A stretch of 64,000 nucleotides of DNA from positions 1 through 64,000 of the IMG/VR virus record IMGVR_UViG_3300017987_000013, one strand, 5' to 3'. The stretch's first letter is position 1. Every line of letters begins with the position of its first letter. This document shows, piece by piece, positions 1 through 64,000 of this stretch. Under the pieces are notes generated by a model. That model did no database searches and had not been told where the DNA came from. It saw nothing but the letters and a program-made list of their open reading frames with translations. The DNA comes from a virus. The translations under genes and the position numbers were made by a program.

Positions 1-334
1 ACGGAGAGGGTCATATTTTGGGGTGCGGGAGAGGCTCGGTCGCCTGGGGCGGTTGCCGGTTGGTCAGGTGATCGTGTGGTTGGTCCGTCGTCGTCGGCTG
101 TCGTCGATCCTCGATTGCTACACCGCCGCTCCGGCCGCGATATGCGCTCGCGATCGACACCACGACCACGACCCCGATAAGCGACAGCGATCCCTGCCAA
201 ACTGACTGTCGCGAGCTGATAATACTGTCGCTACTCCAGAAACGACCGTATAGCGTCAAATCTACTGCGCAGAAGATACATTATGTTAACCTATCCCAGA
301 TCCGCACACCTTTTTCGCGACACCATCACGACAG
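1..334. other. Stretch left of the small terminase gene, no confident gene
   Basis: No gene can be called with confidence. The only candidate is a minus-strand frame (259 to 11) with a TTG start. It would encode 82 residues with one hydrophobic stretch (LSLIGVVVVVSIASAY), which could be a small membrane protein between the terminase genes, but it lacks a clear ribosome-binding site. On the minus strand this stretch follows the small terminase gene. Confidence 0.3.
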
Positions 335-988
335 CTAACCGCTCCCGTCACCTAGCAGGCCGGCAGGTATCTCTTCGCCCTGCTGCCGTAGCTCCGATGT
401 CCACGCCATCAGCACCGTCTCAGGATTGTCCCCTTGGGCAAGGGCGTGTAAGACGTGATGGGGCAATGCTTTGCGGGCGATCAAGTCTTGCACCACGGTC
501 AAGTTGATGTTGACGCGTGTCGACCTCACGTCATGTCGCTGTGTGGCGTACTTCTCGGGCAGTAATCCCTTCAGGAGGAAGATCAAGAGCGTGTCGCTAT
601 ACTCCGTCACGTAGGCGCCAGGCTCCCCCTTGTAGAACCCCGTAGGCTTCATAACTCCTTTGACTGCACGACGATACGCCTCGTCCTCGATGAGGTCCGC
701 AGCCATACCCTTGGCCCGAATGATGGCCTCCTGTAGCACCTCGTCAGTCTTCCAAAATGCGGTGTTGGGCAGTTTTCTGGAGATCCGCGCGATTCGACAC
801 GCTCGTTTAACTGTACCGGTTAACGCCAATGCGGCGACGTACGCTCTTTTTTTCGGATGGGTAATCTCAGGAAACAGTTGTTCGTGTGGTTCGTCGAGCA
901 GTTTGGCGATGTACTCGTCCTCTTTTTTTTCTTCTAACTCTTTGTGTTGTAGGGGTTTAGGTAGTTCGGTGTTGTTGTTGTCGCACAT
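335..988 (-). CDS. terS: Terminase small subunit
   Basis: A 217-residue protein that should recognise phage DNA and hand it to the large terminase for packaging. The middle third (about residues 43-110) reads like phage small terminases: KKRAYVAALALTGTVKRAC is a helix-turn-helix-like segment, followed by the AIIRAKGMAADLIEDEAYRRA helix and the LLKGLLPEKYATQR segment typical of this family. The C-terminus resembles an oligomerisation tail. I chose the ATG at 988 because GCGAGGA lies 7 nt upstream. A longer frame reaches 1177 but has no such signal and low-complexity content. It transcribes away from the early operon and towards the left window edge, where a large terminase gene would follow if the genome is permuted. 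Confidence 0.8.
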   Translation of the reverse strand: MCDNNNTELPKPLQHKELEEKKEDEYIAKLLDEPHEQLFPEITHPKKRAYVAALALTGTVKRACRIARISRKLPNTAFWKTDEVLQEAIIRAKGMAADLIEDEAYRRAVKGVMKPTGFYKGEPGAYVTEYSDTLLIFLLKGLLPEKYATQRHDVRSTRVNINLTVVQDLIARKALPHHVLHALAQGDNPETVLMAWTSELRQQGEEIPAGLLGDGSG

Positions 989-1168
989 GATACGGTCCTC
1001 GCTGTGTGGGGACGATATGGTAGGGAATATGGTAGTTTTGGTCGGGTTGGTGCAACGGTCTGTCGTTTTGGCGCTTGTGTCCTGCCAAAAAGACGCTTGC
1101 AACTTTTTCTTGGGTTCCCTCGTATGGGGGGTGTAGGCAGGACACTCACTCAGACCGGAGACTGACCG
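989..1168. promoter_or_regulatory. Divergent control region between terS and the early operon
   Basis: This 180-base stretch separates two divergent transcription units. It holds a perfect 10-bp inverted repeat, GTGTCCTGCC (1077-1086) and GGCAGGACAC (1136-1145). Inside it is a second smaller one, AAAAAG (1087-1092 region) with CTTTTT. A possible minus-strand promoter for terS is TTGCAC-N18-CATATT. No strong plus-strand promoter is obvious. The first copy of the early-operon leader motif (ACTCAGACCGGAG) is at 1148-1160. Function as an operator or RNA stem-loop is inference. Confidence 0.5.
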
Positions 1169-1420
1169 ATGACCCACCTTATCCCACTAGACACGGCGGC
1201 TACGCCGCCCACCCCACACCTCGAAGAGCAGACACCGTTCGAGGTTTGGCTACAGAAGATCGATTATGAGTTGGACCGTTGGGGCGGATTGACGACGGGT
1301 GACCTCGACGACTGTTGCTATCGTGATTGGTTCGACTCAGGGATGGGACCGACTGGCGCGGCCGAGCTAGCACTTGAGGCGTCAGGCTGGGACGAATCTG
1401 TATTTGACGACGACTTTTAA
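1169..1420 (+). CDS. Small acidic protein, first gene of the early operon
   Basis: An 83-residue acidic protein of unknown function. The segment FEVWLQKIDYEL, then DLDDCCYRDWFDSGMGP and AAELALEASG, has the look of a small family seen in phages and plasmids with a conserved YRD motif and a predicted all-helical fold. I cannot name it with certainty. The ATG follows the leader motif ACTCAGACCGGAG with GGAG 11 nt upstream. As the first gene after the control region it is probably expressed early. Confidence 0.65.
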   Translation: MTHLIPLDTAATPPTPHLEEQTPFEVWLQKIDYELDRWGGLTTGDLDDCCYRDWFDSGMGPTGAAELALEASGWDESVFDDDF

Positions 1421-1444
1421 CCGCTAGGCATAGGAGACGCACTC

Positions 1445-1720
1445 ATGATTAGCACCATTACCCACCGTTGCGGACACAGAGCCATTGCCCGCGAAGGCGG
1501 TCCCACGGCAGATGACAAATGCGGTCTTTGCATACAGACCGAGCGGGTAGAGAGAGGCGAGGTCGTTGGTCAGTATCCCAGCGAACCGCACCCATTGGGC
1601 GCGGACGACGACACTCCATTAGATAGCACTCAGCTCAAGCACCTAGCGGCGATAGAGCGACGCGACGCTACTCAGCACGCCCGTGAGGTACAGGACGGCC
1701 CTACCCACACAGGACTATGA
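1445..1720 (+). CDS. Hypothetical protein with a possible zinc knuckle
   Basis: A 91-residue protein whose N-terminus carries HRCGH and, 14 residues on, KCGLC, a spacing that could hold one zinc ion. The rest is polar and charged. It starts 24 bp after the previous gene, behind TAGGAGACGC. No function is known. The position in an operon of small early proteins suggests a host-takeover or accessory role, which is inference. Confidence 0.6.
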   Translation: MISTITHRCGHRAIAREGGPTADDKCGLCIQTERVERGEVVGQYPSEPHPLGADDDTPLDSTQLKHLAAIERRDATQHAREVQDGPTHTGL

Positions 1721-1781
1721 GTTGCGGCCGTGCTGCTCTACATCTTTGCTGTGCTTTTCACTCAATAACGGAGACTGACCG
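1721..1781 (+). promoter_or_regulatory. Second copy of the early leader motif
   Basis: ACTCAATAACGGAG at 1760-1773 is followed by ACTGACCG and the ATG of the RadC-like gene. The downstream part GAGACTGACCGATG is identical to that in front of the gene at 1169, which points to duplication of the leader. Confidence 0.5.
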
Positions 1782-2252
1782 ATGCTTTACCGGAAACGCA
1801 GAACCAAGCTACCGCCCAAGGCTACTGTACCGTGGGTGCGTATGGTACGCGAGCCTAGCGAGCTACCCACCACCCAAGCCGAGATATGCAAACCGTCCGA
1901 TGTGCACCGTATCATTGCACCGCTTGCGGCCATGGAAGAGGTTGAAGTGTGCTGGGTGCTAATCCTCAATACCAGAAACAAGGTTGTCGCTCAGGTCGAG
2001 GTGACGCGCGGTATCCTCAATAGCTCCCTTCTCCACCCTCGTGAAGTGTTCCGGCTGGCCGTCGCACATGGAGCCGCTGGTATCGTAGTCGCACACAATC
2101 ACCCTGGGGGCGACCCGACCCCTTCCGCTGACGATAGAGCCGTAACCCGCCAACTCGTTGAAGCGGGTCGCGTTATGGACATACCGGTAATGGATCACGT
2201 AGTCGTAGGCACAGACAAGTATTTCAGTTTCGCGGAAGCGGGGCTGCTCTAA
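1782..2252 (+). CDS. radC: RadC-like JAB/MPN domain protein
   Basis: A 156-residue member of the RadC family of JAB1/MPN metal-binding proteins. The signature AHNHPGGDPTPSADD (about residues 104-118) supplies the two histidines and the aspartate that bind zinc. It is followed by the usual TRQLVEAGRVMDIPVMDHVVVG and the SFAEAG ending. The helix-hairpin-helix part of full-length chromosomal RadC is absent, as in many phage and plasmid-borne copies. RadC proteins were named for repair but their biochemical role is unsettled, and an anti-restriction or DNA-processing function is only a suggestion. The start follows the leader motif. Confidence 0.88.
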   Translation: MLYRKRRTKLPPKATVPWVRMVREPSELPTTQAEICKPSDVHRIIAPLAAMEEVEVCWVLILNTRNKVVAQVEVTRGILNSSLLHPREVFRLAVAHGAAGIVVAHNHPGGDPTPSADDRAVTRQLVEAGRVMDIPVMDHVVVGTDKYFSFAEAGLL

Positions 2253-2491
2253 TGCCCCGTTACTCAATCATCCGTCGATTGCTCGCTGTCGCATCGTTCT
2301 TCGCGGTTCTCGGGGTCGGCAAGGCGTGCCAGCCACCACAGACCTGCACCATCATCGAGGAGGGGCCCAACGGCCCTTTCGAAACCACCACCACGACCGC
2401 CAAGGACGCACGCTGCGCGGAAGCCCACGACCTACTGAACGAACTCCGCCGGCGCGATCCGGGCGGAAACATTGACTTAGGGAGGAATTGA
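2252..2491 (+). CDS. Small exported or membrane-anchored protein
   Basis: A 79-residue protein with a basic N-terminus and a hydrophobic stretch (LLAVASFFAVLGVG, about residues 10-23) followed by KACQPPQTC. This looks like a signal peptide or a single membrane anchor. The Cys after the hydrophobic core is not in a good lipobox. The remainder has three further Cys or polar segments and a Thr run. Its ATG overlaps the stop codon of the radC-like gene (TAATG), so translation is probably coupled. Confidence 0.55.
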   Translation: MPRYSIIRRLLAVASFFAVLGVGKACQPPQTCTIIEEGPNGPFETTTTTAKDARCAEAHDLLNELRRRDPGGNIDLGRN

Positions 2492-2494
2492 AGA

Positions 2495-2698
2495 ATGTCG
2501 GAAATCAGAAGATACGTCCTAGTGGACTCCGAGGACAATGAACAAGACTACGAATATAGCGATTGGTTTGAGGCGGCACGAGACGCGGAAGAGCGCAACT
2601 ATGCGGTAGTCGCCCGCATTTACACATTTGCCGATTCCGAACTAGTCTGGACACCTGACGGCTCGAACACTTGGCCACCAGCCACCCGCTCTAGCTAG
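2495..2698 (+). CDS. Hypothetical acidic protein
   Basis: A 67-residue acidic, tyrosine-rich protein (YEYSDWFEAARDAEERNY). The start has AGGGAGGAATTGAAG before it, a good ribosome-binding site, and lies 3 bp after the previous stop. I do not recognise it. Confidence 0.55.
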   Translation: MSEIRRYVLVDSEDNEQDYEYSDWFEAARDAEERNYAVVARIYTFADSELVWTPDGSNTWPPATRSS

Positions 2699-2771
2699 GG
2701 CGTGAAGTATCCGGGCCGGTGCAAACCCGCGCCCGACCTTGCAGGGTAACTCATAACTGGAGGTTAGACCG
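2699..2771 (+). promoter_or_regulatory. Hairpin and leader motif (copy 3)
   Basis: CGGGC (2712-2716) can pair with GCCCG (2731-2735) around an inner CGG/CCG pairing. The leader motif ACTCATAACTGGAGG follows at 2749-2763, then the next gene at 2772. GCAGGGTAACTC just before resembles GCAGGATTAACTC at the copy near 3845. Confidence 0.5.
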
Positions 2772-3221
2772 ATGAAGAACTGCGAAGCGACACTATTGAC
2801 CGCACGAGGTGTGCGAGAACTACGCAAGGCTGACGCTGTGGCTTTCCACCTACGCGAATTCGACAGCGATTTCGGCGAATGCTGGATAAACGCCGAATTG
2901 GCGCGCGATCCAGACATTAACCTGCGAGTTGATTGCAACGCAATCGTAACATCCTACAACGGCGCGCGGAACAACGGTTTCGCTATGATCCACGGCAGCA
3001 AAAACTCGCCAGAGTGGCATACGTTCGCCAAACTCCTACGACCGAACGACAAAATCCGGCTCCATTGGATAGCCAGTGACAACAACGGATATCTTAAAGA
3101 CGTGGACCTACACCACGATTTCCTGCGCGGCGAGATATGGCGGAAGGACAAACTCGCATACTCGTTGATCCTCGCCAGTAGTACATGTCCGGAGAATGCC
3201 GCACGCATGGCGCGACCGTAG
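2772..3221 (+). CDS. Hypothetical protein
   Basis: A 149-residue protein with no recognisable motif. It is rich in charged and aromatic residues in a pattern suggesting a mixed alpha/beta soluble domain (for example DKIRLHWIASDNNGYLKDVDLHHDF). The GGAGG of the leader lies 8 nt upstream of the ATG, giving a firm start. It is the sole gene between two leader cassettes. Confidence 0.6.
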   Translation: MKNCEATLLTARGVRELRKADAVAFHLREFDSDFGECWINAELARDPDINLRVDCNAIVTSYNGARNNGFAMIHGSKNSPEWHTFAKLLRPNDKIRLHWIASDNNGYLKDVDLHHDFLRGEIWRKDKLAYSLILASSTCPENAARMARP

Positions 3222-3286
3222 GGCGCAACACAGCCTGGCAGCGGGTGTAACCCTGTCAGTCTTTACTCAAACTGGAGGAATGACCA
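3222..3286 (+). promoter_or_regulatory. Hairpin and leader motif (copy 4)
   Basis: A stem of CTGGCA (3235-3240) with TGTCAG (3254-3259) extends into GGG/CCC around a TGTAA loop. It is followed by TCTTT and then ACTCAAACTGGAGG at 3265-3278. The hairpin with a short T-rich tail could act as a weak terminator or a processing site. Confidence 0.5.
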
Positions 3287-3799
3287 ATGTCCAAATTGAC
3301 TAAGCGCAACCCGTCCGACATCCTGCCGCACTTGCGGCGGGATCTCAAGAAACGCTGGCCTGCCGTGAAGTTCAGGGTTCGACGAGACCGAGGCACGGCC
3401 TACGGTTGGGCGGGCGTGAGTTACACCGACGGCCCTAACGAGGCAGCGGTGCAAGCAGTCTGCTACGGCTATCAGTCGATGCGATTTGATGGCATGGACG
3501 ACGGCTACCACAGCACCGGCCACGAGCTGCCCGAAGGGTGTCACGGCCTACAGGGCGTAATTGTCGATCGCTCCTATTCTCCCGAGTTTGTTGAGAGGAT
3601 CGCCAAAGAAGCGATCAAGCGCCACCCAGAACTAGCGCCATACCTAACACCAGAGAACATCAAACGGAACGCGCCAGATTGGCCAAGACGCGCCGGTGGG
3701 GGGTACGCACATCCTTACGCCATCATCCGAACGTTGGGCGAGGACAGAACGGCAACGCTTTGGCACCTGTTGCCCGAAGGGGAACGCAGAACCACCTAG
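3287..3799 (+). CDS. LPD29-like domain protein
   Basis: A 170-residue protein. The N-terminal two thirds (LRRDLKKRWPAVKFRVRRDR, then AGVSYTDGP, then SMRFDGMDDGY) match what I know of LPD29, one of the large polyvalent protein associated domains. That domain also occurs alone in mobile elements and is unassigned in function. The C-terminal 60 residues are specific to this copy. The start is set by the leader ACTCAAACTGGAGG. Confidence 0.65.
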   Translation: MSKLTKRNPSDILPHLRRDLKKRWPAVKFRVRRDRGTAYGWAGVSYTDGPNEAAVQAVCYGYQSMRFDGMDDGYHSTGHELPEGCHGLQGVIVDRSYSPEFVERIAKEAIKRHPELAPYLTPENIKRNAPDWPRRAGGGYAHPYAIIRTLGEDRTATLWHLLPEGERRTT

Positions 3800-3858
3800 C
3801 CCGGGTCTTGGGGGTTCGATTCCCCCGCTAGGCATGCAGGATTAACTCAAACCGGAGG
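3794..3858 (+). promoter_or_regulatory. tRNA T-arm/acceptor-like hairpin and leader motif (copy 5)
   Basis: GGGGG-TTCGATT-CCCCC (3810-3826) is a perfect T-arm with a consensus TTCRANY-type loop. It is followed directly by GCTAGG (3827-3832), which pairs with CCTAGC (3795-3800), exactly where the 3' strand of an acceptor stem would be. Only 9 nt separate the 5' strand from the T-arm, so the D and anticodon arms are missing and no CCA is encoded. ACTCAAACCGGAGG follows at 3845-3858. It may be a tRNA relic, a minihelix mimic or a remnant attachment-site core. Confidence 0.6.
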
Positions 3859-3865
3859 CAACACC

Positions 3866-4177
3866 ATGAAACGCATCATCGACGGCAAAACGTACAATAC
3901 CAACACGGCCGAGCTGCTCGCTGAGGCAAGCAGTAACACACCTGTGAGCGATTTCTCCTCTTGGACCGAAGGGCTGTATCGCTCGCGCAAGGGCACTTAT
4001 TTCATCGCTGGCGAAGGTGGGCCGATGTCTGGATACGCTCAGTCGTGCGGCCAAAATGAATGGACGGGCGGCGAGGACCTACGCGTCTTGTCTGAGGCTG
4101 AGGCCCGCAAATGGATGGAAACGAACGCGACCGCAGCCGAGTACATCGAGGCGTTCGGGGAGCCGGAAGAAGGGTAA
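3866..4177 (+). CDS. Conserved hypothetical protein (KTYNT family)
   Basis: A 103-residue protein that matches, from memory, a small family found in many phages and conjugative elements. It begins with a variant of GKTYNTNTAELLAE, has LYRSRKGTYFIAGEGGPMS in the middle, and ends with LSEAEARKWMETNATAAEYIEAFGEPEE. The family has no assigned function. A good GGAGG (leader motif) precedes the ATG. Confidence 0.7.
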   Translation: MKRIIDGKTYNTNTAELLAEASSNTPVSDFSSWTEGLYRSRKGTYFIAGEGGPMSGYAQSCGQNEWTGGEDLRVLSEAEARKWMETNATAAEYIEAFGEPEEG

Positions 4178-4264
4178 CGAACAGCCCGCCGTTGCGTGAC
4201 TGCGCGGCGGTCTTTGCACAACGCATTTTTATGTGCGCACATAACAATTCAAACTGGAGGCGCA
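4178..4264 (+). promoter_or_regulatory. Hairpin, palindrome and leader motif (copy 6)
   Basis: CCGCCG (4186-4191) pairs with CGGCGG (4205-4210) and is followed by TCTTT, a weak terminator-like element. A perfect 14-bp palindrome, TATGTGCGCACATA, occupies 4230-4243 and could be a protein-binding site. ATTCAAACTGGAGG follows at 4247-4260. Confidence 0.45.
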
Positions 4265-4429
4265 ATGCTAGAAAGAAAGGAAGCCGAACTGTTCCGGGTG
4301 TCTTGGCAGTTGCGGACACTACACCGGGCATGCCAGCAAGACATCGAGGGGAAGACCAACGCGGAGAAATTCGCGGAGTGGCTGCGGAGTCTGGGACACG
4401 ACACCTCTTACGAGAGGGTGACAGCATAG
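4265..4429 (+). CDS. Hypothetical 54-residue protein
   Basis: A 54-residue helical, charged protein starting MLERKEAELFRVSWQLRTLH. The ATG at 4265 sits 4 nt after the GGAGG of the leader motif. An in-frame upstream extension exists but runs through the hairpin region and is unlikely to be translated. Confidence 0.55.
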   Translation: MLERKEAELFRVSWQLRTLHRACQQDIEGKTNAEKFAEWLRSLGHDTSYERVTA

Positions 4430-4445
4430 CCCGAAGGAGAATCAG

Positions 4446-4625
4446 ATGTTCCTATTCTGGAAGTTGCACAAAAAAACACAGGGCGCAGTAACCTACACGT
4501 ACCGTCCTCTTCGCGGGATTTGGTGGGTCGGTTGTGTTCTAGGCGCGTGGCTCGCAGGAGGCGCAGGTGGCGCAATCTTCGCATTCTTGGCCGGACTCGA
4601 CATTACATGGGAGACCCATCGATGA
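4446..4625 (+). CDS. Small single-pass membrane protein
   Basis: A 59-residue protein with a basic N-terminal segment, the sequence RPLRGIWWVGCVLGAWLAGG and a further hydrophobic stretch (AIFAFLAGL). This predicts one or two membrane passes. AAGGAG lies 7 nt before the ATG. Its stop overlaps the start of the repeat-protein gene (ATGA), suggesting coupled translation. Confidence 0.55.
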   Translation: MFLFWKLHKKTQGAVTYTYRPLRGIWWVGCVLGAWLAGGAGGAIFAFLAGLDITWETHR

Positions 4626-5518
4626 CACACTACTGGAAGGTACTCAAGGCTGATTATTCACCACCACTACAAGGCGGCCCGCCAATCTGTGACGGCAAAG
4701 CATGGCCTGTGGTCCTACCAACAACGCGTCTCGACACATCGATGGACGACTGCGGCGCAGGATGGAACTGCACACGCGAACCCGACACGGCAATTCGTAT
4801 TGCCGGCATGTGGGGACGACTGCTAGTAGTGGAACCAAGCGAGGATGTAATTGAGCGAGGCGATAAGTGCCGGTCTTCTAGGATGACGTTACTACGAGAG
4901 GCAACCGAACATGAGTGGTACGAAGCCATAAAAGCGTTCTCGTGGCCGTTTATGGACGTACCCGCGATGGTCACAGAGCAAGTGCAATGGCTGAACGCAA
5001 TACACAGCCAGGTGGTTGACAAACAGGCCGTAGAACAAGGGTTGCGCGATGCACTAAAATCGCGGGGGCTCGATTGGTCCGTGAAGCGGTACTGGAATGC
5101 GTGGAATGCGTGGAATGCGAGGGATGCGTGGGATGCGTGGAATGCGTGGAATGCGAGGGATGCGTGGAATGCGAGGTGTGCGTGGGATGCGTGGAATGCG
5201 AGGTGTGCGAGGAATGTGAGGAATGCGAGGTGTGCGTGGGATGCGTGGAATGCGTGGAATGTGTGGAATGTGAGGAATGCGAGGAATGCGTGGAATGCGT
5301 GGAATGCGTGGAATGTGTGGGATGCGAGGAATGCGAGGTGTGTGAGGAATGCGAGGAATGCGCTAACGGTCTACTACACCGCCTCAATGGGCTGGACCGC
5401 ACAAGATCCCATGCTACTCACTACCGGATTGCGTGACGCCTACACCAACGGTCTAGATATCGCCATTCCGACTGGACCGAATGAGTTGGGATATGTAATG
5501 CAGAGGAACGCAACATGA
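4622..5518 (+). CDS. Trp-Asn-Ala tandem repeat protein
   Basis: A 298-residue protein. Residues 1-157 form an ordinary domain ([19 protein letters not shown] at the start, with a conserved-looking [21 protein letters not shown]-like stretch). Residues 158-247 are 30 tripeptide repeats, mostly Trp-Asn-Ala, Trp-Asp-Ala, Arg-Asn-Ala, Arg-Asp-Ala and Arg-Cys-Ala. The last 50 residues are again ordinary. The start at 4622 overlaps the previous stop. An upstream in-frame ATG is less likely because it would overlap the membrane-protein gene. Tryptophan every third residue would give a helix with a strongly aromatic face, or a repetitive fibre. I know of no characterised homologue. Confidence 0.65.
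5093..5362 (+). repeat. Nonanucleotide minisatellite, 30 copies
   Basis: Thirty contiguous 9-bp units, of the forms TGGAATGCG, AGGGATGCG, TGGGATGCG, AGGTGTGCG and AGGAATGCG/TG, with no interruption. Because the unit length is a multiple of three, copy-number changes keep the gene in frame. The tract is free of stop codons in more than one frame on both strands, so overlapping frames here (Cys-Val-Glu-rich on plus, Ser-Thr-His-rich on minus) are by-products. Confidence 0.95.
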
Positions 5519-5847
5519 AACCGATCCAAACATGGAAGTGCATCGTCAAGCGGCACCACTGTGACATAGTGCGCACCGACCGCGAAGTAGGTAAGCATGT
5601 GGCGATCGTCCCCGTTGCCGATGACACCGACATCGTAGACGCCGAGTATCTAACCAAGGCAGCTACCCACCACGACGCCCTTGTGGACGCCCTTGACGAG
5701 CTGGTAGCCGAATTCGACGCCGAGCAAGAGGAGATCGCCAAGGAACCCAGCCACATCGGAAGGCCCGATACGGGCGGGATCGCCTACGCTCATATAGTGC
5801 TCACATTCATCAACGCCAAACCCGGACATGCAACGGAGGTACGATGA
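5515..5847 (+). CDS. Hypothetical acidic protein
   Basis: A 110-residue acidic protein with an amphipathic helix (LVDALDELVAEFDAEQEE) near the middle. Its ATG overlaps the stop of the repeat-protein gene (ATGA) and its own stop overlaps the next start (ATGA), so it belongs to a tightly coupled run. Function unknown. Confidence 0.6.
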   Translation: MKPIQTWKCIVKRHHCDIVRTDREVGKHVAIVPVADDTDIVDAEYLTKAATHHDALVDALDELVAEFDAEQEEIAKEPSHIGRPDTGGIAYAHIVLTFINAKPGHATEVR

Positions 5848-6239
5848 CGACGCCCATTAGAACCTACGGGAACCGGGAGCACTGCCAAGGCTGTGACCAG
5901 GACCGCGATTGCCTACCCTACCTCGTGCATTGGGACCTGCATTGGGACCACCTCGACGTCATGGAACACGCGAGTGACGAGTGGGAAATCACGCAACGGG
6001 CCTACTATTGCCCTGTATGTGCCGAGCAGGTAGAGCGCGAACAAGCCATCCAGGGCTGGAAGGTTGAAGAGTTCGCGGTCGATTGGCGCACGGTAGCCGC
6101 CGAGCTGGTGTTACATGCCAGTTCGGTGGTCCTACGGCTGGACCTAGCCGACATAGAGAAGGGGAGCCCGCTGTGTTCGGCTCTCCGCGAACCACTACGA
6201 CACGCCATTATCGACATGCGGCGTGCGATGGAGGAATAA
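5844..6239 (+). CDS. Zinc-finger-like hypothetical protein
   Basis: A 131-residue protein with two metal-binding-like pairs near the N-terminus, CQGCDQDRDC and YYCPVCAEQVE (about residues 15-24 and 55-65). The rest is helical. It overlaps the previous gene by 4 bp. A nucleic-acid or protein interaction role is plausible but not shown. Confidence 0.6.
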   Translation: MTTPIRTYGNREHCQGCDQDRDCLPYLVHWDLHWDHLDVMEHASDEWEITQRAYYCPVCAEQVEREQAIQGWKVEEFAVDWRTVAAELVLHASSVVLRLDLADIEKGSPLCSALREPLRHAIIDMRRAMEE

Positions 6240-6243
6240 CACG

Positions 6244-6468
6244 ATGGCTGAACAGAAATTTCTCGGGACTCTCAATAAAGGTGGGACCGTCCCGCAGATA
6301 GCGGAACGCGACCACGAAGGCACGTTACGATGCTTGGTATGCGGTGGCCGCACAGGACACGAGGCCCTAGTGACGCGCCCGGCACCCCACCGCCTAAGTG
6401 GGGCGATCTGCCATTGCTGGCCACATGAGGTCGCAAACATCATACAAGAGGACGCAACCAATGAATAA
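6244..6468 (+). CDS. Small protein with a Cys-x-x-Cys pair
   Basis: A 74-residue protein with RCLVCGG and a later CHCWPH, possibly one zinc site. The ATG at 6244 follows GGAGGAATAACACG. Its end overlaps the next gene by 8 bp. Confidence 0.55.
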   Translation: MAEQKFLGTLNKGGTVPQIAERDHEGTLRCLVCGGRTGHEALVTRPAPHRLSGAICHCWPHEVANIIQEDATNE

Positions 6469-6721
6469 CATCGAAAAAATAGCCCGCGCGTTACTAGACC
6501 GCGTCTCCGAAACACGAGCGCGACACCTACGTAGCGGGTTCCACGAGAGCCACCCGTGCGGTGGTTGCCATTTCTGGTCTGGATATGAGGCCGCTCTACG
6601 CGACGTGTTGAGCCGACAGCTACCAACCAACACTACGCTGAACCACAAACGCGCGTGGGCAACACCAGAGAGGGGCGAATGGAGAGGAGGCTTTGTCGAG
6701 AGCAAGGCTAATAAAAGCTGA
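6461..6721 (+). CDS. Hypothetical protein
   Basis: An 86-residue protein beginning MNNIEKIARALLDRVSETRA. It has a HPCGGCHFW segment that may bind metal and a helical second half. The start overlaps the previous gene by 8 bp. Confidence 0.5.
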   Translation: MNNIEKIARALLDRVSETRARHLRSGFHESHPCGGCHFWSGYEAALRDVLSRQLPTNTTLNHKRAWATPERGEWRGGFVESKANKS

Positions 6722-6799
6722 GGGACGTGGGGCTCCGGCCCCACGGTAAAGCCGAAGCCGGGTCCCAACGCCCGGCAGTTACTCAAACAGGAGGGTATT
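6722..6799 (+). promoter_or_regulatory. Twin hairpins and leader motif (copy 7)
   Basis: The first hairpin is GTGGGGC-TCCG-GCCCCAC (6727-6744), a 7-bp stem with a stable tetraloop. The second is GCCGGG with CCCGGC (6757-6776). ACTCAAACAGGAGG then follows at 6781-6794, 5 nt before the next ATG. There is no T tract, so RNA processing or stability is as likely as termination. Confidence 0.55.
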
Positions 6800-7144
6800 A
6801 TGGCAAGAGAAGAGATACACGGATTCGCGAACGTCAACGAACCACCGCTTGACCCATGGCAGTTGATGGCGCAGGTCGAGCAATGGTATGCGAAGTGTAC
6901 AGAAGTAGAGTATACGGACGTAGACGACGCGCTCCAGATGATCGGGGAGTTGATCCGCACGATGAAACACATCCTCGTCCGCCCGCGTTTCGTGCAAGTC
7001 AGCTACGGGGAAGGTCCAGACTACAGGGAGTTGTATGCAGTTGATGACAGCGGCCAAGTGTGGGAATACGCACACTCGGACTCCACCGAATGGACAAGGC
7101 CCCAAGGTTGGCACCCACTGAACATGAGGAGGCATGAACAATGA
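6800..7144 (+). CDS. Hypothetical protein
   Basis: A 114-residue protein. The C-terminal half (YGEGPDYRELYAVDDSGQVWEYA, then PQGWHPL) reads like a short beta-propeller-blade or KTSC-like strand pattern, and the N-terminal half is helical. I cannot name the family. GGAGG of the leader precedes the start. Confidence 0.55.
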   Translation: MAREEIHGFANVNEPPLDPWQLMAQVEQWYAKCTEVEYTDVDDALQMIGELIRTMKHILVRPRFVQVSYGEGPDYRELYAVDDSGQVWEYAHSDSTEWTRPQGWHPLNMRRHEQ

Positions 7145-7365
7145 TAGATGACGACGGGGTGATCCGGTACGATGCAGGATATGGCCGCGTCGGCCTCGTG
7201 TTCGGCAAGGAAGGACACTGCAAGGGCTGTGGCGAATACACAACCTGCGTAGTTGCCGACACCAGTGAATCCGAATACGAACCTGCGACGGTGTGTGGGG
7301 CTTGCCTCGCCCGTATCATGTCGAGAATACAATCGGAGTGGCCAGCAGAACACCATATAAACTAA
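7141..7365 (+). CDS. Zinc-ribbon-like protein
   Basis: A 74-residue protein with HCKGCGEYTTC and VCGACLARIM, two CxxC knuckles 24-28 residues apart, as in small zinc ribbons. It overlaps the previous gene by 4 bp (ATGA). Confidence 0.6.
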   Translation: MIDDDGVIRYDAGYGRVGLVFGKEGHCKGCGEYTTCVVADTSESEYEPATVCGACLARIMSRIQSEWPAEHHIN

Positions 7366-7378
7366 GGAGGAACCCAGA

Positions 7379-7531
7379 ATGCAGTTAGGCGAAGAGCAGG
7401 AGCTACTCGAAGTCGTGCCCCAGCATCTACCAATCGAGGAGGAAGAGCCAAGTGAACCCGTACATAACCCCGAACCCGTTGAAGAACCTGTACATAAACC
7501 AGAATCCGTACCCGAACCCGTCGAGCGATGA
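7379..7531 (+). CDS. Short Pro-Glu-rich peptide overlapping the next gene
   Basis: A 50-residue acidic peptide with PEPV-type repeats (EPVHNPEPVEEPVHKPESVPEPVE). A strong AAGGAGG lies before the ATG, so this start is well supported. The last 80 bp are read in another frame by the next gene. The repeat-like composition in both frames suggests this segment grew by slippage. Confidence 0.45.
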   Translation: MQLGEEQELLEVVPQHLPIEEEEPSEPVHNPEPVEEPVHKPESVPEPVER

Positions 7532-8273
7532 CTACGAGCTTAAGAACGGGCTGTGGCGAAGGAAAGCGACGAGCGACGACGGGGTGTATTCGCTCGACAT
7601 CCCCGCTAGTGCTACGTTGGCCGCAACATTTCCAAAGTGGGTGCCGGGCGCTGACGAGGAAGCGAAGCCAGAAGAACCCAAGCCCGCGCGTCGTGTTCAA
7701 GGCCCGCTCTACGGTTGGCGCTGGTGGGTTCTGGTACACGAGAAGGACGGCTGGCGATTACGATCAACGACGCGCAACTATGTGTGGGAAGGCCCAACGA
7801 AGGCCGCGCACAAACGGCCGGCGCTTGAAGGTGCAACAGGAAAGGGACTCATGGGTGTGGTTTTGTACGGGGCCTACGATACCGCGGGTATCCACTGCTA
7901 CGACACGAAACAACAAGCGATCGCCCGTTTGTCAGATACCGTCTCTGAAATAAGTCGGTCGACCTCTGTACTCGGGTGTGTGGAGGTTTCCGGTACCGTG
8001 GTGCGACACGAACATGGGTATCGCGCCGAGAAAGCAACGATACAGGGTCTCACGATGTTCCGACGCGACCACGAGTCGTGGACGGACTTCGGATGGATGC
8101 GCGAGAAGATCGAGCCCACACCCGAACAGATCGCCGACCTTGAAGAGACGTACCAGGTAGACGTTGTGATCGAAGACGTGATCTCAGGCGATGCAACGCG
8201 CGACGAGTACAACGCGGAAGAATGTTTTCCGAACCTACCCTGTGGCGACGAGGAACGGACGATTGAGCTGTGA
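7452..8273 (+). CDS. Conserved hypothetical protein (GYRAE motif)
   Basis: A 273-residue protein. The core (about residues 75-210) has YGWRWWVL, then GIHCYDTKQQAIARL, then LGCVEVSGTVVRHEHGYRAE. This pattern is found, from memory, in small proteins of unknown function in phages and actinobacteria. The predicted GTG start at 7452 lies after GAGGAGGAAGAG. The first 30 residues are low-complexity and Pro/Asn-rich, and translation could start later. The C-terminus is acidic. Confidence 0.6.
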   Translation: MNPYITPNPLKNLYINQNPYPNPSSDDYELKNGLWRRKATSDDGVYSLDIPASATLAATFPKWVPGADEEAKPEEPKPARRVQGPLYGWRWWVLVHEKDGWRLRSTTRNYVWEGPTKAAHKRPALEGATGKGLMGVVLYGAYDTAGIHCYDTKQQAIARLSDTVSEISRSTSVLGCVEVSGTVVRHEHGYRAEKATIQGLTMFRRDHESWTDFGWMREKIEPTPEQIADLEETYQVDVVIEDVISGDATRDEYNAEECFPNLPCGDEERTIEL

Positions 8274-8294
8274 GGGTAGAAAAACCCTCACAGC
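8267..8294 (+). terminator. Perfect 10-bp hairpin over the stop codon
   Basis: GCTGTGAGGG (8267-8276) and CCCTCACAGC (8285-8294) pair perfectly around TAGAAAAA and include the stop codon of the preceding gene. No T tract follows, so this is either a weak terminator or an RNA-stability element. Confidence 0.4.
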
Positions 8295-8357
8295 CCTCCG
8301 TTCACCTCACACGCGGCCATTCTGGCCCGTCACAGCGATTTCTAAGGGGGTTCGCAA

Positions 8358-8576
8358 ATGACAAAAGCAGCACAAGAAGCGGATATTCGCGAAGGGCTGT
8401 GTCCGCAGCGCGGCGCACTGAGCGGCCAGTATCACAACGACCGCATCATGTGCCCCGTCTGCGGTCGGCACTTCAACATCAAAAATGAGCAATGGATAGC
8501 GCAACGCCGGTTACCACGACACAAACCGCTACGGAGTAACCATGAAGAACGAAGAACTCAAAGCCGCAATCAGTGA
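8358..8576 (+). CDS. Small zinc-finger-like protein
   Basis: A 72-residue protein with CPQRGAL followed by IMCPVCGRHFN, one likely zinc site. AAGGGGG lies before the ATG. The basic C-terminus overlaps the next gene by 35 bp in another frame. Confidence 0.5.
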   Translation: MTKAAQEADIREGLCPQRGALSGQYHNDRIMCPVCGRHFNIKNEQWIAQRRLPRHKPLRSNHEERRTQSRNQ

Positions 8577-8778
8577 GATCGAGCCCACTGAAGAAGAACT
8601 GGAAAGGCGGGCGACGAGGACCGGCCCGAAGATCGAAGCCGGGATCTCGCAGGTAGAACTCGCTGATCGACTCGGCCTACATCCGCGCACGATCGCGAAC
8701 TGGATTAGCGGCCAACAGCCCGTCAACGGAGCCGCGGCGATTCTGATTAAGCAGTGGGCGGGTTCAATGAAAGCCTAG
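8542..8778 (+). CDS. Helix-turn-helix (XRE-like) protein
   Basis: A 78-residue protein whose second half is a classical helix-turn-helix (ISQVELADRLGLHPRTIANW, about residues 44-63) as in small Cro/XRE-type regulators. The N-terminus is an acidic helix. No dedicated operator was found near it. It may regulate early genes or modulate host transcription. Start by GGAG 8 nt upstream. Confidence 0.7.
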   Translation: MKNEELKAAISEIEPTEEELERRATRTGPKIEAGISQVELADRLGLHPRTIANWISGQQPVNGAAAILIKQWAGSMKA

Positions 8779-8782
8779 AGCC

Positions 8783-9274
8783 GTGTCGTACCGTAATTAT
8801 TTACAGTCCCTCAGCTGGAAAACCCGTAGGATTAAAGCGTTCGAACGGGCTAACTTCAAATGCGAACGGTGTGGTGGACGTGCGGTGGATGTTCACCACC
8901 TTTCGTACAAGAATGTTGGGAACGAACGCGACGAAGACCTGCAAGCGCTGTGTAAGGCTTGCCACATCAAGTGTCACGGCGACAAGATCAAACAAAACGT
9001 TGCAGACGAGCCATTCCGCCTACAAATCCAGTGCCCTATGTGCCCCAACACTGAGATTGTGGTTTATGTGGGAGATGATTCGGTCGGTTATTGCTGCGAG
9101 TCCTGCGGCCATACATGGGATAAGTCACGCAAGAAACATCATACCAAGAAACGCCGGAGAAAAAAGACACGACCCAAGACAAAACAGAAGAAACGCCAGA
9201 AAGACCGGAAAAAGAAACCCAGTCCTTGCCCACACTGCAAACCTGGCGTGCCGTGTCTACGGCACATGCGATAG
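8783..9274 (+). CDS. HNH endonuclease with zinc ribbon and basic tail
   Basis: A 163-residue protein starting at GTG. Residues 8-65 are an HNH domain: FKCERCGG, then VDVHHLSYKNVGNERDEDLQALCKACHIKCH, with two zinc-knuckle pairs, the catalytic His pair and the Asn/His positions in place. A second zinc ribbon (CPMCP then CCESCG) follows, then a very Lys/Arg-rich stretch and CPHC. The protein may be a DNA-nicking nuclease or a homing enzyme. It is the last plus-strand gene, and its end overlaps the convergent RuvC-like gene by 18 bp. Confidence 0.75.
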   Translation: MSYRNYLQSLSWKTRRIKAFERANFKCERCGGRAVDVHHLSYKNVGNERDEDLQALCKACHIKCHGDKIKQNVADEPFRLQIQCPMCPNTEIVVYVGDDSVGYCCESCGHTWDKSRKKHHTKKRRRKKTRPKTKQKKRQKDRKKKPSPCPHCKPGVPCLRHMR

Positions 9275-9787
9275 ACGGTCAGCGATCTCCGGCCATTTGA
9301 CCTTATCAAGCGCGGCTAGGTGGGTCTTCGGAAGCTCGACTGCGCCCGGCAACCCGTAGCCCTGTAGCGCAGCCTGAAGAAGCCATAAGGCATCGCTTGT
9401 GTTGTTGTCGCAGCCGTCGTAACCCAGCCGCTTGACGGCCTCGACCAGAACCAACTCCTTGACGGCGTTACCCTTTCCGGTCGCCAGCTTCTTGAGCGTC
9501 GACGGCGGGATCTCAATCCAAGGCATTCGCTGTTCAGTGAGCTCTAGTCGCACAACGCCACCCAACTCGCCGATCTGGTGGGCTTGGTTGGCTCGAGCGT
9601 AGGCGTACCCCTCGATGACGACGAGGTCGATCGCGCCTTGGAACACGAACTGCATGACGCGGTCCCGGATCCACTGCAGGCGCTGCACTCCACGGTTATG
9701 GCTACTCGGGGGGGAGAATACGCCCGACCCACTTTGAGTCGCGAAGCCCGTCTTTCCAAGAGCTAGGTCCAATGCCAGTACGTTCAT
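9257..9787 (-). CDS. ruvC: RuvC-like Holliday junction resolvase
   Basis: A 176-residue RNase H-fold nuclease that should cut Holliday junctions and branched DNA, helping resolve phage concatemers before packaging. The acidic residues D7 (LALDLALGKTGFA), E59 (VVIEGYAYARAN) and D127/D132 (CDNNTSDALWLLQAA) match the RuvC active site. The ATG at 9787 has AAGGAG 8 nt upstream. An in-frame ATG at 9850 would add 21 residues and is coupled (ATGA) to the upstream gene with the same leader GGCGGTGAGTGC as that gene. Either start could be used. Confidence 0.78.
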   Translation of the reverse strand: MNVLALDLALGKTGFATQSGSGVFSPPSSHNRGVQRLQWIRDRVMQFVFQGAIDLVVIEGYAYARANQAHQIGELGGVVRLELTEQRMPWIEIPPSTLKKLATGKGNAVKELVLVEAVKRLGYDGCDNNTSDALWLLQAALQGYGLPGAVELPKTHLAALDKVKWPEIADRLSHVP

Positions 9788-9846
9788 TCGGGGATCTCCT
9801 TGATTCGCCAGAGGTGATCGGCGTAGGGCTTTGCGCTGGTAGCGGT

Positions 9847-10209
9847 TCATGCACTCACCGCCCTTGTTGCTGCCACACGTCGCTGTCTCCGGTGATCCAC
9901 ACACAACCCGCTTTCGTGTGTGGTTTTGAAACGACAGCCTAACTCTGCACAGAACTGTGCTTCGTTGCGCCAACGCTCACCGTAGTGTTTTTCGCAATAC
10001 TTACCGACCGTGGCGGGTTTACCACAGCGTAGACACGCATGATGTTTTATGCGGTGAAGGTGGACATACCGGACAGCCCAATCCTCGCCAGACAACTCAA
10101 ACGCGCCTACGTATCCGCAATCCCAACACCGCGCCTTTGCGATCGGCTCGTAGCCACCATACGCACAACCACACCGCATACAGCACAAGAGTCGGATTGC
10201 CTCTTTCAC
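9847..10209 (-). CDS. Cys-rich zinc-binding protein
   Basis: A 120-residue protein with at least four cysteine pairs (CCMRCG, CWDCG, CLRCGK, CEKH, CAELGC, CVDH), which could make two or three small zinc knuckles. The GTG start at 10209 carries GGCGGTGAGTGC, also seen before the alternative RuvC start. A longer GTG-started frame exists to 10272. Function unknown. Confidence 0.55.
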   Translation of the reverse strand: MKEAIRLLCCMRCGCAYGGYEPIAKARCWDCGYVGAFELSGEDWAVRYVHLHRIKHHACLRCGKPATVGKYCEKHYGERWRNEAQFCAELGCRFKTTHESGLCVDHRRQRRVAATRAVSA

Positions 10210-10286
10210 GCACTCACCGCCTTTGCGATAGCGCGGCGCGCCGCACCAGTAGATCCTCCCACCAACCGCCACGCTGCCACACGCTG

Positions 10287-11489
10287 TTAGTCGTTGTCAT
10301 TGTCGGCTCCCGTGATGCGGTCGATCTCAGAGATGATGCGAAAGGTTGCGCAACTAATGCCGCCGTACGCCGCAAGCCTCGTTGGGTCAGTGTCCGTCGC
10401 GCGCTTTTGTATTGCAGCATCGCGTTCCGTCTCCACCACCTCGCGTATCTGCGCAATTTGGCGGTCACGTTCGGAGATTATGTCTTCACGGCGCTCCAGA
10501 GCTTCGAGCTGTGCCGCGCACTTAGCGCGGAGGTCGTCGATTTCGTCGGCTGCATCATGCAGCATTCGCGCATCTGCCCCACCCAGGTAATACGCTGACG
10601 AGACCTCACCATAGAGACGTAGACAAAGACGGTTGGTACCCTCATACACGCCGTCGTCTCCCTGCATCTCCTTAAGTTGGGCGCGAAGGTCAGAAGACCC
10701 GCTAGCCTCGCCATACGGGTTTTCCTTGGCCCACGTAGCGCTAGCGTCTGCCGCAAGGTCGGCCCATGATGCCTGTTCGCGGTCAGCGTCGTCTGTGGCC
10801 GTAGGGTCGCCCGGGTTTGCCGCATTCGGCCCGTCAGGCAAAGGAGAGGCGGAGCCGCCCGACGTACTGGGGCTGTCGGGTACATCTGTAATGGCGCCCA
10901 CGGTTTCTTGACACCGTTCGGGCTGGCTCTCTTTGTGCTCCACGGAGTCCGCAATACCACCATCAGTTTCGTCCGCTTCTGCTAGATCCTTATCGGGCCT
11001 CTCGTCAACAATAGTGGGTTTCCACCCTGGCAAGTCTGCTGTCCGGCATTCAATCGTTGCAAGAGTTGCAGACGAGGGGCCGCTGGCCTCGGACTCAGAC
11101 GCCTGACCGGGCTGTACAGTTGGATGCAGATCAGCGTCAACCCCTGTAGCAGCGTGCCCCTCGGTTGCCCGTTTGGTCCGGTCTCGTGCAGCGTTCCAAC
11201 CTTCGATGAACGCTTCGCATACCACCTTAGCAATTCCTCGATCTATAGACCATTGCTCATAGAGTATCGTATTCCCGTACCATACCTGCCACAGGCCGTT
11301 GGGGTATTCGGGGCTGTAAACACGTTTTAGTTCCAATTCCTCACGCATCGTCGCCTCCGTTCGGTATATGTGCGGCCTCAACAGCTCCAAAGCGTTCTCC
11401 AGCAGCGCGACGGCAGGTGTGACGGCGTGTGCCGGATGTGAGGGGTCGTTGATCTCGTCATAGTGTAGGGGCGGAGTGATCTTTGGCAT
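10287..11489 (-). CDS. Hypothetical protein with disordered centre and C-terminal coiled coil
   Basis: A 400-residue protein. The N-terminal 110 residues look globular (LENALELLRPHIYRTEATM, then YGNTILYEQWSIDRGIAKVV). Residues 115-245 are low-complexity, acidic and rich in Ala, Pro, Ser and Asp. The C-terminal third is a predicted coiled coil (LRAKCAAQLEALERREDII, continuing to about residue 365). The start is 2 bp after the previous stop. I do not recognise it. Confidence 0.6.
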   Translation of the reverse strand: MPKITPPLHYDEINDPSHPAHAVTPAVALLENALELLRPHIYRTEATMREELELKRVYSPEYPNGLWQVWYGNTILYEQWSIDRGIAKVVCEAFIEGWNAARDRTKRATEGHAATGVDADLHPTVQPGQASESEASGPSSATLATIECRTADLPGWKPTIVDERPDKDLAEADETDGGIADSVEHKESQPERCQETVGAITDVPDSPSTSGGSASPLPDGPNAANPGDPTATDDADREQASWADLAADASATWAKENPYGEASGSSDLRAQLKEMQGDDGVYEGTNRLCLRLYGEVSSAYYLGGADARMLHDAADEIDDLRAKCAAQLEALERREDIISERDRQIAQIREVVETERDAAIQKRATDTDPTRLAAYGGISCATFRIISEIDRITGADNDND

Positions 11490-11490
11490 C

Positions 11491-11760
11491 CTACGGTCCT
11501 TCCCATTCTGGAAGTTGTTCATATTCGTAGTCAGTCATGTACTTGATGGTCACCAGAAACGAACTGCCATCGGCGCCACCCTCAAGCCACGACTTTACCG
11601 CCACCATAGCAGTGTCCAGGTCCCGCTCAGTCGCCCGAGAGTAGTTACCTGTTGGCCCGATTACATATCGCGGCTTCTTAGTGGTCATGTAGTACACCCC
11701 TGCACTCGCTGGGTAAGCAGCTCCTGTCGCCGCTAGCAACGCTTGCTTTAGGTTAGTCAT
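11491..11760 (-). CDS. Hypothetical protein
   Basis: An 89-residue protein starting MTNLKQALLAATGAAYPASA, with GGGAGAAATCTCG upstream of the ATG. A YVIGPTG and a WLEGGADGSSFLVTIKY stretch suggest beta strands. It is in the run of coupled small genes. Confidence 0.55.
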   Translation of the reverse strand: MTNLKQALLAATGAAYPASAGVYYMTTKKPRYVIGPTGNYSRATERDLDTAMVAVKSWLEGGADGSSFLVTIKYMTDYEYEQLPEWEGP

Positions 11761-12046
11761 CGAGATTTCTCCCAACACAGTTCACGTCTGCAATAGTTTC
11801 CGGTAGCGGGCGGTACTGGTGCGTGGCGTCATCCGCTTCTGTTAGGTCTGTTGCGGCCTCCCATGCAGCATCCAAGTTCGTTTCGACGAGCACTTCAACC
11901 GCCGCATCCCTAATTTGTGCTATCGCCGTCCTTAGTTTGATGATCTCTTCTCTAAAGCGGGCGTTCTGCGTGTGCAACTCCAAACAGTCTTCGCGAGCCT
12001 CTATAGATTCTCTTAGACAATTGTGATGGTAACTAGCATCAACCAT
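11753..12046 (-). CDS. Hypothetical coiled-coil protein
   Basis: A 97-residue protein with a helical N-terminal half (LHTQNARFREEIIKLRTAI). The C-terminus reads TDLTEADDATHQYRPLPETI. Its ATG directly follows the stop of the upstream gene (TAATG). No function assigned. Confidence 0.5.
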   Translation of the reverse strand: MVDASYHHNCLRESIEAREDCLELHTQNARFREEIIKLRTAIAQIRDAAVEVLVETNLDAAWEAATDLTEADDATHQYRPLPETIADVNCVGRNLDD

Positions 12047-12383
12047 TAACCCTCGCTTTCGCCGCTAGCGCGGCCTCGCAAATGGCTTTGGGTGCGGTGT
12101 TGGCCGTCCTAGAGCACCGGAACAGTGAGACTTCGCCCAATGGTGCACCCTCGTTGTGTATCGAGCACCACCACCCACCATTCGCGTTGGAGCCAATCGT
12201 TACATACACACCCTCCTCCCGCATCTTCTCCACCACCGCCCAAGCGTCGGCTATGGAGTGCTCGGGGTCCCACACGAATATAGATGAAACTTCGACGCCA
12301 TTCTCGTCATACCAACCCACTTTCCACTCGCCCAATTCCCACTCCATCACGTCTTCTGCAATCCTGCGGTTGAAATCAGCCAT
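12039..12383 (-). CDS. Phage ABA-sandwich domain protein
   Basis: A 114-residue protein. WDPEHSIADAWAVVEKMREEG, then VYVTIGSNANGGWWCSIHNEG, then APKAICEAALAA match the phage ABA-sandwich family, a small alpha-beta fold common in phage early regions and of unknown function. The start follows GGGGGCGACG, a leader also used by the next gene upstream. Confidence 0.7.
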   Translation of the reverse strand: MADFNRRIAEDVMEWELGEWKVGWYDENGVEVSSIFVWDPEHSIADAWAVVEKMREEGVYVTIGSNANGGWWCSIHNEGAPLGEVSLFRCSRTANTAPKAICEAALAAKARVNG

Positions 12384-12579
12384 CGTCGCCCCCGATTTCT
12401 GAGCCAATTGGCCGGGCTCCCTCGTCTGGGTATTCGAGGCAGTAAGCACAGTGTTTCGTTCGGACGCCTTGTATGCCATCGCCGGGCGACAGCATAACTA
12501 TGATCTCTGTGTCAGGCTCGGCGTGGTGGGCATCGGCGAACGTGCACAGGTCGGCTATTTCACTCACGGTCAACAGCAT
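12376..12579 (-). CDS. Hypothetical protein
   Basis: A 67-residue protein (MLLTVSEIADLCTFADAHHA, with HCAYCLEYPDEG near the end). The start has GGGGCGACG immediately upstream. It overlaps both neighbours. Confidence 0.5.
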   Translation of the reverse strand: MLLTVSEIADLCTFADAHHAEPDTEIIVMLSPGDGIQGVRTKHCAYCLEYPDEGARPIGSEIGGDDG

Positions 12580-12778
12580 CGTCGCCCCTGTGATGTGGAT
12601 AGATCCTATTGTACGCATCCTCGGACGCCGCATCTATTCTGTGTGGGTCATCGTCCGCAAGGTAGGCAATCATATAAAACATATGTTCGCACGCCTCGTG
12701 AGCATCGCCCATGTTTTCAATAAGATCAAAAGAAAACCCAGCATTGTCATCCATGCAGTGTTGGTATGAACCAGCCAT
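12560..12778 (-). CDS. Hypothetical protein
   Basis: A 72-residue acidic protein with Cys, His and Met clusters (CMDDNAGFSFDLIENMGDAH). The ATG overlaps the stop of the upstream gene (TAATG). Not recognised. Confidence 0.5.
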   Translation of the reverse strand: MAGSYQHCMDDNAGFSFDLIENMGDAHEACEHMFYMIAYLADDDPHRIDAASEDAYNRIYPHHRGDDAVDRE

Positions 12779-13098
12779 TATTTCTCGCCTCCTGTAAGTG
12801 CGCGGAGCATATCGTGTATGTTGTCACATGCTTTGATGTACTGATCCCAATACCCAACCTGCTCGGCATAGGTGCACTTATCTCGAATGCGGTACGTCTC
12901 AAAACGATGATTACGCACCGCCATAAGCACATCCTCCGCCCTCACAAACCCCTCTGCTTTGAGGTGAGCGGCAATTTCTTCGCTCGCCCTAGCATACACC
13001 TCGTTGCTTGTTATATCGTCCACACCACGAGAAACTGCACGCACCCATTTTGTTTTCTTCAATGCGGCGTGCAACTCGGTTTCAAGTTCTTTGGCCAT
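12778..13098 (-). CDS. Hypothetical protein, paralogue of the adjacent upstream gene
   Basis: A 106-residue helical protein. Its centre and end (LKAEGFVRAEDVLMAVRNHR through LRALTGGEK) line up with the neighbour at 13082-13465 (IKGFVSVEDAADIAETQR through IRALTGGDEN), so the two probably arose by duplication. Confidence 0.55.
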   Translation of the reverse strand: MAKELETELHAALKKTKWVRAVSRGVDDITSNEVYARASEEIAAHLKAEGFVRAEDVLMAVRNHRFETYRIRDKCTYAEQVGYWDQYIKACDNIHDMLRALTGGEK

Positions 13099-13465
13099 TC
13101 TCATCGCCCCCTGTGAGTGCGCGGATACGGTTCCGTATTATCCAAGCCTGTTCGGCTAATCTCTTGTAAAGGAACACAAGTTCCTCGTTGTAATTTTGCG
13201 ACTTCTCAAACTTGTGTTTTGTTGCCACACACAACACCCGTTGGGTTTCTGCGATGTCGGCTGCATCCTCCACGCTCACGAATCCTTTTATTTTGAGGTA
13301 TTCTGACTCGCTTTCCTCCTTCGCCTGTTGCTCATCGATGTGGGCGAGCAGCTCGCGACACCATCCATATAGCTTGTGTCGGTATTGATCGGATGTGGGA
13401 TGACTCGGATTATCCCTGAGCCAATCCAGCGCCTCGCGTACATTCTCGAGTTCTTTTGAGGTCAT
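13082..13465 (-). CDS. Hypothetical protein, paralogue of the adjacent downstream gene
   Basis: A 127-residue charged helical protein with the GFVSVEDAADI and RALTGG elements shared with the gene at 12778-13098. It carries an additional N-terminal helix of about 40 residues (NVREALDWLRDNPSHPTSDQ). The start is preceded by GGGGGTGATGG. Confidence 0.55.
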   Translation of the reverse strand: MTSKELENVREALDWLRDNPSHPTSDQYRHKLYGWCRELLAHIDEQQAKEESESEYLKIKGFVSVEDAADIAETQRVLCVATKHKFEKSQNYNEELVFLYKRLAEQAWIIRNRIRALTGGDENGQRT

Positions 13466-13815
13466 CCATCACCCCCTAGCGCGGCCTTAAGTATCACCCT
13501 CCCAATTTCGTACCTGTCGCCCGCTGGTTCACCAAACACAACAGGCCCTAGATCTTCTGTGATACTATGCCATTGCTCGTCCGTCAACGCATCCACGGCG
13601 GCGTTGATCATGGTACGGGTTGCACGCTGAACACACTTGCGTGCGCCCAACATCGCGACCTCTTCCAAGGACATATGCAGGCGTTCCCTAGCCTCCTCGT
13701 CAGTCCACTGCACAGGGTCGATTGTTATTTCCATGGACAGCGCCCGAAGCACCCTGGTGCCTAGCGCATCTTCTAATGCCCTCACCGCGGCCTCTAGTGG
13801 TGTGTCAGTCGGCAT
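13462..13815 (-). CDS. Hypothetical helical protein
   Basis: A 117-residue protein of predicted helices (LEAAVRALEDALGTRVLRAL and RATRTMINAAVDALTDEQWH). The ATG at 13815 has GGAGACCGACG before it. It overlaps the next gene (ATGA). Confidence 0.5.
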   Translation of the reverse strand: MPTDTPLEAAVRALEDALGTRVLRALSMEITIDPVQWTDEEARERLHMSLEEVAMLGARKCVQRATRTMINAAVDALTDEQWHSITEDLGPVVFGEPAGDRYEIGRVILKAALGGDG

Positions 13816-14083
13816 CGTCGGTCTCCAGTGCTTTGCGGAGTGCAAGAAATTCCTTATGGTGAGTTACGTAGAACTTGATGCCGTGGGCTATTGTTGGCTG
13901 GGCTAGTGCGTTCACCTTATTCGCCGCCACCTCGATCCGCTTGAGCCGGGCGTTCTCGGCTTCGAGGTCGTTAGCCCGCGCCTCTGTGTTGGCTTGGTCG
14001 ATATTGGCTAAATGCAATTGCTCTGCGAGGTGTTTCACCTCTACTAGCAACTCTTGCCGCTTTTCAATCGCCTCTGTATTCAT
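13805..14083 (-). CDS. Coiled-coil protein
   Basis: A 92-residue protein that is almost entirely a predicted coiled coil (VEVKHLAEQLHLANIDQ through LEAENARLKRIEVAANKV). Similar short coiled coils occur in phage early operons. Start by GAGCGAGCG. Confidence 0.55.
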   Translation of the reverse strand: MNTEAIEKRQELLVEVKHLAEQLHLANIDQANTEARANDLEAENARLKRIEVAANKVNALAQPTIAHGIKFYVTHHKEFLALRKALETDDAD

Positions 14084-14318
14084 CGCTCGCTCGTTCGATT
14101 GCTTGTTGTAGTGTGGTCCCACATGTGCCAACATACACCGTTCCATCTTTCCACCATGCATACTTTGATAGCCCCTCTACAACGCCGCGCAAAAACTCGC
14201 TTTGGGCGTCCTGCTTAAGTATCCCGTTCTCGCGTTCGAGTTCCGCGATGCGGGCTGCTACCACACCCGAATGATTGTCCTGCACGTAAGCGATATACTT
14301 ATCGTTGGTTATTGCCAT
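14064..14318 (-). CDS. Hypothetical protein
   Basis: An 84-residue protein with a heptad-like segment (VAARIAELERENGILKQDA) and a WKDGTVYVGTCG strand. GGAGGTGAGTG precedes the ATG. It overlaps both neighbours. Confidence 0.5.
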   Translation of the reverse strand: MAITNDKYIAYVQDNHSGVVAARIAELERENGILKQDAQSEFLRGVVEGLSKYAWWKDGTVYVGTCGTTLQQAIERASDEYRGD

Positions 14319-14584
14319 CACTCACCTCCGTCTAGCCACGCACGAAGGTCCGCAAGTAAAGTACAACGGGCGCACAAACGTGCGTCTTCTGTAGACCCTT
14401 CGATATTGACACAATTAGAATCAAGGTGGCCACCGAGTTCTATGGTATGTCTCATTACCTCCCGTGCCTCCTCGACACGCTTGAGTGCGCGTTCGGCTAC
14501 GTCGCAAAGCCAGTGGTAATCTGGCGCTTCATCTTCGGGTGGCGCTTCCGCCTTTAGGCCCTGCACCCGCTCAAAGTCAGTCAT
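14318..14584 (-). CDS. Hypothetical protein
   Basis: An 88-residue protein starting MTDFERVQGLKAE with a GGAGGAAAG ribosome-binding site. A CxxC (LCARCTLLADL) near the C-terminus and an acidic middle are the only notable features. Confidence 0.5.
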   Translation of the reverse strand: MTDFERVQGLKAEAPPEDEAPDYHWLCDVAERALKRVEEAREVMRHTIELGGHLDSNCVNIEGSTEDARLCARCTLLADLRAWLDGGE

Positions 14585-14693
14585 CTTTCCTCCACGTCCG
14601 TGGCTCACAACGGTACCACGTTGTCGGGAAATCTATTTCGCGATCCTCGATCGCACATTCCCCGGCCCGCATATCGTCAACGTAGACGGTCAT
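14577..14693 (-). CDS. Short DUF4031-like N-terminus
   Basis: A 38-residue peptide starting MTVYVDDMRAGECA. MTVYVDDMRA is the characteristic start of DUF4031 proteins, which are normally about 90-110 residues. Here the frame ends after 38 residues, with a C-terminus (WYRCEPRTWRKDD) that does not follow the family. It overlaps the neighbour (ATGA) at both ends, so it seems translated. It may be a minimised or truncated family member. Confidence 0.5.
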   Translation of the reverse strand: MTVYVDDMRAGECAIEDREIDFPTTWYRCEPRTWRKDD

Positions 14694-15283
14694 AATGACG
14701 GTTTGGCGCCATGCTCAAAGCGAGCTGAACGCGCGGCGGTGTAAGCGGCAGCCAGATCAGGGCTACCGGGGTTGCGTCCCTTATCGCCGTGATGAGATTT
14801 CGGACATTGACAGCCGATTCTATCAGCACGACCCTCAAATTGGATACCGAAACAACCACACACCGGGCACTGGCACCATAAGTAGCTCCAATCACCACCG
14901 CCACACGGAAATGCCGCATAGGCGCATTCATCATCGACTTCGATTAGGTCGTAATAGTGACCATCACCTAACCCGTACAGACTACACTGTACCTGTGGGA
15001 TGTTGCCCCAAAACAAAAACGCGTCATGGCTCGTGCCGTCAGCTAACGCATGTAGTTTGTCACACTCACCCAGGTGGGGTTCTTTGCCTTTAATCTCAAC
15101 CCAACATCCGTTGTTGGTATCCGGTAGCCAGAAGTCAGGCAAGTAGAGTCCGGCTTTACCAAGTTCAAACCCTTCCTTCTCGTACTCGTATGGGATGCCG
15201 AGCGCGTCGAAAAACACAGCCCATCGCGCCTCAAGGCGGCTACGGAACAGATACCCGTTGTACTCGGTGTTGATCGCCTTCAT
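14690..15283 (-). CDS. PD-(D/E)XK-type nuclease
   Basis: A 197-residue protein. The N-terminal 70 residues (FRSRLEARWAVFFDALGIPY, then YLPDFWLP, then CWVEIKG) match small phage nucleases of the PD-(D/E)XK fold. The catalytic residues are probably E18, D50 and the EIK motif. Further on are CQCPVCGCFG and CQCP, a cysteine-rich zinc-like segment. It may process replication or recombination intermediates. It sits between the primase-helicase and small early genes. Confidence 0.68.
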   Translation of the reverse strand: MKAINTEYNGYLFRSRLEARWAVFFDALGIPYEYEKEGFELGKAGLYLPDFWLPDTNNGCWVEIKGKEPHLGECDKLHALADGTSHDAFLFWGNIPQVQCSLYGLGDGHYYDLIEVDDECAYAAFPCGGGDWSYLWCQCPVCGCFGIQFEGRADRIGCQCPKSHHGDKGRNPGSPDLAAAYTAARSARFEHGAKPSL

Positions 15284-16992
15284 GGCTCTTGCCTTCCGGT
15301 ACGGTCTCTAATTATGCCGTTGTCGAGTTGTAGGGTTTCCGACCGATCTGTGGCCAGTGCCCCATTCCGGCGGTGTTTCCTGCAGGTGACTCGCATCGCA
15401 CCTTTGTCGACAAACCCATCAATCTCAACTAGCGCATCACGAATCTGGGACGCTTCACCCTTACTCAACTTGCTTTTCAGTTTGCGCGACAACATGAGCA
15501 CTACGTCCGCGGCCTCTTCGATTGCTCCGCATTCTTTGAGTGCCGAGAGAACAGGGATGCGGTATGGTTCGAGTGGATCTCGCGGCCCACGATTTAGTTG
15601 CGCGGCCGCGACAACGACGATTTGGTGCTCGACGGCGAGTTCCTTCGCCTCTTTTATGGCGTGTGCCATCTCTTGCCGCTGGTCTCTACCGCCGTAGTCC
15701 ATTTGGTGTAGGTGGTCTATCACGACGACTTTACATTTCCGCTCGACGGCGAACTCGACCCACTGTTGCAACGAGACAAGGTTGATGCGTCGAGCAGGAG
15801 CGAAATACGCGAGGTTCCGTAACGCCGTTGCTTGCTCTCGTAAGTCGTCTTCGATTCTCTGTCGGGCGTCAACCGGCAATCGTTCCCAGGCAGAGGTCAA
15901 CACATGCTCTTCGTTCAGGTCGCATCGGAACGCAGACCATTTTCGGCGTAGCTGCTTGGGGTCCATTTCCATGCCAATGAACAGCCACGGTTTGCCCTGC
16001 ATCTCGGCGAGGTGATTACAGAAATTGAGCAGAAAAGTGCTCTTGCCCTGCCCAGGTCTTGCGCCGACGATCCACAACTCACCCGGCAAAAGTGGTCCGC
16101 AGAGGTCTATTAATGATTTCCAGCCCCATTTCGGGGCCGTACTCGTATCTTGACGTCCATACTCGATAGCCTCTCGGACCTGTTGGTCGACCAATTCCTC
16201 GATTGGTTTTGGCTCAGCTTCGGCCTTGATCCGTTCGATCGTTTCGGCGAACGCGACCCCTTTGGCTTTGTGTAGATCGGCAAGGTCGTCTATGTCACCC
16301 CCAGAAATCACGATGGCATCGGAAATGTCGCGCAAAACAGAATCCGCGAACTTAGCCCCCGCATCACCCTTTTCCTGCCAGATGTAGACCTGGCGACCTT
16401 TGAGGTATTGCGCCCACTCAGGCTTCCATGTGTTTGCTCCGGGCGCACCGACAGCCAACACATCATGATGCCACGCCGCGTGACAATCAGATTCGCCTTC
16501 AACGAGGATCACTGACCCACTGTGAACCGATAGCCGGTCGAGTCCGTACGGGTAGGTCGGTTGGTTCTGTCCTTCCCACCACGTCCGGTGTTTTCCCGAC
16601 TCGTCGGCGCCGCCACGAAACTTGTTCCGCAGGAGGTCGCCGTGGGTATCTTGGTACGGGATCCGCACGCAACACCAACCCTTCTCGTTCTCGAACGTCT
16701 CGACACCCCACGACATTAGCTTCGGGACACTGAAAGACTTCTCGACGGCGTAATCTTCGATGGTGTACCCACGGGATCGGCGCGCCAACCCCAACTCCTC
16801 AGCTAACGTGTCGAGCGACTCCGTGAATCCACAGGCATGGCACCCCCATGCATTCTCACCAACCCAAGCACTTGGACTACCGTCTTCGTGTCGCGGACAA
16901 CAAAACTCGAACACCTTCTTGCCATCTCGCGTCTTGCCGCCACGAACTCTGATGGCATGTATTAGTTCAGCTCGAAACTGCAGATCGTCCAT
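15280..16992 (-). CDS. Replicative primase-helicase (bifunctional)
   Basis: A 570-residue protein combining an N-terminal primase with a C-terminal DnaB-type helicase, as in T7 gp4. C31/C32, H35, C51 and C54 form a CHC2-like zinc ribbon. Residues 160-240 are a Toprim domain (VILVEGESD at 161-169, with an aspartate-poor WQEKGDAG at 205-212 in place of the usual DxD). Residues 296-560 are the RecA-like motor with the Walker A GARPGQGKST at 310-319 and Walker B VVVIDHLHQM. It should unwind DNA and prime lagging-strand synthesis. It overlaps the nuclease gene downstream and starts immediately after the initiator gene. Confidence 0.9.
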   Translation of the reverse strand: MDDLQFRAELIHAIRVRGGKTRDGKKVFEFCCPRHEDGSPSAWVGENAWGCHACGFTESLDTLAEELGLARRSRGYTIEDYAVEKSFSVPKLMSWGVETFENEKGWCCVRIPYQDTHGDLLRNKFRGGADESGKHRTWWEGQNQPTYPYGLDRLSVHSGSVILVEGESDCHAAWHHDVLAVGAPGANTWKPEWAQYLKGRQVYIWQEKGDAGAKFADSVLRDISDAIVISGGDIDDLADLHKAKGVAFAETIERIKAEAEPKPIEELVDQQVREAIEYGRQDTSTAPKWGWKSLIDLCGPLLPGELWIVGARPGQGKSTFLLNFCNHLAEMQGKPWLFIGMEMDPKQLRRKWSAFRCDLNEEHVLTSAWERLPVDARQRIEDDLREQATALRNLAYFAPARRINLVSLQQWVEFAVERKCKVVVIDHLHQMDYGGRDQRQEMAHAIKEAKELAVEHQIVVVAAAQLNRGPRDPLEPYRIPVLSALKECGAIEEAADVVLMLSRKLKSKLSKGEASQIRDALVEIDGFVDKGAMRVTCRKHRRNGALATDRSETLQLDNGIIRDRTGRQEP

Positions 16993-17898
16993 TTAGTCCT
17001 CGAATCCCGGCTCAGGTTCACTCAACCGTTCGTACCTCCCGATGAAATCGTGGACTATGTCAGGGTTCCTGAGAATATACTCGAGTCCGTGCTTCCCCAT
17101 GTTGATGTGCCAAGGATCGATCGCGTTCCCCCGAATCGCATCCTTCAGGTTCTCGACCGTGAACCCTTCAGACAGGCGCGTCTGAATTCTCTGCTGGCCA
17201 GTTTTGTTCACTACTCTGCGTTTGGGGTGAGTCTCGAGGTAGAAATCGACCACCGTTTGCACGTCGTCTTTTTGTTCGGCAAAACCCAAGTCTGTTTGCT
17301 TTACTTGCTTTACTTGCTTTACTTGCTTCTTATTATTTGTGTTGGAGGTGTGTTGGAGGTGTGTTGGAGGTGTGTTGTTCAATGTGTTGGCCGGTATGTC
17401 GTTTGGCGCTTCCGTATTGTCGTAAGTTGTTGCAACGTCGGTGGTTGCGTGGCCGTTAGGTGTGTTACTTGGTGTGCCGGTAGGTGTGCCGATTTTTGGC
17501 CCACTCTCACTCAAACCTGCAAAACCCTGTGTTGGAGGTGTGTTAGTTTCGTTGGGGTTGGTTTGGTAACTATCATATTTTACAAGAAGATAGACCGTTC
17601 CTACCTGTGTTTCCCGTTGTGCCACGACTCGGTCTGCTTCAACAAGCCAACGAATAAAGGTTCGCACTTGTTGAACACCCCACTTCCACCGTATCGCGAA
17701 ATAACGCAACGACGCAACCAACTCACCGCGCTCAAGAGGAACGGTCTGTAAATCGTCAGTCACTTTGAGGTACGGTTTCCATGCCGCCATCTGGATCATG
17801 TCCTCCCATGCTTCCCACCGGGAAAACGTCCGCGACATATTCCACAAAGGATCCTCGGCATAAGCCTTGCGACTGATTTTGATATGACCCCAAGACAC
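16993..17898 (-). CDS. DnaD-like replication initiator / helicase loader
   Basis: A 301-residue protein. The N-terminal region (SRTFSRWEAWEDMIQMAAWK, then LERGELVASLRYFAIRWKWG and VRTFIRWLVEADR) resembles the winged-helix domain of phage replication initiators. The C-terminal region (about residues 195-295) looks like the DnaD/conserved phage C-terminal domain. A Thr/Asn/Pro-rich linker joins them, with repeats visible in the DNA as TTTACTTGC units (about 17296-17330) and TGTTGGAGGTG units (about 17341-17374). It probably loads the helicase encoded next. The order initiator then helicase-primase is usual. Confidence 0.75.
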   Translation of the reverse strand: MSWGHIKISRKAYAEDPLWNMSRTFSRWEAWEDMIQMAAWKPYLKVTDDLQTVPLERGELVASLRYFAIRWKWGVQQVRTFIRWLVEADRVVAQRETQVGTVYLLVKYDSYQTNPNETNTPPTQGFAGLSESGPKIGTPTGTPSNTPNGHATTDVATTYDNTEAPNDIPANTLNNTPPTHLQHTSNTNNKKQVKQVKQVKQTDLGFAEQKDDVQTVVDFYLETHPKRRVVNKTGQQRIQTRLSEGFTVENLKDAIRGNAIDPWHINMGKHGLEYILRNPDIVHDFIGRYERLSEPEPGFED

Positions 17899-17904
17899 GA
17901 AACG

Positions 17905-18093
17905 CTACTCGTCGTGATAATCGTATCTGGCTAACCACGCGAGCGTCGACGCCAGTTTATGCGCTGTTTTGTAGTGAAGGTTTAATGTGATTGGGTCCGA
18001 CGAGCGAGATGTGGTCTGGTTCAAAAGCGCGGTGATCCACGAAGCTAGTAACCGCGCTTCGTCCTCTGTCATAGGGGGGTATTCATCGGTCAT
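17905..18093 (-). CDS. Hypothetical protein upstream of the initiator
   Basis: A 62-residue protein (MTDEYPPMTEDEARLLASW) with a helical second half. A long in-frame extension to 18195 would read through the hairpin described next and is unlikely. The ATG at 18093 has GGGATCAGAACA upstream, a weak site. Confidence 0.5.
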   Translation of the reverse strand: MTDEYPPMTEDEARLLASWITALLNQTTSRSSDPITLNLHYKTAHKLASTLAWLARYDYHDE

Positions 18094-18111
18094 TGTTCTG
18101 ATCCCATAAGC

Positions 18112-18191
18112 AAAGACCCGCTGGTTGCTTGGCGAGAATCCCGGCCCTGGCACGAAGGCCAAGACGCAAGACAGCAACCATACGGGTCTTT
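18112..18191 (-). ncRNA. Structured leader RNA of about 80 nt
   Basis: On the minus strand AAAGACCCG (18191-18183) pairs with CGGGTCTTT (18120-18112). GGTTGCT and AGCAACC extend the stem, and TTGGC/GCCAA continue with GGCC-rich pairing inside. The result is a long, compact stem of about 20 bp with short internal loops. It lies between a promoter candidate and the coding region at 18093, so it would be in the 5' untranslated region of the initiator/primase transcript. It has no tRNA or hammerhead signature. It could be a leader regulator or a replication-origin dyad. Confidence 0.55.
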
Positions 18192-18240
18192 TCACTATTA
18201 GTTTTCATCGCCTCGTATCTCGCCAGTTACGTGACACCTT

Positions 18241-18270
18241 AAAATACCCTCCGGTAGCTAGCCTGGTCAA
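18241..18270 (-). promoter_or_regulatory. Candidate minus-strand promoter
   Basis: TTGACC (18270-18265) and TATTTT (18246-18241) are separated by 18 bp. Transcription would begin about 18234 and run into the structured leader. The -35 overlaps the last codons of the HNH-like gene. Confidence 0.4.
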
Positions 18271-18599
18271 GCATTTTCATGTTCCCGAAGATAATCCTGG
18301 TATTGCTTGATCGCGGTTCCCACGAGGTCGGTTCCATGTTCCGCATCGAATACGGCATGGTGCCCTAGCGCGTGAGCTGAGTCTTTGCGCTCGACGTGGT
18401 ATGGAGAGCTCATGTAAACGATGTTGTTCTTGTCGCCCCAGATTGCTTTCGGGCGTACGTGGTGGGGAACCACCGTTCGGTCCCAGAGTCCTGTCACGAC
18501 GCAGCGTGCTTTGCGGACGCGGCACTGGTCGCGACAGAACTCGAGGTAGTCGGGGTCTTTTAACTCCGCTTTCGGCACTGGGGTAAATGGTAGATCCAT
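18267..18599 (-). CDS. HNH-like nuclease (DUF968-type)
   Basis: A 110-residue protein with ARCVVTGLW, then VPHHVRP, then NIVYMSSPYHVERKD and ALGHHAVFDAEHG. The arrangement of Cys, two His motifs and the C-terminal GHHAVF segment resembles DUF968-type HNH nucleases, which substitute for resolvases in some phages. The ATG at 18599 overlaps the upstream stop (TGATG). Confidence 0.6.
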   Translation of the reverse strand: MDLPFTPVPKAELKDPDYLEFCRDQCRVRKARCVVTGLWDRTVVPHHVRPKAIWGDKNNIVYMSSPYHVERKDSAHALGHHAVFDAEHGTDLVGTAIKQYQDYLREHENA

Positions 18600-19516
18600 C
18601 ATGCGGGCCTTAACAAACGCCCGTGTTCGGCGGCGTGGTTAGGGTTGCAGTAAAAAAATCCGACTTCCGCCGATGCTTTTGAGATGAACCGCCTGCACGT
18701 TGGCAACCGACACTGCGGCGCAAGGCGACTAATCAACAACCTGTCCTTCGGTACGGGCACGACATCGGGGGGTACTGGATCCCCGTCGCGTTCAGCCGCT
18801 TCCATCACGAGCCATTGCACGAATAGGTTCAGTGGCAGTTCGGCGACATCTTTACTGCCGATCCTTGGCACTTTTTGTTTCAAATATTTGATGAAGTCGG
18901 CCAGAAGGTCGCCAGCATTCACGAAAGGGTTGAACGCACGGCTCCGGTTGGCACGGTACGTCACTTTCGCGTCCTTGTCTACGACGCTGAAATTGCCGTG
19001 CTCGTCCAACAGGATTTTTGTGCCGTCAGGTAACGCCACCTCTCGCGCTTCCTTGCCTACCAGTATCTTGCTTGGGTCAACCCATTGAACAGACGTGTCG
19101 TCGCTGAGTATCTGGCCCGAATCGTCGACGTAACAAACCGCACTCGTGGGAGTGACGGTGGTTGTATAGTTAATGCTATTTGTCGCTGCGATTGATGTCG
19201 TGTAGTGGTACTGTGACGCAGGGCGGTATTGTGCTGTAGCCATAAACCTCTCAATCTCCTTTGCGGCGTGTTCTGCGTGGCGCTGAAACATCGCCACGTC
19301 AGGGACTCGGTACCGTGATAACACGTAGTCGGTAGCAATGTGCGTAACCACCGGCTGCATCCCATGGCGCACTACCTCGACCCGTAGCGCGTCTCGCAAA
19401 GGGTCGCGTTCGACTTTTACGTTGTGCCCAGGAAATCGACCCTCTAGGTGTCGCTGTACCACAAACATGCAATCCTGCATGGTCGGGACCGGCGCTACTG
19501 ACTGAGATTTAACCAT
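18599..19516 (-). CDS. Hypothetical protein with a C-terminal zinc-like segment
   Basis: A 305-residue protein. The N-terminal half is mixed alpha/beta with a low-complexity Thr/Ser/Asn stretch (about residues 94-124). The C-terminus has CRLPTCRRF and FFYCNPNHAAEHG, a possible zinc site. Its start overlaps the next gene upstream. Not recognised. Confidence 0.55.
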   Translation of the reverse strand: MVKSQSVAPVPTMQDCMFVVQRHLEGRFPGHNVKVERDPLRDALRVEVVRHGMQPVVTHIATDYVLSRYRVPDVAMFQRHAEHAAKEIERFMATAQYRPASQYHYTTSIAATNSINYTTTVTPTSAVCYVDDSGQILSDDTSVQWVDPSKILVGKEAREVALPDGTKILLDEHGNFSVVDKDAKVTYRANRSRAFNPFVNAGDLLADFIKYLKQKVPRIGSKDVAELPLNLFVQWLVMEAAERDGDPVPPDVVPVPKDRLLISRLAPQCRLPTCRRFISKASAEVGFFYCNPNHAAEHGRLLRPA

Positions 19517-19815
19517 CGGTCCCTAATGTACATCGCCGCCGTTGACGTTCTCATCGGCAATACGTCCGACTTCCAAAACGACCGAGCCTTGTGCGGCGAC
19601 TGCCCGTTGGCAGACCCCCAACGCTCTTCGGTGATTGTGCCGTCCTTGATCACGCGCTGGTGTTCATGACCACAGTGCGGGCATATCACGCTATGGTTTC
19701 CGTTCAACGAAAAATCTAGTTCAGCGACGAACGTCTTACCGCAATTCGTACAATTCATGTCCGTCCGCGTCAGACCCTCGCCGCTGATACCGGGGATGTC
19801 GCTAGGCTTCCCCAT
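19495..19815 (-). CDS. Zinc-ribbon protein
   Basis: A 106-residue protein with MNCTNCGKTF and VICPHCGHEH, a classical zinc-ribbon pair (residues 20-53). Such proteins often bind nucleic acids or phage or host transcription factors. The C-terminal half is basic. Confidence 0.6.
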   Translation of the reverse strand: MGKPSDIPGISGEGLTRTDMNCTNCGKTFVAELDFSLNGNHSVICPHCGHEHQRVIKDGTITEERWGSANGQSPHKARSFWKSDVLPMRTSTAAMYIRDRWLNLSQ

Positions 19816-19818
19816 CCG

Positions 19819-20310
19819 TCAGTTTTGGCCGAGGCTACCTAGCGCTTCAGCGATCTTCTCGATCACTGCCATGCCGCGTGACCGCTGCTGCTCCACGTGC
19901 GGCGTTACCTCCTGCTCGCTCATCTTCTTTGCTCTGAGTCCGAGCTTCTGAGCGACCCTCTGCGCCATGCTGAGGTGGTCCTCAACGTCAGCGTACTGCG
20001 GCACCTTGCCGCTAAACCGCTTCATCACACGGTCCCACGGGAACGTTGTTTTGTCGTGCCACGTCCACTCGATGTCACTGTCACCGGTCGGTGGTGCTGA
20101 AAAGAAATCTTTGAACTCCTGCTCGAGCATCGCGTCTTGGTAATACATCACTGGGTCTTCACTGAGGTCGTACAGTTGGTAGACGACGCTACCGGCCTCG
20201 TGGCCAATGATGTTGATTAGGGAGGTTTGGTCTTCATCTTCGGCCCAGCAACCGACATCTAGGTTGTCGGCGTTTCTCGGGTTCGCGCCCGGTACATCAT
20301 GTGTCGACAT
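19819..20310 (-). CDS. Hypothetical protein
   Basis: A 163-residue acidic protein (CWAEDEDQTSLINIIGHEAG, then EDPVMYYQDAMLEQEFKDFF) with a helical C-terminus. AAGGAGATGTTACTT lies before the ATG. It follows tRNA-Asp directly in the same direction. Function unknown. Confidence 0.55.
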   Translation of the reverse strand: MSTHDVPGANPRNADNLDVGCWAEDEDQTSLINIIGHEAGSVVYQLYDLSEDPVMYYQDAMLEQEFKDFFSAPPTGDSDIEWTWHDKTTFPWDRVMKRFSGKVPQYADVEDHLSMAQRVAQKLGLRAKKMSEQEVTPHVEQQRSRGMAVIEKIAEALGSLGQN

Positions 20311-20335
20311 AAGTAACATCTCCTTTGAAGTAAAA

Positions 20336-20406
20336 AGGACCACGGGGATTCGAACCCCGGCCACTGGATCGACAATCCAGCATCCTAGCCGCTAGACTAT
20401 AGCCCC
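20336..20406 (-). tRNA. tRNA-Asp (GTC)
   Basis: On the minus strand a cloverleaf reads with acceptor GGGGCTA/TGGTCCT (wobble pairs included) and anticodon arm CTGGA-TTGTCGA-TCCAG with anticodon GTC. The T-arm has the loop TTCGAAT and the stem CGGGG/CCCCG. The 3' CCA is not encoded. It sits alone between two protein genes, unlike the array at 58.7-59.8 kb. Confidence 0.9.
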
Positions 20407-20498
20407 AAAGACGGTAGGGAGGATTTCACTGGGCGTATCCCCCCGCGACGCACTCATAACGAGGCTGGAGCGCCCCGGCCCAGCTGGTCGCCGCGCGC
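20407..20498. other. Short gap between tRNA-Asp and the ATPase gene
   Basis: GC-rich sequence without a gene. GC-rich partial complementarity is visible (near 20470-20495) but no convincing promoter or terminator. Confidence 0.3.
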
Positions 20499-21773
20499 TT
20501 AGGCTACCGCTTTTGCTACTCCATCCTCAACAACGATCTCGCCGGCACCCTCGAGTCCGATTCGCGCTACCCAAACCTGAAAGTCGTGTTTGTTGGCGAG
20601 TTCTCCCAAGGCTTCTAGGGATTCGAGGTCAAGATCATTGGCTTCGTCCAGCAAACAGATCCGCAAGTCGGGGTTGGCCGCGATCGCCGCAGCTACGGCT
20701 AGGTCGATCCGTTCCCGGCCACTGGCGCCCGACAACGGATGGCCGTTGAGTAAGGGTTCTCCGGTCTCAGAATCGAACGACAGATTGGGAATCGGGATAC
20801 CGGAGTCCTGAAGCAACATCTTCTCGTTTTCGCGCGACGCTTCAATTGCCTGGGTGAACCCATCGACGGTCTCTTGCGCTTCTTTGAGTTCTGTTCGCGC
20901 CCGGTCGTAGGCTTTCCAGGGCTCGAGCCGCTCGTTGATCACGCTCGCATTGGCGATCTGTGTGCGGACTGCATCAATCTCGTCGAGGCAATCGGGCATC
21001 TCCCCCAACGTCGCCTCCAGGTCTGCGACCAAAGCGCGCCAACCTACAATCTGCGCTTTGTGGGACGCGATCTGTTCCTCCCATGCGGTGATTTGCAGTG
21101 CATAAGACGTAATAGCCTCTTCGCGCTGCTGTAGGTCTCGCCGCAGACTCTCGATTTCGTCTTGCTGGCGTTGAAGGCTCTCCATGCGTTCCATCTCAGC
21201 CGACACGTCTACCGGTTCTGGACGCTCGCCGGCCGGCTTCTCGACCGCCTTTGCTTTTCGCTGCTGCGAGATCCAGGGTGTACGCTCGTCGTACAGACGG
21301 CGCTGCTCGGCCCGGGCTTCGTCCAACTTGTCTGGAAGCGATTGATCTTCAGCGAGGGACAGTAGGGCCGTCCGCATCTGATCAGGCTTGAGCGTCAGGA
21401 ACGACAACGGGTCAAACGTACGATCACCCAACCACGTCGATAACTTGCCCTGTTTGTGCTTGCCACCGTCGGGCCCCACCACCGTCAAGTAGCCTTTGGG
21501 TTGATTCGCAGTGAACTTCCGTGTGACCGTGAACCCGTTATCGAGCCTGACGCGAATCTCTGCGCCGTCCGCGCCTTCGTGGATAGCGTCAGGGTTGATC
21601 TCGCCCTGACCACCCAGAGCGGCCGCGATCGCCCGTAGCAACGACGTCTTACCCGCCGCGTTCTTGCCGGTTACGCGCACGAGCCCCTGTTCAGGAACAA
21701 CATCTACTTGCGCGAATGTAAGGCGGTGGAAGTCTTGGACCTCGACAGAAACAACGTGGATACCGTCGCTCAT
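20499..21773 (-). CDS. RecF/SMC-like ATPase
   Basis: A 424-residue ATPase. The Walker A is GKNAAGKTS (36-44) and the signature is LSGASGRERIDLAVA. The Walker B is RICLLDEANDLD. Between the ATPase halves lies a coiled coil (about residues 150-270, for example RQQDEIESLRRDLQQREEAI). This is the layout of RecF, Rad50 and SMC-type proteins in short form. It sits with a YqaJ exonuclease and a putative annealing protein, so it most likely acts in DNA recombination or repair. It overlaps the next gene upstream by 4 bp. Confidence 0.82.
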   Translation of the reverse strand: MSDGIHVVSVEVQDFHRLTFAQVDVVPEQGLVRVTGKNAAGKTSLLRAIAAALGGQGEINPDAIHEGADGAEIRVRLDNGFTVTRKFTANQPKGYLTVVGPDGGKHKQGKLSTWLGDRTFDPLSFLTLKPDQMRTALLSLAEDQSLPDKLDEARAEQRRLYDERTPWISQQRKAKAVEKPAGERPEPVDVSAEMERMESLQRQQDEIESLRRDLQQREEAITSYALQITAWEEQIASHKAQIVGWRALVADLEATLGEMPDCLDEIDAVRTQIANASVINERLEPWKAYDRARTELKEAQETVDGFTQAIEASRENEKMLLQDSGIPIPNLSFDSETGEPLLNGHPLSGASGRERIDLAVAAAIAANPDLRICLLDEANDLDLESLEALGELANKHDFQVWVARIGLEGAGEIVVEDGVAKAVA

Positions 21774-22807
21774 GTCTCCACCTCCGCCTCAGCCGCCTCC
21801 TCCTGGCGAATCCGCTCGTCCTCACTTTCGGCAACAATGGCCTCGCGCTCGATTTCCTCCTCCGTCTTTTTCGTCTCTGTCTTTTTCGCCGTCTTCTTCT
21901 TAACCCGCTCCTTCACGGCGTCCGTGCCTTTGGCCTTGGAGGTGTTGATTTGTCGCTGTTTACCCAAGGATTTGTCCTCCATCACTTCGGGCCACGTCAC
22001 TTCCCCTTCCTTGAGTGCAGTATGGATCGACCGCAGAAGCTGAAGATCACCCGGGTTGATCTGCTGCACAGGCTTACCTAGCAACGCAACGATCTGATCA
22101 GCGGCCACGCCAAGCACATAGAACGCGTCGAGAACCCGTTTCGTGGCTGCAGTGGGATCCTCGGCGTCCCGATCCCGAACGGTCGCGACACACCGCTCCT
22201 CGGCCTCCTCGCGGATGTCAGACGGGATCAGCGTCAGAATGAGGTTACGGCGTGCCTTCGAGATCGCAGCATTGGCTTTGACCAGTATCTCGTCCTCGGT
22301 CGCGGCCTTTAGGTACACGGTGTCACCGTAGCTGTTGGTGCGTTTGCTGATAACCTCGTCGCCAGTCTTAACCTTCTTCCGCTCGACAAACTTCTCGACC
22401 ACAACGTCTTGGTCCTGCGCCATGTTGGTCTCGAGGTCTGTGGCGCTGACGCGGTAGATCCGACGTTCACGATCGTCGAACACAACAGTCGTGACAACGT
22501 ACAGATTCCCCCACAGCCGGCCAATCTCCTCCGCGAACCTGACCGACAGTCCCTCAATTGCCTTGCCACTGATAGGTTTCCGGTACCGCGCCGACTCCGC
22601 GAAACGTGGCCGTTTGCATGCCTCCAGTACACGTAGGCGTGCGTTCTCGGGCACGCGGGGGCGCTTGACAGCCATAACGAACCGGGCCTCCACGGAGGCC
22701 TTCTCCCGTGCAGCTACCGCGGTGGAACTCGTTTCCACGACGGCTCCTTCTTCTTTGGGAACGATCTCTGTGGATTCGACGGTTCCCACTTCAGGTGTTT
22801 CGGACAT
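21770..22807 (-). CDS. Putative single-strand annealing / recombination protein
   Basis: A 345-residue protein. Residues 40-240 (MAVKRPRVPENARLRVLEAC, then FAEEIGRLWGNLYVVTTVVF, then RTNSYGDTVYLKAATEDEIL) match a phage family that accompanies YqaJ exonucleases. It is generally thought to be a RecT-like single-strand annealing partner. The C-terminus is a highly charged Lys/Glu helix (about 290-345). AAGGAG precedes the ATG. The functional label is inference from context. Confidence 0.55.
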   Translation of the reverse strand: MSETPEVGTVESTEIVPKEEGAVVETSSTAVAAREKASVEARFVMAVKRPRVPENARLRVLEACKRPRFAESARYRKPISGKAIEGLSVRFAEEIGRLWGNLYVVTTVVFDDRERRIYRVSATDLETNMAQDQDVVVEKFVERKKVKTGDEVISKRTNSYGDTVYLKAATEDEILVKANAAISKARRNLILTLIPSDIREEAEERCVATVRDRDAEDPTAATKRVLDAFYVLGVAADQIVALLGKPVQQINPGDLQLLRSIHTALKEGEVTWPEVMEDKSLGKQRQINTSKAKGTDAVKERVKKKTAKKTETKKTEEEIEREAIVAESEDERIRQEEAAEAEVET

Positions 22808-22818
22808 ACAGTCTCCTT

Positions 22819-23772
22819 CTACCAGTTACGGGGTACCCGGAACGTACGCGCGATCTCTTGTTCCGTTGTATGAGTGTCGTGCAGATCCTCCCAAACTTCC
22901 GCGTCAACATGCAGCTTCAACCCTTCAGCAAACGCCTTCCAGCCCGTCGTCTGGCGCGGCTTTGGCCGCTTCCAGGTGATTTTCTTGCCATTAGGTAGTT
23001 GGACCCCTGCCGCTTCACCAATCGCGTCTTTGAGGAGATTCTGGAGCCGTTCCTTGGTCTCTTCAGTCTCCTTCAACTCCGCCCGAACCAACCGCAGTTC
23101 TTCGGCAGTATCGTATATTTCCGGTGTCGCGGGGATGATCAGGTCGCCATGTGTTTGCCACTTGTTGGCGACATACTCAGAACTCGATTCTGTACCGTCC
23201 AACTCCGGGCACATGTCGGCGAGGACGTGATCATGCCAGAAATCATGGGCGGATTCAACGATCTGTTCAGCCAGTTCCTTGTCGTACTCAAGCGTGAAGG
23301 AATGCCACCGATTACCGCCAAGGAGCACTGCAGCATGCCATACCTTGAATCCCGTCACCTCCATGTTGGTGTGACACTGGATCAACACCTCGTCGGGGAC
23401 CTCGTCGGAACCGGGCTCACCCCAATCATCTAGGTTGTAGCTGCCGCGATTCTTGCACTCCAATCCCTCTCTGGGATCGACCAAAACAATCCGGTCAGGC
23501 GTGGCCATGAGCCATTCGTGCTTAGGATGGACAAGCGTACCGGACTCGACCAGCTCGACACCGTTCTCTTCGGCGTACCGCTGCGCGATCTTGTCCTCCA
23601 GTGCGTTCCCCCAATACGTGTACTCGTTTCCCTCGAAAGGTTCGGCCTTTCCCGTCTTCTCGAGGTAGATGTCCACGGGGTTGCGCCAACGGTCTACGCG
23701 CATCACGGCCGGCATTTCCGAGGCTCCCAAACCGCTCTTGCGTAACTCCAACTGCTCCTGCGTCAACGTCAT
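22819..23772 (-). CDS. YqaJ-type exonuclease
   Basis: A 317-residue lambda-exonuclease-like nuclease that degrades DNA ends for recombination. The YqaJ hallmarks are GLGASEM (14-20), WGNALED (54-60), D93 (TPDRIVLVD) and the E105-x-K107 (GLECKN) of the PD-(D/E)XK active site. The C-terminal region (about 200-317) has coiled-coil and basic segments. The start was chosen as ATG 23772 because of GAGGTGAGGCA just upstream. The longer frame lacks one. Confidence 0.87.
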   Translation of the reverse strand: MTLTQEQLELRKSGLGASEMPAVMRVDRWRNPVDIYLEKTGKAEPFEGNEYTYWGNALEDKIAQRYAEENGVELVESGTLVHPKHEWLMATPDRIVLVDPREGLECKNRGSYNLDDWGEPGSDEVPDEVLIQCHTNMEVTGFKVWHAAVLLGGNRWHSFTLEYDKELAEQIVESAHDFWHDHVLADMCPELDGTESSSEYVANKWQTHGDLIIPATPEIYDTAEELRLVRAELKETEETKERLQNLLKDAIGEAAGVQLPNGKKITWKRPKPRQTTGWKAFAEGLKLHVDAEVWEDLHDTHTTEQEIARTFRVPRNW

Positions 23773-23776
23773 TGCC

Positions 23777-24097
23777 TCACCTCTCGCAATCGGGAAATTG
23801 GATTGTCTCGGCTTCTTCCCATTCATTCGGTATCCAAAGCGCCGCCCACCACCGCTCGTTCCAGGCTTGCTTGCTCTTGATTTTTTGATTCCAGGCCACC
23901 ACTGTACCCGCCACATCTTCGCCAATCGGGCAGGGCACACCAGCCATATCCGCACGCAGCTGTTCAAGCGCCGCCATTTGGGGGCCAACTGCCAGCTTCG
24001 GCCCAATGGGTGATATGGCGACGGTGAGTGCCAGCATTATAACCACTAGAATCAAAACCGAACCGTCGATAATCAGATCCTCGAGGTCCCACAGCAT
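23777..24097 (-). CDS. Small membrane protein
   Basis: A 106-residue protein with an N-terminal membrane segment (ILVVIMLALTVAI, about residues 15-28) and a soluble tail rich in Trp and Glu (WNERWWAALWIPNEWEEAE). The start has GAGGAGGGATA. It overlaps the tiny membrane peptide upstream (TAATG). Confidence 0.55.
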   Translation of the reverse strand: MLWDLEDLIIDGSVLILVVIMLALTVAISPIGPKLAVGPQMAALEQLRADMAGVPCPIGEDVAGTVVAWNQKIKSKQAWNERWWAALWIPNEWEEAETIQFPDCER

Positions 24098-24183
24098 TAT
24101 CCCTCCTCATTCCGATTCATTAGATACCACGCCCCGCCCATGAGCTTCCACCACAACCAGAGAACAACGAGACACTCAAACAT
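24097..24183 (-). CDS. 28-residue membrane peptide
   Basis: A 28-residue peptide, MFECLVVLWLWWKLM plus GGAWYLMNRNEEG, rich in Trp and Leu, predicted to span the membrane once. Its start codon overlaps the stop of the preceding gene and its stop overlaps the next start (TAATG). This arrangement is typical of real translated genes. It is too short for routine calling. Confidence 0.45.
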   Translation of the reverse strand: MFECLVVLWLWWKLMGGAWYLMNRNEEG

Positions 24184-24421
24184 CTACCTGATAGACATCT
24201 GCCCAGCGTTTCAGCTCGGCTTGCATTGCGCTTGGTTTGTCCGGCCTGACACAACACATGAACCGGACGCACGCCTCGAGCGATTCAATTCGCAACTGAG
24301 CGTCTCGCAGGTCGTCGCGAACCAACGCTAGATCGAATTCCAAGCCAGCTCTTTCCTCGCGGTCCTGTACGTCGCGTAGGTGTTCGTCGAGGTCGTCGGT
24401 ACGGTCAGGGACGGTCTCCAT
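24176..24421 (-). CDS. Coiled-coil protein
   Basis: An 81-residue charged protein that is mainly a coiled coil (LDEHLRDVQDREERAGLEF through LVRDDLRDAQLRIESLEAC), ending MCCVRPDKPSAMQAEL. It starts at the stop of the regulator gene. Confidence 0.5.
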   Translation of the reverse strand: METVPDRTDDLDEHLRDVQDREERAGLEFDLALVRDDLRDAQLRIESLEACVRFMCCVRPDKPSAMQAELKRWADVYQVDV

Positions 24422-24627
24422 CAGCTGGATCCCTGGATGGCCTCGTGTACGTACGCCATCACAGCATCGTAGATCAGCTCCGCTCGCGTGATCTTCAATT
24501 TGACGGCCGCCGAATTCACCAAAAGAAGCTCGTCTGGCCGCACGCGGGCGCTGATTGTATACGACGCGGGCGTCTGTCTACGGTCGTCTGTAGACGGCGG
24601 GGTATCAGGTAAGTTCGCACCCGACAT
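24421..24627 (-). CDS. Ribbon-helix-helix-like DNA-binding protein
   Basis: A 68-residue protein. ASYTISARVRPDELLLVNSA followed by AVKLKITRAELIYDAVMAY has the beta strand, helix, turn, helix layout of ribbon-helix-helix repressors. It is the first gene of the leftward early operon. A palindrome lies in its own promoter, so autoregulation is likely. The family assignment is by pattern only. Confidence 0.6.
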   Translation of the reverse strand: MSGANLPDTPPSTDDRRQTPASYTISARVRPDELLLVNSAAVKLKITRAELIYDAVMAYVHEAIQGSS

Positions 24628-24721
24628 ACACTTATTCCTTTATATAGGGTGAGTTGTATACAAATGCCACATAGCTACTGTATACAGTATACAGAAAGAT
24701 GTCAAGGGAGGGAAGGTAAGG
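24628..24721 (-). promoter_or_regulatory. Promoter and palindromic operator of the leftward operon
   Basis: On the minus strand TTGACA (24706-24701) and TACAGT are 17 bp apart, a fair sigma-70-type promoter. The perfect palindrome CTGTATAC-A-GTATACAG (24678-24694) fills most of the spacer and part of the -10. TTGTATACAA (24654-24663) is a second palindrome centred on GTATAC, downstream of the start, and a third GTATAC lies within the gene (about 24557). Dimeric repressor binding here would block transcription. Confidence 0.6.
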
Positions 24722-24955
24722 CTATCCGTTGCGCGATTTCCATGCGTCAGATAGTACGTTGAACAGTTTCACGTCGACCAAGAGAAGGGCAACAGCACCC
24801 TCGGCGGCCCGGAACCACAGCACATCTTTCGAGAATATCGCCGCATGGAACAGCAGCGCGATGCCCACGAGGAAACGTACTATCCGGCCAATGCTGTACT
24901 CCTTACCATGTACAGTGACGGGCGGAAGTCCTAACTGCGTCGTCTGGAAGTTCAT
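24722..24955 (-). CDS. Small two-pass membrane protein
   Basis: A 77-residue protein with two hydrophobic segments (IVRFLVGIALLFHAAIF and AAEGAVALLLVDVKLFNVL). The size and layout resemble small holins, but a better holin is near 45.3 kb. It overlaps the upstream gene by 4 bp (ATGA). Confidence 0.5.
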   Translation of the reverse strand: MNFQTTQLGLPPVTVHGKEYSIGRIVRFLVGIALLFHAAIFSKDVLWFRAAEGAVALLLVDVKLFNVLSDAWKSRNG

Positions 24956-25302
24956 GTCGAGATCCCGTTGTTGCCGTGACGCTTGGCGCAAGAGACACGC
25001 ATATTACCGATCAACTTGTCCTGATCCAACTGACGTAGCTGCATATCCGCTATCAGCCCAGCAACTTCGTCGCGAAGGGACCGATGGTCCTGCTCGTGAT
25101 TCAAGCTGACCGCCTTCAGCTCTTTAGAAAGATGGTCTTTCATGGCTTCAGTCGTACACATCGAACTCACCCGCGCATCCATCTTGGATATTCGGCGATC
25201 CCACCGCAAAACCAGCGCGCCAAACCCCGTAGTGCCCAATATCGCTACCGCGCCTTGCATGGCAGGAGAATTCACTAGCTCCACAACGCCCTGCACCACC
25301 AT
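24952..25302 (-). CDS. Membrane-anchored coiled-coil protein
   Basis: A 116-residue protein with one membrane segment (AVAILGTTGFGALVLRW, about residues 18-34) and a coiled-coil tail (LSKELKAVSLNHEQDHRSLR). AGGAGATAATGTT precedes the ATG. It could be a lysis or virion-associated accessory protein. Confidence 0.5.
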   Translation of the reverse strand: MVVQGVVELVNSPAMQGAVAILGTTGFGALVLRWDRRISKMDARVSSMCTTEAMKDHLSKELKAVSLNHEQDHRSLRDEVAGLIADMQLRQLDQDKLIGNMRVSCAKRHGNNGIST

Positions 25303-25306
25303 AACA

Positions 25307-28300
25307 TTATCTCCTCTGACGCCTACGTGGCCGGCGGCTACGTGGACGTGTGATCTCAGCACCAGATTCCTCTAGGGCGTCTTCAGCTAATTGTTGAAGA
25401 AACTCACGGCGGTCAGCATATCGCTCACGTACCTCGCGTGCTTTTTCCGGTGTAGACGTCGATTGGCGCGCTTCCGACACATATTCCAGAAACCGGTCTG
25501 ACGGTTGGTAGGGCACATAGTTGTGATCGATCAATTGCATAACTAACGTTTCCGATAATCCCGATCCGCGCAACACCCGCTTGATAGCCTCGTCTTTCAT
25601 TCCGAACTTACGAGCCGCCTCCATGTCGGCGGTCACGTTTGCAAACACCTTCTGCCGTGTCCGTTCCATTGACTCGTAAGCCTCTTGCAATTCAGAGTCG
25701 CTGACATCGCCGGCACGGGATGCCGTGCTACTCAATATCCGTGTGGCGTTGCTCCACCGCCCAACGGCTTCACGCGCATTCCACGACAGTGCTTGCGGCA
25801 CATCAAGCTCCTGCATGCGGAACCCAGTAAACATGGCGGCACCTTCAACAACAGGATTGTAGCTACGGCCATATAACGTTTGGTCGTTCGTGATACCGCG
25901 CCAGATTCGCCGCATACCTGACACCGTACCTGGCTCAAAGGCGTCGTACACATAAGACAGAATCGCAGTAGCTTGCTTGTCGAACGGGTCTTCCGGATTG
26001 TAGACCTCCGCGCCACTGTCCTTCTTTTTGTTGCGCTTGACGTCGAGAAGTTTGGACGCTAGAATCTCTTCGCTTACAAAAGGCTCAAGAGCCTCAAAGA
26101 ATCCGTCGATCAATCCGTCGTGCCAGTTCTCTCCGCGCATCATTGCCTTCAGCGGCGTTCGGAGGTAGCTATACGGATCCGTGTAACTCAGGTCAATGTA
26201 TCGCACTCTTCCGTTCTCGCCGCGACCCAAGTAAACAAGCGAACTGTTTTCTGACCACGGAGGCACAAATCGTCTAACCCGCTCATCGGTATCGTCGTCA
26301 ATCCCGTTAAGGAAACGTGATGCGTACGCTACTGCCGACACCGTTGTGGCCGCCAAAAGCAATCCAGCTATCCGCTGCGCTCCTACTCGATGCAAGTCTG
26401 GGTCGTTCAACTCCCCTGCTGTCAGCTGAAGAGTATTGCCCAGAGTGCGGATAACCTCCCACGGAAATGACACAAACGTACCGACCAGCGGAAAACGTCG
26501 GATTTTCTTGATGGCATGTGGTACAAGCGAGTATGTCGGGTACGTGTTTCTGACGATCTCTGCAGCACGTTCCTTTACTCGCTGATCGGTCCAATCAGGT
26601 TTAGCGTTGCGGTATCGCTCGAATTCGTTAGCGAAAGCGTAGAGCTTCCACACGTCGTCTTCTGCGCGATATACGCTGGTCACGCCTTTCAATATTTTGC
26701 GTATAGACCGTTGTACTACATTACCTTTTATGAACGCTTCTGGATCACGAACCGCATCGTTCACGGCGTCCCACAGTTCACCCGCGCGCGCGCTTTCGTG
26801 AACAACACCTAGTTCAACCATCTCGCGATAGATACCCTGCCACTCTTCCTTGTCTTTAAGTCCTACATCCCACAAGTCTCCCCAGACTGTTCGCGCCGCG
26901 TCAGGCATTTTCGATATATCCCAGTGACCGTTTGCGATCGCGAACCCGGTGTTGCCTGTCGTGTTACGTACGTGCGTCATTACAGACCCGATGGTCTTGG
27001 CGTACTTCACTACACCATTCACTTTCATGTAATGTCGCAACCAATCACTGACCACTTCTGTTTCGACGGCTCGATGAAACGCGGCATCAACTTCCGGCGA
27101 CGTGTAGAAGCCGTTCAGCGGCTCTAGCGCTCGGCTACCTTCGGCTGCGAATTTTTTCACGTAAGAAACGCCATCGCGCACAACTGGTTCTTCGAAGAAA
27201 TATTCTCCCAGTCCACCCTCCAACACATCGGCAAGGAATTTGTGGTTTTCGAGCAACTGCGACATTTTGGTGACGCTACGAACGTAGTTAACCAGAGGGT
27301 CAGTGTATTCACCCCAAAGCGCACGGATCTCGGGAGCAATCGCCTTCCGCCGCTTCAAAATCGAAAGGTTCTTGCTACCTAGCTTGCTACCTCGCACGAG
27401 AAAATCAAGGGGACTGTCGGACAACTCGCCGGCCCGCAGAATACGCTGAAACTCGCCTTCCAGCTGTTCTGGAGACGCATCTGGCATTTCGGACGCCAAG
27501 AGGCTACGGACCCGGTTCTTTACGTCTTCCGACACGTTTTGCCAGAACTTGGGATCGTCGAACGCCTTGTATGAACGTGTTAGATACACGCCACGATTCG
27601 CGTCTATCACTGGAACTAGATGTTCGGCAATAGCCCCAGATTCAATCAGTAGTTGGCTGAGAGCGTCAATCTGCCCACGCATGTCTTTGACGATACTCCG
27701 CATTTCGTCGGGCATGTTTATGGGTTCGCCCTGCAACGCAGCATTGATTTGCCGTTGCTGTTCGTCGCTGAGTTTAGAAGTCCCGTACGCCCGACGTGCT
27801 ACACGCCTGAACTTCCGCAACGTGTGAGCGACTTCACGATCACGGGAATTCACACCTCCATCGCGCTTAATCATGCGGTCGAACACACGTTTTGGTAGAT
27901 CGCCTGGGGCAGTGAAGTTGCGACGCAAAAACGCTCGAATTCCCTTGTTCACTGCTTGGGCGTCAACTGCACCTGTTTCAGTGCCACCTACCCGAACGGC
28001 GCGACCCTGCTGCACCATATCGTCTAGTTCTTCTCCAGACCTTGTTGGCGGCTGTTCGGCAGCCACCTCTTCGGACACAGTAGTAGCGTCGATTGCTGTT
28101 TCTGGAGATTCCGTCCCCGCTGTGACAATTGGCCCTGTTTCTGCAGCGGGTTCAACCGTCTCTGCGGCTGTTACTGGTATCTCATTAACTCTCGCCCACT
28201 CATCGACGGCGTCGTCCAACTCCCCCAACGCCTCACCGCCATATTGAGCCTCATACTCGAGACGGAACTTGTCGATCTGGTCTTGAATGGAGTCAACACG

Positions 28301-31027
28301 TTCCTCCAACTCGACCTCGCGCTCATTGAATTCCGCTTCGGTTAGCTCGTCGCCCGCCTCCTCAGCAGCACGCAGTTCCCGGTGGAGCTGTTGCAGACGA
28401 TCAAGGCCGCCATGGTGAGCACCTACGGACACGGTAGGGGTGCGTTCTGGACTCGACTCAGTTGCCTGGTACCGGCTCTTACGAGCTTCAAGCGCGGCCT
28501 CGGTCGGCTCGCGCTCAACACCGACCTCCTCATCCGTAACGGGTGCAACTTCTCCAGTAGGTTCCGCGGCAGGCTCCAAGCCAGCTTCGGCTTGTGGCTG
28601 TGTAGTCTCTGCGACCGGAGATACTTCCGCCGCCTCTGCGGGCTCGGCGGTTAGAAGCTCCACTTCAGACTCTTCAGCAAGCGTAGGCTCGGCTGTCGGT
28701 GTCAGATCTTCGTAATCTACCAGAACTGAGGCAGGGACGTCTTCGCCACGCCGCAACGCGTCTTCAATCAGCGCGCGGTGTCGTTGCGATAGGTCTGTCG
28801 TTGGTGTACGCGGCAGTTCGTCGCCACGCTCTATCGCACGACGGATACCCCACGGATCAGTGGCGTTAGTGAGTTCTTCGGGGAACACTTCGGCCAGCAA
28901 TGGACGTGCGCGCTCTAGCTCTTGTCGATCGCTAGGCGCTAGAGCTTGGCGTAGTTCGTTATAGGGCATCTGCCAAGCGGCACGCATCCGCCCTGCTGGC
29001 TGCACCGTTGTCTCTTCTGGTTCCGGTGTCGGCTCGGGCTGCTCTATGTACTCCGATTCCGGCGTTTGTACCTCCGCCCTCCGCTCTTCAACTCCTGGTG
29101 GCGGACCCTGTTCTACCTTCCGACGCTCAAACGTCGGACGATCCATCGGATCTAGGGTTAGCGCACCCGTCACAGGATCCCGTTCGCCAGAAACGCGTTC
29201 CCGCACTTCCTCGGGCGTTAGTTCGCGACCAGTAGGCTCCCCTCCAGGAACTGCGGAGCGAGGCTCTTCCCATTCCGTCAACCGACGTACGACATCAGCC
29301 TCAAGTGTCGCTGTCTGTTCGTCGCCGAAACGAGAACGAACACTGTCGTAGTAGTTGCCGATCCTCTCACGATTGTCGCGGATCTCCTTTTCAAGCGTTT
29401 CTCTCTGCTCTGGTCGCAAAGACAGCCCTGTCTGAGGAGTACGCCCAGACCTTAATACTTGCTCGGCTGTACGCGCATCGATCTCAAGACCAGCGATTTC
29501 TTCCGCAGTGGTGCCGTAATCGATGTCCAGTTGTTCCTGCGGGAGCTGCTCGACCGCGCCAGGTGTCGGTTCAGGCCGTACGACCTCTTCCCCCTCTTCC
29601 AGCCTCCGCTGCGCTTCTGCAAGGACTTCCTGGGGATCCGGTTCTGGCTCCGTTACAGCCACTCCCTCCGTCTCAGGCGTACGTTCTGGCTCTCGGAGGG
29701 GTTCCTGCGCGGCCGGACGAACTTCGGGCTCCTGGGACCGCACACGGCGCTCTGGAGACGGCTCTGGCGCCACAGGGGGGCGCTCTTCTGGTACCACAGA
29801 ACGTTCGGACGGACGAACCGGTTCTTCTGCAGGTGGACGTGGCTCAGTGGGTCGTCCCGGCGTTTCAGTAGCAGGCTCCGGACGCATCGATCGACGCACG
29901 ACGGTTGCAGCCTCGTTGTATACCTTCATTAATTCGGCGTCAGGTGTTGCACCGGGTTTCTTAGAGTCAGGATGGTACTTATTAGACTTCGTTCGAATTG
30001 CCGCGTCTAGCTGGGCTTCCGTGGCATCGTCGGCCAACCCAAGTATTCGGCGGGCAAACTGTACTTCTTGCTCCGGCGTCACGCGCCCACCTTGCGCCAT
30101 CCGCCTTGCTTCCTTGGCCGCTTGCGTCATCTCGGCAACATCTCGAGGCGAAGCGACTGCACGGGAAGGTGAAATGCGAACACCCGTCAAAGCTCCCAAG
30201 AAACCACCTAAAACCGTACCATACGGCGCATACTTGACACCTTCAAGCGCTGCTTCAGGCCCATGCTCAAGTGTCTCACGGGCAGCTCCGAACGTAGCAG
30301 CCTCACCAGTCCCAGCCGCTGCCGATTCAACAGCCTTGGCGGTTCTAGCGGCACCTGTTCCGCTATAAGCGAGACGGTCAAGATAGGCAGCCAATTTAGG
30401 CGCTATTGCACGTTCGGCCTGTGACAGCTTCCGAATCGCCGCTCCGCCAAGACGCGCAACAGGCCCTAGGACACGCATGTAAACCATTTCTCGTGCAGCC
30501 GTGCCCAGCGCACCTTCCGCGCCAAGGAGATTGGCATGCTGCGACAACACTTCAGGATCCACTTGACTGTAGAATTCCTCTAGTAGTTCATCGCGTTGCT
30601 TCTCTCCGGGCCGCAATTGCGCTAGGAACGTACCGATCGCCGCGCCAGTTGGCCCAACTCCCACTTCCTCTGGTTTTACGGGTGGCGGCACCTCTTCCCT
30701 GTACGCCCGCATAGCCTCAACTGTACCAGGCCGTTTCGTACGTCCGATGCGAGGCATCGCCCCTTCAATCGGCTCGTCGCCGCCAACGAGAATGTCGGCG
30801 ATTCCGCCAGGTGCACGCCGTGGTGGAGGCTCGTCGACGCCGGCGGCAACAAGTAACCGCCCCGGTTCGAATTCTGGTAACGGAGATTGTGCGATAGGTT
30901 CTGTGCCGCCAACAGTGATGTCGGGACGTTCGCCCACAATCCCACGTAACCGATCGAGACGACTGTGTTCTTGAGTCTCCTCGCCAAGAATGCTGCGAAG
31001 TCGAGTAAGTCGTGTCGGAGTTGTCAT
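25307..31027 (-). CDS. Giant virion-associated protein with a J-domain and LPD38-like region
   Basis: A 1,906-residue protein, the largest here, similar in size and place to podovirus internal or ejection proteins. About residues 322-382 are a J-domain: it has the HPD triad (H352-P353-D354 in NKYHPDSKK) and the expected helices around it. Residues 385-560 are Pro/Glu/Arg-rich and disordered. Two long charged coiled segments follow. The last third (about 1330-1780) contains the LPD38-like pattern (for example NTTGNTGFAIANGHWDIS, then KIRRFPLVGTFVSFPWEVIR near 1510). It ends in a highly basic tail. It probably enters the host with the DNA. Its exact role is unknown. Confidence 0.65.
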   Translation of the reverse strand: MTTPTRLTRLRSILGEETQEHSRLDRLRGIVGERPDITVGGTEPIAQSPLPEFEPGRLLVAAGVDEPPPRRAPGGIADILVGGDEPIEGAMPRIGRTKRPGTVEAMRAYREEVPPPVKPEEVGVGPTGAAIGTFLAQLRPGEKQRDELLEEFYSQVDPEVLSQHANLLGAEGALGTAAREMVYMRVLGPVARLGGAAIRKLSQAERAIAPKLAAYLDRLAYSGTGAARTAKAVESAAAGTGEAATFGAARETLEHGPEAALEGVKYAPYGTVLGGFLGALTGVRISPSRAVASPRDVAEMTQAAKEARRMAQGGRVTPEQEVQFARRILGLADDATEAQLDAAIRTKSNKYHPDSKKPGATPDAELMKVYNEAATVVRRSMRPEPATETPGRPTEPRPPAEEPVRPSERSVVPEERPPVAPEPSPERRVRSQEPEVRPAAQEPLREPERTPETEGVAVTEPEPDPQEVLAEAQRRLEEGEEVVRPEPTPGAVEQLPQEQLDIDYGTTAEEIAGLEIDARTAEQVLRSGRTPQTGLSLRPEQRETLEKEIRDNRERIGNYYDSVRSRFGDEQTATLEADVVRRLTEWEEPRSAVPGGEPTGRELTPEEVRERVSGERDPVTGALTLDPMDRPTFERRKVEQGPPPGVEERRAEVQTPESEYIEQPEPTPEPEETTVQPAGRMRAAWQMPYNELRQALAPSDRQELERARPLLAEVFPEELTNATDPWGIRRAIERGDELPRTPTTDLSQRHRALIEDALRRGEDVPASVLVDYEDLTPTAEPTLAEESEVELLTAEPAEAAEVSPVAETTQPQAEAGLEPAAEPTGEVAPVTDEEVGVEREPTEAALEARKSRYQATESSPERTPTVSVGAHHGGLDRLQQLHRELRAAEEAGDELTEAEFNEREVELEERVDSIQDQIDKFRLEYEAQYGGEALGELDDAVDEWARVNEIPVTAAETVEPAAETGPIVTAGTESPETAIDATTVSEEVAAEQPPTRSGEELDDMVQQGRAVRVGGTETGAVDAQAVNKGIRAFLRRNFTAPGDLPKRVFDRMIKRDGGVNSRDREVAHTLRKFRRVARRAYGTSKLSDEQQRQINAALQGEPINMPDEMRSIVKDMRGQIDALSQLLIESGAIAEHLVPVIDANRGVYLTRSYKAFDDPKFWQNVSEDVKNRVRSLLASEMPDASPEQLEGEFQRILRAGELSDSPLDFLVRGSKLGSKNLSILKRRKAIAPEIRALWGEYTDPLVNYVRSVTKMSQLLENHKFLADVLEGGLGEYFFEEPVVRDGVSYVKKFAAEGSRALEPLNGFYTSPEVDAAFHRAVETEVVSDWLRHYMKVNGVVKYAKTIGSVMTHVRNTTGNTGFAIANGHWDISKMPDAARTVWGDLWDVGLKDKEEWQGIYREMVELGVVHESARAGELWDAVNDAVRDPEAFIKGNVVQRSIRKILKGVTSVYRAEDDVWKLYAFANEFERYRNAKPDWTDQRVKERAAEIVRNTYPTYSLVPHAIKKIRRFPLVGTFVSFPWEVIRTLGNTLQLTAGELNDPDLHRVGAQRIAGLLLAATTVSAVAYASRFLNGIDDDTDERVRRFVPPWSENSSLVYLGRGENGRVRYIDLSYTDPYSYLRTPLKAMMRGENWHDGLIDGFFEALEPFVSEEILASKLLDVKRNKKKDSGAEVYNPEDPFDKQATAILSYVYDAFEPGTVSGMRRIWRGITNDQTLYGRSYNPVVEGAAMFTGFRMQELDVPQALSWNAREAVGRWSNATRILSSTASRAGDVSDSELQEAYESMERTRQKVFANVTADMEAARKFGMKDEAIKRVLRGSGLSETLVMQLIDHNYVPYQPSDRFLEYVSEARQSTSTPEKAREVRERYADRREFLQQLAEDALEESGAEITRPRSRRPRRRQRR

Positions 31028-31960
31028 TTAGCGGCCCGAAAGAATCCGTCGTATTTCTTCCGACGTGTAGCCAGCTTCGGCAAGCGTTGTTTCAGCTAAG
31101 CTGCCACGGAGGTTTGCTACTAACGACCTAGCTTCCGCAACCTCTGGCTCCGTGAGTGGCTGTGCTACTACAGGCTCCGATGGTATCTCGCGAGACGCTG
31201 CAGTCGGGCGCCACGACTCAATGGGTTCCCGACCGCCTGTGACCACATCGAGTGATCCGCCAGGCAGTTTGTCTATGGTCGCTAGACGGTTGGCCTCCCT
31301 AATTTGCTCTTCGGGTGATCGGATTTGCCACTCAGGATCACGCGTGAGAATGTCAAGCGCTTGGTTCGGCGTGACGTTACGCACCTCCCTGCTACCGCCA
31401 GCAGTGCTACTTGTGGTGATCCGTGGTGGCGTTACTCCAGCGCGGAGAAACGCTTGCTGTTCATCGCTAAGGTACCGAGCCAATCCGCTCGCAGCCTCAT
31501 CCCGACGAGCCTGAGCAAGCCGTTGTTCGATGCTAGCGTCTTCGACGCGGCGACCCACATCAAGGGCTCGTGTAATCCCGCTGTCCCGTACGTTGCCAAG
31601 GGCGGTAACCTCTGGCGGTGGCGCTTGGACGGCAATCGGTTCGCCCCCAGGAACCGGTACCTCGCGACTCGGTTGCTCGAACTGAAGCAACTGCTGTAGA
31701 CCGCCCGGTTGATCGGCGGTAGCTACAGCCCTTAGTGATTCTGGCACAGCATCGTAATCCCGCAACGCCTGCTCCACTGGAACAACGTCGGGCTGCGCGA
31801 GCTCGGCAGCCATCTGCGCCTTTCTCGCTTCGTTCTGTCGATATGCCGCGAGTTCCTGAGCGTCCTCATCAGCCTGCTTCGCCATGAGTAGCCCGATGAT
31901 ATTGTTGAGCCCGCCGCTCAAAGCTCTAGCGACGCCAGCCCGTGCGTATGACGGTGGCAC
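31028..31960 (-). CDS. Internal virion / injection protein candidate
   Basis: A 310-residue Arg/Glu/Ala-rich protein with long low-complexity helical stretches (for example AEEDAQELAAYRQ-like repeats and LRGSLAETTLAEAGYTSEEI). It is tightly packed between the 1,906-residue gene and a Gly/Ala-rich protein, as internal virion proteins often are. Nothing more specific can be read. Confidence 0.5.
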   Translation of the reverse strand: MPPSYARAGVARALSGGLNNIIGLLMAKQADEDAQELAAYRQNEARKAQMAAELAQPDVVPVEQALRDYDAVPESLRAVATADQPGGLQQLLQFEQPSREVPVPGGEPIAVQAPPPEVTALGNVRDSGITRALDVGRRVEDASIEQRLAQARRDEAASGLARYLSDEQQAFLRAGVTPPRITTSSTAGGSREVRNVTPNQALDILTRDPEWQIRSPEEQIREANRLATIDKLPGGSLDVVTGGREPIESWRPTAASREIPSEPVVAQPLTEPEVAEARSLVANLRGSLAETTLAEAGYTSEEIRRILSGR

Positions 31961-31961
31961 C

Positions 31962-32621
31962 TTAGTACCTCCTCATCGAACCCGTGACTAGATTGAAAAG
32001 GGTTTGAAGTTCGGCGAGCTTCGCCTGTCGCTCCATTTCCTCTTCCTTTATACGTTGCCAACGATCCGCGACCGCTCCCTCCTGTTGAGCCGCATACACA
32101 TTGCCAGCAGTGCTCGCCAAACTGAGCGGCACTACAGGATTCTCTTTGAGATAGCTCGTGATTCCACTCAACATGCCCTCACCTGCTTTCTTGGGCAGTA
32201 TGTTGCCTGCCACAGTGCGCCCTGTGTTAGTAGCTACAGCCTCACTTAAATCGACCGCTGGCGCGGACCCGACCGTACCAGGCATTATTGGACCAGGGGT
32301 GCCTGACAGCGCACCGTACGCACCTCTCGCGAGATCCCCTACCTTCCCAGCTCCGTAGGCAAGCGCTGCTCCCTCAGCACCACCTTGCAGAATGTCGACA
32401 AGGCCGCGGTCACCTTCGTCGTCGAGTTTCTGTGCGGCACCTCCAGCAGCTGCCATTGGCAATCCTATTGGAGCGCCAACGCCGGTCGCGGTGAGAGCAA
32501 TGCCAAGCGGCTTCGCCGTGTCGCCGAATGCACCCAACGCCGTTCGAGGCTCGCCTTTCAGTAGACCGTAGATCCCACGAAACGGCCCCGTGACTGCGTT
32601 TTTTAGCCAATTGAAAGCCAT
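31962..32621 (-). CDS. Gly/Ala-rich virion protein with a hydrophobic stretch
   Basis: A 219-residue protein. Long Ala/Gly-rich segments (LGIALTATGVGAPIGLPMAA, then GAALAYGAGKVGDLARGAYG) suggest a membrane-associating internal or ejection protein. The C-terminus is a charged helix (EEEMERQAKLAELQTLF). Confidence 0.5.
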   Translation of the reverse strand: MAFNWLKNAVTGPFRGIYGLLKGEPRTALGAFGDTAKPLGIALTATGVGAPIGLPMAAAGGAAQKLDDEGDRGLVDILQGGAEGAALAYGAGKVGDLARGAYGALSGTPGPIMPGTVGSAPAVDLSEAVATNTGRTVAGNILPKKAGEGMLSGITSYLKENPVVPLSLASTAGNVYAAQQEGAVADRWQRIKEEEMERQAKLAELQTLFNLVTGSMRRY

Positions 32622-32632
32622 TGTCCTACCCC

Positions 32633-34408
32633 TTATTCATCTGGCACGTAAATGTTGCCAGTATCTTGATCTACCCACTGCGTACCATCCCACTCCCAAT
32701 TACCGGGCTCTTCCGGGAAGTTAGGACGCTGCGTCGAATCGCCCCAATCGTAATCGCCGCTGGTCGTGTCGCCGGTTCCAGTATTGATGTTGACCGTAAT
32801 GTTGCCGCCGTCTTCGTCCGGACCGCCCGTGCCGTAATATTCCTCCCACAACTCGTACATGGCGTCGAACTTCTCTTTGTCGGTTTCTGCCTGATCCATG
32901 CGGAACTGCAGTTCTTCGTTGAATTGCCGCTGTTCCTCACTGAGCGCCCTGTCTCGATACCCAGACACCTCTTCGCCTGTCTCCGGATCAGTGTAACCGT
33001 ACTCGAAGTCCTGTTGCGCTTGCTGGAACGCGATATCGGCGTCCAAACCCCGTTCCTGAAGCTGTAGTGCGCGATCCTCCAACCACCGCTGGTTCTCGAT
33101 CTGTTCGGCGCGTAGTTGTAGTTCATCACGACTCAGTTCAAGTTGGGCGAGATCTCGGGCTTCCTGCAGGTCCAACGAACGGTCCTGTTGCCGGATCTCC
33201 GTTGCTCGTTGGTCGACCTGCTGTTGATCGATGTCCAGCGCCCGCATCTTGATTGCCTGCTCGGCTTCGCGATACGAATCCTCCATATTGAGACCGAGTT
33301 CTTCGAGGCGTAGTTGTTCGCTACGGAAATCAGCGTCTTGCTCAAGAGCCGCGTATCTGTAGGCATCCTCCTGCTCAAGTCCTTGCTGCTGGAGGTCCTG
33401 CGCCCTGGTTGCGAGCTCCCGTTCCTGATCAAGAGCAGCTTGGTTCCACGCGTCTTCCATCTGCATCCCGGCTTCCTGCAGATCAAGCGCCCGACCCTGC
33501 AACCCAACACTCAAAGCGTTCTGCGCCTCCTCTGATTCCAGCGCCATAGTGAACTGCTCGTTCTGCTGTAGTCGCGAGGCAACCTGCTCGTTGAACGTTT
33601 GCTGGAACTGAGCAGTTTCGGCTTCGAACTGTTCTCGGCTCAAACCGATTGTTTCGGCGAATTCGGCTTGCCGCTGCTCCAAGTTGGCCTCGAACTGCTC
33701 GCCCTGTTGCGCAAGTTCCGCTTGCCCAAGCTCCGTGGCCGCGATGTCCCGCGCTTCCTGTAGGTCAAGCGCCCGTCCCTGGTTCAATACCTCCTGGGCA
33801 CGCAGGTCGAGTTCCCGCTCCGACAGCCCACTGGTGGTTCCAAATTCGAATTGCTGCTCCAAAGCGCCTAGCGTATTAAGGCCCATCGATCCGGCCGCCT
33901 GTCGGCCAAGAGTCTCGTAATTCGCCAACGCCTCCTGCAGCGCCCGCTCGTCCTCCATGCGCGCTTGCTGTAGCTGGCCTTGGAGATCAACCTGTTGTTC
34001 ACCTTCATAGCTACTGCCGACCAAACCCCGTTGCGCGACCCATTCGGCCAGCCCGCGTTTCGCCTCTTGCTCGGCGTCTGACAGCCGCCCTTCGCTTTCG
34101 GCTCGAGTCGCAGACACAAGCGGCGATAGATACGGATTAGGATTGTTCATCCAGTCGGAAGCGTAGTTCGTCACCTGCCCGGTGTAATCCGCAAGACTGG
34201 GAGGCGGCGGTGGAGGCGGCGATACGGTCGGCGCCCCAGATGGCGCTGCCCCTGGAGCTTGAGACTGGGAACCGGTCGACGCCGTCAACTGCTGCTGCGA
34301 TTCTGGCAGCGTGCCTGTCGTGTTCTCAACCGGCTGCGCCTGGTAGTCCGGTTGCTGCTGCGCCTGTTGCGCGGCCAGTTCTTCTTCTGTCAAATATGGT
34401 GCCGTCAT
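32633..34408 (-). CDS. Gln-rich coiled-coil repeat protein
   Basis: A 591-residue protein. After a Gln/Pro-rich N-terminus, residues about 90-470 are helical with imperfect repeats of roughly 30-40 residues built on LDLQEA-x-D or RALDLQEA motifs (ALDLQEARDIAATELGQAEL, RALDLQEAGMQMEDAWNQ, DLQEARDLAQLELSRDELQ). The C-terminus is acidic with Thr/Gly-rich segments. It is probably a structural virion component such as an internal or tail protein. Confidence 0.55.
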   Translation of the reverse strand: MTAPYLTEEELAAQQAQQQPDYQAQPVENTTGTLPESQQQLTASTGSQSQAPGAAPSGAPTVSPPPPPPPSLADYTGQVTNYASDWMNNPNPYLSPLVSATRAESEGRLSDAEQEAKRGLAEWVAQRGLVGSSYEGEQQVDLQGQLQQARMEDERALQEALANYETLGRQAAGSMGLNTLGALEQQFEFGTTSGLSERELDLRAQEVLNQGRALDLQEARDIAATELGQAELAQQGEQFEANLEQRQAEFAETIGLSREQFEAETAQFQQTFNEQVASRLQQNEQFTMALESEEAQNALSVGLQGRALDLQEAGMQMEDAWNQAALDQERELATRAQDLQQQGLEQEDAYRYAALEQDADFRSEQLRLEELGLNMEDSYREAEQAIKMRALDIDQQQVDQRATEIRQQDRSLDLQEARDLAQLELSRDELQLRAEQIENQRWLEDRALQLQERGLDADIAFQQAQQDFEYGYTDPETGEEVSGYRDRALSEEQRQFNEELQFRMDQAETDKEKFDAMYELWEEYYGTGGPDEDGGNITVNINTGTGDTTSGDYDWGDSTQRPNFPEEPGNWEWDGTQWVDQDTGNIYVPDE

Positions 34409-34420
34409 CATTACTCCAAA

Positions 34421-35065
34421 TTACGATGGTGCTATGAGGCCGTAAGAACGCAACACCGCTAGCACTGCGTTGATCGCGACTCGCGCCTCTGCATCTTGCG
34501 TAGCGCCACCGGTTGCGTCAGCAATCTTGGACTGTTGCGAAATCGGCGTTGCCCCGTGGAATCCAATATCTGAGCCAATTGTAATGCCCGTGCCCACAGT
34601 CGCTTCTGTGATCTCATCAAGGCCGATAGAACTGAAAAAGAAGATCTTGTCGAAAGCGGGCTGGCAGCAGTTGGTCAGCGATGCCATGCGATCCTCTGCC
34701 GACACCCCATCGTAAAGGATCTTGTTGCCCTCACCATCATACTGAACAGGAATCAGAAACAAACTGTATGAATAGTCGAGGTCTAAGCTCGCTTCGAAGT
34801 CCTGCATCCGCTCTTGACGACAATCCACCAACGTACTTGACGTGTAGTTGTCGGCGTCATATGTAAGGTCACCTTCGCCAGCAGCGGTCGATTGAAGATG
34901 GACTTGTACCCAACCACATGAATACGGGGCCAACCACCGTACGTACCATTTCAGACAATCGTAGACGTCACCCAAGATCCTCGGCTCACGACGCAATAAC
35001 TCAGAGTTGAGTATCCTCGCCCATTCAACGAGTTCAGGATTGCCGTCGCGCGGGAGCTTCAACAT
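34421..35065 (-). CDS. Tail or virion protein
   Basis: A 214-residue protein with a C-terminal motif seen in phage tail proteins (KIADATGGATQDAEARVAIN then VLRSYGLIA). The end of the gene at 37158-38021 has a similar IADLQSYGLLQ ending. It overlaps the large gene upstream by 1 bp. Confidence 0.55.
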   Translation of the reverse strand: MLKLPRDGNPELVEWARILNSELLRREPRILGDVYDCLKWYVRWLAPYSCGWVQVHLQSTAAGEGDLTYDADNYTSSTLVDCRQERMQDFEASLDLDYSYSLFLIPVQYDGEGNKILYDGVSAEDRMASLTNCCQPAFDKIFFFSSIGLDEITEATVGTGITIGSDIGFHGATPISQQSKIADATGGATQDAEARVAINAVLAVLRSYGLIAPS

Positions 35066-36738
35066 CAGGTCGCCTCTCGGAGTAACAATGCAGATAGACC
35101 CAACAGTGTGATTTTCACATCATCGGTGGTCGTAACCTGTATCTGTGGATTGTCCGCATCCAGTTTCGTCATGATACGACTACGATACGCTGTGTCGGAC
35201 CCGAGCGTCGTTTGGGTCACGGACTGCGCTGTCGTCGTAGAGCCCGCGCCGGTCACCGACACTGCCAGCGTCGCGTTTGCTTCTTGAATGGACGCTACGT
35301 CGATCCGGCGAACACGTTTTTTTTGCCGCGGCCGGCGGAGTTGAAACGGTTTCGACAGTATCGTCAGCGTCACGTCGGAACCGCCCGTACTGTCGTACAA
35401 CATATCATCCTTGTCGACGCCTGAGTGCCGTCGTAAGTAGCCGTCGTACCCAACAGAATACACGATCCGCGACTTGTTGGCCGATGGAGCCATAAACAGC
35501 GTCGCTGGTAACGTGTCGTTCGAATCCGACAAGTACCCGTCCGCGTCCTCGTAGACAATCGTATCGTCACTGTCGTCAGTATCTATCGTTGCGTACCCGT
35601 CAGCATCTTCCTCGAGCGTATGCCCCCCAGCGTCAACCGTCAGGTACCCATCGGCATCGCCTGTTTCACTGAACAACAACGCAGTGACCGGGTTCCGCCC
35701 AGGAATATCGATGGTCGCCGCCCCTTTCGTGCCGCCGCGCTGATACTCAACGTCTTTCTGTAAAAGATTCAGAACGAGCACGCGGTTGTTGTACGCACCA
35801 CCGTTACTGATCGCCAAGTGATAGTTCTGTTCAATCTCGTCGTATGTCGCAGACGGGTACCCAGGGTTGGCATAGATCAATTCTTTGTCTATGTCGTCCA
35901 TGAACCCCTGGACGCTTCGCGAAATCAATTCGATATTCGACCCCGGCACATAGTATTCAACACCACGTTCACTCAACCAGCACGCACCATTGTCGCCGAC
36001 GCCGACTACCGTTCTGAAAGCAACACAGCCAACCGACCGAGAAAAGCCGGTGGCTCCAGCAGCGACAATGATCGTCTGTTCGCCATACCCTTCGATATAC
36101 GAAGTGCTGGTGCGATCGAACACCAGTAAGTGCGGACCAATCTGAAACAGGCCAGTCGGCGGTGCGTCGACCTGAACCGTGAGCCCGCCATCAGCCGTCG
36201 CCCACGTTTCCATGTCGCCAACTGCCGATGCCTGGACCAACACACCACTGTGCCCCGTTGCGTACAGTCTGCGACCGAACTCAGCAATGTACTTCACACC
36301 TTCCGGCGCGTTTGTCACCGTGTCCCACGTACCACCGTCCCACCGCTTGATGGTCGTATCGCCGTTCGCCATCAACAGATACTGGGTCGCACCCTCCCGC
36401 ATTGAGATGATGCTGTACCAGTCCTCACGCAGCCCTGTCGCGATCTCTGTCCATGTCTCGCCGAAGTCCGTGCTCATCGATGCCACGGACCCCGAGATGT
36501 CGATGATCTGATCCTCACCGCCGGCAGTCGTGAAAAAAGCGCCGCCATACCCGATTCCGTTGTTGGGCGTCGATGAACTTGTACGTTTCGAACCAGGACG
36601 CCGCTGAACAGAACCATCCGGCTGTATCCGACCGTTATAGATCGTGCGCACCGACGCCTTGGGAAACGCGGTCGGGGCGACTGAATCAAACATACCTAGA
36701 CTCAGGTCTGTGGTCAGTTCAGTCAGCAATCGCGACAC
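35065..36738 (-). CDS. Nozzle-like / DNA-stabilisation virion protein
   Basis: A 557-residue beta-rich protein with GTG start and GGAGCAACGAAG upstream. The pattern of YNGRIQPDGSVQRRPG followed by repeated WDGGTWDTVTN-like blades resembles the beta-propeller nozzle proteins at the base of podovirus tails. In residues about 360-430 DADGY occurs three times and related Asp-rich turns appear, which look like calcium-binding or repeated loops. The role is inferred from pattern and place. Confidence 0.55.
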   Translation of the reverse strand: MSRLLTELTTDLSLGMFDSVAPTAFPKASVRTIYNGRIQPDGSVQRRPGSKRTSSSTPNNGIGYGGAFFTTAGGEDQIIDISGSVASMSTDFGETWTEIATGLREDWYSIISMREGATQYLLMANGDTTIKRWDGGTWDTVTNAPEGVKYIAEFGRRLYATGHSGVLVQASAVGDMETWATADGGLTVQVDAPPTGLFQIGPHLLVFDRTSTSYIEGYGEQTIIVAAGATGFSRSVGCVAFRTVVGVGDNGACWLSERGVEYYVPGSNIELISRSVQGFMDDIDKELIYANPGYPSATYDEIEQNYHLAISNGGAYNNRVLVLNLLQKDVEYQRGGTKGAATIDIPGRNPVTALLFSETGDADGYLTVDAGGHTLEEDADGYATIDTDDSDDTIVYEDADGYLSDSNDTLPATLFMAPSANKSRIVYSVGYDGYLRRHSGVDKDDMLYDSTGGSDVTLTILSKPFQLRRPRQKKRVRRIDVASIQEANATLAVSVTGAGSTTTAQSVTQTTLGSDTAYRSRIMTKLDADNPQIQVTTTDDVKITLLGLSALLLREAT

Positions 36739-36970
36739 TTCGTTGCTCCGGTTCCTTGACTATGAGAAACAACCCCTGATCGTCCTGTCCTTCCTTGATG
36801 ATCTCAGTTGGATCCATATCGTGCGCAGCAAACACCGTCGTCACAATATTATTGACCGCGCTCTGTGCAGACTGGAGCGCCCTGCTCGCCTCAATCATCA
36901 AGGCGCGCTGCTTCTCAGTAATGCGTAAGGTGCGCGTCTCCTGTTCAGGCCCCTCTGGCGTTTTGCTCAT
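36719..36970 (-). CDS. Hypothetical protein
   Basis: An 83-residue protein, helical in the middle (LRITEKQRALMIEASRALQS), overlapping the nozzle-like gene by 20 bp. No function recognised. Confidence 0.5.
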   Translation of the reverse strand: MSKTPEGPEQETRTLRITEKQRALMIEASRALQSAQSAVNNIVTTVFAAHDMDPTEIIKEGQDDQGLFLIVKEPEQRSVAIAD

Positions 36971-37161
36971 ATATCATCCTCAATACATTTCACCGAATCA
37001 ACCACCAGCCTCACGACGGGCGGATCGACAGTGACGTCTATCACAAGAGTGACATACTGGATCGTCTCGCAGTCGGTATCAACGACCTCTTGTGTCTCAA
37101 TCACAGGGTCCACTGGCGAGCTACAGGCCAAAAGCAGCAGACACACGATTAGCCACCTCAT
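36967..37161 (-). CDS. Small lipoprotein
   Basis: A 64-residue protein with a signal peptide and lipobox (WLIVCLLLLACSS). The mature part is Val/Asp-rich. It could be an outer-membrane accessory such as an o-spanin partner, but it is not next to the main lysis cassette. Confidence 0.6.
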   Translation of the reverse strand: MRWLIVCLLLLACSSPVDPVIETQEVVDTDCETIQYVTLVIDVTVDPPVVRLVVDSVKCIEDDI

Positions 37162-38021
37162 TGCAGTAATCCGTATGATTGCAGGTCGGCTATCAGCGTG
37201 CCTACTACATCAGCCAACTCAGCAACAGCGACCGCATCGGCGTCAAAAGCTCTATCAATAGACACGTTCGTCGGCGTGTATGCGGCCGCCTGAGCGGCTG
37301 GGGCAGTACCGAAAAACCCGATGTTCTCGCCGTCGTGGTCCAGATTCCCACTCACAAAAAGGCTTAGTGTGTACACGCCATTCCATTCGTGAGCCACCGA
37401 ACCCAACGTAACAGTGCCAGTGGTCGGATGCAGGTACTGGTTGGTTAACGTCAGTTCGGCCGCACTCGAGGCCACAGCAAACGTCATGCTAGTACCAGCA
37501 CCAACCGCGCTCAAAGCATCAACATTGATAGCTGCTGAGGTGATGGATGTTGCTCCTGTGACAACACCAGCATCCACACTGATCGTACCATCCAGTACAA
37601 TCGCCGATCCCGCCGCAGGAGTGATGTTTACCGCACCAGACGTAGCCGTGATAGTGTTGCCGTCGATACTGATGTTGTCGATCGCGAGAGATTCTAGGCC
37701 CGACAATGATGTCGACCACTGCGGCGCTGTGCCGCTCGACGTCAAGACCGTGTTCGCCGCCCCGATGTTGAGGTACGACATTTTCTTGACGTTCGAGATG
37801 CCACCGGCCGTGAAATACGGAACGTCCCCAGCGGTCGCGGGGTTGCTGTAGAAGTAGCCATCCTTCCCAACACAGGCTTTTCTTGCGGCTGCCGTCGAGC
37901 CATTCCAAATGTCAACAAGGATGCTGTTCGCGGTAGATCTCGCAGCATCGAACCCGAAAATGTGAGCATCGGAGTCATCTGAGCTTTCTTGTATGGCCTT
38001 AACGCCTTGGCTTAAACTCAT
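37158..38021 (-). CDS. Tail fibre-like protein
   Basis: A 287-residue Ala/Ser/Thr-rich beta protein (for example WSTSLSGLESLAIDNISID and TFAVASSAAELTLTNQYLH), typical of phage tail-fibre or tail-adhesin shafts. The C-terminal FDADAVAVAELADVVGTLIA is helical. Two neighbouring genes are similar in style. Confidence 0.6.
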   Translation of the reverse strand: MSLSQGVKAIQESSDDSDAHIFGFDAARSTANSILVDIWNGSTAAARKACVGKDGYFYSNPATAGDVPYFTAGGISNVKKMSYLNIGAANTVLTSSGTAPQWSTSLSGLESLAIDNISIDGNTITATSGAVNITPAAGSAIVLDGTISVDAGVVTGATSITSAAINVDALSAVGAGTSMTFAVASSAAELTLTNQYLHPTTGTVTLGSVAHEWNGVYTLSLFVSGNLDHDGENIGFFGTAPAAQAAAYTPTNVSIDRAFDADAVAVAELADVVGTLIADLQSYGLLQ

Positions 38022-38035
38022 ATGTCACGCCCCGA

Positions 38036-38371
38036 TCATTTCTTCCAACAATAGATAGTGCGTTCAGCCCCTTCGGCAGCGTTCAAGACAGGCCAAATGA
38101 ACCCCAGTGGCGCGAGCGCATCGGCCTCGGAGCCAGTCAAGGTGTACGCCCGACTCGTTGTGATCGTCACTGACACCTGATTGCCGGCGGAGTCGTAAAC
38201 CGGGACTACACTATCGTCCGCTCCCTCGGCAGTAGTGAACGTCATTGTGTTCGACGTAAGGGCTGCCGGCGTGATGAACGCAAGCATCGTGGCCTCGCCC
38301 ATTACAATGGGGCTAGTTGGTGTAGTCCCGCCGCTCGGGATCGTGACGGTTACAAGTCTTGGTATTCCCAT
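38036..38371 (-). CDS. Small virion protein
   Basis: A 111-residue beta-rich protein (VTVTIPSGGTTPTSPIVMG, then FITPAALTSNTMTF), plausibly a minor structural or tail protein. Confidence 0.55.
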   Translation of the reverse strand: MGIPRLVTVTIPSGGTTPTSPIVMGEATMLAFITPAALTSNTMTFTTAEGADDSVVPVYDSAGNQVSVTITTSRAYTLTGSEADALAPLGFIWPVLNAAEGAERTIYCWKK

Positions 38372-38374
38372 TTT

Positions 38375-38542
38375 TTATCTCCTATGCCTCTTCCGCCACA
38401 AACGGCGGCGTCTTGCAGGCGAATAGTTTCCTTCACCGAACCCGCCCCCACCACCAGTCGGCGATCCTGCCGAGAACCCGCCACCGAAAAACACGACGCC
38501 GTTGATGCTGACGATAGACCAGTTGGAATCGAAGGTGATCAT
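38375..38542 (-). CDS. Gly-rich small protein with basic tail
   Basis: A 55-residue peptide. WSIVSINGVVFFGGGFSAGS is followed by a Gly run and the basic end RRRRLWRKRHRR. The ATG overlaps the neighbouring stop (ATGA). Nothing else is known. Confidence 0.45.
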   Translation of the reverse strand: MITFDSNWSIVSINGVVFFGGGFSAGSPTGGGGGFGEGNYSPARRRRLWRKRHRR

Positions 38543-39765
38543 GAGCGCGCCTCAGTCCAGAATTCGACGGTTGTCGGTTTCGCGTTCGTCGACGTCGCCA
38601 CAAGGTAGATGTGGTCGGCGTTCATTTCGGTCGCCGTGAGCGCCGGGCTCGTTGTTATCTGGTAGTGGCCTGTAGACCCGATCTCGGCGATCGTACCATC
38701 GATAGACGCGGGCGTTCCACCGTCCTTCTGAATCGTCATCGTGACGGTCTCGCCAGTCACGACATCACCGTTCGCGTCCTTCATCGGCCACGACAGGTCC
38801 TCAACTTCAACGCCTTTCTCGAACCCGGCGGGCTCAAGCATGTTCGTGACGAGCTGCTTGACGTAGGCCATCACGGTGTCTGTGTCGGTCGCTGCGCCCG
38901 TCGCCGTGGCGTCGTCCAGAGCACCCAAAACAGTGAGCACCGAAGAAGCATCGACAGTAGGAATACTGTTTGTCGGGCTTTTGGGAGCCGCGTAGACAGC
39001 CCCCACGATCGTTCCTGACGGTATATCACCACCGTCAGCCGTAAACGCAGGATCTACCGTGATTACCCTGCTCGCACCGACAGTCCCGAAGTGGATGCGC
39101 CCATTGCAGTCGGTACCGCTTCTGAGAACCATCATCACCCGCGCGCCTTCGTAGATGGCGTTCGCATCCGCCTCATCGGCCATCGTGATGGTCGTTGCGT
39201 TCGCCGCGCTGAAGGTTCCCGACCACAGTTTTATGTCGGTCAACCCGGCAAGTAGCGCTGTGATATTTGCGTCTAGTGTGTCGAGATCTAGTTCTCCAGC
39301 ATCAGAGATCGGCAACCCACCAGCCGCGTCAGCAGCAGCGTCGGGCACAGCCGTACCCGCAAGCCCGCGTGTTGCGCTCCAAGCCGACTCGATGAGCTTA
39401 TCGTTTAGATCCGAGTCTCGGAATCCGCATATCGGCCCTCGCCACGTAAGCGATGCCGTGCATTTCCCGGTAAACCAACCGAACCCTTCAGTGTCGTTAT
39501 TGATCGTGCCACCAGAAGCAGGAATTTCGATGGTGTACATACCGTTCCCGGCATGAGCCCAATCATGAACCCCACCTGTAGTAGGAGTCACGTTCGTTTG
39601 CGTAAACGCACCGGCCGGTGTGATGAAGTTCCAGTTGAGGTCTAACCCATCCTCATCGTAGGTCAATGCCTCTTCAATATCCTCACCAGCGGTGTCAATG
39701 ATCGGCAGAATGTTGACTGGCACCTCAGCCAAGGCCGCGTCTACGTCATACCATATGTCTGCCAT
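38539..39765 (-). CDS. Tail or baseplate-type virion protein
   Basis: A 408-residue beta-rich protein (WNFITPAGAFTQTNVTPTTG, then HFGTVGASRVITVDPAFTAD) with features common in phage tail, fibre and baseplate proteins. The domain order cannot be resolved. It overlaps the small Gly-rich gene. Confidence 0.55.
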   Translation of the reverse strand: MADIWYDVDAALAEVPVNILPIIDTAGEDIEEALTYDEDGLDLNWNFITPAGAFTQTNVTPTTGGVHDWAHAGNGMYTIEIPASGGTINNDTEGFGWFTGKCTASLTWRGPICGFRDSDLNDKLIESAWSATRGLAGTAVPDAAADAAGGLPISDAGELDLDTLDANITALLAGLTDIKLWSGTFSAANATTITMADEADANAIYEGARVMMVLRSGTDCNGRIHFGTVGASRVITVDPAFTADGGDIPSGTIVGAVYAAPKSPTNSIPTVDASSVLTVLGALDDATATGAATDTDTVMAYVKQLVTNMLEPAGFEKGVEVEDLSWPMKDANGDVVTGETVTMTIQKDGGTPASIDGTIAEIGSTGHYQITTSPALTATEMNADHIYLVATSTNAKPTTVEFWTEARS

Positions 39766-39776
39766 CTTTTATACTC

Positions 39777-40472
39777 CTACTGCTGTTTGTAAGAACTCAT
39801 CGCTATCGGGATTGAGAGCCCGGATTCAGCCGCGAGGGTAGATAACCCTAGTGTCGCGTAGTTCATGTAACCATTTGCAGTTAATTCCATCAACACACTT
39901 GCTGCACCGGGACCAGTGGCTACACATATTCCGCAATTGCCATCGGTTGTATTTACACCGCTTGCCCGGTCAACTTGTCCAGTACCATCAACTGTCCATG
40001 TACGATTTTGATCTATCCCCGCTGCGGCAATTACTAGATCACCAGTGGCCGATGTGACTGTTATGTCAGCCTCAATAGGTGACGACGCGTCGGCACCCGA
40101 TGCCGTAGTGTAGTTTTCGTAAATTGTAGATTGGTCATTGTCATAGAGAGAGATGGCCACAATACAACATGATACCGCCGCAGCGCCACCACCGTGTTGC
40201 ACACTAACAGTTTGCGAGCCAGAGGCAGGGTTTTCTAATTTCCAGCCTTGTATGTAAATCGCACCTGATGCAACCCTAGCCCCAAGTGAGTCCATTGACA
40301 CACTATTGATAGTGACGCCAGATACAGTGTGCCCCGACCCTCCACGATAACAAACATACACATAGGAGACCCGATCACTGCCTGACCCGTTATCGTGCGA
40401 AAACGTGACTGACGTGCCGCCAGTGTCGAGCGATGTGTCGTTTTTTAGTGTAGCACCGTAATATGTTGACAT
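39777..40472 (-). CDS. Virion adhesin-like beta protein
   Basis: A 231-residue Gly/Ser/Thr-rich protein predicted to be mostly beta strand (SVTFSHDNGSGSDRVSYVYV, then CCIVAISLYDNDQ). It probably contributes to the tail or capsid surface. It overlaps the large adhesin gene by 1 bp. Confidence 0.5.
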   Translation of the reverse strand: MSTYYGATLKNDTSLDTGGTSVTFSHDNGSGSDRVSYVYVCYRGGSGHTVSGVTINSVSMDSLGARVASGAIYIQGWKLENPASGSQTVSVQHGGGAAAVSCCIVAISLYDNDQSTIYENYTTASGADASSPIEADITVTSATGDLVIAAAGIDQNRTWTVDGTGQVDRASGVNTTDGNCGICVATGPGAASVLMELTANGYMNYATLGLSTLAAESGLSIPIAMSSYKQQ

Positions 40473-43400
40473 TAGACGGTTCCTGGCCCGATACGTGCAG
40501 TTGAGACCGCAAAGCCATCAACATAGTAGTCGATGACTCCATTAGTGTTCGTGGCGTTCATAATGTCGCAGAAACCGCAGAAACTCAGTCCGAGCGAACT
40601 ACCGCGAGCACCAGCATCGAGATAATAATGACTGCCTATCAGCTCCCATCCCGCACCAGGGTCATTCGGGTAACCAGGCCAAATCGGTGAGCCGTCATAC
40701 CAGAACCCCACACGAGGATACGTGTAGCCGTTCCTTACGTAGTGGTATTCAATGTGGTGCCACGCGTTTAACGGCCACGGCTCTGGCCAGCCAGGAGAGT
40801 TAGTTGCACCCGCCTCTTGGTCCCAGCCCCAATACAAATAGTCGTCATTAGCTCCCAAACCGAAGAACAACCCGCCATTATTGACGGTGCCGGGATTTGA
40901 CCAATGACGCAAGAACTTGAGTTGGGTGTCAGGGTAGTTAGTCGCGTAGAGCCAAAACGCAACGTATATAGCGTCATACGACTGAGCAGATGCCTGATCG
41001 TACTGACGCGCACTCCAATTGACACCCATACTGATAACGCGCTCGCTCGTATGATCGGCCCCAGATGGTAATTGTATATGCGCTGCATACGTACCCTGAT
41101 ACGCCTGCGCCGTGGATCGCTCACACACCCCGTTGTTGAGTCCTGTTGGGTCACTGGCGCCGTAGATGTGCTGATCCAAATGCCCCCAATCGGACTCAAC
41201 CCACTGCTGTTCTACAATGTCAGGTGTTGCGTACACATCAGTAGGTGCACCACCGTAAAGATCGAAATCGTCCAACCACATAGTTTGGTTCGCTGGCGAC
41301 CCTACACCAATGTATGGCGCAACAAGTAATTGATTGAACAACATGGAATCTTCACCGGCTCTGGCGCGATATTCCATTACGGAGTTGTCAATTACTAATT
41401 CACTATCAAACCACAGTTGCGCAACACCATCAGCTACTCCTACGGAAGAGTTCATCGCAAGGTGTGCTTGTATGTGATGCCAATCACCTTTGTAGTTATC
41501 GCCTTCGGCATCTGTTAGTACCACTGCTGACGTAACCAACTGTTCCCCTGGATGCCCCGAGGGACCAATGCCTATTTGCATATACGAGCCAGTAGACCCG
41601 TTGTGGTGCGATTCTATTAGTACTTCAAGGGTTGCGCTGGCAGGACCAACGTAAGCGCTGTCTGCGTCTGTTAGTATGTAGAACTCATGCGGGTGATAAC
41701 CAACACCAGAACCCTCCCAATTACTTGAGTACTTCACCCAATAATCCAGTGTGATGTCGTCTGACGCTGTAAACAAATGCCGACCTAAACCGCCATTAGG
41801 ACTTTGGTCACTCACGTCAAATTCAAACTCAATGCACGCAGCGCCGGTTCTTTGTTCACTGGTGGAATTGGCCACCGTACTGACATCATACCATCCGCGT
41901 GACGTGTAACTCGTATCCTCGAAATCCTCTGTTATCAATGCAGAGGTCGGAACCGACACGCTAATCGTCGGAGTCGCCACGATCGCCTCAGAAGATCCCA
42001 CAAGAGCAGAGGCGGGCATGGTACAAGTAACCGTCTCTGCGCCCTCGTAGCTCGCGGCAGCAGGCAACACAAGCGTGCACTGCGTTGCTGAGTTTCTCGT
42101 CAACATCGCATACGTGAGACTCGCTTTGACTTCATCATCCCAGAACCCTGCGCCTGAGCCGTCGCCGTCTATACCAGCCAGGAACGCGGTTGTGATAGCA
42201 TTATCTGCGCCGAGAGTGGCAACCCATTCGTCGTTCGATACAGTAAAGATGAGAGTCTCGCTACCGTCGATTACTTCCTGCTCTGTCATGCCCGACGCGC
42301 CCGTGCCGGTGATAGCCACTGCGGCATGCCCAACCGTGACTGTAGGTGTCGCCGTCACTGCCAACTGAGACGACGACAACGCGCTCGTCGGGACGATCGC
42401 CGTGATCGTCTCATCGGCTGTGACCTCGTAGGCTGCGGTCGCCGGTAGCGTCAGTGTGCACTGGGTCGCATTGTCTCTTGTGAGCATTGTGTAGTCGAGG
42501 CTCACTTCGTTGTTCCAGCCATGAGTCGGCGACGACGCGGCAGTAATTCCTGCAAGAAAGGCCGTCGTGATGGCGTTGTCAGCGCCCAACGTCGCGACAA
42601 ACTCGTCGTCAGTAACCGTGAAGATCAACGTCTCGCTGCCAGTGAGGACTTCGAGTTCCGTTAGGCCAGAACCGCCCGTGCCCGTAATCGCGATTGTTGG
42701 TCTGAACAGCACCTGGAACGTCGGCGCTGCTGTTAACGCGGCGGCCGATCCACTAACGGCGGACGCCGGAACCGTGACGGTAATGGTTTCGTCAGCCGTG
42801 ATGTCGTAACTCGCGAATGCCGGTAGGGTGATCGTGACTGTTGTGCTGTCTGTTCTAACCACATTGGCATACGTGAGGCCAGCTTGGACAACATCATTCC
42901 AACCAGTTCCCTCCGATTGTGCGGAATCGATACCGCCAATCAACGCTGTCGTGACCGCGTTGTCGTCGCCGACAGAAGTTTCCCAACTAATTCCGGCTCC
43001 TGCCAGTGTCAGGACCAGCGTCCTACCGCCAGCAACAATGTTCGCCTCTTCGGCAGTCGTGACCGTCCCAGACACACTGCACGACGTCTGTGTGACGTCG
43101 ACGGTCGGCGTCGCTACGATCTGTGAGGAAGACGCAACCAAAGCAGAAGCCGGTATCGTCGCTGTGATTGTTTCGTTGACAGTGATTGAGTACGTAGCGG
43201 CCGCTGGCAACGTAAGGGTCGCCTGAGTGGCATTGTCCCGCGTAAGCGCTGCGTACGTCAGGTTGTCCCGAACGACGTTGTTCCAACCGTACGTTTCTGA
43301 TTGCGCCGACGTGATACCATCAAGAAATGCGGTTGTGATCGCGTTGTCAGCTCCGAGCGTAGCTACCCATTGATCGCCTGTGAGGGTGAATATCAGCGTC

Positions 43401-43930
43401 AATCCACCATCAACCACACTTGCCTCAATACCGGCAGTTGTCAGAGTGCCAGTCAAAGCAACAGCTTCAACAACGTTGTCGATCTGGACCGTGTTCGATG
43501 CGACGAGCGCTTCTGTTGCGTTTTCGAGGTTGTCAGCGGGAATCGTTGCCGTGAGCGTCTCATTCGCGGTAATCGCATAATTGGCGAATGCTGGCAGTGT
43601 GATTGTGACGACGGTGTCACTAGTTCTCGTGACATGTTCGTACGTCAGCCCCGCAGAAACGACGTTATCCCACCCATACGTCTCGCTCTGGGCCGACACG
43701 ATCCCGGCCAGCAGGCCAGTCGTGTAGCTGTTGTCGGCACCGATCGTTGGAATCCAAGTAGTGCCCGCAGCCGTCAAAATGAGAGTGTACCCACCCGATA
43801 CAATCCCGTCCTGATCAGCCGATTGCGTCAGTGTGCCACTCAGATTCACAACAGGCGTAGGCGTGCCAGGTGCGGTGAACGACCCCGGCCACACAGTGCC
43901 GCTAATCGAGAAATGCCACGGTCCCGTCAT
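40472..43930 (-). CDS. Large adhesin: five repeated domains plus two LamG-like domains
   Basis: A 1,152-residue protein. Residues about 25-660 are five related repeats of about 125 residues, each with a strand pattern such as GGLTLIFTLTGDQWVATLGA, then SAQSETYGWNNVV and TITLPAFA-like segments. Residues about 665-895 (ITEDFEDTSY, then HEFYILTDADSAYVGPASAT) and about 895-1152 (two Trp-rich sugar-binding-like stretches) resemble concanavalin/LamG-type sandwiches. This layout suits a host-receptor or polysaccharide-binding tail protein. The start at 43930 overlaps the spanin stop (ATGA). Confidence 0.68.
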   Translation of the reverse strand: MTGPWHFSISGTVWPGSFTAPGTPTPVVNLSGTLTQSADQDGIVSGGYTLILTAAGTTWIPTIGADNSYTTGLLAGIVSAQSETYGWDNVVSAGLTYEHVTRTSDTVVTITLPAFANYAITANETLTATIPADNLENATEALVASNTVQIDNVVEAVALTGTLTTAGIEASVVDGGLTLIFTLTGDQWVATLGADNAITTAFLDGITSAQSETYGWNNVVRDNLTYAALTRDNATQATLTLPAAATYSITVNETITATIPASALVASSSQIVATPTVDVTQTSCSVSGTVTTAEEANIVAGGRTLVLTLAGAGISWETSVGDDNAVTTALIGGIDSAQSEGTGWNDVVQAGLTYANVVRTDSTTVTITLPAFASYDITADETITVTVPASAVSGSAAALTAAPTFQVLFRPTIAITGTGGSGLTELEVLTGSETLIFTVTDDEFVATLGADNAITTAFLAGITAASSPTHGWNNEVSLDYTMLTRDNATQCTLTLPATAAYEVTADETITAIVPTSALSSSQLAVTATPTVTVGHAAVAITGTGASGMTEQEVIDGSETLIFTVSNDEWVATLGADNAITTAFLAGIDGDGSGAGFWDDEVKASLTYAMLTRNSATQCTLVLPAAASYEGAETVTCTMPASALVGSSEAIVATPTISVSVPTSALITEDFEDTSYTSRGWYDVSTVANSTSEQRTGAACIEFEFDVSDQSPNGGLGRHLFTASDDITLDYWVKYSSNWEGSGVGYHPHEFYILTDADSAYVGPASATLEVLIESHHNGSTGSYMQIGIGPSGHPGEQLVTSAVVLTDAEGDNYKGDWHHIQAHLAMNSSVGVADGVAQLWFDSELVIDNSVMEYRARAGEDSMLFNQLLVAPYIGVGSPANQTMWLDDFDLYGGAPTDVYATPDIVEQQWVESDWGHLDQHIYGASDPTGLNNGVCERSTAQAYQGTYAAHIQLPSGADHTSERVISMGVNWSARQYDQASAQSYDAIYVAFWLYATNYPDTQLKFLRHWSNPGTVNNGGLFFGLGANDDYLYWGWDQEAGATNSPGWPEPWPLNAWHHIEYHYVRNGYTYPRVGFWYDGSPIWPGYPNDPGAGWELIGSHYYLDAGARGSSLGLSFCGFCDIMNATNTNGVIDYYVDGFAVSTARIGPGTV

Positions 43931-44634
43931 TCTTTTGACCCCAAGAAATAGCCGATCACCAGCAACGCACCTGTCACCGGGATGCTCGGTAGTTTCAGTT
44001 CGAATGGTTGCCAACGAGGCGGTAACGGATTACAGATTCCAGCTTGCTGTGCGACCGAGTCTATGGCGATTGACGCCCAGGGAGGTCCCGTTATGTACGC
44101 CGCCGCCATTGGACCTTCGCACTGAAGCCCTAGAGATAGACTCAGGGGCTCTCGAGCCACCGACCACGTCCACGTCGGCGCTTCAAGACTGCGCGGGATA
44201 GTGACTTCAGCCCCCACCTCTAGCCCCAGGCTATCACGCGCATCCAGGTGCCCTTCAGCCCTCACGGTCCCCATCGAATCAATGGTCGCGTCTTTCCCCA
44301 CGAGCACCGCTTCAAGGCTGTCGCCCCAAATCTGGAACTCAGCCAGTGCCACACCCAGCACCTCCACCGAATCCAGCATGTCGCCATACGCGGTACGGGC
44401 CGCACGGAGGTTGATCTTCCCTTCCTCAAGCTGAAATGCGAGCCGGCGCGTCACAGCCACCTGAGAATCGCTCAGTACCGCGAGCCGTGTGATTTCTTGA
44501 TCCTTGGCCGCAAGCTGGTTCGCAAACGCGACTCTTTCGTCGCGGAGTTCTGACCGTAGGGACTGAGCCCACACCCACGTTCCTACAGCAAGTAGGCAAG
44601 CAATCACAGATACTGCGATCGACAGTCGCTTCAT
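43927..44634 (-). CDS. Spanin candidate with two membrane segments
   Basis: A 235-residue protein with an N-terminal membrane segment (IAVSVIACLLAVGTW, about 6-20), a coiled-coil-like middle, a beta-rich section and a second hydrophobic end (VTGALLVIGYFLG). It follows the holin and endolysin, so a spanin linking the two membranes is the best guess. The C-terminal membrane segment would make it a unimolecular type. Unproven. Confidence 0.5.
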   Translation of the reverse strand: MKRLSIAVSVIACLLAVGTWVWAQSLRSELRDERVAFANQLAAKDQEITRLAVLSDSQVAVTRRLAFQLEEGKINLRAARTAYGDMLDSVEVLGVALAEFQIWGDSLEAVLVGKDATIDSMGTVRAEGHLDARDSLGLEVGAEVTIPRSLEAPTWTWSVAREPLSLSLGLQCEGPMAAAYITGPPWASIAIDSVAQQAGICNPLPPRWQPFELKLPSIPVTGALLVIGYFLGSKE

Positions 44635-45137
44635 CACACTAACTCCTTCAACGCATCAATCCACCGCACGAACTTCGTCCTGTTGTTGATCGCCCGTGTT
44701 CGCTCAAAAACACCCCACCCATCACGCGATCCACTCACAGGCGCAGTATTTCCCTCGCAAGTTCTGTAACCGTCCGTGAGAGATTTCGTCACGAACCCGA
44801 TGTGTCCATGGCGCTTGAGCCGCGGGTAGTAGAGCAGAAAGAAATCGCCAGACTTCGGCACCGGTCGTAGTAACTCGTGCGCAGAAGCCCAGTCGTACAC
44901 GTCTTCCACCAGTGCCGTTCTCGGTACCGGCCACGCGTGCCCGAACACCTGACGACCGATATTCCAGACCCATGCGCAACACCACGGAAGCCCCAACGGC
45001 ACACCCGATTCCTTGAGCCAGTAATCGATCTCAACGCTACGATTAGAGCTACGCGGCACTTCTCGTACCTTTCGGTACTTCGCGGCCTCAGCAAGCACGT
45101 TCACCGCAGGATCCTCGATCGTGAACGAATACGTCAT
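44634..45137 (-). CDS. Endolysin (CHAP/NlpC-P60-like amidase)
   Basis: A 167-residue cysteine peptidase or amidase that should cut peptidoglycan. The catalytic elements are PWCCAWV (C53 or C54) and RHGHIGFV (H110/H112), with EGN at 128-130 nearby. This fits a CHAP-like fold. No signal peptide is visible, so release needs the adjacent holin. It starts directly after the holin. Confidence 0.78.
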   Translation of the reverse strand: MTYSFTIEDPAVNVLAEAAKYRKVREVPRSSNRSVEIDYWLKESGVPLGLPWCCAWVWNIGRQVFGHAWPVPRTALVEDVYDWASAHELLRPVPKSGDFFLLYYPRLKRHGHIGFVTKSLTDGYRTCEGNTAPVSGSRDGWGVFERTRAINNRTKFVRWIDALKELV

Positions 45138-45440
45138 TCAAGTAGGCTCCGTCCCATCTTCGGCGCCCGCCTGCCGGCGTTCAACGATCTTTGCTTTAGC
45201 ACTCGCGATCGCTTGCGCTGTTTTACCGATCTGGCTCGAGAGATGTTGCGCGATTCGCGGTCCGCCAGCCCAGCTCGCCAGGGCGATAACGAGACTGCCC
45301 AAGAGCGTCCATGCGGCAGACGCCACGACCGCGAGGCCGAACGAATCGGCGATGATCATCAGGAACACGAAAACAAGCGTTGCCCAGAACGCACACCGCG
45401 CACTGGACCAATTACCTTGTTCGTCTTGTAGCAAACTCAT
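45138..45440 (-). CDS. Holin
   Basis: A 100-residue membrane protein with two hydrophobic helices (AFWATLVFVFLMIIA and VVASAAWTLLGSLVIALAS) and a charged C-terminal tail (GKTAQAIASAKAKIVERRQ). It precedes the endolysin. The start at 45440 has TAGGGGGCGGT upstream. Confidence 0.7.
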   Translation of the reverse strand: MSLLQDEQGNWSSARCAFWATLVFVFLMIIADSFGLAVVASAAWTLLGSLVIALASWAGGPRIAQHLSSQIGKTAQAIASAKAKIVERRQAGAEDGTEPT

Positions 45441-45448
45441 ACCGCCCC

Positions 45449-46129
45449 CTACCATCTGCCGTATATCTGCGGCCTCCTCCATTGCTTGTTCTGCTTTCCT
45501 TGTCGGGCGAACTTCTGTGCTCGACGTTCAGCAGATAATACGGCTTCCCTGATAGTGCGTTTATCGGTTTCATCGCCCACGTACCAACTCTCGTCTTTGG
45601 CGAGATTCGCGGCGTAGGCAACGATCAAAGACCGTACGATGATTGGGAAATCGATGGTGACAGCGGCAGTCCATTCGGGGTGCTGATAGTGGTATTTGAG
45701 GTAGACTGTCGGCGGGGACGCAGTGCGAGCAAGCCAGAGCTTGTCGCCTACGAAATAGAAATAGTTACCTTTGACGTTGTCATCTTCATCGTCGATCAGT
45801 TGCCCCCAGCGGTCCCCGTTCACCTTTACCAACGGGGATTTTTCCTTGTGCCCGTCCGCTTTCAAAAAATCGGCCGGCAAAGATGCATATTGACCGCCAG
45901 TAGTAGCATCAGTGCCAGCCCATGTCAAAGCAGCCGTCCGCTGTCGCCAGCCCCGATACCCCTGATCAATCAGGTATACCTGAGCGTCGTGGCACCCTTG
46001 AGTGAGGTAGATGTAACCAATCTCGTCCTCTGCCTCACCCAATTCCGTAAGCGCGTAATCGGTTGGGACTGACCCAAGTAGCCGATACCACGCTTCCAAA
46101 ATCTGGGCAACACTCTCGAGCTGTGCCAT
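45449..46129 (-). CDS. Head-tail adaptor protein
   Basis: A 226-residue protein with the pattern of phage adaptor proteins: long N-terminal helices (VAQILEAWYRLLGSVPTDYA), the segment ASLPADFLKADG, and paired C-terminal helices. The order portal, capsid, adaptor supports it. It should bind below the portal ring. Confidence 0.66.
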   Translation of the reverse strand: MAQLESVAQILEAWYRLLGSVPTDYALTELGEAEDEIGYIYLTQGCHDAQVYLIDQGYRGWRQRTAALTWAGTDATTGGQYASLPADFLKADGHKEKSPLVKVNGDRWGQLIDDEDDNVKGNYFYFVGDKLWLARTASPPTVYLKYHYQHPEWTAAVTIDFPIIVRSLIVAYAANLAKDESWYVGDETDKRTIREAVLSAERRAQKFARQGKQNKQWRRPQIYGRW

Positions 46130-46132
46130 CGC

Positions 46133-46861
46133 CTAGTAACTTGCCTCCGCCGCTGTTCGGGCCTCTTCTCGGGCTTCGGTCATCTGCGCCTGAAGCTCGA
46201 TTTCCCGCGCCCTGGCAGTCTCTTCGCCACGTACCCGCTCACCGTTCGACAACGTCCACCACGGACCTTTTTCGTCGGCTATCGGGTAAATCGTGGGTTC
46301 TGGTTCTGAAACCTCTTCCACTTGATCAGCAACTTCCTCCGCCGCGGTAGCAGGCTGTTGCGTCAGACGCTCCATGACTTCGTTCGCGTCCAATCCGCCG
46401 TCAACCAACACCTGGGCGAGTACACCATCCATTGCCTTGATACGCTTTTTGCGCTCTGCAGCCGCGAGCTCTGCTTCTGATGGCGGCGCGTAATCCACGA
46501 GCACCACATTGCAGTTGCCACAGTCCTCGAGGTAGAACAACCGCTCCTCTTGAACCACGTTGGGCTTGTTCCTGGGAATCACCTTCTGGTTCTGGGTACC
46601 CTTGGTGTACTGACGTTCGCCAAACGTGCCGCAAACCGTGCATTCAGGGGTATCAGACTCTTCGTTGTCCCAAGTGTGTTTCGCGCCACACTTGTCGCTC
46701 CGCTCCGCAACGATGTACGGCACTGGGCGGTTCATCGCGCGGGTTTGTTTCCAGAGTTGGTGTTTCCCGTCATGGGTGAATCCGGCGGGTACGGCGCCTC
46801 TCGGCGGAATGATCTGTGTACGTACGCGCGGGATTTTCTGTACCATGCCTCGCTGACTCAT
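46133..46861 (-). CDS. Virion-region protein with zinc-finger-like segments
   Basis: A 242-residue protein with CGAKHTWDNEESDTPECTVCG (read as two groups, C..H and CxxC) and CGNCNVV, which resemble zinc-binding sites. The C-terminus has coiled-coil stretches (EARAREIELQAQMTEAREEA). It overlaps the next gene. No function assigned. Confidence 0.5.
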   Translation of the reverse strand: MSQRGMVQKIPRVRTQIIPPRGAVPAGFTHDGKHQLWKQTRAMNRPVPYIVAERSDKCGAKHTWDNEESDTPECTVCGTFGERQYTKGTQNQKVIPRNKPNVVQEERLFYLEDCGNCNVVLVDYAPPSEAELAAAERKKRIKAMDGVLAQVLVDGGLDANEVMERLTQQPATAAEEVADQVEEVSEPEPTIYPIADEKGPWWTLSNGERVRGEETARAREIELQAQMTEAREEARTAAEASY

Positions 46862-47433
46862 TTTTTAACGCTCCTTGGTTTCGGTCCCTGAAGGTCAATT
46901 CCGACCCCCAGAAACGGAATTTTCAGTCGGGATCGGCGCCTATCTCTTGCGCGTCTCCGGACCCTGTCTTCTGCTTCTTGTTCCTGCTTCTGCTGCTTTG
47001 CTTCGTTTATTTCGTCGGCCCTGCGTATCGCATCTTCCAACGACGCGAACTCGCCACGGCCGCTGTGCACATTGCCTTTCTCCAAGAACTGGCGTACGCC
47101 CGACGCCCCTAACTCATGGATGTTGAGCGGTATATACCTGTCCTGCCAGCCCGTCGATTCAGGGTTTTCAACGTGCAACCAGATCTCTTCAACCGGCCGC
47201 TCCGCCATCCGGCCTTCCTGGAACGTGACGTTGCGTTTGTCCTCGGGATGCAAAGTCATGTCGACCCGCCAGGTACCTTCCAGGACGCGCCCTTTGGCCC
47301 CCATTTTGGTTGGGACAAACTTACAGATCGCGTGCCTGTTGGTTTCTCGGGCATACAGCTCTACCTCGTCGGCGACGTCGACCGGACAGACAGGCATGTC
47401 GGCCCGATTCGCTAATGTGGCAATCAGTCCCAT
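46858..47433 (-). CDS. Virion-region hypothetical protein
   Basis: A 191-residue protein (MGLIATLANRADMPVCPVD) with a globular N-terminus (CKFVPTKMGAKGRVLEGTWR) and a very basic Arg-rich end (RVRRRARDRRRSRLK). It starts just after the gene at 47435-47863. Confidence 0.5.
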   Translation of the reverse strand: MGLIATLANRADMPVCPVDVADEVELYARETNRHAICKFVPTKMGAKGRVLEGTWRVDMTLHPEDKRNVTFQEGRMAERPVEEIWLHVENPESTGWQDRYIPLNIHELGASGVRQFLEKGNVHSGRGEFASLEDAIRRADEINEAKQQKQEQEAEDRVRRRARDRRRSRLKIPFLGVGIDLQGPKPRSVKK

Positions 47434-47434
47434 A

Positions 47435-47863
47435 TCAGATCCGCGGCTCGTAGTCGATTTCAACCAGCAGGTCACCCGGACCCGCCGAACACCCGCTCGC
47501 AGTAACCGTCACTTCAAGCAACTGGTTTTCGGTTAGCCGGAGGTTGGCGTAAGTGGTCGTGAGACTCGCTGCCACACCCGTCTTTGCCGCTGCCGCCGAT
47601 GCGAAATCGATGTCGGTCGCCGCCGACTGAAGCGAATTCCCTGTCGCACCAGATGTGGTACGAGCATATACCTGCGCCGTTAGAGTCGTGGCCGTAGGGC
47701 CAGCCTGGCCGTAAAACCGAATGCCGACCACACGACACTTCTGCGGTATCGAACCGACGATCTTGGTTTGGGTGCTGACCGCACCCGTCCCCAATACCAC
47801 GACCCCTTGAATCGATTGGTTGTTACCGCCTCGTCCTGAATGCGGCGTGCGTCTATCGGTCAT
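47435..47863 (-). CDS. Virion decoration-type protein
   Basis: A 142-residue Thr/Ala-rich beta protein (SIPQKCRVVGIRFYGQAGPT) with a strand pattern similar to phage decoration or minor capsid proteins. Not certain. Confidence 0.5.
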   Translation of the reverse strand: MTDRRTPHSGRGGNNQSIQGVVVLGTGAVSTQTKIVGSIPQKCRVVGIRFYGQAGPTATTLTAQVYARTTSGATGNSLQSAATDIDFASAAAAKTGVAASLTTTYANLRLTENQLLEVTVTASGCSAGPGDLLVEIDYEPRI

Positions 47864-47875
47864 CGACGCATCCTC

Positions 47876-48007
47876 CTAGTTCAGCCCGTAGGCTTCACGA
47901 GCGTCTGGGTCGGCGGGTCCGCCATGAAACTTCAATCCTGGCTCCGCCTTCTTCGACTCCTGCTCAACTTTCGGAGCAGCTTCCTTGTCCTGCTTGCTCT
48001 TGGCCAT
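47876..48007 (-). CDS. Small Lys/Glu-rich protein
   Basis: A 43-residue peptide (MAKSKQDKEAAPKVEQESKK and GLKFHGGPADPDAREAYGLN), preceded by GGAGGTTTAACA. Function unknown. Confidence 0.5.
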   Translation of the reverse strand: MAKSKQDKEAAPKVEQESKKAEPGLKFHGGPADPDAREAYGLN

Positions 48008-48009
48008 TG

Positions 48010-48285
48010 TTAAACCTCCGATACTGGTATAACCACACTGAAATTGGCGTACGGAGCGATGTGCTCATCGCCCTCGTATTCAATGGAGTCGTAAACAAAC
48101 TCCCATTTCTTTGGACTCTCAACCTTGTACCAAGTCGAGATTCCACCTTCGGAAGCAAGCCCCACCTCATCGTTCTCGGCGGGCAGCACTTCCATTCGGG
48201 AGCGCCATAGTTCTTCTCGGCTGTCTTCATCTACGAAGTGAACCGCAATGCCCGCTCGCCGTTTTCTATGTGGTGTCGTTTCCAT
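48010..48285 (-). CDS. Virion-region hypothetical protein
   Basis: A 91-residue protein (METTPHRKRRAGIAVHFVDE) with alternating strands (WYKVESPKKWEFVYDSIEY). The ATG has GAGGAGATAAGC upstream. It is probably a minor structural protein. Confidence 0.55.
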   Translation of the reverse strand: METTPHRKRRAGIAVHFVDEDSREELWRSRMEVLPAENDEVGLASEGGISTWYKVESPKKWEFVYDSIEYEGDEHIAPYANFSVVIPVSEV

Positions 48286-48299
48286 GCTTATCTCCTCAA

Positions 48300-48321
48300 G
48301 GGAGGGGCCTGAGCCCCTCCC
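48300..48321. other. Perfect 9-bp hairpin
   Basis: GGGAGGGGC (48300-48308) and GCCCCTCCC (48313-48321) around CTGA. No T tract follows on either strand, so this may be an RNA-stability or weak termination element. Confidence 0.45.
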
Positions 48322-48329
48322 TAAAGAAC

Positions 48330-49259
48330 TTACTCGTCGTCGCGCTCCTCATCTGCGTAGTGGTTGCCAGCGCAGATGATTCCAGCGGTCTCCATGTTGT
48401 CAACTGTCAGGTCATACGTAGTAGCACCGACAGCCGTGTTGAAATAGTTACCGAAGACGATACCAGAACCCAGACCACCACCGGAGTTCAGGAACTTAGT
48501 TCCCGACTCGGTTGTGACGTTTCCGGGTCCGTAAGTAAGGCCCTGGTGGTTCACCGACGCCGTGTGTACAATCCCGTTGGTGCAGTAGTTGAAGGTGCAG
48601 TCCTTCACTTGGTTGTTTGTGGGGTTATTTGTCGCGGTGGTCCAAAACTGGATTCCACCAACGAACCGAACCCCGGCATCGAGGTTGCCCTCGAATGAAC
48701 ACCCTTCGATTAGGCAGTTGCTACTGGCCCTAAACCGCAAGCCGTAGTCGCAGCCGGTACCCCAATCGGTGAACCTGCAATTCTTGAGGTGAGCACCCCA
48801 AACACCACCACCCGTCCCATCACCCATCTGCACCTGATAACTACCGGCAGCAGACCATCCGGTGTGGAACCCAAGGCCCTCGATGTAGCAAGCCTTTGAG
48901 ATGATGGCAGCGGGCTCAGTCGTGGATGAAGAGTAGTCAATGCAGAAATACTCTCCCATCGCCTTCGGAGCCAGCCCAAAACTCTGGGCAATAACGCTGA
49001 TTCCCGCCTTGTCGAATGTGACGGTCGATGTCACAGGCATGTAATCCCGTGCCACGTAAATCACGTCACCCCGATAATCAACACAAGCGTCAATTGCTTC
49101 CTGCAAAGTTGTGAAACAGACAGAATCGTCAACATCGTACCACTCGCGATCCGTGTTCCTGGCATCGCTGTCCGTGTTGTAGTTGACGTAGAAAGTTTTC
49201 CCACCCGGTCCCCCGTGAGGAGGACGCATGCCGTAGCGTTGCATATAGTCGCCAGCCAT
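48330..49259 (-). CDS. Right-handed beta-helix protein 1
   Basis: A 309-residue protein. VIYVARDYMPVTSTVTFDKA, then NQVKDCTFNYCTNGIVH and similar stretches form a beta-helix pattern resembling pectate-lyase-like proteins. It is highly similar to the next gene, as shared stretches such as VQMGDGTGGGVWGAHLK occur at the same places. Encoded just beyond the capsid genes, it may decorate the capsid or form a spike. No catalytic residues can be assigned. Confidence 0.62.
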   Translation of the reverse strand: MAGDYMQRYGMRPPHGGPGGKTFYVNYNTDSDARNTDREWYDVDDSVCFTTLQEAIDACVDYRGDVIYVARDYMPVTSTVTFDKAGISVIAQSFGLAPKAMGEYFCIDYSSSTTEPAAIISKACYIEGLGFHTGWSAAGSYQVQMGDGTGGGVWGAHLKNCRFTDWGTGCDYGLRFRASSNCLIEGCSFEGNLDAGVRFVGGIQFWTTATNNPTNNQVKDCTFNYCTNGIVHTASVNHQGLTYGPGNVTTESGTKFLNSGGGLGSGIVFGNYFNTAVGATTYDLTVDNMETAGIICAGNHYADEERDDE

Positions 49260-49271
49260 TTTGGGCCTCCT

Positions 49272-50204
49272 TTAGAATGGACCTTGGTTTTCGGTGGCGT
49301 ACTCATTCCCGACCAACTTCATCCCGAGAGCCTCAACATCAGGCGTCGACAGATCAAACGTGCCATTGCCAGGAGAAGTGATGAATGAGTTGCGGTGAAT
49401 GATCCCAGACGAACTCAGACTGTTGGTTTTCAGGAACTTGGACCCAGTCTCATTGGTCATGTTGCCAGGACCGTAGATCAGCCCCTGATGGTTCACTGAC
49501 GATCTGTGATCGATAGCATAGTCGCAGTAATCGAACGTACAGTCTTTGATCTGGTTGTTCGTTGGGTTGTTGGTTGAAGTCGTCCAGAAGTTGATCCCAG
49601 CCACGAACCGCTGTGCAGCGTCCCGATTGCCCTCAAAAGAGCAATTCTCGATCAAGTTGTTCGATCCAGCACGGAACCGAAGACCGTAGTCACATCCTGT
49701 GCCCCAGTCAGTGAATCGACAACTCTTGAGATGAGCACCCCAAACGCCACCACCAGTGCCGTCTCCCATCTGTACTTGGTAGCTATTGGCAGCCGACCAT
49801 CCCGTATGGAACCCGAGCCCGTAGATGAAGCAGGCTTTCGAGATAATAGCGGCCGGTTCGGTTGTGGTGCTTGAAAAATCGTGACAGAAATACTCGCCAT
49901 TCGCTTTCGGCGCTAGGCCGTAGTCCATCGCGATAACGCTGATCCCGTGCTTGTTGAACAGGAGTGAACTGGTAAGTGGCGTGTATGATCTACCAACGTA
50001 AATAACGTCGCCGCGATAATCGACACAATTGTCGATCGCGTCCTGCAAGTACTTCAGCGGACGGTCCTGCGTCCTACCGTCGCCAAAACCCTTGTCCCAA
50101 TTGTAATCCACAAACCACTGGTATTCGGTGTTGGCTTGCAACACTCCGCCGCCCTTCACCGGCACACCAAAACTGGTCAGTGGATTGATTCGCCTTCTTG
50201 GCAT
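49272..50204 (-). CDS. Right-handed beta-helix protein 2
   Basis: A 310-residue paralogue of the gene at 48330-49259 with the same strand pattern and nearly identical central stretches (AAIISKACFIYGLGFHTGWS, then TDWGTGCDYGLRFRAGS). The two differ most at the N-terminus. The pair probably arose by tandem duplication. Confidence 0.62.
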   Translation of the reverse strand: MPRRRINPLTSFGVPVKGGGVLQANTEYQWFVDYNWDKGFGDGRTQDRPLKYLQDAIDNCVDYRGDVIYVGRSYTPLTSSLLFNKHGISVIAMDYGLAPKANGEYFCHDFSSTTTEPAAIISKACFIYGLGFHTGWSAANSYQVQMGDGTGGGVWGAHLKSCRFTDWGTGCDYGLRFRAGSNNLIENCSFEGNRDAAQRFVAGINFWTTSTNNPTNNQIKDCTFDYCDYAIDHRSSVNHQGLIYGPGNMTNETGSKFLKTNSLSSSGIIHRNSFITSPGNGTFDLSTPDVEALGMKLVGNEYATENQGPF

Positions 50205-50430
50205 TTTTTACTTCTCCTTGCAGGCGAGTACCGGCCCGCCGCCGTAGTCTGGTTAGAAGTCCTTCTGGGCAGATTTAACAATCCCGGTAATTCATCCACC
50301 CTTTTCTTTTGTTGGCGGGCGGGGCCGTTACCAGCCCCACCCTAGCAAACACCAAAAGGGAGACCAGGGCCCAAGCCCCGTCTCCCGCAGAACCCGCCCT
50401 TCCGGGCAGGCACGAACACTACTCAAAATG
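50205..50430 (-). other. Non-coding stretch between the capsid/HNH genes and beta-helix genes
   Basis: No gene is visible. It holds two GC-rich hairpins, one near 50321-50338 (GGGGC/GCCCC) and the one at 50358-50386, and sequence that could carry a promoter for the beta-helix genes, but no clear -35/-10 pair. Confidence 0.4.
50346..50386 (-). terminator. Rho-independent terminator (minus strand)
   Basis: On the minus strand GGGAGAC (50386-50380) pairs with GTCTCCC (50364-50358), with a GGGC/GCCC inner stem. TTTTGGTGTTT follows directly. It lies after the capsid and HNH genes, which fits termination of the abundant capsid transcript. Confidence 0.6.
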
Positions 50431-51132
50431 CTAAGTGACGTGTTTCCAGGTCTGCCGATCGACGATTCGACGAACCGTCGTGTGGCTGACACCGTACTTC
50501 TTTGCGATCTGTCGATTACTGACACCACCTGCCGCAGCTTCCGCCCTAATAGCCCTAACGTCAGACTCTGTGACGGTGGCGCTAGGATGATCTTCTCCAA
50601 AGGGTCGCCGTCCCGAAAAACCGACATCACCAACTGGCAAATGCGTCCAGACTTCGCCTTTGACAATCTGGCTAATGAGCCCCTGCGAAACACCATACTC
50701 CTTGGCCAACGCAGACTGCGAACCCCATTGCCCTTGATACCGCTCACGGATCTCCACGACTTGAGCATCAGTGAGTTTAGCGCGGCCATGACCTGCGCCA
50801 CGCTTATGCAGCCCAATCGCGTAAGCATGGGCGGTATTTTCGGCCTCCGTGACCCATTCCAAATTTTCTGGACGGTTGTCGGACTTGATTCCATTTTTGT
50901 GGTTGACGACCTGTCCCTTAATTGGCGGGCGCCCATGAAACGCCTCGGCAACCAAGGCATGCACACGGACCCGGAAGACAACGTAGAGATAGTCATCCCC
51001 CCGAGTGTTTTGCTTGAGGACGTGCCCAGGCATACGGTCGTTAGACAGTTTGCGTCGCACACGCCCCAAGCTTGAAACCTCATGATCCGGCCACCTCGAT
51101 ACATCCCGCCATTCCTCTCTTCTTTCTTCCAT
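50431..51132 (-). CDS. HNH homing endonuclease (NUMOD4 + HNH)
   Basis: A 233-residue protein. Residues 5-35 (EEWRDVSRWPDHEVSSLGRV) match NUMOD4, a DNA-binding module of phage homing enzymes. The HNH core follows (VNHKNGIKSDNRPENLEWVT and AENTAHAY), then two helix-turn-helix-like segments (SQSALAKEYGVSQGLISQIV and SNRQIAKKYGVSHTTVRRIV). It sits immediately downstream of the capsid gene and is separate from the capsid frame, so it is a free-standing homing gene rather than an intron or intein product. Confidence 0.8.
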   Translation of the reverse strand: MEERREEWRDVSRWPDHEVSSLGRVRRKLSNDRMPGHVLKQNTRGDDYLYVVFRVRVHALVAEAFHGRPPIKGQVVNHKNGIKSDNRPENLEWVTEAENTAHAYAIGLHKRGAGHGRAKLTDAQVVEIRERYQGQWGSQSALAKEYGVSQGLISQIVKGEVWTHLPVGDVGFSGRRPFGEDHPSATVTESDVRAIRAEAAAGGVSNRQIAKKYGVSHTTVRRIVDRQTWKHVT

Positions 51133-51210
51133 CTGGCCCGCCTCTGCTAAGATGATGTAGACACAGTATGTGCTTCCACCAATCTTAGTAGATGGCAGGC
51201 TGTTTGTCAA

Positions 51211-52533
51211 CTAATAGTTGGGTACCGGATCCCAGCCGGAGTCCGTCACGTCCGTCGTGATTCCGGTCAGAGCGCCGTTCGCACCGCGGTTGTTGCACAC
51301 GTAGTTCATGTACTCGAGTACGTACGCTTCCATGCCGTCGTAGTTCGCGATACGCGCCCACATCGAACCGTCCTGATCTTCGAAATCGGCGTCCTTGCCC
51401 AGCGGGATCCGTTTCAGCGAATCCATGTAGAAGGTCGCGAATACGTCATGGTAGAAGAAATTGTCTTTCCGGGCTTCCATATTCCCGATGGTCACGCCGG
51501 TCCAACCACCTTTCAGCTGTCCGCCGAGATTCGACTGCTGCTGGTACGCCATGAGCGTACGGGCGAGCTGTGCGATTACGGACCCGTGGCCCACGCACAT
51601 ATGAGTCTGCGGCGTCACGTCCATGTGGCTCTTCGAAGAGAGCTGGAGGTGATGCTCCTGCACTTCAAGGTGATCGAATGTGGTAGAAGCGACACGGTAA
51701 GGCTTCCAGTTCTCCCACGTCCCTTCGGCGATGCCGAAGACGGTCGTGCTGTCACCAGCGGGATCGAGAATCGTCCCGACTCCGTTCGGAGTGAGGTTCC
51801 GCTCGGTAGCGAAGTAGTCCGTGCCGATGTTGTTGGTTGTCGCCATGTAGATCAGGTCGTCGGCAGCCAACGTGTCGCCAGGCTCCCAAGTGGACGCTGC
51901 ATCCATGGTGACGGTGTTTGTCGAGTAATCGACGTCAGAAACCACACCTGCACCCTCAATCGCACTATCCCCAACATCGTACCACGCCAGAATGGCGCCC
52001 TTGGAGATGTGCATGCACGGGTTGGTATCTTCGTTCCCGTATCCGTCTTTCATGACAAACACGGTTGAGCTGGTGCGGCTCGAGACCTTACCCAACAGCC
52101 CTGAAGCGGCACCGATAACATGCCTGATGGTCATGTTCTTCCACGAAGACCACAACAGCCGGTACAAACGTACGTCCTGGTCCTCGTAGGATCCCGGCCC
52201 GGTTGCCCGTGCCGATACAAAGTTGTCCTTCGCGATCCGCGAGTAACGACGGATAGGCGTCACGTCGTACTCAACGGTGTCCATCCCCTGAAAGTCGGGA
52301 ATCTGTCCTTCGGTTGACATGCCGGCTGTCTTGAACTGCAGATCGACAGCACCATGCATGGTATCACCTGAGAAGTGGTACTCCCCAGCCCCTAAGTCTT
52401 CGAACAGATCGGCTGTCGGCGAGCTCCGCGGCACTGCGTCCACGACCTCACCGAGAAATATGTCATGTACCTGTTCGGAAATATCAGCGAGCCCCTGCAC
52501 CTGCGACTGCTGGCTCCCGTAATAGTCCGCCAT
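51211..52533 (-). CDS. Major capsid protein (HK97-type)
   Basis: A 440-residue protein. The N-terminal region contains ADISEQVHDIFLGEVVDAV, then FQGMDTVEYDVTPIRRYSRI, a long-helix and beta-hinge arrangement as in HK97-fold capsids. The C-terminal region (DSLKRIPLGKDADFEDQDGS) is also typical. The size and the position after the scaffold support it. GAGGAG precedes the ATG. Confidence 0.82.
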   Translation of the reverse strand: MADYYGSQQSQVQGLADISEQVHDIFLGEVVDAVPRSSPTADLFEDLGAGEYHFSGDTMHGAVDLQFKTAGMSTEGQIPDFQGMDTVEYDVTPIRRYSRIAKDNFVSARATGPGSYEDQDVRLYRLLWSSWKNMTIRHVIGAASGLLGKVSSRTSSTVFVMKDGYGNEDTNPCMHISKGAILAWYDVGDSAIEGAGVVSDVDYSTNTVTMDAASTWEPGDTLAADDLIYMATTNNIGTDYFATERNLTPNGVGTILDPAGDSTTVFGIAEGTWENWKPYRVASTTFDHLEVQEHHLQLSSKSHMDVTPQTHMCVGHGSVIAQLARTLMAYQQQSNLGGQLKGGWTGVTIGNMEARKDNFFYHDVFATFYMDSLKRIPLGKDADFEDQDGSMWARIANYDGMEAYVLEYMNYVCNNRGANGALTGITTDVTDSGWDPVPNY

Positions 52534-52577
52534 TTTATCGAACTCCTCGCCGTCCTACGGCGTTGCTAACGTTCCCC

Positions 52578-53957
52578 TTACCTGCGCATAGCCGCTCTTT
52601 GCCGCGCCTTTTCGCGGATACGGTTCTCGGCTGCGCGTTGTCTTTGCTGCGGAGTCTCTTCCGAAGGGGCAGGCCCGTCGTTTTGGGACGCCGGTTGGGC
52701 GGTTGTGTCGCGCGCTGCAGCGGTAAGGTTCCCGATCGGACTGGGACGGGGAACGTCGCCTCGCCTATTCGCGAGATCAGCCAGCACCTCGTTGCGAATC
52801 TCCTCGCGAAGTTTCGCCATTCGTTTTTCTTCTGCGGCCTTTTCGGCGACAGCCTTCTCTTCCTGCGCTGTTTTCTGCGCTTTTGCTTCCTGCATTGCCT
52901 TTATTGCTGGCTCATGCTGGAACAACTGGGCGCGGAAAAATCTATTGAACGCGTTGTGCACGCTCTGGGCATTCCCGGGTTTTACGTCGGGAATCTGATG
53001 TTTCGTCAGTTTGTAATCGAACAGGTCGATGGCCTCATTGAACCATTCCTGATATTGCGGGTGATTCAGCAACGAATCACCGAGGTATTTCTGGTTTGCA
53101 GCGGCTTGGTCAACAAACTGCTGGCGGACTTCAGCCGCTTCTGCGGCTTGCGACTCTTCGGTCTCTTTCGTGCGTTGATCGACACGAGCCTGGAATTCCT
53201 GTTGGGCGATGTCGTGATAGCCCTGAGACGCACCCCGCCAGTACGCTTCCGCCGTGCCCTCAGCGACCTCCTGGTTTTGCTCCATTTCCTTCAGTCGCGT
53301 GAATTCGGCACGAGCTGCCTGGCCCTGTTCGGACGATTCCCACTTCCGCCATGCAGTTTGATCGGCCGCAGTGCGGTCGTTTCTCTCGTGAAGTTCTTGG
53401 ATTTGTTTTCTGTACTCAGCCAGTTGCGTCTGTGTGGCTTCGAGATCCGCTTGGTTCTGCTTCACGTTGCTGTTCATCAAAGCCCGCACCATCCGAGCAC
53501 TCATTTCATCAGCCACGCGGATCTTCGACTGGTTCTGGTACTGCGGCAGGTTCGGGTTGACATCAACCTCTACGTACTGCGACTCCCCAGATTCGCCCTC
53601 CGGCTTCTCCCCTTCCTCTTCACCACTCTCCGCTGGTGCCTCGGGCTCGCCTTCCGCGGGTTCCGCAGCCCCTTCCTCCTCACCTGCTTTACTTTCCTGT
53701 TCACCTACTTGCGACGCAGCAGCAGCTTGCTCGGCGGCCTCACGCCGCTTACGTGCCCGCTCCCGCACTGCGTTCTCGAAATCCTTCATGGTTGGCGGTT
53801 TCGCAGGCTTTTCAGCGGGCGTACCACCTTCTACGGGGGCCTCTGTTGGTGTGGCCTCCGGAGTCTGCGCTACTTCAGCAGCTGTATCTTCTGCAGCGGC
53901 TGCAGGGGTCTCGGCGACGGGCGTTTCGCTGGTCGCGGCTACTCCTTCTTCTGCCAT
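52578..53957 (-). CDS. Scaffold-like protein
   Basis: A 459-residue Ala/Glu/Pro-rich protein. The first 125 residues are low-complexity and acidic. The middle and end form long coiled coils (ATQTQLAEYRKQIQELHERN, then EEIRNEVLADLANRR). This composition and the place between portal and capsid fit a scaffold. No protease motif is seen. Confidence 0.7.
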   Translation of the reverse strand: MAEEGVAATSETPVAETPAAAAEDTAAEVAQTPEATPTEAPVEGGTPAEKPAKPPTMKDFENAVRERARKRREAAEQAAAASQVGEQESKAGEEEGAAEPAEGEPEAPAESGEEEGEKPEGESGESQYVEVDVNPNLPQYQNQSKIRVADEMSARMVRALMNSNVKQNQADLEATQTQLAEYRKQIQELHERNDRTAADQTAWRKWESSEQGQAARAEFTRLKEMEQNQEVAEGTAEAYWRGASQGYHDIAQQEFQARVDQRTKETEESQAAEAAEVRQQFVDQAAANQKYLGDSLLNHPQYQEWFNEAIDLFDYKLTKHQIPDVKPGNAQSVHNAFNRFFRAQLFQHEPAIKAMQEAKAQKTAQEEKAVAEKAAEEKRMAKLREEIRNEVLADLANRRGDVPRPSPIGNLTAAARDTTAQPASQNDGPAPSEETPQQRQRAAENRIREKARQRAAMRR

Positions 53958-53978
53958 CTTCTCTCCCTCGTGTCTGTC

Positions 53979-56186
53979 CTACCCAAGAACGGCACCACCG
54001 CCCGTTTGAGCCATTTCATTAGCTACAGCTCTTTCATCGGACTGTTTTGGTGCGGTCCCCGCCGGCTGGTCGTTTTGTGGCTGCGCACCCATCATTTGCG
54101 CCGCTATCTTGGCCTGCCAAGCGTAATATCCGTCTAACCGACGCAATGCAGCGTGCCGCGCAATAGGGTCGGCGGTTTCATCTTGTGTGATTTCGGTGAG
54201 TGAATTGATGTGTGCCTGCAGATCGTCGTTCCGCATGATCGGGTAGGACAGTTCCACTTGTTTCCATACCGCGAGAGCATACTGTTTCACCCACGGATGG
54301 TTCATGCCCCACTCTTCGAACCCAGTGTTTTCGCGAATATCGTCCGCAAGAACGTGGAACTTACTGGCGATTTCTTTGGCCCTGCGTAGCGCAACAACCT
54401 TCGGTTCGGCCCGGTGCACAAAAATGTCTTGGTTGGGATATGCGCGCCGCGCCTCTTCGGTGAGCAAAAACGGCATGCCATCACCGCCACGAACCTGCAT
54501 CAATTCCAATAGTTCCTGAGCCCTGAGTTCCGGACTCGGACCAAAGGAATTAACCATTCTATATGAGGGCGGCCGATCAGACAGCTTCGTACGATCGATG
54601 TACGGTTCTGCCATGTGCTGGTAATCGTCGCCGACTATGTCCACCATCATGCCGATGTCGCCGTACATCTTCATCTGTTTCCAGTTCTTCTGTGCGAAAT
54701 TGCACATCGAACGGCGGAATCGCATGTTGACAGGCGCATGTACACTATTGTCAGCCACCTGCAGAGCCATGATCGCCTTGGCGGCCTGTCTCGAGCCAGC
54801 TGACTCACCGCGAGATGCTGCCTGATACCCGCCACCACGCCAAATCGCCTGTCGTTTCTCGGCGATCGTTTTCTCAAGACCAGTCAGGACTTCGGCGGGC
54901 CACTGCGGCACGCGCGGCGTAAATCCACCCAGGCTCGGATCGACCTCGATAATGTCGTAACCGTTTAGGTTCAGCATATCGCTAGGCAAGGCACCGCCCG
55001 GCGCGATCATCGGCGTATTCTTCATCTTCTGCAGATATTCCCAATACTCCGACAACGCGATGTTGAGATCGACCTGATTCGAGTCGAGATCCTCAATCCA
55101 CGGCTTACCGAGAACATCGTCGCTACGCTGATGAGAATAGATATTCTCAAAAGAGAAATCCCCGCCCGGAAGCTCGTTGTCGTACAGCAGAACCGGATTG
55201 CGCATCCGCGACCGTTCGGTGGTCACTTCAGGTACCGCGATGATCTGTAGCCTGCCGCGCGGCCAAGCCGTCTCGAATCCAGGCGCTACCTCACGGCAAA
55301 CGATGGTCATCAGTTCTTCGGGTTGCCGACTACGGTGTGTATCACCAACGACCGCCGACCCGTGTCTACCGATGCCATCAAGATTCCATTTCGATGCTAT
55401 CCGTTGCCACTGCGACGCACTCGGCACCCGATCAGTGCCCTGAAGCTCCATAACACCCGGCATATGGCCGAAAGTGTCACGAACCGCCTGCGCTGGCAGC
55501 ACACGTCCATATGAACACCAATGGACTGACCCACGTTTCGAACCGTTGTTGAACACCGTGTCAAACGGGTTCCCAACCCATATTTCGACATGACCGGCTT
55601 TGCCGTCCAATAGATGTTCGATCTGGGCCATGGGGCCGTCTGTGGCAGCGTGATTGATGGGCTCGTGCTGGGTGTAGGAGTTTTCGCACCAATATGTATG
55701 GATTGGGCAAAAACCCGTCGACATCGACATATAGAGCGCGTCGGCGGCCTTACCGTTCAAGTCTTGAGTCCATGCTATGGAATTGATCCACAGCGAATCC
55801 ATTAAAGCCTTCTCACGCGACCGTCTGTCTTGACGTGAGTCAGCGTGAAACTTGAAAGGTGTGGATGTATGGTGGGCTACAGCGTTGTCGACGATCAATC
55901 GAAGGAGGTTTTCTGATTTCTTGTACGGTGAGATGAAGTCCGGAATGACCAGCTTGGTGCTGTCGTACAGTTCGGCAAACTGTAAATCGCCTGATCCATC
56001 TACATGCAACAACAACTTTTCAGACAGAAGATCGCGCCGTCGCCTCGCCTCAAGGCCAGCGAGGTGCATCTCCATGATTTCTTTGGCTGTACTGTCGTTC
56101 GTAACTCGTTGAGCATCGGAAAGCTGGTTTTGCTCAAGAACAGGAGCGACAACCACAGACTCTTCTATAGGCGCGATCGCGGTCAT
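53979..56186 (-). CDS. Portal protein
   Basis: A 735-residue protein at the expected place upstream of the scaffold and capsid genes. It has a segment FSFENIYSHQRSDDVLGKPWIE, then LDSNQVDLNIALSEYWEYLQ and GGYQAASRGESAGSRQA, as in large podovirus portals. The C-terminus is Gln/Ala-rich. The portal forms the dodecameric DNA gate. Confidence 0.75.
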   Translation of the reverse strand: MTAIAPIEESVVVAPVLEQNQLSDAQRVTNDSTAKEIMEMHLAGLEARRRRDLLSEKLLLHVDGSGDLQFAELYDSTKLVIPDFISPYKKSENLLRLIVDNAVAHHTSTPFKFHADSRQDRRSREKALMDSLWINSIAWTQDLNGKAADALYMSMSTGFCPIHTYWCENSYTQHEPINHAATDGPMAQIEHLLDGKAGHVEIWVGNPFDTVFNNGSKRGSVHWCSYGRVLPAQAVRDTFGHMPGVMELQGTDRVPSASQWQRIASKWNLDGIGRHGSAVVGDTHRSRQPEELMTIVCREVAPGFETAWPRGRLQIIAVPEVTTERSRMRNPVLLYDNELPGGDFSFENIYSHQRSDDVLGKPWIEDLDSNQVDLNIALSEYWEYLQKMKNTPMIAPGGALPSDMLNLNGYDIIEVDPSLGGFTPRVPQWPAEVLTGLEKTIAEKRQAIWRGGGYQAASRGESAGSRQAAKAIMALQVADNSVHAPVNMRFRRSMCNFAQKNWKQMKMYGDIGMMVDIVGDDYQHMAEPYIDRTKLSDRPPSYRMVNSFGPSPELRAQELLELMQVRGGDGMPFLLTEEARRAYPNQDIFVHRAEPKVVALRRAKEIASKFHVLADDIRENTGFEEWGMNHPWVKQYALAVWKQVELSYPIMRNDDLQAHINSLTEITQDETADPIARHAALRRLDGYYAWQAKIAAQMMGAQPQNDQPAGTAPKQSDERAVANEMAQTGGGAVLG

Positions 56187-56206
56187 TTTGCCCCGTAAAC
56201 GAGAAA

Positions 56207-56257
56207 CCCCGGAAGCATAAATGCTCCCAGGGCTGTGATTACCTGCTTTCCAGCAGG
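56207..56257 (-). promoter_or_regulatory. Two hairpins in the portal leader
   Basis: In transcript order, CCTGCT with AGCAGG (56257-56242) forms a first hairpin with a GGAA loop. CCCTGGGAGCAT with ATGCTTCCGGGG (56232-56207) forms a second, about 11 bp, followed by TTTCTCGTTT. The second looks like an attenuator or an RNA-protecting 5' hairpin of the late mRNA. Confidence 0.5.
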
Positions 56258-56291
56258 GTCATGCTATCCGGAACTTCTACTGGACTGCCGT

Positions 56292-56326
56292 ATTGGCACA
56301 TTACTGCCAATAAGACAGGGTGTCAA
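56292..56326 (-). promoter_or_regulatory. Candidate late promoter with palindrome
   Basis: TTGACA (56326-56321) and TAATGT (56303-56298) are 17 bp apart on the minus strand. ATTGGCA (56292-56298), a 6-nt spacer and TGCCAAT (56305-56311) make an inverted repeat over the -10. It would drive the portal and downstream virion genes and could be bound by a regulator. Confidence 0.5.
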
Positions 56327-56365
56327 GCGTAGGGTACTGGTACAGTTTGACTTCCATGGGAGTGG

Positions 56366-56809
56366 TTAGCGCCGCCGGGCTTCAATGGTCCGGATGATAC
56401 GCCGTGCCGTACCTTCTATGTCGCGACCCGCATCAGACTCCCAGAAACGGAGGACGGTCCATCCCTTGCTTTCCAGCGCCTCCGTCGCCAAGGTGTCACG
56501 TTCGGTGTTTCGCTGAAACTTGCCGATCCAGTAGTCCTTGTTGGGTGTCTTCATGCGCTCGCGCACCACCCCAGGGCCACGTTCGCGCAGCAGCCGCCCG
56601 TGCCAGTAATCACCGTCCACGAATACGGCCACCTTCTCGGTCGGGAACACAAAGTCCGGCGTGCCGGGCAGATCTGCGGCGTACTTGCGGTAGCGGTAGC
56701 CGAGGCGGTGAACAAGCTTGCGGAGGGCAGTCTCTGTCTGGTTGCCCGTTGACCTGATGGCTGACATGTTGCGGGCAATCTCGTGCCGGGGCTTTGGCCG
56801 GTAGGTCAC
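56366..56809 (-). CDS. vsr: Vsr-type mismatch repair endonuclease
   Basis: A 147-residue protein with GTG start 1 bp after the HNH gene. The Vsr hallmarks are present: RNMSAIRSTGN, then LGYRYRKYAADLPGTPDFVF, then VFVDGDYWHG (D65, H70 region). Vsr enzymes nick at T:G mismatches that arise by deamination of the methylated cytosine. The neighbouring C5-methyltransferase explains its presence. An internal ATG at 56767 would make a shorter form. Confidence 0.83.
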   Translation of the reverse strand: MTYRPKPRHEIARNMSAIRSTGNQTETALRKLVHRLGYRYRKYAADLPGTPDFVFPTEKVAVFVDGDYWHGRLLRERGPGVVRERMKTPNKDYWIGKFQRNTERDTLATEALESKGWTVLRFWESDAGRDIEGTARRIIRTIEARRR

Positions 56810-56810
56810 G

Positions 56811-57383
56811 CTACGAGCCAAACTTACCACGCAGCCACTTGAAGACGGCTTCTTGTTCTTCGATCCCGGCGCGTCTGACTTGCGACAGAAGCCAAATGGT
56901 GCTCGGCTTCTCGCTAGTGATGTTCTTCGCGCCCTGATTGCAGGTAGAGCACAGGGTGCGCAGGTTGGATAGTTCGTCCTTGCCGCCAAGGCTCTTGTCT
57001 TTGATGTGACCGATGTGGAGCCGCACCTTGCGTCCCGTGGCCGGGTCGACGTCGCCTGGGGTGAGCCCGCACATCTGGCATGTGAACCCATTGCGGTCGA
57101 GTACCTGCGCCCTGAGCTTCGCAGAGATGTTACGTGCGACCTTGGGGATGTCGAACGTTGGTGGCGGTTCCCGGACCATGTACTGTCCAGGCTTAAGACT
57201 TGTGCTATCGTGATGCGAGAGGATCTTCCATCCCTCATCCTCCCGTAGCTCGCGTAGACGGCGGCTGTATTGCACCGCACCACCCGCGGCCTCTTGGATC
57301 TCATGGGACTCAATGACGCGCCCGACATTGGCACAGAGGAACCGGCGGATCTTCTCTTTACCACTTCTAGTCTTTGGGCTCAT
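56811..57383 (-). CDS. HNH restriction endonuclease candidate
   Basis: A 190-residue protein starting at the stop of the methyltransferase (ATGA). Residues 95-155 form an HNH domain: TCQMCGL (C102, C105), LHIGHIKDKSLGG (H123, H126), ELSNLRTLC and CNQGAKN. The N-terminus (1-80) may be a DNA-recognition domain. Together with the methyltransferase it forms the probable restriction partner. Its target sequence cannot be read from the protein. Confidence 0.7.
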   Translation of the reverse strand: MSPKTRSGKEKIRRFLCANVGRVIESHEIQEAAGGAVQYSRRLRELREDEGWKILSHHDSTSLKPGQYMVREPPPTFDIPKVARNISAKLRAQVLDRNGFTCQMCGLTPGDVDPATGRKVRLHIGHIKDKSLGGKDELSNLRTLCSTCNQGAKNITSEKPSTIWLLSQVRRAGIEEQEAVFKWLRGKFGS

Positions 57384-58348
57384 ACTGCCCTCTGCTTTGA
57401 GTGGGCTCCTATGGCGTCGGCCAGGCGCGTACCCACCGCTTCCGCAACCGGCGGCGGAAATGCGTTCCCTACCTGCCGGTACGCCGCGGTCTTGCCCCCC
57501 GCAAAGAACCAGTCGGACGGAAAGCCCTGTAGCTTCGCCGCCATCTCCACCGTGAGCCGGGGCTGGGCATCGACCGGAAAATCCGGACCGGGAGCCTCGT
57601 CGGCGATACCGAGGCCGTCCACTCCCAGCTCCGCCCACTCGCGCCGGGCGCGTGTCGGTCCCAGGTCAGGCCCGCCGTGTTTCTTGGACCCACCGACAAG
57701 AGTAGGGGCGATGGCGTTTGCACGCTTCGCCCATTCGGTAGCCCCCGGCCAGCCCCTGCTTGCCATTGCACGGCGGAGTACGCCTCCGACGGTCGGCGGC
57801 CCACACCTCTTTCCGTTGGGCCACGAGAACCGGGCAAGGTCACGTGCTCGCAGGCCAACTAGAATGAACCTTGGCCGAAGTTGTGGCACACCAAAACTAC
57901 TCGCATTCAGGATGTGTGACACTGTCTTGTAACCCAGCTTCGCTAGATGGCGCTCGAACCACGTTCGGTAGTTCTCGAACTTCGCGGAGCCGAAGCCGCG
58001 GACGTTTTCTATCATCACGGCCCGGGGCCGTACCTCGGATATGACCGTGAGTGCTGCCGGGAAGAGGTCGCGTTGGTCATCGCGGCCCAACTGCTTCCCT
58101 GCAATCGAAAACGGAGGGCACGGAAGCCCCGCAGCCACAAGATCGGCACCTCGGTAGTCGTCGCCGCGAAACATGCGCAGGTCGATCTCGAGCGTGTTCC
58201 AGGTGGGCCGGTTCGCACGTAGCGTCTCACAGCACCAGCGATCATTCTCGACGGTCGCTTCGTGAACGAAGCCCGCACGCTCAAGGCCGAGGGCCTGGCC
58301 CCCGGCACCCGAGCAAAGTTCAATCGACGTGAGGGGCATCTTCACCAT
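57380..58348 (-). CDS. DNA (cytosine-5) methyltransferase
   Basis: A 322-residue enzyme that should transfer a methyl group from S-adenosylmethionine to cytosine in its recognition site. It shows motif I ELCSGAGGQALGL (residues 10-22), motif IV GLPCPPFS with catalytic C77, motif VI MIENVRG (E114), motif VIII QLRPRFILVG and motif X QVGNAFPPP. A target-recognition domain lies between VIII and X. It may protect phage DNA from the adjacent nuclease or from host enzymes. The start was chosen at 58348. Confidence 0.88.
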   Translation of the reverse strand: MVKMPLTSIELCSGAGGQALGLERAGFVHEATVENDRWCCETLRANRPTWNTLEIDLRMFRGDDYRGADLVAAGLPCPPFSIAGKQLGRDDQRDLFPAALTVISEVRPRAVMIENVRGFGSAKFENYRTWFERHLAKLGYKTVSHILNASSFGVPQLRPRFILVGLRARDLARFSWPNGKRCGPPTVGGVLRRAMASRGWPGATEWAKRANAIAPTLVGGSKKHGGPDLGPTRARREWAELGVDGLGIADEAPGPDFPVDAQPRLTVEMAAKLQGFPSDWFFAGGKTAAYRQVGNAFPPPVAEAVGTRLADAIGAHSKQRAV

Positions 58349-58420
58349 GTGGGTTCTCTTTCGCCAGTTAGTCCTTCGGCACGCTTCACAACCCAACTTA
58401 AAACGGACGGGGCGGGGACG

Positions 58421-58666
58421 CTAATTCGCTTTGTTTTCCGTCGCCTCCAAGAGTTCCACGATCTCGGACACCTTCCAAACGTGGTCGGTCACTTCGGCCG
58501 CCATCGCTGGCGTGGTGTGGACTCCGCCCTTCGCCTTTGTCAACGTCTCGTGCTTCCGACAGAAATTGTAGTACATGTAGTGCAGGGCGATCGCATGACC
58601 ATGATTCTCTAACTTCTTGCTGTGGCCATTCGTGAGCCTCGTCAACCGTCTGACGTTCATTCTCAT
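58421..58666 (-). pseudogene. C-terminal fragment of an IS1-type transposase
   Basis: An 81-residue frame whose sequence (MRMNVRRLTRLTNGHSKKLE, then HYMYYNFCRKHETL, then TPAMAAEVTDHVWKVSEIVE) matches the C-terminal end of IS1-family transposases. The catalytic N-terminal part is missing. No terminal inverted repeats were seen around it. It may be a remnant or a co-opted small protein. Confidence 0.6.
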
Positions 58667-58671
58667 AGTAA

Positions 58672-58751
58672 GGAGGGTAGAGGAATCGAACCCCAAGCGT
58701 GCGCCTCCCCGGTTTTCAGGACCGGTTGCCGACCATTCAGCGGTACCCTCC
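58672..58751 (-). tRNA. tRNA-Ser (TGA)
   Basis: Acceptor GGAGGGT/ACCCTCC is perfect. The anticodon arm CCGGT-CCTGAAA-ACCGG carries TGA and a C at position 33. A longer variable arm fits a serine tRNA. The T-loop is TTCGATT. CCA is not encoded. Confidence 0.75.
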
Positions 58752-58753
58752 AT

Positions 58754-58835
58754 ACCAGGGGAGAGATTCGAACTCTCACGCTCTAAATGAGCACCGGGGC
58801 CTAAACCCGGCGTGTCTGCATTCCACCACCCTGGC
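58754..58835 (-). tRNA. tRNA-Leu (TAG)
   Basis: Acceptor GCCAGGG/CCCTGGT. Anticodon arm CCGGG-TTTAGGC-CCCGG gives anticodon TAG. The variable arm is long, as in leucine tRNAs. The T-loop is TTCGAAT. CCA is not encoded. Confidence 0.85.
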
Positions 58836-58838
58836 CTG

Positions 58839-59330
58839 TTACCAATTCCGCGCTCGACCCTTGTTCTTTCTACCGCAAAACGTTGGCTGCTGGCTGTTGC
58901 AGTTCGGGCACAGCATCCGCAGGTTTTCGAGTCGATTGTCTCTGCCGTCGCCGTTGACGTGGTCGAGAACCATCCTCAACGGCTTGCCGTGCCACTCCCC
59001 TGTAAGTCCGCAAAGAGAGCATGTGTTTTCTAGTAGCCCCTCTTCTAATAGATGCCGCTTGAGGTGACATCGGGTGTACTTCGAATCTCGCACGAGTATT
59101 TCTTTGAATTGCGCTGGATCGAACTTGCGGCCCGGCTTTCCCTTTTGGTGGGCCTTCCCGAGAAAGTGCGATGTGTCCAGTTCGTACTCTCTCACTCTTT
59201 TAGTGATATAAGAGTGCGTCCCACCGGAGTTGGTCGCTACCCCCAATTCCCTACAAACCTCCGCCATTGTCGTGCACCGAGCCACTATTGGCGCAAGTAT
59301 CTCTTCGGTGTACTTCCGTTGTTTAGGCAT
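58839..59330 (-). CDS. HNH endonuclease inside the tRNA array
   Basis: A 163-residue protein. The N-terminal half (YTEEILAPIVARCTTMAEVC and RELGVATNSGG) has a helix-turn-helix look. The C-terminal half is an HNH domain: NTCSLCGLTGEWHGKPLRMV, DHVNGDGRDNRLENLRMLCP and CNSQQPTFCG. The gene ends 4 nt from tRNA-Leu and begins 42 nt from the degenerate tRNA, so it is inserted in the tRNA cluster. Free-standing homing nuclease is likely. Confidence 0.78.
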   Translation of the reverse strand: MPKQRKYTEEILAPIVARCTTMAEVCRELGVATNSGGTHSYITKRVREYELDTSHFLGKAHQKGKPGRKFDPAQFKEILVRDSKYTRCHLKRHLLEEGLLENTCSLCGLTGEWHGKPLRMVLDHVNGDGRDNRLENLRMLCPNCNSQQPTFCGRKNKGRARNW

Positions 59331-59371
59331 ACTGTAATGTATGCCGTAACGCGCACGTCTGCCAGTCACAT

Positions 59372-59444
59372 ACCACACGTAGGATTCGAACCTACACTAA
59401 ACGCCGTTTGAAGACCGTCGCCTCTGCCGTTGGGCTACCCTGGC
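59372..59444 (-). pseudogene. Degenerate tRNA-like sequence
   Basis: The T-arm GTAGG-TTCGAAT-CCTAC is intact and a D-arm-like segment exists, but the acceptor pairs only about five of seven positions and the anticodon stem does not close properly around GTCTTCAAAC. It is probably a decayed tRNA, perhaps damaged when the neighbouring HNH gene was acquired. The loop contains TCA but this is not reliable. Confidence 0.55.
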
Positions 59445-59448
59445 TCAT

Positions 59449-59521
59449 GTACCCCCTGGGACTCGAACCCAGAATTGCACGCCTTTTGAGGACGCCGCGT
59501 ATGCCATTCCGCCAGGGGTAC
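59449..59521 (-). tRNA. tRNA-Leu-like (CAA)
   Basis: Acceptor GTACCCC/GGGGTAC is perfect. The anticodon loop CTCAAAA reads CAA. The T-arm is CTGGG-TTCGAGT-CCCAG. The variable region is short (about 5 nt), unusual for leucine, so the identity is less certain than for the other tRNAs. Confidence 0.6.
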
Positions 59522-59525
59522 GTAC

Positions 59526-59609
59526 GGAAGGTCGAGGATTCGAACCTCGGTGCGTGGTACCGCAGCCGCGGGTTAGCAACCCGGCCCCTTACCGCTCGGG
59601 CAACCTTCC
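59526..59609 (-). tRNA. tRNA-Ser (GCT)
   Basis: Acceptor GGAAGGT/ACCTTCC is perfect. The anticodon loop TTGCTAA reads GCT. A long hairpin variable arm and a T-arm CGAGG-TTCGAAT-CCTCG support serine. CCA is not encoded. Confidence 0.85.
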
Positions 59610-59612
59610 AGT

Positions 59613-59699
59613 GGCGGGGGCAGGACTCGAACCTGCGGTGTTAATCTCGAGTGAGGTCAGATTTACAGTCTGGTGCGTTCGCCGCTACGCAACCCCGCC
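59613..59699 (-). tRNA. tRNA-Tyr (GTA)
   Basis: Acceptor GGCGGGG/CCCCGCC. The anticodon loop CTGTAAA reads GTA. The long variable arm suits bacterial-type tyrosine tRNA. The T-arm is GCAGG-TTCGAGT-CCTGC. Confidence 0.88.
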
Positions 59700-59750
59700 A
59701 AATGACTCAATAGCTGAGTCGCAATGACAGTCGTAACGATCGAACTAGAT

Positions 59751-59822
59751 ATGGTGGGCGGGACTCGAACCCGCGACCCCCTGCTCCCAAGGCAGGTGCG
59801 CTACCAGCTGCGCCACCACCAT
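59751..59822 (-). tRNA. tRNA-Pro (TGG)
   Basis: Acceptor ATGGTGG/CCACCAT is perfect. The anticodon arm CCTGC-CTTGGGA-GCAGG reads TGG. The T-arm is GCGGG-TTCGAGT-CCCGC. It is the first tRNA after the promoter candidate at 59883-59909. Confidence 0.9.
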
Positions 59823-59882
59823 AGGTCGGTGATGGCTCAGACGGTCGGTCGTCGCGGAATTCAGTTATATCCATGGTCAAAT

Positions 59883-59909
59883 ATTATAGCGGTGCGCCGG
59901 GACGGTCAA
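59883..59909 (-). promoter_or_regulatory. Candidate tRNA-operon promoter
   Basis: TATAAT (59888-59883) is a perfect consensus -10. TTGACC (59909-59904) lies 15 bp upstream, a short but usable spacing. It is about 60 nt before tRNA-Pro, so it could drive the tRNA array and the restriction-modification genes beyond. Confidence 0.5.
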
Positions 59910-60101
59910 CTACTTCTTCTTAGGCGGCCTTTCTGTCTCAGTACGTACCACGGCTGTCACACCCCCATCGCAACATATCACCTCTATCTTGCCCGTGAGC
60001 TTGCCGGCCAGGTGTGTGGCGATCACCCGCAATGCCCATTGTGCTGTGGACGATAGGTGCGTAGGAATTGCGGGATCTACTGCTGAACTTTGATTCGACA
60101 T
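59910..60101 (-). CDS. Small hypothetical protein
   Basis: A 63-residue protein (MSNQSSAVDPAIPTHLSSTA then KIEVICCDGGVTAVVRTETE) with a basic end. The start overlaps the end of the next gene. Not recognised. Confidence 0.45.
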   Translation of the reverse strand: MSNQSSAVDPAIPTHLSSTAQWALRVIATHLAGKLTGKIEVICCDGGVTAVVRTETERPPKKK

Positions 60102-60538
60102 ACGGGACAAATTCTGTGGTTTCCGTGGACTTTGAACCGTTCTCCGCACTTAGGGCATGTACGGACCTGCTCTTCTTCGGCCAATGCGCTGCCGGTTTCG
60201 GACTCTTCCTGCGGCTCCTCCTCTGTGTCTTGGGGTTTTTCCCCGAACTTCGTTGTGAACCAGTGCCCGAGCTTTGAATTAGCAACCCTGATGAGCAGCC
60301 GTTTCCACCACGGCAACGCCATGTACTCAAGATGGGCAAGCCGCACGGCAATGTCTTTGTGTACGGGCAAAACGGCGTGAGCGTACCATACTGACAGTGA
60401 TTTCCCGATCTCCGACCGGAATTCCTTCAGCGTCTCCTCGAGCGGCCCTACCCGCACCACCGTCCGCATACCGTGGGGTCGAGGTCCGATGTAGCGCTTC
60501 ATGTCGGCCGCTAGTGGTCCCTGCTTCTGCTCATTCAT
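60077..60538 (-). CDS. Zinc-ribbon protein
   Basis: A 153-residue protein with a C-terminal zinc ribbon (CPKCGERFKVHGNHRICPVC, about residues 126-145). The start has GGAGCGTGACG. Middle residues suggest an amphipathic helix. Function unknown. Confidence 0.55.
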   Translation of the reverse strand: MNEQKQGPLAADMKRYIGPRPHGMRTVVRVGPLEETLKEFRSEIGKSLSVWYAHAVLPVHKDIAVRLAHLEYMALPWWKRLLIRVANSKLGHWFTTKFGEKPQDTEEEPQEESETGSALAEEEQVRTCPKCGERFKVHGNHRICPVCRIKVQQ

Positions 60539-60923
60539 CGTCACGCTCCTTCCGCTTTGTCAGTATCTCGGCCCATATATCGTCCCACGTACGGCCAGCT
60601 CGGCGTTGCGCCCATGCCAGGTTGATCTGGTGTTGCCGTATCGCCGGCGGCCAGCCACTGAAATACTTCTGCATATCAACCGGCATTTCGCCCAAATCCG
60701 CCCGTTCCTTGCGCTCCTCTTCGCTGAGGCCGTGCTCAACGCGATCGATTCTCTTAGTGTGGTCCATGAGATCGCTAACCTTTTCCCGCAGATACTCCCG
60801 TTCCTCGAATACCACGTTGAATGCTTCGCGATCGACCATCGAGTTTATCTGCCCCCACAGCTTCTCGTTCTGCGAAAGCACGAGATCGTACAGGGTTCGG
60901 GATACCCAGGGCCAACGGATCAT
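60531..60923 (-). CDS. Helical charged protein
   Basis: A 130-residue protein of predicted helices (NVVFEEREYLREKVSDLMDH, then GWPPAIRQHQINLAWAQRRA). The ATG overlaps the HNH gene (ATGA). Not recognised. Confidence 0.5.
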   Translation of the reverse strand: MIRWPWVSRTLYDLVLSQNEKLWGQINSMVDREAFNVVFEEREYLREKVSDLMDHTKRIDRVEHGLSEEERKERADLGEMPVDMQKYFSGWPPAIRQHQINLAWAQRRAGRTWDDIWAEILTKRKERDDE

Positions 60924-61306
60924 GCCAACCTCTTTGCATATCGGGCGTCGATCTCGGCCTCTTTTTGCTTTAATGCGGCACGAGCTTTTTGAATTGCTTT
61001 TCCACGAGACGGCTGTTGTTTTTGTGGTTTGTTTTTGCGTTTACGCCGTCGTGCGATTTTCCGTTGAGCCTTTTGACCGCGAAATTTCCGGTGCGGGTGG
61101 TAAAACTCATGGCAATCCAGGCATACGTGCTGTAGTTGATATATCTGTTCACTACCTATTGGACCGTTGTACCAAAGGTGGTGAACGTGTTCAGCTTCAC
61201 GACATCCACAACGCTCGCATATCCCCCCAGACCTTTCGCGCACAAGCCTTTTTTTTTCATCCCAACAAGGGTTGTCGCGATACTCAGACTTCACGTCTTT
61301 TTCCAC
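60920..61306 (-). CDS. HNH endonuclease-like protein with basic tail
   Basis: A 128-residue protein, GTG start. ICERCGCREAEHVHHLWYNG, then LQHVCLDCHEFYHPH is an HNH core with zinc knuckles and the His residues. The rest is very Arg/Lys-rich. It sits between the sulfotransferase genes and the small zinc-ribbon genes. HNH genes near the large terminase may support packaging cleavage in some phages. Confidence 0.7.
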   Translation of the reverse strand: MEKDVKSEYRDNPCWDEKKRLVRERSGGICERCGCREAEHVHHLWYNGPIGSEQIYQLQHVCLDCHEFYHPHRKFRGQKAQRKIARRRKRKNKPQKQQPSRGKAIQKARAALKQKEAEIDARYAKRLA

Positions 61307-61833
61307 CTTTCACAGTACCCGAAGTCGAGATCGTAAGTAGGAAGTAGTGGCGACCAGTCATACGGATCCCCGTCCGGTCGATGCCAAATGTCCCGCGATC
61401 GGCCCTTGTTGATATAGGGAAGCCGCGGTAAACCGTACTCCTCGCGCAGTTCTCCCCATCGCTCGGGTAGGTTTTCGAATGGAATTACATCATCTACCCG
61501 AAACCCAGCTGCGCCGTACCATTGCGGCCAGACATGCCAGTCGATGTCCTCAACCCGCTCTTTGCCCAGGATTTCCTGCTGGATCCGTTCGGCGAACGAG
61601 CACTTGTACGGTCCCAATGTGTTGATGATGGCGGTCGTGATGCGCTGCCACGGGTGCCTGACCGGCATGAAGGTGCGACAATTCGCGTATTTCTTCGCCT
61701 CCCCAGGCATTAGCATCGCCTTGACCCCCAACGCGTGCCGGAGCGAGCTGCTTGCTACCTTGCGGTGGATGATCCACAACGTATCGCTCGGTTCGTGGTG
61801 GAAGAAATTGAGGCGCGGCTGAGGCGGTCTCAC
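61291..61833 (-). CDS. Sulfotransferase-like protein 1
   Basis: A 180-residue protein from the GTG at 61833. LWIIHRKVASSSL (residues 19-31) is a 5'-phosphosulfate-type binding loop with K25 and S28/S29. MPVRHPWQRITTAII (56-70) matches the 3'-phosphate-binding motif, and DWHVWPQW follows. The layout is that of the Sulfotransfer_2 family, which uses PAPS to add sulfate, often to carbohydrates. The acceptor cannot be read. It overlaps its paralogue (GTGA). Confidence 0.66.
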   Translation of the reverse strand: MRPPQPRLNFFHHEPSDTLWIIHRKVASSSLRHALGVKAMLMPGEAKKYANCRTFMPVRHPWQRITTAIINTLGPYKCSFAERIQQEILGKERVEDIDWHVWPQWYGAAGFRVDDVIPFENLPERWGELREEYGLPRLPYINKGRSRDIWHRPDGDPYDWSPLLPTYDLDFGYCERWKKT

Positions 61834-62348
61834 TCGCGCTCCCAATCAGGGTTGATGTCGAAATCACGGTAGTACCACGGCTCCAACAAACTCCAGTCGA
61901 AATCCATCTCCCGCCAGTCGTGCGCGTCGCCACGGTTCTTGTGCTGCAACTCCCCATAGTCATACCGGCGCTGCAGATCCGGCCACTCGTTCGTCAGATT
62001 CTCCATCAAGATGTACCGATTTACCTGGAACGCCGCCAATGGCAGCCACTGCGGTAGAAAATGCCAATCGACGTGTACCGGACTCCGTTTCGATAAGATC
62101 TCTTCCTCGATCTTCTGCGCGAACGACCGGTCGTCATCATACGGGTTGTGTGCCGCAGACGTCACTCGCGCCCACGGATGGCGAACCACCGTGATTGTGT
62201 GGAAGTGCCTGGCCGTCAACGCTTTCTCAAGATCGATCATCACGCGACAACCGATCGCTTCTCGTATGGACGATCCCGCCACTTTGCGGTGGATAATCCA
62301 CAGTAGCCGGCGTTCTTCGTCAATGTGGTAGTTCAGAAGCGGTGTCAT
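61830..62348 (-). CDS. Sulfotransferase-like protein 2
   Basis: A 172-residue paralogue of the neighbouring gene. RLLWIIHRKVAGSSIREAIG holds the phosphosulfate-binding loop (K22, S26/S27), VVRHPWARVTSAAHNP the 3'-phosphate motif (R56, R61) and HVDWHFLPQW the conserved His/Pro/Gln stretch. The ATG overlaps the large-terminase stop (ATGA), so expression is coupled with packaging genes. Confidence 0.68.
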   Translation of the reverse strand: MTPLLNYHIDEERRLLWIIHRKVAGSSIREAIGCRVMIDLEKALTARHFHTITVVRHPWARVTSAAHNPYDDDRSFAQKIEEEILSKRSPVHVDWHFLPQWLPLAAFQVNRYILMENLTNEWPDLQRRYDYGELQHKNRGDAHDWREMDFDWSLLEPWYYRDFDINPDWERE

Positions 62349-64000
62349 TTCCTACTCCCGTACCGTTTCTGGAACCGTCGATCCTCCGCCTCCCGACGCT
62401 TCATTACCCGTTCCCGCATACGCTCGAGCCCTGTATCACGCTGCGGCGTTGATTTGACCATCCCCGCAGCCTCCATCTGTTCCTCACTGGCCTTGAGGTC
62501 CTTGGGCATGCGAGCTCGCACGAAATTCCCGTATACGAACGCGTCGCCTTTGTTCGGACTCCGGCCCAAAACCGCCCTAACATCGTCCTTTGAGTCCATG
62601 ACGATCATGCCGTTGCGGGTTGTCCACGTCGCAGCACATAGATCGTCAAATAGCTCTTCGTCGTACGGTAGCGCCACTCGGCCAAGCCGTAGATCCTCTC
62701 GGGCCCGCCAATGAACCTGGGTCCGGAGATCCGCGAACCGTTCGGCCTCAATAATCCGCGGCCCCGATGGCTTCAAGTTCCCTTCGAGGTCTGGTTCGGT
62801 CGTACTCCACAGTGTGTCCTGGTCAAGCCCCGGCACAGCCTTTCGGCCGCCACCGATATGCCTGACCTTGAGCCCTAGCCGGCGCATATGGTTCACGGCT
62901 GAAGCGCCCACACCAACACTATCGATACCGATATATCGTGGATCTACGGGTGCATCTGGGTTATGAGCCTCATTGTAGACTCGATCGCCGACATCATTGG
63001 CGTCGTTGACCTGGAATCGCTGGACTTCTGTACAGCATGCACCTTGCCCTCGCGCGATCGCAGCTGCGTCCCCGGTCGGCTGGTCAGCCACGTCAGCGCC
63101 GATCCAGAGCGGCCCTGCGCGCATCTTCTCGTCTTCGTACTTCCGCGCCGCCGCTTCACACCATTCCCGCCGAATAAGCGCATCTTCGGCCTCTTTCGGC
63201 GAGATGCCGCGAATACGCGACTCGTAAAGGCGCGTACCCTTGAGCATGCGTTTCCGGCGCGCCAACCGGACTTTCCCGATAGCGCCCGGGACGACAATTC
63301 TATCAGTGACGATATTGGGGTGATCATCAGCGCTGATCCGGAGCGCCAAAACGTCTGGATCCTTACAGAACTTGTGGAGTTCGTCGAGCTGGTGGTCAGG
63401 GTTTCCTAGCGCAAGATGGAGATTGTGGTCGTCTGTCCGCGTGTTGTAGATCGCGGCCATGATCGCGGGGTGGATCCCCGGCGTCTCTTCTGTGATGAAC
63501 AGAACGTGTTCAGCGTGGATCCCTTGTGCCTTGGTAGCGGATTCCTCTGAAGCTCCGACTCCGCACACAAACGCCCATGCCGCCCAGACTTCCTTGTCCT
63601 CGACGGCCGGCTTCATGCGCAATACACCGGTCAGAAGCTCGGCCTGCGGGAAGATCGCCTTGAACTTGGGCCACAATCGCCCGATTTCTTTCCAAACCTG
63701 CCCGTAAAGTTGAGCGGCTTTCGGTGCAACAGTGGGCACTAGGGAATCAGGGAAACATGCAAGAAACCAAAGAGTGACACACGCGGCGATGTACGTCTTC
63801 CCTACTCCGGTCGCTGACTCGATACCGACGTCCTGCCAGTTCGCCAGAGCTTCAAGTGTCGTTGCCAACGGGTCCTTGTCGCCGTCCCAATCGTGTTCCT
63901 TGTACCCCTCGTTCAGCGACCATACCAACGTGTTCCGTGGTACGCCGAGGTACTTCTCAATCCACTCAAGCGGTTTTTTCTGGTAATCTGTGTGAGGTTG
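62345..64000 (-). CDS. terL: Terminase large subunit, truncated by the window edge
   Basis: At least 551 residues of the packaging motor. The N-terminus lies beyond position 64000. The Walker A is ESATGVGKTYIA (about 63789-63816) and the Walker B is HVLFITEETPG. The C-terminal nuclease domain starts near PLWIGADVADQPTGD and contains YIGIDSVGVG. The frame remains open to the edge with LEWIEKYLGVPRNTLVW in it, so the true start is outside. The small terminase at the other edge suggests a permuted genome. Confidence 0.85.
   Translation of the reverse strand, partial: QPHTDYQKKPLEWIEKYLGVPRNTLVWSLNEGYKEHDWDGDKDPLATTLEALANWQDVGIESATGVGKTYIAACVTLWFLACFPDSLVPTVAPKAAQLYGQVWKEIGRLWPKFKAIFPQAELLTGVLRMKPAVEDKEVWAAWAFVCGVGASEESATKAQGIHAEHVLFITEETPGIHPAIMAAIYNTRTDDHNLHLALGNPDHQLDELHKFCKDPDVLALRISADDHPNIVTDRIVVPGAIGKVRLARRKRMLKGTRLYESRIRGISPKEAEDALIRREWCEAAARKYEDEKMRAGPLWIGADVADQPTGDAAAIARGQGACCTEVQRFQVNDANDVGDRVYNEAHNPDAPVDPRYIGIDSVGVGASAVNHMRRLGLKVRHIGGGRKAVPGLDQDTLWSTTEPDLEGNLKPSGPRIIEAERFADLRTQVHWRAREDLRLGRVALPYDEELFDDLCAATWTTRNGMIVMDSKDDVRAVLGRSPNKGDAFVYGNFVRARMPKDLKASEEQMEAAGMVKSTPQRDTGLERMRERVMKRREAEDRRFQKRYGSRK

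Follow-up and report, generated by a model that had tools for sequence, protein, structure and literature searches.

The window analysed here is a stretch of 64,000 nucleotides from the 72,339-base record of an uncultured phage, and close to its end two small genes, ST1 and ST2, follow the large terminase gene terL on the minus strand. The features on which the analysis rests are these:

62345..64000 in the window, minus strand: terL, large terminase subunit (phrog_2 match, E 2.5e-21)
61830..62348, minus strand: ST1, compact Sulfotransfer_2-like protein of 172 amino acids, ATG start (ORF list, profile and fold model)
62268..62291, minus strand: putative 5'-phosphosulfate-binding (PSB) loop of ST1, HRKVAGSS (H20-S27; K22 is the conserved PSB Lys), read from the sequence
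62157..62186, minus strand: putative 3'-phosphate-binding (PB) motif of ST1, VRHPWARVTS (R56, S64), read from the sequence
62049..62069, minus strand: DWHFLPQ motif of ST1 (H96, candidate alternative catalytic base), invariant in three clade members
61291..61833, minus strand: ST2, paralogue of ST1, 180 amino acids, GTG start overlapping the ST1 stop
61744..61767, minus strand: putative PSB loop of ST2, HRKVASSS, read from the sequence
61633..61662, minus strand: putative PB motif of ST2, VRHPWQRITT (Thr for the conserved Ser), read from the sequence
61522..61542, minus strand: DWHVWPQ motif of ST2, read from the sequence
60920..61306, minus strand: HNH endonuclease-like gene, overlapping the end of ST2 slightly, same operon
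53979..56186, minus strand: portal protein gene

A preliminary description of this DNA had reported two related genes of 172 and 180 residues in tight coupling with terL, and both points hold exactly. Four nucleotides at the terL-ST1 junction, ATGA, combine the stop of the first gene with the start of the second; the ST1-ST2 junction, GTGA, is built in the same way, and the identity of the terminase is borne out by its phrog_2 match. Such stop-start overlaps are the classical layout for coupled translation. The terL product has 586 amino acids, its gene extending to 64105 in the full record, and for ST2 an alternative TTG start at 61845 is possible, which would give 184 amino acids. With 42% identity from end to end (tblastn E 8.8e-35), ST1 and ST2 are paralogues. 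The HNH endonuclease-like gene is an operon mate of ST2 with no known functional link to it.

One further member of the ST1/ST2 clade was found in another virus, IMGVR_UViG_3300035137_000073 (L005), which carries a single orthologue with 51% amino acid identity to ST1 and to ST2. This orthologue lies between terL and the portal gene, whose products are 64% and 50% identical, respectively, to those of the window phage, so that the order terL, sulfotransferase-like gene, portal is common to both viruses. A second record, IMGVR_UViG_3300017989_002520, contains ST1 at 100% identity and likewise has the order terL-ST1-ST2. Among the three distinct clade genes pS is 0.75-0.85 and pN 0.32-0.43, synonymous change thus being about twice the nonsynonymous with synonymous sites saturated, a pattern consistent with constraint at the protein level. 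The equivalent position of the L005 orthologue and this synonymous excess show that ST1 and ST2 are real genes. Searches for additional members returned no further one by tblastn in GenBank phages and plasmids, no relative in GTDB contigs scanned with a profile of the three clade proteins, and none in 294 genomes of one phylum, in a scan that had no positive control. A scan of viral contigs for the pattern VRHPWxRxT recovered the two known viruses only, together with chance frames, and a pattern match in genome contigs of Mycobacterium montefiorense was also rejected as a chance frame. The clade thus appears to be rare, with two virus species found, and distinctive in its co-translation with terL and its short linker between the two binding motifs.

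Several other features of the region were recorded. A cytosine-5 DNA methylase gene (window 56366-58396, minus strand) adjoins HNH and Vsr-like endonuclease ORFs, and this block separates the sulfotransferase module from the portal gene and appears to be absent from the equivalent interval of L005. Five tRNA genes (Leu, Leu, Ser, Tyr and Pro) are clustered at 58753-59823 on the minus strand, with a single tRNA-Asp apart from them at 20335-20406, and a Twister-P5 ribozyme lies at 6716-6774 on the plus strand (43.2 bits against an Rfam gathering score of 37.6). Beyond the window, at 70145-71908 of the full record (10146-11909 of the locus L004, minus strand), an N6/N4 DNA methylase ORF (PF01555) encloses a good HNH_3 ORF (E 3e-12) that is read from the same strand but in a different frame; the two may be overlapping genes, or a homing gene may have been inserted.

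Assignment of ST1 and ST2 to a protein family depends on profiles rather than on single sequences. In a single-sequence Pfam scan neither protein had a match at E<=1, and the PF03567 (Sulfotransfer_2) gathering threshold of 22 bits was not reached by ST1, ST2 or the L005 orthologue, the last of which aligned in register with 12.8 bits (E 0.13). In the PHROGs scan ST1 gave a non-significant match to phrog_3347 (Galactose-3-O-sulfotransferase), with E 0.027 over 25 residues, and ST2 gave none. In contrast, the profile built from the three clade proteins matched a canonical phage PF03567 protein by hmmsearch with E 2.5e-11 over 157 positions (profile 17-173 of 179), the matched protein itself exceeding the Pfam cut-off at 62-65 bits. 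At a cut-off of E<1e-3 the same profile recovered, from the ORFs of the fetched loci, more than 30 sulfotransferases of phages; from 3414 reversed ORFs it recovered none. Compared by hhalign with an alignment of 17 bona fide Sulfotransfer_2 proteins, the clade profile scored a probability of 98.8 and E 9.7e-17 over 160 columns, which amounts to profile-level homology across the full domain. The profile searches suggested in the preliminary description are therefore silent for ST1 and ST2 singly and give a full-length Sulfotransfer_2 match for the three proteins together, and the sulfotransferase family named there is right, on the evidence of these profiles and of the predicted fold.

From an alignment of 62 rows, AlphaFold2 gave a model of ST1 with a pLDDT of 93.3 and a pTM of 0.88. 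The rows had been picked as homologues and are mostly canonical proteins, so they could steer the model; nevertheless, confidence as high as this would not be expected from a wrong alignment forced onto the protein. With three rows only the model was poor (pLDDT 58.8), and its Foldseek list was still led by SULT enzymes. For the 62-row model, the top Foldseek match among viral models was the sulfotransferase-like protein of Ralstonia phage RSL1 (probability 1.00, TMq 0.72), and the other leading matches were mostly sulfotransferases, with Prochlorococcus phage P-SSM7 among the top. The leading matches in the PDB were likewise sulfotransferases with weak E-values, the best being 0.02. The 62-row family profile also matched heparan sulfate 2-O-sulfotransferase (HS2ST, 3F5F) with E 0.0013, in register at both the PSB and the PB. 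Structure prediction, which had been put forward as a check, thus points to a sulfotransferase fold for ST1.

The two motifs on which the original proposal was based, IIHRKVA-S-S and VRHPW-x-R, are present in both proteins, in the contexts WIIHRKVAGSS and VVRHPWARVTS in ST1 and WIIHRKVASSS and PVRHPWQRITT in ST2. The PSB Lys, PB Arg and PB Ser are the residues that define the PAPS site according to a review (PMC11625862). The Lys and the Arg are kept in all three clade proteins, and the third position holds Ser in ST1, Thr in ST2 and Ser in the L005 orthologue; the eight-residue spacing of R56 and S64 in ST1 recurs as R59 and T67 in ST2, a conservative change. In canonical members the column of ST1 K22 is Lys in 55 of 59 and Arg in the other four. 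It had been asked whether the PAPS-binding pockets are complete: the donor site is kept in these residues, whereas the linker lacks the His region that holds the catalytic base in relatives. Of 59 canonical phage members, 56 have a linker His; the three clade members have none, and the second Tyr of the YY motif, elsewhere near-invariant, is absent from them too. The canonical linker His aligns onto the YHGH segment of HS2ST, which bears the catalytic base H142, and the position of the base is known to vary across PF03567 (PMC11625862).

A possible substitute for this base, which in an active sulfotransferase would be a His or Glu, is offered by the DWHxxPQ motif, which is invariant in ST1, ST2 and the L005 orthologue. 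All seven sequences that the scoring classed as having no linker His carry His at position 96, compared with 25 of the remaining 55 (Fisher p 0.011, a post hoc comparison of few and partly related sequences). The automatic scoring credits ST2 with a linker His through H33 in the PSB helix, the linker proper of ST2 being free of His. H96 is accordingly proposed, as a hypothesis, to act as the catalytic base. Two phage Sulfotransfer_2 proteins, L060 3971-4528 and L082 905-1474, have an equally short and His-free linker together with a D-x-HFRPQ motif; they are independent of the clade and, apart from the missing linker His, look canonical. The rule that absence of the linker His means inactivity was rejected as too strong, since the phage proteins of L060, L082 and L093 also lack it yet keep the second His.

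Phage sulfotransferases are not new, and neither are close groups of them, so the earlier statement that no characterised system of this shape is known goes too far: proteins of phrog_3347/PF03567 are widespread in phages and often occur as close pairs or larger groups. A pattern scan of viral contigs yielded 451 stretches, 367 of which encode Sulfotransfer_2 relatives, and both PF03567 and phrog_3347 were matched by 59 of the 62 members of the alignment used for modelling. At least two copies stand close together at 34 of 80 sampled loci (within the fetched flanks, not deduplicated), some loci having up to five; L100 3111-6362, for example, holds five consecutive Sulfotransfer_2 genes on one phage contig. 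Proximity to terL is unusual. In the 24 records where a phrog_2 terminase could be detected, a sulfotransferase gene lies within about 4 kb of it only in L005, L079 and L069, and otherwise roughly 6 to 90 kb away; comparison of terL neighbourhoods, also proposed earlier, thus confirms the arrangement in L005 and does not extend it to most relatives. Because such genes and multicopy groups are common in phages, the novelty lies in the compact, linker-His-less variant coupled to terL.

The explanation to which about half of our confidence goes is that ST1 and ST2 are duplicated, compact and divergent PAPS-dependent sulfotransferases that use host PAPS late in infection, most likely on a glycan of the host envelope. 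The HRKVAxSS loop, together with the helix start VRHPWxRxTS, would bind PAPS made by the host, and sulfate would be passed to the acceptor, possibly with H96 as the base. Late action is suggested by the co-translation of both genes with terL. Neither an APS kinase nor a family-2 glycosyltransferase was found in the full record, so the donor and probably the acceptor would be host-derived, and a host-envelope glycan would be the most economical candidate. A more specific version, in which the DWH His has taken over in this clade as catalytic base from the linker His and translational linkage to terL yields a sulfation step alongside the packaging machinery, with the virion or the lysing cell surface as a possible target, is improbable.

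Among the alternatives, the most probable holds that both proteins are catalytically dead: they would have kept the nucleotide site without the base and would serve, perhaps as a sink or a regulator, through their binding of PAPS, PAP or a sulfated ligand. It is unlikely, at a level that still deserves attention: the linker His and the YY motif are gone from all three members, and the H142A variant of HS2ST still binds PAPS with less than 1% activity (PMC6094399). Nevertheless, the retained donor-site residues and the invariant DWHxxPQ in ST1, ST2 and the L005 orthologue speak for catalysis, as do the otherwise canonical appearance of the L060 and L082 proteins and a base position that is not conserved across PF03567 (PMC11625862). 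It is also conceivable, with rather low probability, that ST1 and ST2 form a heterodimer in which a single copy is active and the second acts as a divergent partner or regulatory subunit, as the tandem co-translation, the Thr that replaces the PB Ser in ST2 and the single copy in L005 might suggest, but ST1 and ST2 are about equally far from the L005 protein (51% each).

Two further readings abandon either sulfation or the host acceptor. That ST1 and ST2 are accessory packaging proteins or other phosphate-binding P-loop proteins with no role in sulfation, such as a terminase partner, would fit the four-nucleotide coupling to terL and the terL-portal placement conserved in two viruses; the profile and fold evidence favours sulfotransferases, however, and relatives in other phages are mostly distant from terL, which leaves this reading very unlikely. 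An equally slim chance is given to sulfation of the phage's own virion or of a modified nucleotide, for which the late operon position is the sole point in favour. Against it, the genome has no family-2 glycosyltransferase, no gene for nucleotide hypermodification was noticed in an unsystematic look among the scanned proteins, and the literature searched offers no precedent.

With PAPS-dependent sulfotransferases as the preferred reading, the pair would represent a minimal version of the enzyme, overlooked by Pfam and PHROGs, whose active site is altered and whose position within the packaging operon is fixed in two viruses. Environmental phages often carry sulfotransferase genes, though the function of these has been described as unclear (PMC10580990). 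Being small and expressible, ST1 and ST2 lend themselves to the questions of which molecules phages sulfate and whether sulfotransferases can do without their usual base.

Comparison with known systems places the pair at varying distances from its relatives. The marine phage contig L079 resembles the window phage in having sulfotransferase genes soon after terL, but a 261-amino-acid gene intervenes after terL and the contig shows no relation to the window portal protein; by profile it carries up to four Sulfotransfer_2-like genes (1214-8534), two of them strong and complete, with uncharacterised ORFs interspersed. The Ralstonia phage RSL1 protein (B2ZYD5) is the best structural match to ST1, but it has 285 amino acids and 20% identity. 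The Sulfotransferase family proteins of Prochlorococcus phage P-SSM7 and Synechococcus phage ACG-2014f and the sulfotransferase of Stenotrophomonas phage DLP6, annotated singly among hypothetical genes, are phage-borne and share the fold or family of ST1 and ST2 at low identity. HS2ST (3F5F, 4NDZ) has its PSB and PB in register with the family profile, but it is a eukaryotic Golgi enzyme whose catalytic H142 lies in the YHGH segment that the clade lacks. The canonical PF03567/phrog_3347 phage proteins are longer (median 202 amino acids against 172-186), have xPK where the clade has HRK and RNP where it has RHP, and, unlike the clade, possess the linker His, the second Tyr of YY and a C-terminal Tyr. 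They are nevertheless colinear with the clade over the full length (for example IMGVR_UViG_3300018080_000152, L016), and the two groups have in common the PSB Lys, VR[NH]P..R..S, HxxPQ, the FEN helix, N-x(n)-[YW]R and the Y..D[IF] C-terminus.
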